Assembly: GCF_003611695.1 (NCBI RefSeq)
Contig: NZ_RAWE01000081.1
Location: forward strand, 1-37,406
DNA from: Corallococcus carmarthensis
GTDB lineage: Bacteria > Myxococcota > Myxococcia > Myxococcales > Myxococcaceae
Reading direction: 5' to 3'
DNA: 37,406 nt
The notes under the pieces were generated by a model, which did no database searches, was not told the origin of the DNA, and saw only the letters and a program-made list of their open reading frames with translations. Of the stretch, positions 1 to 37,406 are shown in pieces. Made by a program: the position numbers and the translations under genes. The first letter of the stretch is position 1. Every line of letters begins with the position of its first letter.

Positions 1-289
1 CCGGCACCGCCACCGCGCCCGCGTACAGACAGCCGAAGAAGCCCGCGATGTAGTCCAGCCCCGGCGGGTACAGCAGCAGCACGCGCTCGCCTTGCGCGCC
101 GTGCTCACGCAGCGCCGAAGCAATCCTTCGCGCGCGCACGTCCAAATCGAACGCGCTCCAGACGGTCTCTTCGCCGTCGTCCTCTCCCAGGAAGGTGTAG
201 AGCGGCGCGTGGGCAGAAGGCCCTGAAACAAGCTTCAGCAGGAGGCCAGGCAGGGTTCGCGAGAGGTCGGGCACGGGGGGGCCGTCCAT
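1..289 (-). CDS. Fatty-acyl-AMP ligase / acyl-CoA synthetase family, 5' end only
   Basis: This is the N-terminal 96 residues of an adenylate-forming enzyme that runs off the left edge. I translated it by hand from the minus strand. It reads LYTFLGEDDGEETVWSAFDL, then GERVLLLYPPGLDYIAGFFG and a CLYAGAVAVP stretch. That succession is characteristic of the FAAL group (fatty acid + ATP to acyl-adenylate, usually handed to a carrier protein of a lipopeptide or polyketide line), rather than amino-acid A domains. The rest of the gene, including the ATP-binding core, lies outside the window, so ligase versus CoA-synthetase activity cannot be decided. The ATG at 289 has no Shine-Dalgarno sequence. An in-frame GTG at 310 is the only earlier start, because a TAA follows directly upstream. 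A perfect palindrome lies between these two candidate starts. Confidence 0.75.
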   Translation of the reverse strand, partial: MDGPPVPDLSRTLPGLLLKLVSGPSAHAPLYTFLGEDDGEETVWSAFDLDVRARRIASALREHGAQGERVLLLYPPGLDYIAGFFGCLYAGAVAVP

Positions 290-310
290 GTGTCGGAATA
301 TTTCCGACAC
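290..310. promoter_or_regulatory. Perfect 9-3-9 palindrome at the start of the acyl-AMP ligase gene
   Basis: The arms GTGTCGGAA and TTCCGACAC are exact reverse complements around a TAT spacer. The site abuts the ATG at 289 and contains the alternative GTG start at 310. Its size and symmetry fit the operator of a dimeric repressor such as a TetR-family regulator. That assignment is inferred from geometry only; no cognate regulator gene is adjacent in this window. Confidence 0.5.
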
Positions 311-412
311 TTAATAGCAGCCCGGGTGCTCAATCCCGTAGGCACTCCCGGTGATGAAACACGGGAGGCCCTCGACGTCAGCCCACTCGGGAAGTGGGGA
401 CTGACCACGCCA

Positions 413-2608
413 TCAGGCGCGGCCGAACAGTCCCTTCAACCACCCCATGAAACCTTTCTGCTTTGACACGACTGCTACATCCGGCGCCGCCTCCAGAACG
501 ACCGGCACGGACGGCGCCACGTTGCGCGCTGGCGGAGCCGCGGCCCCAGGTGTCACGACCGGCGGCACCGGCGCCACCGGGGTCTCCTGCTGCGACAGCC
601 GCGCCTTCACCGTTTCCGGCGTGTCCCGGGTGGTGAACGTGCTGACCACCTCGCGCCCCGTCGTGCCTTCCTTCGCGGTCACCTTCAGCAGCGACTCGTT
701 GTTCACCTCGAACGTCACCGTCACCTGCACCGCGCCGCGAGGCTTCTTCGGCAGGCCCGCGAGCCGCAGCGTGCCCAGGTACTCGTTGTCCTGCGCGCGC
801 TCGGAGTCGCCCTGGAACACCGTGAGCTCCAGCTCCGTCTGCCCGTCCCGGTGCGTGGAGAGGGTGTAGCTCTTGGCGGCCGGCAGCGACACGTTGCGCT
901 CCAGCACCGGCTTGAAGCGGCCACCCGGCAGCCCCACGCCAATGGCCATGGGCAGCACGTCGATGAGGACCACGCCTTCCATCTGTCCCAGGCTGTGCGC
1001 CAGCAGCGCCGCGCCCAGCGCCACGGCCTCGTCCGGGTGCACGCCCTTGCTGGGCGGCCGGCCGAAGAACTTCGTGATCTTCTCGTGCACCAGCGGGAAG
1101 CGGCTCTGCCCACCGACGAGGATGACTTCGTCGATGTCCTGCGGCTTCAGCCCCTTGGCCTGGAGCACTTCCTCACAGACCTGGACCGTGCGGTCCACCA
1201 GCCCCTCCGTCAAGGCGATCAACTTCTGCCGCGTGAGCGTGACGTCCAGGTCGTACGGCTTGTTGTCGATCATCGTGATGAAGGCCACGTGCACGCGCAT
1301 CTCGGAGCGCTCGGAGAGGGCGCACTTGGCCCGCTCCGCCGCGTCGTTGATGCGCTGCAGGGCCACCCGGTCCCCCTGGAAGGCGCGGCCCGTCTGCCGC
1401 TGGAACTCCTCCAGGAGGTACTCCACGATGGCGTTGTCGAAGTCGATGCCGCCCAGGAACGTGTCGCCGCCGGTGGAGATCACCTCGTAGACGGTGTCAT
1501 GCAGCTCCAGCACCGACGCGTCGAACGTGCCGCCGCCCAGGTCGTACACCAGCACGCGCTGGTTCAGCTTCTTGCCGTAGCCGTACGCCAGCGCAGCCGC
1601 CGTGGGCTCGTTGAGGATGCGCTCCACGTACAGGCCCGCGAGCTTGCCCGCCTCGCGCACCGCGTGCCGCTGGTTGTCGTTGTAGTAGGCGGGCACCGTG
1701 ATGACCGCCCGGGAGATGGGCTGGCCCAGCTGGTTCTGCGCCACCTCGCGCACTTCCCGGAGGATCAACGCGGAGATCTGCTGGAGCGAATAGATGCGAT
1801 CGCCCAGCCGCACCGCCGCCTCACCGTTCTGGCCCGCGGCGATCTCGTAGTGGAAGCGGCCTTTGATCTGCCCGACGATTGGCGACGCGTACGGCCGGCC
1901 CACCAGGCGCTTGGCGCCGTACACCGTCTGGCGCGGGTTGGTGAGCATCTGCCCCTTGGCGGGGTGGCCCACCACCAGCTTGCCGCGCTGGTTGAACGCG
2001 AGGATGGAGGGCACCGTGTTGTGGCCCTCGCGGCTGGGCAGCACCCCGGGCTTCGCACCGCGCACGAACGCCGCGCACGAGTTCGTCGTCCCCAGGTCGA
2101 TGCCGATCACCGGCCCCGTCCGGGGCGGCTCCCCGGTGTTCAGCTCCAGCGCGGCATCCGTCACCATCTCCAGGGCGGGCGCGGCCGGGGCATCCATCCG
2201 GGGCGCGCCACCGGGATCCGCCGGCACGGCCGCGGGCAGGGCAGGGGCCGCCGCGGGGGCGGGGACGGTGTAGTCCGCCGGGCCCACGCCATTGGGCACG
2301 GGCGGCAGGTCCGACTGGGCATGCGGAAGGATGGCGACCGCGGCGTCCAGGAACCGGCGGGTCGGTGGATCCGCCTCCCCGAACTTCAGGCCCATGCCGG
2401 AGATGCCCTGGCCCTGCTGTCCTGTGACGAAGTGAACGATGGCCGCCGTGTAGAGGAGCCGGTCGCCGCTCGCCAGGCGGAGGTCCAGGGTAACGGGCGT
2501 GCCGGGAGGGCGCACGGCCTTGGCGCGCAAATAGATGCCGCCCCGGGTGATGTTGCCCCCGTATTTCGCGAGGAACTCCTCGGGGGTGGCGAAGGGCAGC
2601 TTCACCAC
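413..2608 (-). CDS. PilZ-domain / Hsp70 (DnaK-like) fusion protein
   Basis: With the GTG start at 2608 the protein is 731 aa. Residues ~1-98 form a myxobacterial-type PilZ domain (EEFLAKYGGNITRGGIYLRA). A Pro/Ala-rich linker to ~165 follows. Then comes an Hsp70 ATPase domain with the phosphate-1 loop IGIDLGTTNS near 170, NEPTAAALAYG, VYDLGGGTFDASV and VILVGGQSRFP. A beta-type substrate-binding domain follows (VLPMAIGVGLPGGRFKPVLE). There is no helical lid: after a second Pro/Ala/Val linker the protein ends in a short hydrophobic-basic tail, GFMGWLKGLFGRA. The role is probably ATP-dependent peptide binding in the cytoplasm. The frame stays open to 2992, but the upstream part overlaps guaB and has no domain character. 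The GTG choice rests on where the PilZ homology begins; no strong ribosome site is visible, so the 5' end is uncertain. The gene is divergent from guaB. Confidence 0.85.
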   Translation of the reverse strand: MVKLPFATPEEFLAKYGGNITRGGIYLRAKAVRPPGTPVTLDLRLASGDRLLYTAAIVHFVTGQQGQGISGMGLKFGEADPPTRRFLDAAVAILPHAQSDLPPVPNGVGPADYTVPAPAAAPALPAAVPADPGGAPRMDAPAAPALEMVTDAALELNTGEPPRTGPVIGIDLGTTNSCAAFVRGAKPGVLPSREGHNTVPSILAFNQRGKLVVGHPAKGQMLTNPRQTVYGAKRLVGRPYASPIVGQIKGRFHYEIAAGQNGEAAVRLGDRIYSLQQISALILREVREVAQNQLGQPISRAVITVPAYYNDNQRHAVREAGKLAGLYVERILNEPTAAALAYGYGKKLNQRVLVYDLGGGTFDASVLELHDTVYEVISTGGDTFLGGIDFDNAIVEYLLEEFQRQTGRAFQGDRVALQRINDAAERAKCALSERSEMRVHVAFITMIDNKPYDLDVTLTRQKLIALTEGLVDRTVQVCEEVLQAKGLKPQDIDEVILVGGQSRFPLVHEKITKFFGRPPSKGVHPDEAVALGAALLAHSLGQMEGVVLIDVLPMAIGVGLPGGRFKPVLERNVSLPAAKSYTLSTHRDGQTELELTVFQGDSERAQDNEYLGTLRLAGLPKKPRGAVQVTVTFEVNNESLLKVTAKEGTTGREVVSTFTTRDTPETVKARLSQQETPVAPVPPVVTPGAAAPPARNVAPSVPVVLEAAPDVAVVSKQKGFMGWLKGLFGRA

Positions 2609-2630
2609 CAGCCCGACCGCCCCCGCTTGA

Positions 2631-4265
<1,635 letters not shown>

Positions 4266-4270
4266 GGCCG

Positions 4271-4347
4271 CCTGTCCCCGAGCCCCTCGCTGCAAGGGGG
4301 CTTCGGGGCAGGGGAGTCTCCCCCCGGGAAGTCACTCACCGGGGGAG
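4271..4347. terminator. Two GC-rich hairpins between convergent genes
   Basis: The first stem pairs 4276-4286 with 4297-4308 (CCCCGAGCCCC against GGGGCTTCGGGG, one bulged base), and can extend with CCTG/CAGG. The second pairs 4318-4327 (CTCCCCCCGG) with 4339-4347 (CCGGGGGAG). They lie between the guaB stop and the stop of the convergent lipoprotein gene, so they could terminate both. Neither has a clear U-tract, so the terminator call is moderate. Confidence 0.45.
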
Positions 4348-4359
4348 GACGGCGGGGGA

Positions 4360-4983
4360 CTACTTGCCGCGACGCTTGCCGCCGGTGGACGTGTCCTCGG
4401 CGGGGGCGACCGTGGTGGACACGCGCTTCTCCGCCGCGTTCACGCGCTGGAGGAGCGACTCGCGGTCGTCCGGGTCCAGCGTCTCAATGGCCTTCTTCAG
4501 GGTGCCGAAGTCCAGGCGGGCCACCGTGACGGTGTTGCCACCCTTGATCTCCTGGACCGTGGGCACGTCCACCAGCTCGCGCAGGTAGGTTTCGAACTCC
4601 ACCCGGACGTCCGCGGTCTGCTGGATGCAGGTGTCCTTGGCGTTGACCAGGTTCTGGCTGCCCTCGCGGTAGCTCAGGTCCGGGTTGCGGGCCATGGCGT
4701 CCTCGAAGGTGTGCGTGCGGTCCTTCAGGGACGAGTACAGGTTGACGTAGTCCACCAGCCGGTCGGACTCCGGCCGGTTCACGTCGCGCGCCTTGTTGAG
4801 GGGCGCGGAGGTGTCGTCACAGGTGAGCTTGGACAGCTCCGTGACACCGGGGGCGTCCTTCACCGCGACGCTGCGGGTGTCTCGTTCCAGGCGTTCGTCG
4901 GAGGTGATCTCCTTCACGCACCCCGAGGAGGACAGGAGGAGCATGGCTGCTGCAGTGGAAGCGGACAGGCGGCGCACGAACAA
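4360..4983 (-). CDS. Putative lipoprotein of unknown function
   Basis: The product is about 207 aa. I chose the TTG at 4983 because AAAGG sits 7 bases upstream; an in-frame GTG at 5037 has no comparable site. The N-terminus [21 protein letters not shown] is a signal peptide ending in a Cys in a weak lipobox (SSGC), which suggests a lipid-anchored envelope protein. The mature part is charged and probably helical, with Cys in KLTCDD and KDTCIQQ. It ends in the very basic GGKRRGK. I do not recognise a family. The gene converges with guaB (hairpins between) and diverges from guaA with an 85-bp gap. It interrupts what is often a guaB-guaA operon. Confidence 0.75.
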
Positions 4984-5068
4984 TTGACGGCCTTTCAGCG
5001 TTGATTTCCCGAAGTTTGTAGCGATAAGGGCCCCCACCCGTCAACGACGCCCCCTGGGAGAATCGCCG

Positions 5069-6622
<1,554 letters not shown>

Positions 6623-6640
6623 GCGGGGAGGGCAGGGCGC

Positions 6641-7411
6641 TCAAGTGACAGCGCGCCGGATGGCTTCCTCCACCGGCGACGTGTCCTCCGGGAGCCGGGC
6701 CAGGCTCAGCGGTTCCCGGGGCAGCAGGGGCGGCTGCGCCATGAAGCGCGGCCGCTTGCCCCGGTGGGCTTGTGCCGAGTGCACGAGGAAGGGGTGGCAC
6801 AGGTAGACGGTGCCCGCCTCGCCCGTGGCCAGGACCTCCCGCCGGTGGGCGGACTCCGCGAAGCCGTTGGCCGCGAGCTGGCGGAGCGTCAGCCCCGCTT
6901 CGCCGGCAGGGCCCAGCAGCCGGGCGATGTCCTGGTGCGAGCCCACGCGGATGCGGGTGGGCGCGTCGTCCTCGCCCACGTCGGAGAAGAGGAAGAGCAT
7001 GAGCAGCGCCCGGCCCTTCGAGGCGACGTTGGCGCGCCAGTCCATGAAGTCCGGCTTGTCGAAGTCGAAGCCCACGTCGATGTGCCACCCCGTGTCGCCC
7101 GGGTCCTCCGGTGAGGGGAAGCGCACCGGGAACGTGCCCATGGCCCGGCACGGCAGCCACCGTCCGGGACCGACGAGCGCGTCGAACGCCTCGTGCAGCA
7201 TGGGCGTATTCGCGGCGTCCACGAAGGGCTTCTGGGTGTACATGCCCAGGCGGATGACGGGGCGGGTCCAGGTGGCGGGCCGATCCGGGTCGCAGCCCGT
7301 GTCCCGCCAGAGGGTGGCCCGCGCCTCGTCCGCGAGCTCGCGGGGGAACGCGTGGTCGATGCGGAGGAACCCGTCCCGCATGAACTGCTCACTTCGAGCG
7401 TCGTCCGACAT
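6641..7411 (-). CDS. Phytanoyl-CoA dioxygenase (PhyH) family oxygenase
   Basis: A 256-aa protein of the Fe(II)/2-oxoglutarate-dependent PhyH superfamily. The facial triad is visible as the HxD of GWHIDVGFDFD and the distal His in YLCHPFLVHSAQAHRG. The Arg in RPRFMAQPP would bind 2-oxoglutarate. Such enzymes hydroxylate or halogenate small molecules; the substrate cannot be read from the sequence. I prefer the ATG at 7411 over the GTG at 7420. Neither has a strong ribosome site. The gene stands alone: it converges on guaA and is preceded by the terminator of the peptidase gene upstream. There is no sign that it belongs to the NRPS locus 5 kb away. Confidence 0.85.
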   Translation of the reverse strand: MSDDARSEQFMRDGFLRIDHAFPRELADEARATLWRDTGCDPDRPATWTRPVIRLGMYTQKPFVDAANTPMLHEAFDALVGPGRWLPCRAMGTFPVRFPSPEDPGDTGWHIDVGFDFDKPDFMDWRANVASKGRALLMLFLFSDVGEDDAPTRIRVGSHQDIARLLGPAGEAGLTLRQLAANGFAESAHRREVLATGEAGTVYLCHPFLVHSAQAHRGKRPRFMAQPPLLPREPLSLARLPEDTSPVEEAIRRAVT

Positions 7412-7423
7412 GGGGCGCACGCT

Positions 7424-7465
7424 ACCAAGAACAAGAGGCTGCCCGGTGCGAACCGGACAGCCTCT
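7424..7465 (-). terminator. Rho-independent terminator of the S46 peptidase gene
   Basis: Read on the minus strand, AGAGGCTGTCCGG and CCGGGCAGCCTCT form a 13-bp stem (one G-U pair) around a 6-base loop. A U-rich run, TGTTCTTGG, follows. It starts 28 bases after the peptidase stop codon, in the correct orientation. This is the best intrinsic terminator in the window. Confidence 0.8.
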
Positions 7466-7492
7466 GGGGACTTCAGGACGCGGTGGGGAGGA

Positions 7493-9586
7493 CTACCCCG
7501 CCGGGTTGGCCTTCACCGGCGCCACCTTGGTGCTGCCGGGGCGCAGCTCTTCCAGGACGCGGTTGGCGCCGTAGATCTTCTGGAGCGCCTCGATGATGGC
7601 ATCCGAGTGCACGGCCACCGTGCGGTTCACGGACTCGTCGAAGCCGTACTCACCGCCCAGCGACTGGATGTTGCCGTCGAACACCAGACCGACGACCTCG
7701 TGGTTCTTGTTCACCACGGGCGAGCCGGAGTTGCCGCCGATGATGTCGTTGGTGCTGACGAAGTTCATCGGCGTGGTGCCGGTGATGACCTTCTCCGACT
7801 TCACCCACGACTTGGGCAGGTCGAACGGCTCCTGGCCCGTGGCGTGCTCGAAGGCGCCGGCCATCTGGGTGATGGGGGCGACCTGCTGACCCTCGTCCAC
7901 GTAGCCCTTCACCGAGCCGAACGACACGCGCGGGGAGAACGTCGCGTCCGGGTACTGGCTGGTGCCGTAGATGTCGAACTTCGCCTTGGCGACGAGCTCG
8001 CTGTTCTTCTTGATGACGGACTCCACGTCGTCCTCGAACTTCTTGCGGATGGCGCGGGCGTCCGGATCCACCAGCAGGGCCAGCTGGATCATCGGGTCCT
8101 TGGACGCGTCCACGGCCTTCTTGCCGCCGTCGAAGAGCGACTGGCGCGTCTTCACATCCTTCAGCTTCGAGCCCTTCACCACGCGGGTGGCGACCTGCTC
8201 CGGGGACTCCTTGGCCAGCACCTTCTTCACGAAGGGGTGATTGGCGCCCAGCTCCTCACGCAGCTTGGTGAGGCTGAACGTCAGGCGGGCGATCTCCAGC
8301 TCCGGGTAGATGGGCGCGGGGCTGAAGAGCTGCGCCTTGAGCGCGGGCTGGTTGGCGTCGTTGAACTCGCGCAGCCGCTGGCCGTTGTCCTTGGGCAGCT
8401 CGTCGCCCGCGCGCACCAGCGTCCTGGCGATGCCGAACAGGGTGGAGGACAGGCCCTGGCCCTGCTCGATGTAGCCCAGCTCCTTGCGGAGGTTGACGAG
8501 CTGCGCCTCCGCCTTGGCGATCTCATCCCACGCGGCGGCGTACTTCTTCTTCATCTCCGGGTTCGCGTCGACCTTCTTGCGCAGCTCCTGCTCCGCGGCG
8601 ACCTTGGAGGCGAAGAACTTCTTGTCGAGCAGCGCCTCGTGGCGGCCCTTGGACGCCTTGAGGCCGTTCTCCACGCCGAACAGCATGTTGCTGGAGATGC
8701 GCTTCTGCTCGGGGCCGCGCTTCTGGAACTCGGTGACCATGCCGCGCAGCTCGGAGAGGTACATGAGCGTCTTGGGCATGGACACGTCGCGGACGTACTC
8801 CAGCTCCGCGATGGTCAGCGCGCGCGAGGTGCGGCCCGGGTTGCCGGCCACGAACGTCAGCTCGTTCTCCTTCGCGCCGTGCTCGGACCACTTGAAGTAG
8901 TCCGGCGTCTTCACCGGCTGCTTGTCCTGGTAGACGCGCACGAAGGACACGTCCAGGTCGTAGCGGGGGAACTCGAAGTTGTACGGGTCACCGCCGAAGA
9001 AGGCGATGGCGTGCTCCGGGGCGAACACCAGGCGCACGTCCTGGAAGCGGCGGTACTTGTACAGGTTGTACTTGCCGCCCTGGTACAGCGTGACGACGTC
9101 ACAGCGCACCTTGTCGTCGCCGTTGGCGCAGGCCTTCTCCACGTTGGCCATCTCGGACTTCAGCGTGTCCGAGTACTGCTTGCCGGTCAGCGACTGGGTG
9201 GCCTTGTTGAGCTGGTCGGTGACGTCGGTGATCTCGACGAGCTGGTTCACCTCCATCGCCGGGCACTGCTTCTCCTCGGCCTGGGTCTTCGCGTAGAAGC
9301 CGTTGGCCAGGTAGTCCTGCTTCGCGGTGGACAGCTGCTCGATGCAGCCGCGCGCGCAGTGGTGATTCGTCATCACCAGGCCGTCCGGCGACACGAAGCT
9401 GGCGGAGCAGCCGCCGGCCAGACGCACCGCGCCCAGGCGGAGCTTGTCCAGCCACTGCTGATTCGGCTCGAAGCCGTACTTCTCCTTCACCTTGGCGGCG
9501 GGGAAGTTGTTGAACGTCCACATGCCTTCATCGGCGAGCGCCGGGGCGGCACCCACGAGGGCGGCGATGACGACCAATCGCTTCAT
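7493..9586 (-). CDS. S46-family dipeptidyl peptidase, DPP7-like
   Basis: A 697-aa exported serine peptidase. The signal peptide MKRLVVIAALVGAAPALADE has a probable ALA|DE cut. The protease core has the His motif VMTNHHCARGC near residue 75 and the nucleophile IIGGNSGSPVVN with Ser ~620. S46 enzymes release dipeptides from the N-termini of oligopeptides in the periplasm. Eighteen residues after the Ser the sequence is VFDGN. From what is known of Porphyromonas DPP7 and DPP11, Gly here goes with hydrophobic P1 preference and Arg with acidic P1, so DPP7-type specificity is inferred. The ATG at 9586 follows AAAGGA; the open frame upstream to 9685 is not signal-like. A role in peptide nutrition suits a predatory, proteolytic bacterium. 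Confidence 0.93.
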   Translation of the reverse strand: MKRLVVIAALVGAAPALADEGMWTFNNFPAAKVKEKYGFEPNQQWLDKLRLGAVRLAGGCSASFVSPDGLVMTNHHCARGCIEQLSTAKQDYLANGFYAKTQAEEKQCPAMEVNQLVEITDVTDQLNKATQSLTGKQYSDTLKSEMANVEKACANGDDKVRCDVVTLYQGGKYNLYKYRRFQDVRLVFAPEHAIAFFGGDPYNFEFPRYDLDVSFVRVYQDKQPVKTPDYFKWSEHGAKENELTFVAGNPGRTSRALTIAELEYVRDVSMPKTLMYLSELRGMVTEFQKRGPEQKRISSNMLFGVENGLKASKGRHEALLDKKFFASKVAAEQELRKKVDANPEMKKKYAAAWDEIAKAEAQLVNLRKELGYIEQGQGLSSTLFGIARTLVRAGDELPKDNGQRLREFNDANQPALKAQLFSPAPIYPELEIARLTFSLTKLREELGANHPFVKKVLAKESPEQVATRVVKGSKLKDVKTRQSLFDGGKKAVDASKDPMIQLALLVDPDARAIRKKFEDDVESVIKKNSELVAKAKFDIYGTSQYPDATFSPRVSFGSVKGYVDEGQQVAPITQMAGAFEHATGQEPFDLPKSWVKSEKVITGTTPMNFVSTNDIIGGNSGSPVVNKNHEVVGLVFDGNIQSLGGEYGFDESVNRTVAVHSDAIIEALQKIYGANRVLEELRPGSTKVAPVKANPAG

Positions 9587-9784
9587 GAATGGGATCCTTT
9601 CGGGCCGCGGGACGGAGATCCGCGGGGACGGGGCGTTTGTGAGGGAAGGCCCGGCGTCGGTCAAGCCGGGAAAACGCCCACGCAACCCTCACAACGATCG
9701 AGCGCCCGAACGATTCCCTGGGCCCCCTACCGGGCAGGCGGTTTTCCCACCCGACGCGTCTCGACGCGCCGCGTCCGAACCGGA
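9587..9784. other. Gene-free interval between peptidase and regulator genes
   Basis: Nothing coding is seen. GGGAAAAC at 9668-9675 and GTTTTCCC at 9741-9748 are complementary, but 65 bases apart. There is no compact stem with a U-run. The peptidase promoter should lie here. Confidence 0.3.
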
Positions 9785-10561
9785 TCAGGCCGCCTGGGCC
9801 CGCGCCCACGCGCCCGGCGTGGTGCCCAGCACGGCCCGGAAGTCCGCGATGAGGTGGGCCTGATCATAGTAGCCAGCACCGGCGGCGATGCTTCCCCAGT
9901 CCGGCCGTGTGCCCTGGCGGGCGGAGGCCTGGAGCGCGCGCTGGAAGCGCACGATCCGGGCATAGGACTTGGGTCCCATTCCGAGCACGTCGTCGAAGGC
10001 ACGGCGCAGGTGCCGTTCGCTCACGCCCAGCGTGCGGGCCAGGTCCGCGACGCGGGGGAGCTCCACGGCGCCTGAGAGCAGGCGGATGCCGCGCCGCACG
10101 AGGTACGCGGCGGCCGGTTCGTAGACGTCGTCGCGGTGGAGCCGGTCCACGAGCGCGGTCTCCAGCGTGTGCAGGCGGGCCTGGGAGGTGGGGGCCGCGG
10201 CCAGGGAGGCGCGGAGCCGGGCCCCATCCGCCTTGCCCCAGAGCGTGTCGATGGAGAGCGAGCGCTGGGCCAGCTCCGACATGGGCAGACCGAAGAAGGG
10301 ATAGGCGCCGCCGGGCTTGAACTGGATGCCCAGCGTGTCGGGAGGCACCTCCGAGGGCGCCTTGCGCACCACCTGCTCCCGGGGTCCCAGGGCGTGCACG
10401 TCGCAGGTGGTGGAGGTGACGCGGACCACCAGCTCGACGGTGCCGTCCGGCAGGCGGACGTAGGCGTCCTGGGACGGGCCGCGCCAGAGGACGCGCACGC
10501 GCTGGACGAAGCGGGACAGGTCGGCCCGGGGGGCGAGCGCGTTGTCGGACGGAGCGGCCAT
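9785..10561 (-). CDS. AraC-family transcriptional regulator
   Basis: A 258-aa one-component regulator. The N-terminal ~150 residues (DAYVRLPDGTVELVVRVTST and onward, with PDTLGIQFKPGGAYPFFGLP) resemble the cupin-like sensor half of the AraC group with a DUF6597-type N-terminus. The C-terminal two-helix-turn-helix domain reads VADLARTLGVSERHLRRAFD, then GMGPKSYARIVRFQRAL and YYDQAHLIADFRAVLGTTP. The ATG at 10561 marks where the homology begins; no strong ribosome site is seen. The gene is divergent from the metallo-beta-lactamase-fold hydrolase gene across 106 bp, so control of that gene and of itself is likely. The ligand is unknown. Confidence 0.88.
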   Translation of the reverse strand: MAAPSDNALAPRADLSRFVQRVRVLWRGPSQDAYVRLPDGTVELVVRVTSTTCDVHALGPREQVVRKAPSEVPPDTLGIQFKPGGAYPFFGLPMSELAQRSLSIDTLWGKADGARLRASLAAAPTSQARLHTLETALVDRLHRDDVYEPAAAYLVRRGIRLLSGAVELPRVADLARTLGVSERHLRRAFDDVLGMGPKSYARIVRFQRALQASARQGTRPDWGSIAAGAGYYDQAHLIADFRAVLGTTPGAWARAQAA

Positions 10562-10667
10562 GCGTGGGGAAGCATGGGACGGACGGGCCCGCGCTTCAAC
10601 CCGCGCCCTGGGCGCATGGCCGATTCCTCCAATCGGGCACCGGGGCCTGGTTCGTACCTTGCCGGGC

Positions 10668-11492
10668 ATGCGAATCCATCACCTCAACTGTGGAACCCTG
10701 TGTCCCGCCAGCGCCCGGTTCGTCACGGGCTCGGGCGGGCTGTTCGAGCGGGCCCGGATGGTCTGCCACTGCCTGCTGCTGGAGACGTCCCGGGGGCTCG
10801 TGCTCGTGGACACGGGCCTGGGGACCCGGGACGTGCAGGACGCGCGGGGGCGTCTGGGACAGCGCTTCGTGAAGCGGAACGCGCCCCGGTTGGACCCCGC
10901 GGAGACGGCGCTGGCCCAGGTGGAGCGCCTGGGATTCAAGCGCGAGGACGTCCGTCACATCGTGCCCACTCACCTGGACCTGGACCACGTCGGAGGGCTG
11001 GTGGACTTCCCGGACGCACAGGTCCACGTCTTCGGGGCCGAACACGCTGCGGCCATGGTGCCGCCGGAGACCGGCGCGAAGTTCGGATACCAGCCGGTCC
11101 AGTGGGCACACGGGCCGAAGTGGAACCCGTACGCGGTGGACGGTGAGCGCTGGTTCGGCTTCGACTCCGTGCGGGTGATTCCAGGCCTGGACGCGGAGGT
11201 GCTGCTGGTGCCGCTGCCGGGCCACACGGCGGGCCACTGCGGCGTCGCGGTGAAGGGCCCCGGAGGCTGGATGCTGCACGCGGGGGACGCGTACTTCAGC
11301 CACCGCGAGGTGGATACGGTGGCGCCGCGAAGCCCGTGGGGCGTGGCGTTGTTCCAGCGGCTGAAGTCCGTGGACAACGCCGTGCGGCTCCAGAACCAGG
11401 AGCGGCTGCGCGGCCTGGTGCGCGCGCATGGGCACGAGGTGAAGGTGTTCTCCGCGCACTGCGCCGTGGAGTTCGACCGGCTGCGCGCGTGA
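10668..11492 (+). CDS. Metallo-beta-lactamase-fold hydrolase
   Basis: A 274-aa cytoplasmic protein of the lactonase-like MBL branch. It shows the strand motif GLVLVDTGLGTRDVQD, the metal motif THLDLDHVGG, then LPGHTAGHCGV and MLHAGDAYF. Near the C-terminus VFSAHCAVEF supplies the last His. The metal motif is HxDxDH: the second His of the common HxHxDH is Asp. This variant recurs in N-acyl-homoserine-lactonase-like proteins, so it need not abolish activity, but the substrate is not determined. The ATG at 10668 starts the homologous region. The amidohydrolase gene follows after 28 bp on the same strand, probably in one transcript. The divergent AraC gene is the obvious candidate regulator. Confidence 0.85.
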   Translation: MRIHHLNCGTLCPASARFVTGSGGLFERARMVCHCLLLETSRGLVLVDTGLGTRDVQDARGRLGQRFVKRNAPRLDPAETALAQVERLGFKREDVRHIVPTHLDLDHVGGLVDFPDAQVHVFGAEHAAAMVPPETGAKFGYQPVQWAHGPKWNPYAVDGERWFGFDSVRVIPGLDAEVLLVPLPGHTAGHCGVAVKGPGGWMLHAGDAYFSHREVDTVAPRSPWGVALFQRLKSVDNAVRLQNQERLRGLVRAHGHEVKVFSAHCAVEFDRLRA

Positions 11493-11520
11493 GGACACGA
11501 GGCTGTAGCATGGCGGGACC

Positions 11521-12840
11521 TTGCGACATGTTCTGCTCTTCGGGTGCCTCCTGCTGTCGTTGTCCTCCTCCGCCGCCGCACCCGCCCGGGTGCAGGTGCT
11601 GAAGGCCGCCCGCCTCTTCGATGCGAAGACGGGGAAGGTCGTCACCCCGGGGGTGGTGGTGGTGTCGGAGGGAAAGGTGGTGGGCGTGGGCCCGAAGGCG
11701 CCCGTGCCGGAAGGCGCGAGCGTCGTGGATCTGGGCGACGCCACGCTGCTGCCAGGCTTCATGGACGCGCACACGCACCTGACCGTGGAGCCCGGGACGG
11801 ACTGGCGCAAGGACCTCATCGACAGCTTCCAGCGCACGATTCCCGAACAGACGCTGGACACGCTGCCCTGGGCCCGCGCGACGCTGATGGCGGGCTTCAC
11901 CACCGTGCGCAACCTGGGCGCGGAGGACTTCATCGACGTGGGCCTGCGCAACGCCATTGCGCGAGGTAACGTGGTGGGGCCGCGCATCCTCGCGGCGACG
12001 TCCAGCCTGAGTTCCACGGGTGGGCACTGCGACTACGGCAACTCGTTCCGCAAGGGGCTGCTGGCCCACGACGCCAGCCCCGGCGTGGCGGATGGCCCGG
12101 ACGCGCTGCGCGCCCGCGTGCGCGAGAACGTCAAGTACGGCGCGGACGTCATCAAGGTGTGCGCCACGGGCGGAGTGATGAGCCTCAACGCGGACCCCGA
12201 CGCCCCGCAGTTCACCCAGGCGGAGCTGGACGCGGTGGTGGACGAAGCGCACGCGCACCGGCGCAAGGTGGCCGCGCACGCGCACGGCGCGGAAGGAGCG
12301 AAGCGGGCCATCCGCGCGGGCGTGGACTCCATCGAACACGGCACGCTGATGGACGACGAGGGCGTGGCGCTGATGAAGCAGAAGGGCACCTGGTACGTGC
12401 CCACCGCCCTGGCCTTCTTCGGAGTGAAGGAGCTGGCGGACCAGGGCAAGTTGCCTCCGGACACCGTCGCCAAGCTGCGCGCCGTGGACAAGCGGCGGGA
12501 GCACGTGCTGCACAAGGCGATCTCCCTGGGCGTGCGCATCGCGTTCGGCACGGACGCGGGCGTGTTCGCCCACGGGCGCAACGCGGAGGAGTTCGCGCTG
12601 CTGGTGGAGGCGGGCCTCACTCCGGCGGAGGCCCTGCGCAGCGCCACGGTGAACGCGGCGGAGCTGCTCGGGGTCGCGGACAAGCTGGGGACGCTGGAGC
12701 CGGGGAAGCTGGCGGACGTCGTCGCCGTGCCGGGCAATCCGCTCCAGGACATCCGCGTCACGCAGAAGGTCTTCTTCGTGATGAAGGACGGCGTCATCCA
12801 CCGCGATGACACGGCGGCCTGTTCGCGCGCAGCGCAGTAA
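11521..12840 (+). CDS. Exported amidohydrolase, imidodipeptidase (Xaa-Pro dipeptidase)-like
   Basis: A 439-aa member of the amidohydrolase superfamily with a binuclear metal site. The ligands seen are HTH in GFMDAHTHL, the carbamylated-Lys position in ADVIKVCATGGVM, His in KVAAHAHG, His in SIEHGTLMDD, and Asp in FGTDAGVFAHG. The order and flanks match the prolidase-like subgroup that cleaves Xaa-Pro-type dipeptides; exact substrates vary. The N-terminus LLFGCLLLSLSSSAAAPA is a signal peptide, so the enzyme acts in the envelope or outside. The start is TTG at 11521, following GGCGGGACC. It is co-directional with the MBL-fold gene and convergent with the biosynthetic operon. Confidence 0.9.
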   Translation: MRHVLLFGCLLLSLSSSAAAPARVQVLKAARLFDAKTGKVVTPGVVVVSEGKVVGVGPKAPVPEGASVVDLGDATLLPGFMDAHTHLTVEPGTDWRKDLIDSFQRTIPEQTLDTLPWARATLMAGFTTVRNLGAEDFIDVGLRNAIARGNVVGPRILAATSSLSSTGGHCDYGNSFRKGLLAHDASPGVADGPDALRARVRENVKYGADVIKVCATGGVMSLNADPDAPQFTQAELDAVVDEAHAHRRKVAAHAHGAEGAKRAIRAGVDSIEHGTLMDDEGVALMKQKGTWYVPTALAFFGVKELADQGKLPPDTVAKLRAVDKRREHVLHKAISLGVRIAFGTDAGVFAHGRNAEEFALLVEAGLTPAEALRSATVNAAELLGVADKLGTLEPGKLADVVAVPGNPLQDIRVTQKVFFVMKDGVIHRDDTAACSRAAQ

Positions 12841-12881
12841 AGCCCACGGACAGAATCGCACCGCCCGCCGGGCAGGTGCGG

Positions 12882-12902
12882 CCTCGGACCTCGGACCTCG
12901 GA
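12882..12902. repeat. Three exact copies of a 7-bp tandem repeat
   Basis: CCTCGGA is repeated three times without interruption in the interval between the amidohydrolase and dehydrogenase stops. It is noncoding and a multiple of 7, so it would not preserve frame. No function is inferred. Confidence 0.6.
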
Positions 12903-12909
12903 CGGCGCG

Positions 12910-12934
12910 AACCTGTCCGCCAGTCGGACAGGTT
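12910..12934. terminator. Hairpin between convergent transcripts
   Basis: AACCTGTCCG and CGGACAGGTT form a perfect 10-bp stem with the 5-base loop CCAGT. It lies 70 bp after the amidohydrolase stop and 54 bp after the biosynthetic operon stop on the other strand. Only a short T-run follows on the plus strand. It probably serves the amidohydrolase transcript and perhaps both. Confidence 0.55.
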
Positions 12935-12987
12935 TGGCGCAAAAGCGCTCCCAGCGGGCGGCTCGGTCCGCACGGGTCAGATGAGGA

Positions 12988-14733
12988 TCACTTCCGGATG
13001 AGGACGTCGCTCAGCAGGAAGTCGAGCGTGTCGCCCGTCAGCCAGCGCTCGCTCACGCCCGCGAAGTCCGGCTCCGCGTCGGCGTCGGCCTGGCGCCAGA
13101 GGTCCTCCATGCGGAAGCGCGCGGCGGTGCAGTAGACGTCCGCCAGCGCATCGGCGTGGGACTGCCCGCGTGAGGACAGGGCCGACGCGTGGGCCAGCGT
13201 GACGGACATGGTGAACAGCTCGTTGCAGAGCTGGTTCATCAGGATGAGCGTCCGCTGGCGTGCGTACAGGACGCCCGCATCCGGATGGCGGCGCGACAGG
13301 TCCAGGCTTCGCTTCGCGAGCCGGTGCACCTCCCGCGCCGTGTGCTGAAGATGGTCGCGGTTGCGAGGAGACAGGTGCTCTTCCACGGGCAGCGGGGCCG
13401 GGGGCGACTCCAGCTCCGCCGCGTGCGAGGCCGACGGGTAGTAGAGCGAGAAGAGCCCCTCCCGTGCGGCCTTGTGGTCCACGAGGAAGTCCACGCCGCC
13501 CGCGACCCGGAAAGCCCGGGCATCGCGCAGGGTGCGCTCCAGCGGGACGGGTGTCGCGCCCCGGGCGGCCTTGCTCTCGGACGTCTCGTAACCTTCGGCG
13601 GCGAGCAGCGACATCGTCCGGTCCGTGATGCGCGCGCACGTCAGGGACGCGATGTTCTTGGCCGCCACCTGTTCGAACCACCGCAGGGGCAGCGTGTCCG
13701 CCGTCACACCCGTGAGACTCCAGCGGGCCACGCTCTCCATGGCGAAGACCTCCGCCGCGGTGGCGGACACCTGGCGCTGGATCTCATCGAAGTCACCCAG
13801 CCTGCGCCCCTGCGCGAGCCGCCTGTGCAGGAAGTCGCGCGACCACTGGAGGCACTTCTTGGAGAGCGCCAGCGACGCGGCCACGATGATGTACATGCGG
13901 CCCAGGGCGCTGAGCGGCTCCAGCAGCGGCGTGTTCCGCCAGTGCTCCTGCGACATCGCGAGCATCCGCTCCCTGGGCACGCGCACGTTGTCGAAGGTCA
14001 GCGCGGCGATGGGGAGGCCTCGCAGGCCCATCAGGCCGTGCTCGGCGCGGACGTGGAAGCCGGGGCTGGAGGTCTCCACGATGAAGAGGCTGATCTGTTC
14101 GCGGCCGTCCTCCTGGAGCGTGGCGGTGACGTTCAGCAGGTCCGCGATGGATCCGTTCCCGATGAAGACCTTCTCGCCGTTGAGGACATAGGCCGTGCCG
14201 TCCTCCGTGGGCACGGCCGTGGTGGACGCGCGCCGCACGGAGGCACCGATGGGCTCGGTGTCGGCCCAGCCGGAGATGACCCCGTCGGCGACCCGGCCAC
14301 GGACGTAGTCCTTGAGGGGACCGTCCTGCACGGCCTCGATGATGGCGCCCGCGCCCAGACCACTGTGGATCGCCAACGTGTATCCCACCGGCAGGCACAC
14401 GCTCATCACGGCTTCGATGACGCGGAACGTGTTGAGCATGGAGAGGCCCCGGCCTCCCAGCGCCCGCTCCACCTGGAGCTTGTAGTAGCCGCGTGAACGC
14501 AGGGCTTCGCGCAGCTCGGGCGGGATGCGGCCCGTGCGTTCAATCTCATCCGGGTCCACGTTCGCGGCGAGGAACTGTTCGACCTCGGCGATGACGGCGT
14601 CGCCCTGGCGGCGTTCCTCGGGGTCCTGCTCGGGAAAATCACGAACGAGGTCCCAGCGGAGCTTCCCCGCGAAGAGCTGACCCATGAAGCCTTCACGGCT
14701 GCGGGTGGCGGGATGCAGCGGCTCGTGGCTCAT
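12988..14733 (-). CDS. Acyl-CoA dehydrogenase-like tailoring protein, canonical catalytic Glu absent
   Basis: A 581-aa flavoprotein-fold protein, last gene of the NRPS/PKS operon. Acyl-CoA-dehydrogenase features include LRSRGYYKLQVERALGGRGL, SGWADTEPIGASVRRASTTA, YVLNGEKVFIGNGS, LMGLRGLPIAALTFDNVRVP and the Arg-Asp motif PLERTLRDARAFRVAGGVDF. In the usual pattern RDA(K/R)xxxIYEG the Glu is the base that takes the alpha proton; here the aligned residues are VAGG, so that Glu is Gly. About 150 extra C-terminal residues (from SPPAPLPVEEHL) form a helical extension as in long-chain members. Its operon position suggests action on a carrier-bound intermediate or the released product: desaturation, oxygenation or a non-redox role. 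The ATG at 14733 overlaps the thioesterase stop (ATGA). Longer in-frame reading to 14868 lies inside the thioesterase gene. Confidence 0.85.
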   Translation of the reverse strand: MSHEPLHPATRSREGFMGQLFAGKLRWDLVRDFPEQDPEERRQGDAVIAEVEQFLAANVDPDEIERTGRIPPELREALRSRGYYKLQVERALGGRGLSMLNTFRVIEAVMSVCLPVGYTLAIHSGLGAGAIIEAVQDGPLKDYVRGRVADGVISGWADTEPIGASVRRASTTAVPTEDGTAYVLNGEKVFIGNGSIADLLNVTATLQEDGREQISLFIVETSSPGFHVRAEHGLMGLRGLPIAALTFDNVRVPRERMLAMSQEHWRNTPLLEPLSALGRMYIIVAASLALSKKCLQWSRDFLHRRLAQGRRLGDFDEIQRQVSATAAEVFAMESVARWSLTGVTADTLPLRWFEQVAAKNIASLTCARITDRTMSLLAAEGYETSESKAARGATPVPLERTLRDARAFRVAGGVDFLVDHKAAREGLFSLYYPSASHAAELESPPAPLPVEEHLSPRNRDHLQHTAREVHRLAKRSLDLSRRHPDAGVLYARQRTLILMNQLCNELFTMSVTLAHASALSSRGQSHADALADVYCTAARFRMEDLWRQADADAEPDFAGVSERWLTGDTLDFLLSDVLIRK

Positions 14734-15485
14734 GGGGTGTTGTTCCTTGGGGCGAGGGCTTCCGCGATGAGGCGCAGGAGGGTGGACTTCGGTTCCGGGT
14801 CCCGCAGGTAGAAGTGGCCCCCGGGCAGCAGGTGGAGCGCGAAGGGCCCGGTGGTGTGGATGCGCCACGGGTCCAGTTCCTCGCGGGTCAGGTCGTCCTC
14901 GGTGCCGCCCGTGACCGTCATCGCGCAGGGGAGGGGTGCACGGTCTTCGTGCCGGTGGGACTCCACGAGGAGCAGGTCCGCGCGCAGGCCTGGGAGGATG
15001 AGCTCGCGCAGCTCTTCGTCCTCGCGCAGCTCGTGGATCAGCTCGCCGTAGGTGGGTTCAAGGGCGGTGAGGAGCCCGTCCTCGTCCAGGTGGCTCGCGG
15101 GGATTCCGCGCGGAGGAAGCTGTGGGGCCGGAGCCGCGGAGAGGAACAGTGCATCGGGTGTCACCCGGCCCAGGTCGCGCAAACGATGAGCCGTCTCGAA
15201 GGCCATGAGCGCCCCCAGGCTGTGGCCGAAGAACGCGAAGGACGTTCCGAAGTCCACCGCGCGCACCAGGGCTTCCACCAGTTCGTGCAGCCGGGTGAAC
15301 GGCGCTTCTTCCGCTCGAGCCCCACGGCCAGGGAACTGCACGCCCCAGACTTCGATGTCCGGGAGCAGGTCCGCCCAGCGGACGTACTCGCCCACGGAGC
15401 CGCCGCTGTGCGGGAAGCAGAAGAGGCGCACGGGCGCTGCCGGACGCCGGATGCGGCAGGCGAGCCAGGGAGAAGTCGTGCTCAT
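14730..15485 (-). CDS. Type II thioesterase of the NRPS/PKS operon
   Basis: A 251-aa discrete alpha/beta hydrolase of the GrsT/RifR type. The N-terminal VRLFCFPHSGGSVGEYVRWA is followed by WGVQFPGRGARAEEAPF, the nucleophile elbow FFGHSLGALMAFE, the lid region SHLDEDGLLTALEPTYGEL, Asp within GGTEDDLTREEL and the terminal His in LPGGHFYLRD. The usual role is hydrolytic removal of aberrant acyl groups from carrier domains. As no release domain is integrated in the assembly line, it could also free the final product; that is inference. Both ends overlap neighbours by ATGA, showing translational coupling. Confidence 0.93.
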   Translation of the reverse strand: MSTTSPWLACRIRRPAAPVRLFCFPHSGGSVGEYVRWADLLPDIEVWGVQFPGRGARAEEAPFTRLHELVEALVRAVDFGTSFAFFGHSLGALMAFETAHRLRDLGRVTPDALFLSAAPAPQLPPRGIPASHLDEDGLLTALEPTYGELIHELREDEELRELILPGLRADLLLVESHRHEDRAPLPCAMTVTGGTEDDLTREELDPWRIHTTGPFALHLLPGGHFYLRDPEPKSTLLRLIAEALAPRNNTP

Positions 15486-18460
15486 TCCGGAGAGGACTCC
15501 GCGATGAAACGGGCCAGACGGGCCACGGTGGGGGCACGGAAGATGGCCTTCACCTTGAGGGGCGTGGCGAGGTGCGGGCGCAACCGCGCGATGAGCTGTG
15601 CCGCCATCAACGAGTCGCCGCCCAGCGCGAAGAAGTTGTCGTGGAGTCCCACCCGGGCCAGCCCCAGGACCTCCGCGAACGCGGTGGCGATCCGGCGCAC
15701 GACTTCATCCTCGGGCAGCTCCGGCACCTCGACTGTTTCGGCCTCGAGCGGCTGCGGCACAGCGGGTTGAATGGAGGGACTCGTCACGGTGACGGATGTG
15801 GCGGGTGCCTCGACGAGATAGCGCTGACGTTCGAACGGGTACGTAGGCAATGGCACCCGGCGGCGGGGGATGCCCCCGTGCAATCCCTGCCAGGAGATCG
15901 AAACACCCGCGGTCCACAGGCGTCCGGCGGCGGTGAGCGCGCTGACTCCATCGGACGTGTTGTCCGCGGGATGGGGGAGGGTGGCCACCGTGAGGTGCGG
16001 CCCCACTCCAGGGTTCTGTCGAGCCAGCGTCGCCAGCGTTCGTCCGGGTCCGACCTCCAGGAAGACGCTGGCCGGACCCGCGAACAACGTGTTCAGCGCA
16101 TCGCCAAAGCGCACGGTGTGGCGCAGGTGCGCGGCCCAGTACGCCGGGTCCACGGCCTCTTCCGCCGTGACGGCCACACCCGTGCGGTCGGAGATCCACG
16201 GGAGCTGTGGGGGCCGCCGCTCGACGCGCTGGACGCAGGCGGTGAACGCGGCCAGTGACGGCTCGACAAGCGGCGAATGTCCCGCGCCCGGAATGCGCAG
16301 CAGCCTCGACTCCACACCGCGCTCCGTCAGTCGTGCTTGAAGCGCTTCGATCTCCACCACCGGGCCGGACACCGCGCACTGCGCGGGCCCATTCACGGCC
16401 GCCAGTGCGAGCCCTCCCTGGAGCAGGGGTGCAAGCTCCGCCTCGGGCAACGGCACGGCCAGCATGGCCCCCGCAGGCAGACTCGCGAGGATGCGCGAGC
16501 GTTCCAGGACCAACCGCAGCGCATCCTCCAGCCGGAACACGCCAGCCACCGTGGCCGCGGCATAGGCCCCCAGGCTGTGGCCCACCACCGCGGCGGGCTG
16601 CACACCCCAGCGCCTCCACAACCGAGCCACCGCGTACTCGATGACGAAGACGGAGAGCTGCCCGGTGACGAACTCGCCCATCCGGGCGGTGGCCAGCTCG
16701 AGCGCCGTGGCATCCAAGGGATCGGGATGGAGCACCGTCCCCAGGTCGAAGCCGAGGAGCGGCGTCAGGTGCGTACGGCACGCGTCCACGGCCTCGCGGA
16801 ACGCCGGCTGCGAGCCGTACAACTCCCGGCCCATGCCCACGTGCTGCCCACCGTGGCCCGGGAACATGAACACCACCTGGCATTCACCGGCCTCCTGTTG
16901 CGAGAAGCCATCCGGTTCCGCCAGGGAACGAAGGACCTCGGCGGCGTCGTGGCCCACGGCGAACGCGCGGTGCTTGTGCGCGGCGCGGCCCACCTGGAGC
17001 GTCCAGGCGACGTCCCCCAGGTCCACCTCCGCATGCGCGCGCAGGTGCCCTCCGAGACGGTCCACGGCCAGGGCCAGCGCAGCGGGACCGTGAGCAGACA
17101 GCACCAACAGCTGCGGGGTGCGCGAACGTTCGGAGCCGGGCAGGGTGGGCGCCTCTTCCAGCACGGCGTGCGCGTTGGTGCCACCAATGCCCAGCGAGCT
17201 GACGCCGGCCCGCCGGGGATGACCGCCGCTGTCCCAGTCCCGCAGCTCCGTGTTCACGCGGAAGGGGCCGTGCGCGAAGTCGATCTCCGGGTTGGGCTGT
17301 TCGAAGTTCAGACTCGGCGGCAGCTTCCGGTGCTCCAGCGCGAGGACCGTCTTGATGAAGCCCGCGACACCCGCCGCCGCGTCCGTGTGGCCGATGTTCG
17401 TCTTCACCGAACCCAGCCAGCAGGGCCGCCGCTCGCGAGCACCGAACGCCTTCGTCAGCGCGGCGACCTCGATAGGGTCCCCCAGCCGAGTGCCGGTGCC
17501 ATGCGCTTCCAGGTAGCTGATGCTCGCGGGATCCACGCCCGCGGCATGCAGGGCGATCTCGATGACGCGGGACTGGCCCTCCACGCTCGGCGCGGTGAAG
17601 CCAATCTTCCCAGCGGCATCGTTGTTGACGGCGGTGCCCCGGAGCACGGCGCGAATGGTGTCTCCATCCTCCATCGCATCCGCGAGCCGCTTGAGCACCA
17701 CGAGCCCCGCGCCGTTGCTGCCCACGGTGCCCTGGGCGCGCGCGTCGAACGCACGGCAGCGGCCATCCGGGGACAGTGGGCCGCCCTCGCTGTAGTGGCC
17801 GAACCGGGGCGGCACGTGCACGGACGCACCGCCTGCCAGCGCGATGTCGCAGTCCCCCGCGAGCAACGCCTGCGCGGCCAGGTGGATGGCGACCAGGGAC
17901 GTGGAGCACGCGGTCTGCACGGTGACGGCCGGCCCGCGCAGTCCCAGCTTGTAGGCCACGCGGCTGGTGAGGAAGTCCACGCCCGTGGCCAGCCGGAGCT
18001 GCCAGTCACTGGCCCCCGCGAGCAGGTCCCTCCGAGCCCGCAGCGTGGACAGATAGTCCGTCTCGCTCCCGCCCGCGTAGATGCCAATGGCGCCCCGGTA
18101 GCGAGCCGGATCATATCCGGCGTCCTCCAGCGCCTCGCGCGCGCACTCCAGGAACACGCGGTGCTGCGGATCCAGCATCAGGGCTTCCTGCGGCGAGATG
18201 CCGAAGGCCGCCGCATCGAACATGTCCGCATCCGCGATCAGGCCGAAGGCAGGCACCGCCTCGCCCACGGCGCGCGCGGTGGGAGGTTCGGCACAAGGCC
18301 GTCCATCCGGACCGAAGAAGGTGATGGACTCGACGCCACCGGCCAGGTTGGACCAGAACTCCGCCGCGTTGGCCGCACCGGGGAGCCGGCACGCCAGGCC
18401 CACCACCGCGAGATGCGCGGAGCGATCCTCTTCCTCCATCAGGTCGAGGGACGCGCTCAT
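15482..18460 (-). CDS. Single-module type I polyketide synthase, KS-AT-ACP
   Basis: A 992-aa protein. The KS spans residues ~15-440, with Cys185 in VQTACSTSLV, His320 in EAHGTGT and His358 in TNIGHTDAAAG. The AT spans ~525-830: FMFPGHGGQHVGMGRELYG, nucleophile Ser629 in VVGHSLGAYAAATVAGVF, and His728 in IPGAGHSPLVEPSL. At the specificity-motif position this AT reads GAGH, unlike HAFH (malonyl) or YASH (methylmalonyl), so the extender unit is open. The ACP has phosphopantetheine Ser ~950 in ALGGDSLMAAQ. No KR, DH, ER or TE is present, so the added unit should keep its beta-keto group. The acidic N-terminus (LMEEEDRSA) follows a basic NRPS C-terminus, which may aid docking. ATGA overlaps bind it to both neighbours. 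Confidence 0.95.
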   Translation of the reverse strand: MSASLDLMEEEDRSAHLAVVGLACRLPGAANAAEFWSNLAGGVESITFFGPDGRPCAEPPTARAVGEAVPAFGLIADADMFDAAAFGISPQEALMLDPQHRVFLECAREALEDAGYDPARYRGAIGIYAGGSETDYLSTLRARRDLLAGASDWQLRLATGVDFLTSRVAYKLGLRGPAVTVQTACSTSLVAIHLAAQALLAGDCDIALAGGASVHVPPRFGHYSEGGPLSPDGRCRAFDARAQGTVGSNGAGLVVLKRLADAMEDGDTIRAVLRGTAVNNDAAGKIGFTAPSVEGQSRVIEIALHAAGVDPASISYLEAHGTGTRLGDPIEVAALTKAFGARERRPCWLGSVKTNIGHTDAAAGVAGFIKTVLALEHRKLPPSLNFEQPNPEIDFAHGPFRVNTELRDWDSGGHPRRAGVSSLGIGGTNAHAVLEEAPTLPGSERSRTPQLLVLSAHGPAALALAVDRLGGHLRAHAEVDLGDVAWTLQVGRAAHKHRAFAVGHDAAEVLRSLAEPDGFSQQEAGECQVVFMFPGHGGQHVGMGRELYGSQPAFREAVDACRTHLTPLLGFDLGTVLHPDPLDATALELATARMGEFVTGQLSVFVIEYAVARLWRRWGVQPAAVVGHSLGAYAAATVAGVFRLEDALRLVLERSRILASLPAGAMLAVPLPEAELAPLLQGGLALAAVNGPAQCAVSGPVVEIEALQARLTERGVESRLLRIPGAGHSPLVEPSLAAFTACVQRVERRPPQLPWISDRTGVAVTAEEAVDPAYWAAHLRHTVRFGDALNTLFAGPASVFLEVGPGRTLATLARQNPGVGPHLTVATLPHPADNTSDGVSALTAAGRLWTAGVSISWQGLHGGIPRRRVPLPTYPFERQRYLVEAPATSVTVTSPSIQPAVPQPLEAETVEVPELPEDEVVRRIATAFAEVLGLARVGLHDNFFALGGDSLMAAQLIARLRPHLATPLKVKAIFRAPTVARLARFIAESSPE

Positions 18461-21400
18461 TCCACTTCCTCTCGGGAGCGATCCGACGCCAACCGGCCCT
18501 GACGGCCCAGCAGGCGCGCACGTCCACTGCGTCGTTGCTCCTGGCGCTGCTCCTGCGCGGCCGCGGCCTCTCCACCATCGTCATGGCCCTGGAGATGTCC
18601 CGCGAGCGCACGGATGGTGGGGAACTCGAACAGCGTCACCATGGGCACGTCGTGGCCCATGCGCTGCTTCAGGAGGTACTGCACCTGTGCCAGCAACAGC
18701 GAGTGACCACCGAGGTCGAAGAAGTTGTCCTCCGCGCCCACGCGCTCCAGGCGCAGCGTCTCGCACCAGATGCCAGCGATCCGCCGCTCGTGCTCGTTCG
18801 CGAGCGGGACCTGGGGCGCCTGGGTGCCAGGCGTGGGCGCGGGCAGCGCCCGTTCATCCACCTTGCCGCCGTGGGTGAGCGGCAGCGACCTCAGCTCCAC
18901 GTACGCGGAGGGGATCATGTACGCGGGCAACTCGCGAGCGAGGTGCTCACGCAGCCGCGCCGGTGTGGGCAGTGCCTGTCCGGTGCGTGGCACGACGTAG
19001 CCGACCAACTGCGGCGCTCCACCGGGAGGGCTCCACGCGCGGACGTGCGCCTCCGCGAGTCCGGGATGCGTGCGCAGCCGCACGGCGACCTCCGCGGGCT
19101 CCACGCGGAAGCCACGAATCTTCAGCTGCGCGTCCATGCGGCCCAGGAACTCGAGCATCCCGTCCTGACGGCGCAGGACCCGGTCGCCGGTGCGGTACAT
19201 GCGCGCGCCTGGATGTGCCGCGTACGGGTCAGGGATGAAGCTCGCGGCGGTGAGGTCCGGGCGGTTCAGATAGCCGCGCGCAACACCGGCACCGCTCACG
19301 TACAGCTCTCCCGCGACGCCCGTAGGGACAGGTTGCAGCTCCGCGTCCAGGACGTAGGCCGTGGTCCCATCGATGGGCTGGCCAATGGTGGGCAGTTCCT
19401 CATCAACCTCCGAGGGCAGCACCTCGCCGGACGTAGCTGTGACGGTGGTCTCGGTGGGCCCGTACTGGTTGAACAACCGCCATGGCAGTCCGGGCATGGG
19501 ACGCACATGGAGGCGGTCTCCGCCAGCGAGCACCGTGCGCAATTCGCACGCGTCAGGCCAGGGCAGGGCCAGCAGACGTTCAGCGAGCGCCGTGGGCAGG
19601 TCCGTGAAGGTGATGCGCTCCGAGAGGAGCCACGCCTGGAGCCGCTCCGGGGACAGGCGCACGTCCTGCCCGGGGACGTGCAGCGTCGCGCCCGAGGTGA
19701 GGGCCGGCCAGAGCTCCGCGACGGACGGATCAAACGCGGGTGAGTAGAGCAGCGTGGTGCGGCTGTTCTCATTCAAGCCAAAGGCGCGCCGATGCCATCC
19801 CACGAGGTGGGCCAACGCGCCGTGTTCCACCACCACGCCCTTGGGGACGCCCGTGGAGCCGGAGGTGTACATGACGTAGGCCCGCTGACCGGGCCGCGAC
19901 TCCGTGAGCAGGCCACCCGTGGGCGTGCCAGGTCCACGGAAGTCTTCGATGCGCACGCGCTCCAGCGTGGCGGGGAGCCGGTCCGCGAGCAGCCCGGTGG
20001 TGACCACCTGGCGCACGCCGGCATCCCGGAGGATGAGCGCGATCCGCTCGGCCGGATGCTCCGGATCCAACGGCAGGAAGGCAGCTCCGGTCAGCATCAC
20101 GCCCAGTTCGGCCGTCACGAGCTCCGCGCCGCGAGGCGTGCAGACAGCGACGACCGACTCCACGCCCGTGCCGTGTTCGCGGAGATGTTCCGCGAGCAGC
20201 GTCGCGCGCCGGACCAGCTCCGCGTAGGTGAGGGTGCCTGACTCGTCGCGCACGGCCACGGCGTCAGGGGTCCGCAGGGCCTGCGCCAGGACCTGGTGAT
20301 GCACCGGCGGTTCAGCGCTGACTGGCGTCGCGAATCCGTTTCCCAGGACGACCTGCCGCTCCGCATTCGAAAGCATCGGCAGGCGGGACACCGGCATGCC
20401 AGGGCTGGCCACCGCGGCCTCGAGCAACCGGAGGAAGTGCGCGGCCATCCGCTCCATCGTCGAGCGGTCGAAGAGGTCCCGGTTGTACTCCCAGATGAGC
20501 GAGATGCGCGCGTCGCCGCGCTCCTTGTCGCCCAGGTATCGGCCCGCGTGCGGAATGGCGACGACGTCCAGGTCCACCTTCGAGGACCCATTGCCCCGCT
20601 CGAAGATGGTGCAGGACGCATCGCCCAGCTGGGGGCTCCGCACGGCGGAGTCGTGGAAGCTGAACATGGCCTGCACGAGCGGATTCCGGCTGGGATCGCG
20701 CTTCACGCCCAGGGCTTCAATCAGCTTGAGGAACGGATACGTCTGGTGCTCGGCCGCCGCCACGGTGAGGTCCCGCACCTGGCGGACCAGCTCGCGGAAC
20801 GACGGCGCGCCGGAGACGTCACACCGGAGGACCACGGCGTTGACGAACATGCCGATGACGTTCTCGATGTTCCGGACGCCCGCCCGGGCCGCGAACGCCG
20901 AGCCGATGCACAGGTCCTGCTCGCCGGTGTAGCGATGCAGCAGCGTGGCGAAGGCGGCGAAGAGGGCGTTGAAGAGGGTGACACCCTCCTGCTGGCAGAA
21001 TGCTCGCAAGGCGCCGGGCAGGGCGGGTGGCAGCTCCAACCGGAGCAGGTCGCCGTTGAAGGTCTGCACGCGGGGCCGCGGGTGGTCGGTGCGCAGCGGC
21101 AGCACCTCCGGAGCACCGGCCAGCCGCGTCCGCCAGAAGTCGAGCTGGGCCTTCATGGCCGGACCGTCGAGCGCCTCGCGCTGCCACGCCGCGAAGTCGC
21201 GGTACTGCACCGGAAGCTCCGGCAACGGCGACGGCTGGCCCCGGAGGTAGGCGTTGTAGAGCGCGTCCAGCTCCCGCATCAGCACGGAGAAGGACACGCC
21301 GTCGTGGACGACGTGGTGTTCAACGAGGACCAGCTCGTGATCATCCGGAGCCAATCGGATGACGGTCCAGCGAACGAGCGGCGGTTCGAAGAGGGACAGG

Positions 21401-23535
21401 GGCCGCCGCAGCTCCTGGCGAAGGGCTTCTTCACGCCGGTGCTCGCGCTCGTCCGTGGACAGCCTGGACAGGTCGAACAACGGGACGTGGACTGGCGTCA
21501 CGGGAAGCACGCGCTGCCATGGCCGGCCGTCGACTTCCTCGTAGGTCGTCCGCAGCAGCTCATGGCGCCGGGTGATCTCCGTCAGGGCGCGTTCGAGCAC
21601 CGCCAGGTCCAACCCACCCAGCACGCGGAGCGTCGTCTGCGCCTGGTAGGAGATGCTTCCGGGAGACAGCTTCTGGAGGAACCAGACCTGTTCCTGTTGC
21701 ACGGAGAGCGGAGCCCGTTCGGGGTCGGCGACTCGGACCACGGGGGGCAGTGCGGCCTTCGCGGGACTGGACTGGCGCGACTCCAATACCTTCGCCAGCT
21801 GGGAGATGCGGCGGTGGGCGAAGAGCTCGGTCAGCGACAGCGGGAGGCCCATCACGTCCGTGACGCGAGCGGTGATCCGCGTGGCCAACAGGGAGTGGCC
21901 GCCCAGTTCGAAGAAGTCGTCCTCGATGCCAATCCGCTCCAGGCGCAGCTCCTCCTGCCATACCTGGACGAGCCCGTGCTCCAGCTCCGTGCGCGGCGCG
22001 ACATACGCGCTGCTTCGGGTTGCGTGGGCATCGGGTGTGGGGAGCGCATGGGCGTCAACCTTGCCGGTGGGGCCCAGGGGGAGGGCGTCCACGACGACGA
22101 AGGTCCGGGGGAGCATGGCTTCGGGGAGCCAGGCGCGGAGGTGCTCGCGGAGCTGCTCCGTCCCGGGGACAGCCCGCGCGTCCTTCGGCGCGAACCACGC
22201 CACGAAGGAGACGTCCTGGCCCTCGGTCCCGGTGGTGCTCCGCGCCACGACGTGCGCGGCTCCGACGTGCGGATGGGTCAACAGCGCGGCGGTGATCTCC
22301 GCGGGCTCGATGCGGATACCGCGGACCTTCACCTGTCGGTCCGAACGGCCGTGGAACTCCAGCGAGCCATCCGGCAACCGGCGGCCGAGGTCTCCCGTGC
22401 GATACAGCCGTTCGCCGCCGAACCGGGAGAATGGATCCGGAATGAAGCGGTCAGCGGTCAGGTCCGGAGTGCCCACGTAACCGCGAGCCAACCCCGGTCC
22501 GCTGATGAACAGCTCTCCAGTCTCGCCCTCCGCCACGGGCCGCAGCTCCGGACCGAGGACATGGACCTCCACGCCGTCAATGGGATGACCGATGGAGGGC
22601 AGCCGTTCCTCGGACGAGGTGTCACAGGAAGGGACGACACCGGACGTGCTGTAGATGGTGCACTCAGCGGGGCCGTAGCCGTTCACGAGTTGGAACGGCA
22701 GCCCGGGCCTGGGGTGCAGGTGCAGCCGGTCACCGCCAGTGAGCACCCAGCGCAGGGCACAGGACTCGGGCCAGGACAGTGGGAGGATGCGCTCGGCCAG
22801 GGGCGTGGGCAGGAAGGCGCAGGTGATGTCCCGGGCCAGCAGCCAGTCCTGAAGCTTCTGGGGCGACAGGCGGGTCTCCTCGTCAGGAGGCAGCTCCAGC
22901 CGAGCGCCCGCGGCCAGCGACGGCAGGAGGGCCATGACCAACGCGTCGAAGCCCGGCGATGCGATCACGCCGATGCGATCCGCTGACGACAGGCCGAACG
23001 TGTCGCAGTGGTACTCGGTGAAGGCAGACAGGGCCCGGTGGCTGATCATCACGCCCTTGGGCAACCCGGTGGAGCCCGAGGTGTGGATCACATAGGCGAG
23101 GTGATCCGGCTGGACGGTGACGCCCGGGTTCACGTCCGGGAACGACTCCAGCGACAGGGCCGCCGGGGCCAGGACCTGGATGCCGTCCGCCGCGAGCCGC
23201 TCCACGGCTGGCCCCGAGCCGATGACGAACCGGGCCCCTGTCGAGACGGACATGTATCGCAGGCGCTCGGGAGGGGCGGACGGGTCCAATGGCAGCCAGG
23301 CCGCTCCGGCCTTGAGGACGCCCAGGACGGACGCCACCATCTCCACGCTTCGCGGAAGGCAGACGCCGACGAGGACGTCCGGACCCGCGCCCCGAGCCAT
23401 CAACGCATGGGCCAGCCGGTTCGCGTGCGCGTTCAGCGCGGCATGGGTGAGCGAGCGGGCCCGGGAAGCGACGGCGAGCTGGGAGGAAAGTTCGGTCGCT
23501 CGTCGCTCGACGAGCTGGTGGACGGGGGGCAGCAA
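18457..23535 (-). CDS. Nonribosomal peptide synthetase, A-PCP-C-A-PCP
   Basis: A 1692-aa dimodular synthetase that activates two amino acids and joins them. A1 (~1-500) has YVIHTSGSTGLPKG, NGYGPAECT, YRTGDLG and Lys in GPTGKVD. PCP1 has Ser ~548 in ELGGHSLLA. The C domain (~600-1040) has the intact active site VEHHVVHDGVS. A2 (~1075-1560) has YVMYTSGSTGVPKG, NQYGPTETT, YRTGDRV and GGKVD. PCP2 has Ser ~1612. Starting with A means it is an initiation module; no epimerase or methyltransferase is seen. My hand-aligned specificity residues are D-A-M-F-L-G-G-I-Y-K for A1 (aliphatic-looking) and D-P-A-D-L-G-Q-V-T-K for A2 (no match I know). These need software confirmation. I chose the TTG at 23535 (GGAGG four bases upstream) over the TTG at 23577. 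The C-terminal ~45 residues are Gln/Arg/Glu-rich. It is the first gene of the four-gene operon. Confidence 0.93.
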   Translation of the reverse strand: MLPPVHQLVERRATELSSQLAVASRARSLTHAALNAHANRLAHALMARGAGPDVLVGVCLPRSVEMVASVLGVLKAGAAWLPLDPSAPPERLRYMSVSTGARFVIGSGPAVERLAADGIQVLAPAALSLESFPDVNPGVTVQPDHLAYVIHTSGSTGLPKGVMISHRALSAFTEYHCDTFGLSSADRIGVIASPGFDALVMALLPSLAAGARLELPPDEETRLSPQKLQDWLLARDITCAFLPTPLAERILPLSWPESCALRWVLTGGDRLHLHPRPGLPFQLVNGYGPAECTIYSTSGVVPSCDTSSEERLPSIGHPIDGVEVHVLGPELRPVAEGETGELFISGPGLARGYVGTPDLTADRFIPDPFSRFGGERLYRTGDLGRRLPDGSLEFHGRSDRQVKVRGIRIEPAEITAALLTHPHVGAAHVVARSTTGTEGQDVSFVAWFAPKDARAVPGTEQLREHLRAWLPEAMLPRTFVVVDALPLGPTGKVDAHALPTPDAHATRSSAYVAPRTELEHGLVQVWQEELRLERIGIEDDFFELGGHSLLATRITARVTDVMGLPLSLTELFAHRRISQLAKVLESRQSSPAKAALPPVVRVADPERAPLSVQQEQVWFLQKLSPGSISYQAQTTLRVLGGLDLAVLERALTEITRRHELLRTTYEEVDGRPWQRVLPVTPVHVPLFDLSRLSTDEREHRREEALRQELRRPLSLFEPPLVRWTVIRLAPDDHELVLVEHHVVHDGVSFSVLMRELDALYNAYLRGQPSPLPELPVQYRDFAAWQREALDGPAMKAQLDFWRTRLAGAPEVLPLRTDHPRPRVQTFNGDLLRLELPPALPGALRAFCQQEGVTLFNALFAAFATLLHRYTGEQDLCIGSAFAARAGVRNIENVIGMFVNAVVLRCDVSGAPSFRELVRQVRDLTVAAAEHQTYPFLKLIEALGVKRDPSRNPLVQAMFSFHDSAVRSPQLGDASCTIFERGNGSSKVDLDVVAIPHAGRYLGDKERGDARISLIWEYNRDLFDRSTMERMAAHFLRLLEAAVASPGMPVSRLPMLSNAERQVVLGNGFATPVSAEPPVHHQVLAQALRTPDAVAVRDESGTLTYAELVRRATLLAEHLREHGTGVESVVAVCTPRGAELVTAELGVMLTGAAFLPLDPEHPAERIALILRDAGVRQVVTTGLLADRLPATLERVRIEDFRGPGTPTGGLLTESRPGQRAYVMYTSGSTGVPKGVVVEHGALAHLVGWHRRAFGLNENSRTTLLYSPAFDPSVAELWPALTSGATLHVPGQDVRLSPERLQAWLLSERITFTDLPTALAERLLALPWPDACELRTVLAGGDRLHVRPMPGLPWRLFNQYGPTETTVTATSGEVLPSEVDEELPTIGQPIDGTTAYVLDAELQPVPTGVAGELYVSGAGVARGYLNRPDLTAASFIPDPYAAHPGARMYRTGDRVLRRQDGMLEFLGRMDAQLKIRGFRVEPAEVAVRLRTHPGLAEAHVRAWSPPGGAPQLVGYVVPRTGQALPTPARLREHLARELPAYMIPSAYVELRSLPLTHGGKVDERALPAPTPGTQAPQVPLANEHERRIAGIWCETLRLERVGAEDNFFDLGGHSLLLAQVQYLLKQRMGHDVPMVTLFEFPTIRALAGHLQGHDDGGEAAAAQEQRQEQRRSGRARLLGRQGRLASDRSREEVE

Positions 23536-23606
23536 GAATCCTCCAACCGGCGCCGCACCACGTCCGAGCAAAATCAAGCGTTTAGCGGATTTGGGCCGTT
23601 TTCAGG

Positions 23607-23632
23607 ATTTTACATGACCCGGTGAAACACCG
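23607..23632 (-). promoter_or_regulatory. Possible promoter region of the NRPS operon
   Basis: On the minus strand TGTAAAAT (hexamer TAAAAT at 23612-23607) resembles an extended -10 box, about 70-75 bases upstream of the chosen start. Just upstream, CGGTG-TTT-CACCG (23632-23620) is a perfect small inverted repeat. No good -35 box is visible, so this is a weak call. Confidence 0.25.
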
Positions 23633-23681
23633 TGAGACACGGGGTGTCACATGGCTCGAAGTGGCCCCCAAACCGCCCCCA

Positions 23682-23718
23682 GAGGCGCCCGGAAGGTCGT
23701 GCCTTTCCGGGCGCCCTC
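23682..23718 (-). terminator. Strong hairpin after the CxxCH/RCC1 gene
   Basis: GGCGCCCGGAAGG (23684-23696) pairs with CCTTTCCGGGCGCC (23702-23715), one bulged base, 5-base loop. It begins 19 bases after the stop at 23737 on the minus strand. No U-run follows. It would terminate, or protect the 3' end of, the RCC1 transcript before the NRPS operon. Confidence 0.5.
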
Positions 23719-23736
23719 TACGAGCCTCGGCGCACC

Positions 23737-24270
23737 CTAGAAGAGGGAGCGTGCGGGCACGCAGCTGTAGCGGGTCGGGCCACCGAGGCCGAGCTGGCCA
23801 TCGGTGTTGGCCCCCCAGGACCAAAGGGTTCCGTCGTAGCCCAACGCCAGCGAGAAGGCCTCGAACTGACGGATGGACTGTCCCGAGGCCACGCTCTGGA
23901 TCCCATTCAGGCTGGGGACCCGAACGGGAACAGCACTGGAGACGAAAGTGCCGATCCCAAATTCTCCCTCGGAGTTCGCCCCCCAGGTCCACACGGTGCC
24001 GTCGGAGCGCACCGCCATGGAATGACGGCTGCCTGCGGACACAGACACGACGCCGCTCAAGCCGGGCACTTGTGTCGGGGGATGCGACATCATCGTGATG
24101 CCGATTCCCAGCTCTCCAGAGCCATTGGAGCCCCAAGCCCAAAGAGTGCCGTCGGAGCGCACGGCGAGAACGTGGAGTTCCCCCGGATCCAGGGAGACGA
24201 CATTGCTCAACCCCGGCACCCGGATGGGGCTGTTGCGCTGTTCCGTGGTTCCATCGCCCAATTGTCCAGC
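23737..24270 (-). pseudogene. 3' remainder of the CxxCH/RCC1 gene beyond an in-frame TGA
   Basis: This continues the upstream reading frame exactly after the TGA at 24273-24271. It encodes the second half of RCC1 unit 11 (GQLGDGTTEQ) and units 12-14, ending VPARSLF. A separate start at TTG 24261 would give 174 aa, but with no signal peptide and half a blade at its front. An independent gene is therefore unlikely. Either the protein is truncated in this strain, or the TGA is read through, or it is a sequencing error. Units 12-14 remain well conserved (WAWGSNGSGELGIG, WTWGANSEGEFGIG), so any loss of function is recent. Confidence 0.7.
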
Positions 24271-27200
24271 TCAGTTGCTGCCCCAGGCCCAGACGCTCCC
24301 GTCATAGTGCAAGGCGAGAGAGAAGTCGGGCCCAGCGGCGATTGCCACGATGCCGCTCAAGCCCGGCACCTGGACGGGGAGGGGCTGCCACCAGGTCATG
24401 GTTTCGCTCCCCAATTGTCCATTCCAGTTGTCGCCCCAGGCCCAGACAGTCCCGTCGTAGCGCAGCGCGAGTGAATGAGTGTTGCCCGCTGCCACCGAGA
24501 CAATCCCATCCAGTCCAGTAACCTGCGTGGGCCCCGAGCGTTGACTCGTCACGCCCAGACCCAGTTGCCCATACTCGTTGTCCCCCCAGCTCCAGACGGT
24601 CCCGTCGTAAAGCATGGCCAGGGAATGATACCCGCCCGCGGAGATGGCTCCGACATTGTTCAATCCTTCGATCCGGGTCAGGGCCGAGCGTGGAGCCGGG
24701 TCATCCTGTCCGAGTTGGCCCACGCTGTTGTCGCCCATTGCCCAGACGGTGCCATCGAAATGCTGCGCGAGGACGTGGTTGGCCCCCCCCGACACCGCCA
24801 TGACGAAGTCCACCCCGGACACCTGTGCCGGAGTGGTTCGTGCGCTCGGTGTTCCATCGCCTCGCTGGCCTTCACGGTTCTCGCCCCAGCTCCAGACCGA
24901 GCCATCCGCGCGCATCGCCAGGACGTGGTCGTCTCCCACGTTGACGGACACGAATCCGCCGGGGAGGCCGGACACGGGCTGAGGCGCCGTGGCTGCCTGC
25001 CGGTTTCCCGTTCCCAGCTGACCACTGGTGTTCAGTCCCCAGGCCCAGAGGCTGCCGTCCGAACGCAACACCATCGCAGAGCGTCCACCCGCCGCCACCG
25101 TGACGGCCCCCGTCAAGCCCGCGACCTGAACGGGTGACTTGTCGGACACCCAGTTCCAACTCCCATTCGTATTCTGGTGAGTGACTCTCGAGCCCCAGGC
25201 CCAGACCGTGCCATCCGAGCGAGCCACCACGGAGCTGCCGGAGCCCGCTCCCACGGCCACGACATCCGTCATTCCAGAAACGGGCAGCGCGGTGAGCCGG
25301 CGGGTCTTGGTGCCATCTCCCAGCTGACCGGCGTCATTCCATCCCCAGGCCCAAAGGGTCTTGTCAGAGCGCAGGGCCAGGACATGGCCCACACCTACGG
25401 CGACAGAGGTGACTCCGTTCACGCCAGAGACGAGACCGGGCAGCAAGCGGGAAGTCGTCGAGCCGTCACCGAGCTGTCCTTGGGAGTTGCTACCCCAGGT
25501 CCACAATGTGCCATCGGCGCGTAGCGCCACGGAGTTTAGACCTTTCGCCGCCACGGCCGTGATCGCCGTCAGGCCAGGAACCTGCACCGGCGTGGTTCGG
25601 CGAAGCGTCGTGCCATCTCCAAGCTCGCCAAAGTCATTGCTGCCCCATGCCCACACCGTCCCGTCAGCACGCAGGGCAAGGGAATGACTGGAACCTGCGG
25701 CCACGGCCACGACCCCGCTCAGTCCTGACACCTGGACCGGCGTGGTGCTGTCGAGCGTCGTTCCGTTTCCCAACTGACCGGCGCCGTTATTGCCCGAGGC
25801 CCGGACCGTCCCATCAGGATGCACGACCAGGGAGTGAAAGGTGCCCGCCGCGAGGCACCCCATGGTGAGGCAGGGGCGCGGACGGTTCAGGAACGCTTCG
25901 AGCACGGCCGCGCGGTGGGGCAGGAAGACGTTCACCACCGCCGGGGACAGCAGGAAGCGCGTGCCCTCCGGCCCCGTCTCCGTGGTCTCGCTGGTGTGGG
26001 TGAACCCCAGCGACCGGGGCCACGTCTGGGGCAGGCCCACGTTGGCGCCATTGCTCAGGTCGTGACAGCCCGCGCATGACAGCGCCTTGGCGCGCTGGAT
26101 GATGTGGTCCGGCGTCAGCGGACTGCCGATGCGCGTGAGCTCCGTCTGGAGTGCCGACCGGAGCGTGCCGCCGCTTCCGAACTGGACGCTGTAGTTGTTC
26201 TCCGATCCCTGCGCCTGGCTCTGGCCACCGTTGAAGCGGTCCGGCACCTCGTAGTTGAAGAGGTTGAGGTCCGCGACCGCCAGCGCCGCCACCTGGCCGG
26301 GGAGGAAGGCGCGGAAGTCCGCCGCCAGCGGGTGCGTGGACGTGGGGCTGAACAGCCCGCCAAAAGGGTTCACCTTGTCCGTCACGGCCACGGCCTTGAG
26401 CGCGGTGCAACCGGTACCGCCGCAGGTCTTCTGGAGCTTGAACTCGCGCAGCATCCAGTTGGCCTGCATGAACATGTTGGTGCGGATCTGCCCCATGCCC
26501 CGGCCGGCCTCCGCACCGTAGTTGTCGATGTGCACCACGGGCCGGAAGCCGGGCAGGCCCTGGAAGAAGAACTGACGGAGCGCGGCGCCGCGGGAGGCCA
26601 GGTCGTTGTTGGCCGACAGGTCCTTCCAGAACCGTGCGACGGCCAGGCAGCCCTCCAGTCCCTTCGCGGGGGCGGGGTTGGGCAGTGAGGCCTCGAAGAT
26701 GATGAAGTTGCGGTTCGTCGCGCTGCTCGCGCCGGAGCGCTTCGCGAAGACGATGCGGTACTCACCGCAGTCCGCGCCGTCCACCGGGGCCAGGTCGAAT
26801 CGGTTGAAGAGCCCCACAGCCATGTACGCATTGCCCGAGTTCGGGTCGGCGAACGGATCCACCTGGGCCTGGGAACCTTCGGCCGGGCGGCAAAGGTAGG
26901 GATGGCCGTTGAAGGCAGGGTTGCCGCTGCCATCCACCTGGTCGTTGCAGTGTCCACCCAGGCCCAGTCCCGGCTTGGGATTCTGGGTGTCCCAGAGCTG
27001 GCGGAAGAGCTGCAAGCTGGTGAGGCCCGGCACGCCGCTCTGCGTGACGAGCTGATCCATCACCTGCTTCAGCGTGAAGGTGCTGACGATGGCCTGCTCG
27101 GTGACCGCGAGCGAGCGGCGAGCGTCCACCGCCAGTTGCGTCGTGGGGGCCGCCCCCAGGGGCGCGCGGAAGCTCAAGCCAATGCCACGGCGCTCCGAGT

Positions 27201-27357
27201 GGAGTGACGTCGCCACCTGCGTCACGAGTTCCTGGGACACCGACCCGTCACGCTCGAGCGCGGCGGGAGGGTCGGCATCGGGAGGAGGTGAGGCACAGCC
27301 CACGAGCAGGGCCAGGGCAAGCACCAGGGACAGCCGGATGGGGGTGGCAGGGGTCAT
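24271..27357 (-). CDS. Lipoprotein with CxxCH-containing N-terminal region and RCC1 repeats (truncated by TGA)
   Basis: The product is 1028 aa as read; it would be 1206 aa without the TGA. The lipobox signal LALALLVGCASPPP puts Cys at 21, so it is probably an outer-membrane lipoprotein. Residues ~30-490 form a region found in other myxobacterial secreted proteins by my recollection, but with no named function. It contains SCAGCHDLSNG (CxxCH at 428-432), a possible c-type heme site, and several further Cys (GHCNDQ, YLCRP, ADCGEY, KTCGGTGC). From ~497 come RCC1-like units of about 50 residues (for example HSLALRADGTVWAWGSNDFG then ELGDGT). Ten complete units plus half of the eleventh precede the stop; 14 exist across both pieces, consistent with two seven-bladed propellers. 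I chose the ATG at 27357 because the signal peptide starts there; no clear ribosome site is seen. Confidence 0.8.
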   Translation of the reverse strand: MTPATPIRLSLVLALALLVGCASPPPDADPPAALERDGSVSQELVTQVATSLHSERRGIGLSFRAPLGAAPTTQLAVDARRSLAVTEQAIVSTFTLKQVMDQLVTQSGVPGLTSLQLFRQLWDTQNPKPGLGLGGHCNDQVDGSGNPAFNGHPYLCRPAEGSQAQVDPFADPNSGNAYMAVGLFNRFDLAPVDGADCGEYRIVFAKRSGASSATNRNFIIFEASLPNPAPAKGLEGCLAVARFWKDLSANNDLASRGAALRQFFFQGLPGFRPVVHIDNYGAEAGRGMGQIRTNMFMQANWMLREFKLQKTCGGTGCTALKAVAVTDKVNPFGGLFSPTSTHPLAADFRAFLPGQVAALAVADLNLFNYEVPDRFNGGQSQAQGSENNYSVQFGSGGTLRSALQTELTRIGSPLTPDHIIQRAKALSCAGCHDLSNGANVGLPQTWPRSLGFTHTSETTETGPEGTRFLLSPAVVNVFLPHRAAVLEAFLNRPRPCLTMGCLAAGTFHSLVVHPDGTVRASGNNGAGQLGNGTTLDSTTPVQVSGLSGVVAVAAGSSHSLALRADGTVWAWGSNDFGELGDGTTLRRTTPVQVPGLTAITAVAAKGLNSVALRADGTLWTWGSNSQGQLGDGSTTSRLLPGLVSGVNGVTSVAVGVGHVLALRSDKTLWAWGWNDAGQLGDGTKTRRLTALPVSGMTDVVAVGAGSGSSVVARSDGTVWAWGSRVTHQNTNGSWNWVSDKSPVQVAGLTGAVTVAAGGRSAMVLRSDGSLWAWGLNTSGQLGTGNRQAATAPQPVSGLPGGFVSVNVGDDHVLAMRADGSVWSWGENREGQRGDGTPSARTTPAQVSGVDFVMAVSGGANHVLAQHFDGTVWAMGDNSVGQLGQDDPAPRSALTRIEGLNNVGAISAGGYHSLAMLYDGTVWSWGDNEYGQLGLGVTSQRSGPTQVTGLDGIVSVAAGNTHSLALRYDGTVWAWGDNWNGQLGSETMTWWQPLPVQVPGLSGIVAIAAGPDFSLALHYDGSVWAWGSN

Positions 27358-27483
27358 GGCAGGAGCAATCCAAACAGGGCTCGCGGAGAGGCGAATCGGC
27401 CTCATGCGGGAAGACAAAGAGAAGCCTTTCCCACAAGCCACAAGCAAGCATTTCCGCGCCAGTCTGATTGCAAAGGAATTCTC

Positions 27484-27504
27484 GTCTTGATGTGTCATCA
27501 AGAC
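27484..27504. promoter_or_regulatory. Perfect 9-3-9 inverted repeat upstream of the CxxCH/RCC1 gene
   Basis: GTCTTGATG and CATCAAGAC are exact reverse complements around TGT. The site is 127-147 bases upstream of the ATG at 27357, in a locally AT-rich stretch that could hold the promoter. An operator is the simplest reading. The geometry equals that of the palindrome at 290-310, but the sequence differs. Confidence 0.4.
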
Positions 27505-27570
27505 AAAGCGCAGCCAAGCCCCCTCCGCAATGCCAGACACCGACCCCAGGGCAACCCAACGCCGATGCCG

Positions 27571-27960
27571 TCAACAGCGGCCAACTTGCCCGCTAGCGGC
27601 AGCTGGGGGCACCCGGATCACGACCAGAACCTCCACCAGGGCTTGGGTGCGGCGGAGACCTCGGACGGTGTCGGGAGGGCGGGCTCCTAGGCTGCGGACC
27701 AGGGGCATCCCGAAGGCGACTGGGATGTAGGCCGCCAGCTTCTCCGCCTCCAGTCGCGTCGCTCCCTCGGCCTGGATGAACGGCACGACCTTGATGAAGT
27801 CGGGGTTCCTGGCGAACACCGCGGCCGCGCGGCTCACGTCCACGCCGCCATCGAGCACCAGGAACAGCCGCTGGTTGAGGAACCGGGACCCGACCGGCCA
27901 CGGCTGGGCAGCGCGTGGTGCCGAGAGGGTTAACGGGTACCTCCCCGGCGCGACGGAGAC
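27571..27960 (-). pseudogene. Possible 5'-truncated gene remnant
   Basis: This 129-codon open frame is bounded upstream by TGA at 27963-27961. Its middle reads like real protein: FLNQRLFLVLDGGVDVSRAA, FARNPDFIKVVPFIQAEGAT, then LEAEKLAAYIPVAFGMPLVR. The only internal start is a GTG at 27858, without a ribosome site, which would cut into the conserved-looking part. I do not recognise the family. Its upstream end overlaps the ~90-bp leader block that is duplicated before the third tandem RCC1 gene, so the remnant may have lost its front when the RCC1 array was installed. It could also be a chance open frame in high-GC DNA. Confidence 0.35.
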
Positions 27961-28012
27961 TCAGGCGCGCGGGCACGGGGCTACTCGTAGAGTCCCGCCC
28001 CCTCTCCTTGGC
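27923..28012 (+). repeat. ~90-bp leader block, copy 1 (upstream of first tandem RCC1 gene)
   Basis: Aligned by eye with 32968-33056 upstream of the third gene. Shared landmarks in order are GAGAGG, ACCT..CGG, GACTCAGG, GGGGCT, CTCGTAGAGTCCCGC and CTCTCCTTGG. Identity is highest in the last ~35 bases. It ends 75 bp before the ATG at 28087. It may carry the promoter or 5' UTR of these lipoprotein genes. Confidence 0.65.
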
Positions 28013-28086
28013 AACGCCATCCATCCGCGTAGGCGCGGATCCGCGGCGGGAGAGGGCCGTCCAAGGCCCAAGCGCTGGAGAAGCAA

Positions 28087-30459
28087 ATGAGAAGCGAGAG
28101 TCGATGCGGGCTGGCCGTGCTGGCAATGGGCCTGGTGTTGGCGCTGGCAGGATGTGGCGAGCAGCAAGTGCTGGAGGGCAGCGCGCAGGCGGTGGTGACG
28201 CTGCCGCAGGCGCTGAGCGCTAGCGACATCGCCCGCGTGGAGCTGACGGTGAGTGGCGCGGGCATGACGACGCGCACCGACGCGCTGGTGAAGACGGGCG
28301 GGCAGTGGGGTGGGGTGCTGGGACAGTTGCCCGCTGGCACCGGCCGCACCTTCAGCGCCCGGGCCTTCGACGCCTCCAACACCGTGCGCTACGCGGGCCA
28401 GGTGATGGGCGTCGCCATCCAGGCCGGGCTTACGACAGCCGTCACGCTTCTTCTGCAGGAGGTGAATGCACCGCCTCCCTTCGACAACGCGGCCCCGCGC
28501 ATCCTCTCCCTGGTGGCCAGCCCTGGCACCGTCGCCCCGGGCGGACAGGTGGCCCTCCAGGCCACCGCGGATGACCCGAACGCGGGCGACTCACTCACGT
28601 ATGCGTGGACGGCGCCTTCCGGCAGCTTCAGCACCGCCTCCAGCCTCTCCACGACCTGGACGGCGCCGACAGCGGCAGGACAGGTCGTGCTGACGCTGAC
28701 AGTGACAGACTCCAAGGGCGCCATCGCGGCCCTCGGCGTCACCCTCACGGTGAGCACCGGCAATGGCAGCGCCGCCGTCAACGTCTCCTTCAACACCTGG
28801 CCCCAGGTGACGAAGCTGACGGCCCTGCCGTCCTCCGTCGCCGTCGGCCAATCCACCCAGGTGACGGCCTCCGCCAGCGACTCGGACGGCGACAGCCTCA
28901 GCTTCGAGTGGACGGCCAGCTGCGCCGGCACGTGGACGAACACCACTTCCGCCACCGCCAGCTTCACCCCTTCGGCCCAGCCCTCCGGCGGCACGTGCAC
29001 GCTCAGCGTGGCGGCGCGGGACGGGCGGGGCGGACAGGGCATCGGCAGCCTCACCCTCTACGTGGGCGTCCCCACCACCGGGCAGTTCCCACCGGAGATC
29101 GTGGAGACCTTCCACTCGATCGCCACCGTGCCGGCGCAGGGGGATACCGTCGTCTTCCGGGCGAGGGCGCGAGACCCGCAGGGCAGCGCGCTCTCTTTTG
29201 CCTGGACCGCGAACGCAGCCGGGCTGGGCACGGCCAGCAACAGCCCGACCTTCAGCGAAGTGCTCTGGTCGGCGGGCGCCTGCCTCACCTCGGGCACGTC
29301 CCTCACGGTGACAGTCACCGTCACCAACGCGCTGGGGTTGTCCGCCAGCGCCTCCATGGTCCTGGCGGGCGGCACGCCATGCACTTCATCTCCGAGGCGC
29401 GTGGCATGGATCGCCGCGGGAGGCGCGCACAGCCTGGTCGTGCGACAGGACGGCACCGCGGTCGCGTGGGGCAACAACGCCTACGGGCAGCTTGGGGATG
29501 GGACGAACGCGGACCGGCTCATTCCCGTGCCGGTGCCAGTGCAGGACCTCACGGGGGCCACGGCCCTGTCCGCCACCGCCTACCACACGCTCGCGCTCCA
29601 GCAGGACGGCACCGTGTGGGGCTGGGGGTACAACGACTCCGGCCAACTGGGGGATGCCTTGGACGTGGTCCGCGTGACGCCAGCTCAGCTCCCCGGCCTC
29701 ACGGGCATCACGGCCCTGGCCTCGGGGACCTACCACTCGCTCGCGCTCCAGCAGGACGGCACCGTGTGGGCCTGGGGCCTCAACAATCTGGGCCAACTGG
29801 GGGATGGGACGACCGTCAGCCGCCCCGAGCGGATGCCCGTCCCCGGCCTCACGGGCGTCACCGCCCTGGCCGCGAGCACGTATCACTCGCTCGCATTGAA
29901 GCAGGACGGCACCGTGTGGACCTGGGGTTACAACAGCTCCGGGCAGCTGGGAGATGGGACGACCACGAGCCACCTCACGCCCGTGCAAGTGCAGGGGCTG
30001 ATGGGTGTATCAGCCATCGCCGCGGGGCTGGTCCATTCGCTCGCGCTCAAGCAGGACGGCACGGTGTGGACCTGGGGCCGCAACACCGACGGTCAGCTCG
30101 GGAATGGAGCCACCGTGAACAGCCCGGTACCGGTGCGGGTGCAGGGGCTGACGGCGGTGACGGCCATGGCCGCGGGGGCCTATCACACGCTGGCGCTGAA
30201 GCAGGACGGCAGCGCGTGGACCTGGGGCCGCAATGATGCCGGCCAGCTCGGAGATGGAACGGTCGCGGGCAGCCTCACACCGGTGCAGGTGCAAAACCTG
30301 ACGGCGGTGACTGCCCTGGCCGGAGGCGACGCGCATTCCATGGCGTTGCTGCGGGACGGCACCGTGTGGACCTGGGGCTACAACGGCGAGGGCGAGCTGG
30401 GCGATGGAACGACGACCGACCGCGCCGCGCCCGTACGGGTGCAGGGCTTGGACGACTGA
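28087..30459 (+). CDS. Tandem RCC1 lipoprotein 1: Ig/PKD-like domains plus seven-unit RCC1 propeller
   Basis: 790 aa. The lipoprotein signal LVLALAGCGEQQ places Cys at 23. Residues ~30-125 form a conserved domain (VVTLPQALSASDIARVELTV; WGGVLGQLPAGTGRTFSARA). Three Ig/PKD-like beta domains follow: ATADDPNAGDSLTYAWTAPS; SASDSDGDSLSFEWTASCAG; then ARDPQGSALSFAWTANAAG. Cys pairs in the second and third suggest disulfides. From ~437 there are exactly seven RCC1 units, e.g. YHSLALKQDGTVWTWGYN and GQLGDGT. The C-terminus ends with the seventh blade. RCC1 propellers are protein-interaction platforms; this one would be displayed on the cell surface or face the periplasm. The ATG at 28087 has GGAG eight bases upstream. 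This copy is the most diverged of the three and starts the array. Confidence 0.9.
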   Translation: MRSESRCGLAVLAMGLVLALAGCGEQQVLEGSAQAVVTLPQALSASDIARVELTVSGAGMTTRTDALVKTGGQWGGVLGQLPAGTGRTFSARAFDASNTVRYAGQVMGVAIQAGLTTAVTLLLQEVNAPPPFDNAAPRILSLVASPGTVAPGGQVALQATADDPNAGDSLTYAWTAPSGSFSTASSLSTTWTAPTAAGQVVLTLTVTDSKGAIAALGVTLTVSTGNGSAAVNVSFNTWPQVTKLTALPSSVAVGQSTQVTASASDSDGDSLSFEWTASCAGTWTNTTSATASFTPSAQPSGGTCTLSVAARDGRGGQGIGSLTLYVGVPTTGQFPPEIVETFHSIATVPAQGDTVVFRARARDPQGSALSFAWTANAAGLGTASNSPTFSEVLWSAGACLTSGTSLTVTVTVTNALGLSASASMVLAGGTPCTSSPRRVAWIAAGGAHSLVVRQDGTAVAWGNNAYGQLGDGTNADRLIPVPVPVQDLTGATALSATAYHTLALQQDGTVWGWGYNDSGQLGDALDVVRVTPAQLPGLTGITALASGTYHSLALQQDGTVWAWGLNNLGQLGDGTTVSRPERMPVPGLTGVTALAASTYHSLALKQDGTVWTWGYNSSGQLGDGTTTSHLTPVQVQGLMGVSAIAAGLVHSLALKQDGTVWTWGRNTDGQLGNGATVNSPVPVRVQGLTAVTAMAAGAYHTLALKQDGSAWTWGRNDAGQLGDGTVAGSLTPVQVQNLTAVTALAGGDAHSMALLRDGTVWTWGYNGEGELGDGTTTDRAAPVRVQGLDD

Positions 30460-30509
30460 CACCCAGCGGCGCGGGAGAGGGTTCGAAGTTTCATGATCAG
30501 GAGAAGCAA

Positions 30510-32870
30510 ATGAGAAGCGAGAGTCGAAGCGGTCTGGCTGTGCTGACCCTGGGCCTGGTGCTGGCGTTGGCCGGGTGCGGTGGCACACAAGCGCAGGAAG
30601 GCAGCGCGCAGGCGGTAGTGACGCTGCCGCAGGCGTTGAGCGCCAGCGATGTGGCCCGTGTGGAGCTCACCGTGTCCGGCGCGGGGATGACGACGCGCAC
30701 GGACGCGCTGGTGAAGACGGGCGGGCAGTGGGGTGGGGTGCTGGGGCAGTTGCCCGCGGGCACCGGGCGCACCTTCAGCGCGCAGGCCTTCGACGCCTCC
30801 AACACCGCGCGCTACGCAGGACAGGCGACGCCCGTCACCATCCAGGCCGGGCAGACGACGGCTGTCACGCTTCTATTGCAGCAGGTGAATGCGCCCGCGC
30901 CTTTCGACAATGCGGCCCCGCGCATCCTCTCCCTGGTGGCCAGCCCTGGCACTGTCGCCCCGGGCGGACAGGTGACCCTCCAGGCCACCGCGGACGACCC
31001 CAACGCGGGCGACTCCCTCACGTATGCGTGGACGGCGCCTTCCGGCGGCTTCAGCGCCGCTTCCAGCCTCACCACCGCGTGGACTGCGCCGGCGACGTCG
31101 GGCCCGGTGGTGCTGACGCTGACGGTGACGGACTCCAAGGGCGCCTCGGCCTCCCTCAGCGTCACCCTCACGGTGAGCACCGGCAACGGCAGTGCGGCCG
31201 TGAATGTCTCCTTCAACACCTGGCCCCAGGTGGTCGGAATCAACGCCACGCCGTCCTCCATCGCCGTGGGCCAGGTCACCCAGGTGACGGCCTCCGCCAG
31301 CGACTCGGACGGCGACAGCCTCGGCTACGAGTGGACGGCCAGCTGCGCCGGCACGTGGACGAACACCACGTCCGCCACCGCGAGCTTCACCCCTTCGGCC
31401 CAGCCCTCCGGCGGCACCTGCACCCTCACCGTGAAGGCGCAGGACGGCCGAGGCGGGCAGGGACAAGGCAGCCTCACCGTCTACGTGGGCACGACCACCA
31501 CGGGGCGATTCCCTCCGGAGGTGGTGGAGACATCCCAGTCCGCGGCCACGGTGCCGGCCGCGGGTGGCACCGTGAACTTCGGCGTGCGGGCGAACGACCC
31601 CCAGGGCAGCGCGCTTTCCTTCGCATGGACCACCAGCGCGGGCACGCTGGGCACGAACACCCACAGCGCGACGACGAGCGAAGTCCTCTGGACGGCGCCC
31701 GCGTGCGTGCCTGGCGGCTCTCCACCCACCGTGACGGCCACAGTCACCAATGCGCTGGGCCTCTCCACCCACTTCGCCTTCACCCTCCAGGGCGGCACCG
31801 CCTGCGCCGTGAGCGCCGGGGCTCGTCTCGTGGCGGGCGGGGTTCATGATCTCGCCTTGAAGCAGGACGGCACCGTCTGGGCCTGGGGCCACAATGCCGC
31901 AGGCCAGCTCGGCGACGGGACCGTCACAAGGCGCCTCACGCCCGTGCAGGTGCAGGGCCTGACGGGCGTCGCGGCCCTTGCCGCGGGCTACTACCATTCA
32001 CTCGCCTTGAAGAAGGACGGCACCGTCTGGGCCTGGGGCTACAACGCACAGAGCCAGCTCGGCGACGGAACCGTCACGGACCGCGCCATGCCCGTGCAGG
32101 TGCAGGGCTTGACGGGCGTCGCGGCCATTGCCGCGGGTGACTACCATTCGCTCGCCTTGAAGCAGGACGGCACCGTCTGGGTCTGGGGCTACAACGCACA
32201 GGGCCAGCTTGGAGACGGAACCGTCACGAACCGCCTCACACCCGTGCAGGTGCAGGGTTTGACGGGTGTCGCGGTCCTCGCCGCTGGCTTCCGCCATACA
32301 TTCGCCTTGAAGAAGGACGGCACCGTGTGGGCCTGGGGCCGCAACTCCGATGGCCAGATCGGCGACGGAACCATCACGGACCGCCTTGCGCCCGTGCTGA
32401 TGCCGGGATTGACGAGCATCGCGGCCGTCGCCGCGGGCGACTCCCATACGCTCGCCTTGAAGCAGGACGGTACCGTCTGGTCCTGGGGCTTCAACGCATC
32501 GGGCCAGCTCGGCGACGGAACCGCCACGAACCACCTCTCGCCCGTGCAGGCGCAGGGTTTGACGGGCGTCACGGCCCTCGCTGCTGGCTACTACCATTCG
32601 GCCGCCTTGAAGCAGGACGGCACCGTCTGGGCTTGGGGTCGTAACGCCGACGGACAGCTCGGCGACGGAACCGCCACGGACCGACTTGCGCCCGTGGGGA
32701 TACCGGGACTGACGAGCGTCGCGACCCTCGCTGCTGGCTACTTCCATATGGTCGCCTTGAAGCAGGACGGCACCGTCTGGGCCTGGGGGAACAACACCCA
32801 GGGACAGCTTGGGGACGGAACCGCCACGAACCGCTTCACGCCCGTGCAGGTGCAGGGGCTGAGTCTCTGA
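30510..32870 (+). CDS. Tandem RCC1 lipoprotein 2
   Basis: 786 aa with the same architecture as its upstream neighbour: lipobox LVLALAGCGG (Cys23), N-terminal VVTLPQALSASDVARVELTV domain, three Ig/PKD-like domains, and seven RCC1 units from ~430 to the end. A unit reads YHSLALKQDGTVWVWGYN then AQGQLGDGTVTNRLTPVQVQ. The gene starts 50 bp after the previous stop. That gap holds only the short leader ending GGAGAAGCAA before ATG, which is common to all three copies, so it is probably cotranscribed with gene 1. The ATG at 30510 was chosen from that leader; the open frame back to 30366 is unrelated sequence. Its Ig2 sequence (VVGINATPSSIAVGQVTQV) differs from copies 1 and 3, while its Ig2 end matches copy 1, a mosaic pattern. 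Confidence 0.9.
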   Translation: MRSESRSGLAVLTLGLVLALAGCGGTQAQEGSAQAVVTLPQALSASDVARVELTVSGAGMTTRTDALVKTGGQWGGVLGQLPAGTGRTFSAQAFDASNTARYAGQATPVTIQAGQTTAVTLLLQQVNAPAPFDNAAPRILSLVASPGTVAPGGQVTLQATADDPNAGDSLTYAWTAPSGGFSAASSLTTAWTAPATSGPVVLTLTVTDSKGASASLSVTLTVSTGNGSAAVNVSFNTWPQVVGINATPSSIAVGQVTQVTASASDSDGDSLGYEWTASCAGTWTNTTSATASFTPSAQPSGGTCTLTVKAQDGRGGQGQGSLTVYVGTTTTGRFPPEVVETSQSAATVPAAGGTVNFGVRANDPQGSALSFAWTTSAGTLGTNTHSATTSEVLWTAPACVPGGSPPTVTATVTNALGLSTHFAFTLQGGTACAVSAGARLVAGGVHDLALKQDGTVWAWGHNAAGQLGDGTVTRRLTPVQVQGLTGVAALAAGYYHSLALKKDGTVWAWGYNAQSQLGDGTVTDRAMPVQVQGLTGVAAIAAGDYHSLALKQDGTVWVWGYNAQGQLGDGTVTNRLTPVQVQGLTGVAVLAAGFRHTFALKKDGTVWAWGRNSDGQIGDGTITDRLAPVLMPGLTSIAAVAAGDSHTLALKQDGTVWSWGFNASGQLGDGTATNHLSPVQAQGLTGVTALAAGYYHSAALKQDGTVWAWGRNADGQLGDGTATDRLAPVGIPGLTSVATLAAGYFHMVALKQDGTVWAWGNNTQGQLGDGTATNRFTPVQVQGLSL

Positions 32871-32879
32871 CGAGGCGCT

Positions 32880-32905
32880 GGGCGCCCGCGTCTGGCGGGC
32901 GTCCC
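32880..32905 (+). terminator. Hairpin after tandem RCC1 gene 2
   Basis: GGGCGCCCGC pairs with GCGGGCGTCCC (one bulge), starting 10 bases after the stop at 32870. No U-run follows. A related stem follows gene 3 at a similar distance, so the 3' flank is part of the duplicated unit. Confidence 0.45.
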
Positions 32906-32967
32906 ACACTCCGACGTGACGGTGAACGGCTCGTCCTCTTGGGTCGCCCTGGAGAGAAAGGGGACGG

Positions 32968-33056
32968 GAGAGGTCCGAAGGCACCTGCTCGGTGCGAGGA
33001 CGACTCAGGAGCACGGGCAAGGGGCTGCTCGTAGAGTCCCGCGCTCCTCTCCTTGG
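32968..33056 (+). repeat. ~90-bp leader block, copy 2 (upstream of third tandem RCC1 gene)
   Basis: The counterpart of 27923-28012, ending 51 bp before the ATG at 33107. The core GCTCGTAGAGTCCCGC is identical to copy 1 apart from the first base pair region. Its presence implies that gene 3 has its own expression signals, whereas gene 2 lacks the block. Confidence 0.65.
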
Positions 33057-33106
33057 AAAGGCCTTGGAGGAAGAGGGCTTTCAAGTTCCACGCACCGGAG
33101 AAGCAA

Positions 33107-35479
33107 ATGCGAAGAGAGAGTCGAAGCAGGCTGGCCGCGCTGGCGCTGAGCCTTGTGTTGGCATTGGCCGGGTGCGGCGGCGCGCAAGGACAAGAGGCGC
33201 AGGAAGGCAGTGCGCAGGCAGTGGTGACGCTGCCGCAGGCGTTGAGCGCCAGCGACGTGGCCCGCGTGGAGCTCACCGTGTCCGGCGCGGGAATGACGAC
33301 GCGCACGGATGCGCTGGTGAAGACGGGCGGGCAGTGGGGTGGGGTGCTGGGGCAGTTGCCCGCCGGCTCCGGCCGCACCTTCAGCGCGCAGGCCTTCGAT
33401 TCCTCCAACACCGTGCGCTACGCAGGACAGGCGACGCCCGTCACCATCCAGGCCAACCTGACGACGGCCGTCACCCTGCTGCTGCAAGAGGTGAATGCGC
33501 CACCGCCCTTCGAGAACGCGGCCCCGCGCATCCTCTCCCTGGTGGCCAGCCCCGGCACCGTCGCCCCGGGCGGTCAGGTGTCCCTCCAGGCCACCGCGGA
33601 AGATCCCAACGCGGGTGACACCCTCACGTACGCGTGGACGGCGGCCTCCGGCAGCTTCAGCGCCGCGTCCAGTCTCACCTCCACCTGGACGGCACCGGCC
33701 TCCGCCGGCCCGGTGACACTGACGCTGACGGTGACGGACTCCAAGGGTGCATCGGCATCCCTCAGCGTCATCATCACCGTGAGCACCGGCAACGGCAGCG
33801 CCGCCGTCAACGTCTCCTTCAACACCTGGCCCCAGGTGACGAAGCTGACGGCCCTGCCGTCCTCCGTCGCCGTCGGCCAGGCCACCCAGGTGACGGCCTC
33901 CGCCAGCGACTCGGACGGCGACAGCCTCAGCTACGAGTGGGTTGCTTCGTGCGCGGGCACCTGGGCGAATGCCTCCTCCGCGAGCCCCAGTTTCGCGCCT
34001 ACCGCCCAGCCCCCCGGCGGCACGTGCACGCTCAGCGTCGCGGCGCGGGACGGGCGCGGAGGGCAGGGCATCGGCAGCCTCACGATCTACGTCTCGACGT
34101 CCCCCACCTCCGGGCAGCTCCCACCCGAAATCGTGGAGACGTTCCAGTCGGTGGTCTCGGTGCCCGCCTCCGGTGGCACCGTCGTCTTCCGCGTGCGGGC
34201 GAAGGACCCGCAGGGCAGCGCGCTCAGCTTCGCCTGGGCCACCAGCACCGGCACGCCAGGCACCGCCTCCACTACCGGAACCACCAGCGAAGTGCTCTGG
34301 ACGGCGCCCTCCTGCGTGCCCGCGGGCAATCCACCCACGGTGACGGCCACTGTCACCAACGCCTTGGGCCTGTCCGCTTCTTACGCCTTCGCTCTCCAGG
34401 GCGGCCCCGCCTGCGCTACGAGTCCCTCGGCTCGTCTCGCGGGTGGCCTGCAGCATACGCTCGCCTTGAAACAGGACGGCACTGTCTGGGCCTGGGGCCG
34501 CAACGCAGATGGCCAACTCGGCGACGGGACGACGACGGCCCGCCCAACGCCCGCGCAGGCACCGGGCGTGACGGGCGTCACGGCCCTCGTTGCTGGCGGC
34601 TACCACTCGCTCGCCTTGAAGCAGGACGGCACCGTCTGGGCCTGGGGCCATAACTCAGAGGGGCAACTCGGCGACGGGACGACGACGGCCCGCTCGACGC
34701 CCGTGCAGGTGCCGGGATTGACGGGCGTCGCGGTCGTCGTCGCTGGCGGCTATCACACGCTCGCCTTGAAGCAGGACGGCACTGTCTGGGCCTTGGGAAA
34801 CAACGCAGCGGGCCAACTCGGCGACGGGACGAGGGCGAGCCGACTCACGCCCGTGCAGGCGCAAGGGTTGACGGGCATCGCGGCCCTCGTTGCTGGCACC
34901 TACCACACGGTCGCCTTGAAACAGGACGGGACCGTCTGGGCTTGGGGATACAACAACGAGGGCCAACTCGGCGACGGGACGACGACGGACCGACTCACGC
35001 CCGTGCGGGTGCAAGGCTTGACGGCCGTCACGGCCATTGTCGCTGGCGACAGCCGCACGCTCGCCTTGAAGCAGGACGGCACCGTCTGGGCCTGGGGCCG
35101 CAACGCAGAGGGCCAACTTGGCGACGGGACGACGACGACCCGCCCAACGCCCGTGCAGGTGCCGGGATTGACGGGCGTCGCGGCCCTGGCCGCTGGCGTC
35201 TACCACACGCTCGCCTTGAAGCAGGACGGCACTGTCTGGGCTTGGGGGAACAACGACCACGGCCAATTCGGCGACGGGACGAAGGTGAGCCGACTCACGC
35301 CCGTGCAGGTGCCGGGATTGACGGGCGTCGCGGCCCTTGTTGCTGGCGGCTCCCACACGCTCGCGTTGAAGCAGGACAACACCGTCTGGGCCTGGGGTCG
35401 TAACGCAGAGGGGCAACTCGGCGACGGGACGACGACGGTTCGACTCACGCCCGTGCAGGTGCCAGGCCTGAGTCTCTGA
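33107..35479 (+). CDS. Tandem RCC1 lipoprotein 3
   Basis: 790 aa, third copy. The lipobox LVLALAGCGG (Cys23) is followed by a slightly longer spacer (AQGQEAQEGSAQ), the shared N-terminal domain and three Ig/PKD-like domains. Exactly seven RCC1 units start near 440, e.g. YHTLALKQDGTVWALGNN, then AAGQLGDGT. It is closest to copy 2 in the propeller, where the DNA for LALKQDGTVWAWG recurs almost unchanged from unit to unit. In Ig2 it instead matches copy 1 at the start (QVTKLTALPSSVAVGQ) and is private at the end (SCAGTWANASSASPSFAPTA). The ATG at 33107 follows GGAGAAGCAA, as in the other copies. A 236-bp gap with the leader block separates it from gene 2. Confidence 0.9.
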   Translation: MRRESRSRLAALALSLVLALAGCGGAQGQEAQEGSAQAVVTLPQALSASDVARVELTVSGAGMTTRTDALVKTGGQWGGVLGQLPAGSGRTFSAQAFDSSNTVRYAGQATPVTIQANLTTAVTLLLQEVNAPPPFENAAPRILSLVASPGTVAPGGQVSLQATAEDPNAGDTLTYAWTAASGSFSAASSLTSTWTAPASAGPVTLTLTVTDSKGASASLSVIITVSTGNGSAAVNVSFNTWPQVTKLTALPSSVAVGQATQVTASASDSDGDSLSYEWVASCAGTWANASSASPSFAPTAQPPGGTCTLSVAARDGRGGQGIGSLTIYVSTSPTSGQLPPEIVETFQSVVSVPASGGTVVFRVRAKDPQGSALSFAWATSTGTPGTASTTGTTSEVLWTAPSCVPAGNPPTVTATVTNALGLSASYAFALQGGPACATSPSARLAGGLQHTLALKQDGTVWAWGRNADGQLGDGTTTARPTPAQAPGVTGVTALVAGGYHSLALKQDGTVWAWGHNSEGQLGDGTTTARSTPVQVPGLTGVAVVVAGGYHTLALKQDGTVWALGNNAAGQLGDGTRASRLTPVQAQGLTGIAALVAGTYHTVALKQDGTVWAWGYNNEGQLGDGTTTDRLTPVRVQGLTAVTAIVAGDSRTLALKQDGTVWAWGRNAEGQLGDGTTTTRPTPVQVPGLTGVAALAAGVYHTLALKQDGTVWAWGNNDHGQFGDGTKVSRLTPVQVPGLTGVAALVAGGSHTLALKQDNTVWAWGRNAEGQLGDGTTTVRLTPVQVPGLSL

Positions 35480-35485
35480 CGGAGC

Positions 35486-35516
35486 GCAGGACGCCTGCGA
35501 TTGACGGGCGGCCTGC
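35486..35516 (+). terminator. Hairpin after tandem RCC1 gene 3
   Basis: GCAGG-A-CGCC (35486-35495) pairs with GGCG-G-CCTGC (35507-35516). It starts 7 bases after the stop and lies between this gene and the convergent transporter gene. There is no U-run. Confidence 0.4.
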
Positions 35517-35551
35517 ACTGACTTCCCCATGAACGTGAGCGTGAGCGCCCA

Positions 35552-36709
35552 TCACCAGGCTCGCAGCAGTCCGGCGGCGGCACCGCCCAACACCAGCCAG
35601 GCCGAGTTGACCCGCCAGCGCAGGAGCAACAGCGCCCCGATCGCGGCCAGGACCACCGTCCACCCATCCACCAGCGCCGTGCGTCCCAGCTGCCAGGTCA
35701 CCACGGCCATGAGGGCCAGCGAGGCCGCGTTGACGCCGTCGAGCACCGCGCCCGCGGTCCGGGAACGGCGAAGCCGGGGCACCAGGGGGCCGCTGAGCGC
35801 CACGAAGACGAACGCGGGCAGGAAGATGCCCAGCGTCGCGAGCCCCGCGCCGGGCGTGCCGCCCACCAGGTAGCCGATGAACGTCGCCGTGGTGAAGACG
35901 GGCCCCGGCGTGAACTGGCCCACGGCCACCGCGTCCAGGAGCTGGGCCTCGGTGAGCCAGCCCCAGCGGTCGACGAGGTCCGCGCGGAGGAAGGCCAGCA
36001 GCACATAGCCGCTGCCGAACAGCACGCTGCCGACCTTGAGGAAGAACAGGAACAAGCCCCCGAGGCTGACCGGCACGGACGCCGTGGCTGAGACGGCCGC
36101 GCCGTGCAGGGCCACCGGCGCCAGCGCGAGCATCGACGTGGGGGAGGGTTCCGACCGCAAGTGGAGCCAGGCCGCCAGGGAAGCTCCGGCCATGGCCAGG
36201 ATGAGCAGTTCGTTGGCCCCAAGGGCGCTCGCCACAGCCGCGCCGACTGCCACGGCGGCACGGGGACGCGTCGTGAGGGCCGTCTTTCCAAGGCCCCAAA
36301 GGGCCTGGAGGACCACGGCCAGGATGACGGGTTTGACGCCGTACAAGAGGGCGCCGGCTTGCGGCAGGGCGCCAAAACGCACGTAGGCCCAGGCGGCCGC
36401 GAGCGTGAGGAGCATCGCCGGGAAGATGAAGCAGGCGCCGGCCACCAGCAGCCCGGGCCAGCCTGCACGCCGATGGCCCAGGTGGATGGCCAGCTCGGTG
36501 GAGTTCGGCCCCGGGATGAGGTGGGTGGCGCCCAGCAGGTCGAGGAACTCCTCGCGCGGCAGCCAACGGCGCCGGCGCACGAGCTCGTCTTCCATCATCG
36601 CGATGTGAGCAGCAGGGCCCCCGAACGACGTCAGTCCCAGCCGGAGGAAGACCCGCGCGACTTCACCCAGCGAACCCCGGGGGACGTCATGGGAATGCGT
36701 GGAGTCCAT
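35552..36709 (-). CDS. chrA: Chromate transporter (CHR) family, two-domain form
   Basis: A 385-aa polytopic inner-membrane protein with the two homologous halves of long-chain ChrA. The N-half signature is LGLTSFGGPAAHIAMMEDEL, then RRRRWLPREEFLDLLGATHL and IPGPNSTELAIHLGHRRAG. The C-half repeats it as LFGSGYVLLAFLRADLVDRW, then LLDAVAVGQFTPGPVFTTAT and FIGYLVGG. Hydrophobic segments fill the remainder. Characterised members expel chromate with the membrane potential; some members may move other anions. The ATG at 36709 (MDSTHSHDVP) precedes the first CHR motif; the open frame upstream to 36985 has no membrane character. An arsenate-reductase-like remnant lies 100 bp upstream on the same strand, so the two may form a small oxyanion-resistance unit. 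Confidence 0.92.
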   Translation of the reverse strand: MDSTHSHDVPRGSLGEVARVFLRLGLTSFGGPAAHIAMMEDELVRRRRWLPREEFLDLLGATHLIPGPNSTELAIHLGHRRAGWPGLLVAGACFIFPAMLLTLAAAWAYVRFGALPQAGALLYGVKPVILAVVLQALWGLGKTALTTRPRAAVAVGAAVASALGANELLILAMAGASLAAWLHLRSEPSPTSMLALAPVALHGAAVSATASVPVSLGGLFLFFLKVGSVLFGSGYVLLAFLRADLVDRWGWLTEAQLLDAVAVGQFTPGPVFTTATFIGYLVGGTPGAGLATLGIFLPAFVFVALSGPLVPRLRRSRTAGAVLDGVNAASLALMAVVTWQLGRTALVDGWTVVLAAIGALLLLRWRVNSAWLVLGGAAAGLLRAW

Positions 36710-36809
36710 GCGCCGCGGAAGCCTCGTCGTGAACCGGAACCGGCGGAAACGCGGCGGATGTTGCCATGGCGCCAGGCAGGAGACAGCCCCGGACACTCCT
36801 GGGAAAGGC

Positions 36810-37079
36810 TCATCGGCTCCACGCCTCGCGGGCCAGGAGGTCGGCCACGCGGGAACGCACTTCATCGCGGATATGCCGGACGCGCTCCAAGGGCTTACCC
36901 TTGGGGGCCTCGCCCACCTCGGCCATGACGGCCTGCACCTCGGGGTGGACGCGCGCTCCGGGCTGCGTGCCGGCGGACACGGCACGCGCCCGCGCGGAGT
37001 CGGCCAGAGCGTTGAAGAAGGCTGCCGCCATCTGCGAGCGGCCAGCGTTGTGGACGCAGGCGAAGAAGACGGTGTTCAT
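36810..37079 (-). pseudogene. Arsenate reductase (ArsC, low-Mr phosphatase fold)-like, internally deleted
   Basis: 89 aa against about 130-140 for thioredoxin-coupled ArsC. The N-terminus NTVFFACVHNAGRSQMAAAF keeps the CX5R phosphate loop (CVHNAGR). Residues up to VQAVMAEVG match the family. The next residues, EAPKGKPLERVRHIRDEVRS, match its C-terminal helix. The roughly 45 residues normally between them, with the redox Cys pair region and the strand before DPxG, are missing, yet the frame is kept. The ATG at 37079 has GGAG about nine bases upstream. A working reductase is unlikely; a shortened small-phosphatase-like protein cannot be excluded. The nearby insertion sequence suggests local rearrangement. 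Confidence 0.65.
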
Positions 37080-37282
37080 CGCGGAGACTCCTCGAAGGGG
37101 CTGCCCCCACTCAGGACCCAGAGGCTTAGTTTACATAACGCTTCTTATCAGACGTTTCGACCAGGGGTTCCCCAAGGATTCCAGGCGCTTCCCCGGCCCA
37201 CTCAGGGCCTCCGCGGGCGTCCTCGCAACCGGCCTGGTTGCCCCCATGGCGCCCGAGTCCGCTCACGCAGCGCCAACGACTA
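37080..37282. promoter_or_regulatory. Gene-free interval; AT-rich stretch probably holding the arsC/chrA promoter
   Basis: Around 37127-37160 the composition turns AT-rich (TTTACATAACGCTTCTTATC) against a very GC-rich background, 48-80 bases upstream of the arsC-like start. No convincing -35/-10 pair or operator palindrome was found. The remainder of the interval shows nothing I can name. Confidence 0.3.
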
Positions 37283-37406
37283 GGACGTGTCCGCAAATAG
37301 TTCGAGCGGAGCCGGGTGTTAGGAGGGCATGAGCCGAGGAGAGCTGACGGACGCCCAATGGGAGCGGCTGGTAGGACTGCTGCCGCCCCAGAAACCCGCG
37401 CGGGGC
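37283..37406 (+). mobile_element. Left end of an IS5-family-like insertion sequence
   Basis: A short leader beginning about GGACGTGTCCGCAAATAG is followed within 50 bases by a transposase start. This is the layout of the compact IS5-family left end. The exact terminus and the target duplication (CTA directly before is a candidate) cannot be fixed without the right end, which is outside the window. Confidence 0.6.
37329..37406 (+). CDS. IS5-family-like transposase, N-terminus only
   Basis: The first 26 codons read MSRGELTDAQWERLVGLLPP, then QKPARG. The pattern ELTDxQWxRLxxLLPPxKPxxG is the conserved opening of the DUF4096-type N-terminal domain of IS5-family (IS427-like) transposases. AGGAGG lies just before the ATG with an unusually short gap. 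The DDE catalytic part is outside the window, so whether the element is active is unknown. Confidence 0.8.
   Translation, partial: MSRGELTDAQWERLVGLLPPQKPARG

Follow-up and report, generated by a model that had tools for sequence, protein, structure and literature searches.

Three tandem plus-strand genes in a 37,406-nucleotide stretch of DNA from Corallococcus carmarthensis, a soil-dwelling predatory bacterium (the window, by which we mean the whole stretch analysed) encode what we take, with a probability of roughly 0.6, to be lipid-anchored modular binding proteins that are predicted to reside in the outer membrane and whose ligand face appears to diversify between paralogues. We propose that a rigid stalk, composed of an N-terminal domain and three Ig/PKD-like domains with two conserved cysteine pairs, carries a closed seven-blade RCC1 propeller, a single face of which would hold the putative ligand site. 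The role of the proteins would be binding rather than enzymatic. Their repertoire would grow by tandem duplication, with paralogues exchanging the N-terminal part of the stalk, blades being homogenised and whole heads being replaced. Candidate ligands are a protein or glycan from prey, phage, kin or the environment; a role in kin or prey contact is a guess.

The three open reading frames are colinear: gene 1 (28087-30459, 790 aa), gene 2 (30510-32870, 786 aa, after a gap of about 50 bp) and gene 3 (33107-35479, 790 aa). The motif GGAGAAG sits five bases 5' of the ATG of gene 1, and no promoter-like or terminator-like patterns were found above shuffles. Open reading frames, Pfam and lipobox agree with the architecture proposed in a first-pass annotation, in which each of the three lipoproteins consists of a lipobox (LAGC at residues 20-23, with Cys23), an N-terminal domain, three Ig/PKD-like domains and seven RCC1 units of about 50 residues. 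Pfam assigns seven RCC1 (PF00415) and seven RCC1_2 (PF13540) stretches to every protein, with E-values for RCC1 of 4e-87 or better and 287-295 bits against a cut-off of 21.7. Two Ig/PKD regions are Pfam matches (K319L-like_PKD, Big_9; best stretches near 150-225 and 250-325), and the third Ig-like domain lies outside these best stretches, yet is conserved among homologues and all-beta in the structural model. In gene 1 the N-terminal domain and the first two Ig domains (residues 24-330) occupy positions 28156-29076, the third Ig-like domain (residues 331-437) 29077-29397 and the RCC1 head 29404-30456. The 21 RCC1 units of the three genes are spaced at 150 nt with the sole exception of 156 nt after unit 1 of gene 1. 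A chance or low-complexity repeat was ruled out by the register of the 21 units and by Pfam scores far above the cut-off. Mean pairwise nucleotide identity of the units is 65% in gene 1, 79% in gene 2 and 81% in gene 3 with 89% for the highest pair, so that the earlier description of the unit DNA of genes 2 and 3 as nearly identical was too strong.

An AlphaFold2 model of the gene 2 protein, built from a 15-sequence alignment, reached a mean pLDDT of 81, with head blocks mostly at 84-97. Its overall pTM is only 0.51 and the five models range from 63 to 81, and the arrangement of stalk and head is therefore not fixed. Together with Pfam, the model supports the layout of lipid anchor, stalk and interaction head that had been annotated. 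Propellers usually close by a split last blade, and the head sequences open with a strand completing the last blade and have a unit seven that ends without this strand. In the predicted model the gene 2 head (31821-32867) forms a closed seven-blade ring with closing strands at both ends. Structural superpositions span the heads only; the best solved match is UVR8 (6xzl), on whose chain residues 18-379 the model residues 438-786 are placed with Z 57.4 and an rmsd of 1.2 Å over 349 residues. It is conceivable, although we consider it unlikely, that the proteins are secreted or anchored inhibitors of the BLIP-II kind, in which the propeller face would block hydrolases or lactamases, whether hostile or the cell's own, and would diversify as the enzyme targets change. 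BLIP-II binds its target through a propeller face. A sequence search places it among the solved matches with 1jtd (E 9.6e-27), as does the fold comparison with 3qi0 (Z 29.3; 41% identity across 248 residues), but UVR8, HERC and RCC1 outrank it in the structure matches. Moreover, the lipid anchor and stalk suggest display rather than free diffusion, and the Kelch and Lcl_C heads found on the same stalk would need another target logic.

The first-pass annotation had read the constant number of seven units as suggesting selection for a closed propeller, and both the UVR8-like model and the unit counts support a closed propeller kept at seven. Counts were obtained from 60 stretches taken from the stalk matches listed, each with several genes and two of them from the window's own assembly besides its RCC1 loci; stalk matches that were short or of about 32-38% identity lie largely outside this sample. 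After removal of duplicates, 113 of 156 ORFs formed the non-redundant set, in which seven units were counted in 23 of the 24 complete RCC1 heads borne on the stalk. Counts other than seven in orthologues had been named as evidence against closure. The single such head, L130 7674-9464 from a C. exercitus draft, carries a lone RCC1 unit whose start and end resemble fused first and last units; it is possibly a real deletion or, since the draft contig has a coverage of 8.5, an assembly collapse. Stalkless RCC1 proteins (n = 22) have 7 units in eleven cases, 14 in five, 7+7 in two and 8 in two, the remaining two rows being pieces of the broken window gene 4 described below. Among 49 complete Kelch heads, seven units were counted in 43 (gap-filled; 38 raw), 14 in two, 28 in one and six in three, each of the latter having seven raw matches with one irregular under the counting rule used. 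L133 shows five units and is truncated by the contig end, the divergent L037 has 8 units by gap filling, and L056 from another genus has a broken frame and about 8-9 units. Free variation of the blade number was not seen in the main sample, where exceptions are few, and the expectation that near-identical repeats would promote gain or loss of units failed, as unit-number change is not frequent there. The 28 Kelch units, four times seven, belong to a 2049-residue stalk protein (L094 6375-12521, minus strand) in tandem with other stalk genes. In the window's own genome, four tandem RCC1 genes without stalk (L039 2292-11986, minus strand) have seven units of about 55 residues each.

Choosing variable blade positions from the tested heads would have been circular, and they were therefore defined from eight RCC1 proteins without stalk (74 units) and tested on 26 heads. 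The most variable unit positions of these independent proteins are 7, 8, 24, 26, 27, 37, 39 and 45. In the model, positions 7-8 and 24-37 fall into the pair of loops on the same side of the blade, position 39 opens the next strand and position 45 lies on the opposite side; six of the eight would belong to loops on one propeller face, an assignment that follows the model's DSSP strand order and not measured positions. At unit position 7 the window genes have G, D, T, Y, L, F, V or A instead of the interface tryptophan (W285) of UVR8, whose residue 285 belongs to the dimer interface. The alignment of position 7 with this residue was made on entry 4nc4, a W285F variant with Phe at this site.

Units in register were kept, which left 143 of 182 for the unit-position analysis and 5-7 of seven per head for the divergence test. 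Replacement divergence exceeded 4-fold silent divergence at the variable positions in 22 of 26 heads with an interval above 0 in a bootstrap that is coarse with 5-7 units. High GC biases silent sites and lowers silent divergence; the same excess was found in 14 of 15 heads with silent divergence under 0.28, and heads with 4-fold divergence of at least 0.30 are near saturation and carry little weight. Between the blades of the gene 3 head (34430-35476) the excess is +0.30 (0.22 to 0.37) and for gene 2 it is +0.18 (0.02 to 0.37), while gene 1 showed no excess (+0.12, interval -0.05 to +0.26). The other three heads without excess are the gene 1 orthologues L041 and L134_7181, and L134_9603. Comparisons between heads covered 12 hand-chosen pairs, of which four gave p under 0.01, one p 0.065 and seven no excess in Fisher tests that take sites as independent. 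Replacement changes outweighed silent ones at the variable positions in the tandem paralogues L049/L084 (34/113 vs 21/235, p 9.8e-07), in two further pairs of paralogues or near-paralogues, L079/L144 (49/96 vs 45/192, p 3e-06) and L079/L049 (56/115 vs 45/232, p 2.6e-08), and in gene 3 vs L141 (p 0.0014). Gene 3 vs L132 gave p 0.065, gene 2 and its nearest head L131 showed no excess (25/113 vs 51/232, p 0.54), and neither did gene 1 with its three orthologues, where the variable positions are conserved (9/109 to 14/108, below silent change). Random sets of eight positions reached the observed value in 0 of 10,000 draws for each of the four excess pairs and in 3,056 of 10,000 for the gene 1 pair. 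As gene 1, gene 2/L131 and gene 3/L132 lack an excess, diversification applies to part of the family; for the window genes, it is seen chiefly inside the gene 3 and gene 2 heads. The stalk, with a pN/pS of 0.28-0.40 (7 pairs), is under purifying selection, as are the gene 1 orthologues at these positions. The comparison of variable blade residues that had been suggested for this family thus places them mostly on one face and finds them diversifying between paralogues (26 heads and paralogue pairs). We conclude that the binding face is probably conserved where its job is fixed, as in gene 1, and re-tuned after duplication elsewhere.

Concerning the location of the proteins, a lipobox-like match is present in 77 of 85 stalk homologues. 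In the accessible part of a study of M. xanthus lipoproteins, Lys+2 occurs in 8 of 12 predicted inner-membrane lipoproteins and Ala+7 in 7 of 10 matrix lipoproteins (PMC3222651). Because residue +2 is Gly in genes 1-3, without Lys+2, and residue +7 is not Ala, sorting to the outer membrane is predicted. By position, the stalk has two conserved cysteine pairs (279/304 and 399/432), which are invariant in nine homologues and are in line with its export. It seems quite improbable to us that the propellers are merely structural spacers, i.e. building parts of matrix, vesicles or cell surface in which variation is tolerated and not selected. This idea draws on the several paralogues per genome among the matches listed and on the RCC1 repeat protein MXAN_0889, which mass spectrometry detected in outer membrane vesicles of M. 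xanthus according to the accessible part of PMC4158809. However, relaxed constraint would not push replacement above silent change at defined positions, and the Ala+7 matrix signal occurs in 0 of the 77 lipobox-bearing stalk proteins.

The genes also have a mosaic history. Residues 24-330 of gene 1 resemble same-genome paralogues more than, or nearly as much as, any orthologue; its second Ig domain, for example, shares 85-87% with genes 2 and 3 vs 72-80% with the orthologues L041, L134 and L043. The third Ig domain tracks the orthologues together with the head, both being 83-89% identical in amino acids to L041 and L134 and 79-83% to L043, but only 60-62% to genes 2 and 3. The blades of gene 1 match orthologue blades one-to-one by position (7/7) in three other species. 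Between genes 1, 2 and 3, blade position hardly matters for similarity, and in genes 2 and 3 unit identity is as high within a head as between heads. These domain identities and blade-position matches indicate that the gene 1 head is old and stable and that homogenisation has acted among the blades of each head in genes 2 and 3. One could argue that the proteins are periplasmic housekeeping scaffolds in which gene conversion alone drives repeat turnover and the blade pattern; homogenisation within heads is real in genes 2 and 3, and outer-membrane sorting does not equal surface exposure. Still, conversion alone would cut differences at both kinds of sites and does not lift replacement over silent change, and recurrent head exchange is unlike a housekeeping scaffold; we consider this explanation unlikely.

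Head exchange is part of the history of this modular family. Of the 39 relatives searched, at least 28 have homologues of the stalk, all 15 genomes of the same genus among them, and outside the genus the listed matches are mostly partial. At the C-terminal end these homologues carry RCC1 or Kelch propellers, Lcl_C, beta-helix or other regions. A family restricted to RCC1 is ruled out, since this stalk also bears Kelch and other heads; the RCC1 lipoproteins described in the first-pass annotation are real, but the family they belong to is not RCC1-specific. On a 'quick' tree of 85 stalks, of which 24 bear RCC1, 48 Kelch and 12 other heads and one is broken, RCC1 and Kelch heads changed into one another at least 6 times (fewest changes), far below shuffled labels, so head exchange is recurrent and not constant; as 22 of the 82 inner branches are open and the stalks are partly mosaic, these counts are approximate. 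The third Ig domain of L070_11401, for instance, has 90% DNA identity to an RCC1-bearing stalk, but its head is Kelch (42%). The Kelch heads of L070_11401 and of L134_12140 from C. interemptor are about as near to each other as to heads whose stalks are 44-50% identical, and the modelled head of the latter resembles the seven-blade propeller of galactose oxidase (9g43, Z 37.7, rmsd 2.2 over 320). A further Kelch-headed protein (L070 13801-16902) has an extra Ig-like domain (residues 585-701) preceding its head, which may be left over from a head exchange. In L135 10617-12206, a 'stalkless' version, seven RCC1 units follow the N-terminal domain and nothing matches the stalk's Ig domains.

Genes 1-3 are bounded by an NRPS gene and a ChrA gene. 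Between the same neighbours, genome G009 carries one RCC1 and two Kelch genes (RCC1, Kelch, Kelch); in C. interemptor two RCC1 genes and one Kelch gene adjoin the same NRPS on a contig piece that stops before ChrA; and C. exercitus has, besides a 7+7 RCC1 gene, the one-unit gene and a 14-unit relative of window gene 4 that is intact. The NRPS-to-ChrA locus is a syntenic hot spot with differing head sets in related genomes. In G009, a block with signal peptidase-, ABC transporter- and small membrane protein-like genes lies between the RCC1 and Kelch genes (L070 7070-10585, minus strand) and, judged by eye, is possibly an inserted transport cluster. Gene 4 (23728-27540), which was absent from the first-pass annotation, adjoins genes 1-3 on the minus strand and encodes an RCC1 lipoprotein-like protein with another N-terminal region. 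It is split by an in-frame TGA near 24271-24273, within unit 11, and has 11 + 3 units by HMM and 14, two times seven, by motif. Its C. exercitus orthologue (L130 3950-7600; 84% identity) is open through 14 units, and the stop is either a recent pseudogene mutation or a sequencing error. RCC1 is the sole Pfam match of gene 4; its N-terminal region contains a CAGCH motif (CxxCH, haem-c-like). NRPS-like and polyketide-synthase-like genes flank the RCC1 cluster at 15482-23577 on the minus strand, as assigned by reading and synteny only.

A wider reading, which we put forward tentatively, is that Corallococcus and its kin maintain a recognition repertoire in which a homogenised lipoprotein stalk shows interchangeable seven-blade heads from two unrelated propeller lineages, RCC1 and Kelch, and positive selection re-tunes up to about 50 one-face loop residues per duplication, for recognition of prey, phage or rival kin. 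Bacterial RCC1 and Kelch heads can also be enzyme partners, inhibitors or scaffolds. Propellers are known binders, and one stalk with swapped seven-blade heads and a diversifying face would, if true, be a natural display platform. The family provides testable candidates for myxobacterial recognition of prey, phage or each other, and, as a natural experiment, lets one ask why repetitive propellers keep to seven blades.

Such a repertoire would follow a logic comparable to that of LRR receptor families. Like members of the RCC1 superfamily (RCC1, UVR8, HERC, RPGR), genes 1-3 close a seven-blade ring from seven RCC1 units, but they are bacterial, lipid-anchored on an Ig stalk and much more repetitive in their blades; we do not claim the roles of this superfamily (Ran, chromatin, light sensing) for them. 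The beta-lactamase inhibitor protein BLIP-II of Streptomyces is likewise an RCC1 propeller, exported by a bacterium and with a protein as its binding partner; its blades are shorter and, unlike genes 1-3, it has neither anchor nor stalk. BtuG of Bacteroides and Lp49 of Leptospira are surface lipoproteins that combine a lipid anchor with a seven-blade propeller used for binding; they differ from genes 1-3 in being single proteins of other propeller families, and we know of no head exchange in propeller lipoproteins of their type. In the open literature searched, we found no description of a Myxococcaceae family exchanging propeller lineages on one stalk, which appears to be undescribed. Repetitive RCC1/BLIP-II propellers as such are a known, mostly bacterial class that makes up 10% of the set of Pereira and Lupas 2022, and the accessible part of that paper contains no mention of myxobacteria or Corallococcus (PMC9218822). 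A comparable archaeal case is the VARTIG module of Thermococcales, whose Ig protein, in the accessible part of its description, is conserved upstream and hypervariable in a C-terminal part that is attributed to recombination, with function unassigned; its variable part is an Ig domain and not a propeller (PMC8416519). Finally, whereas blade numbers form a continuum with peaks in the part of Pereira and Lupas 2022 available to us (PMC9218822), those of the stalk family are almost always seven or multiples thereof.
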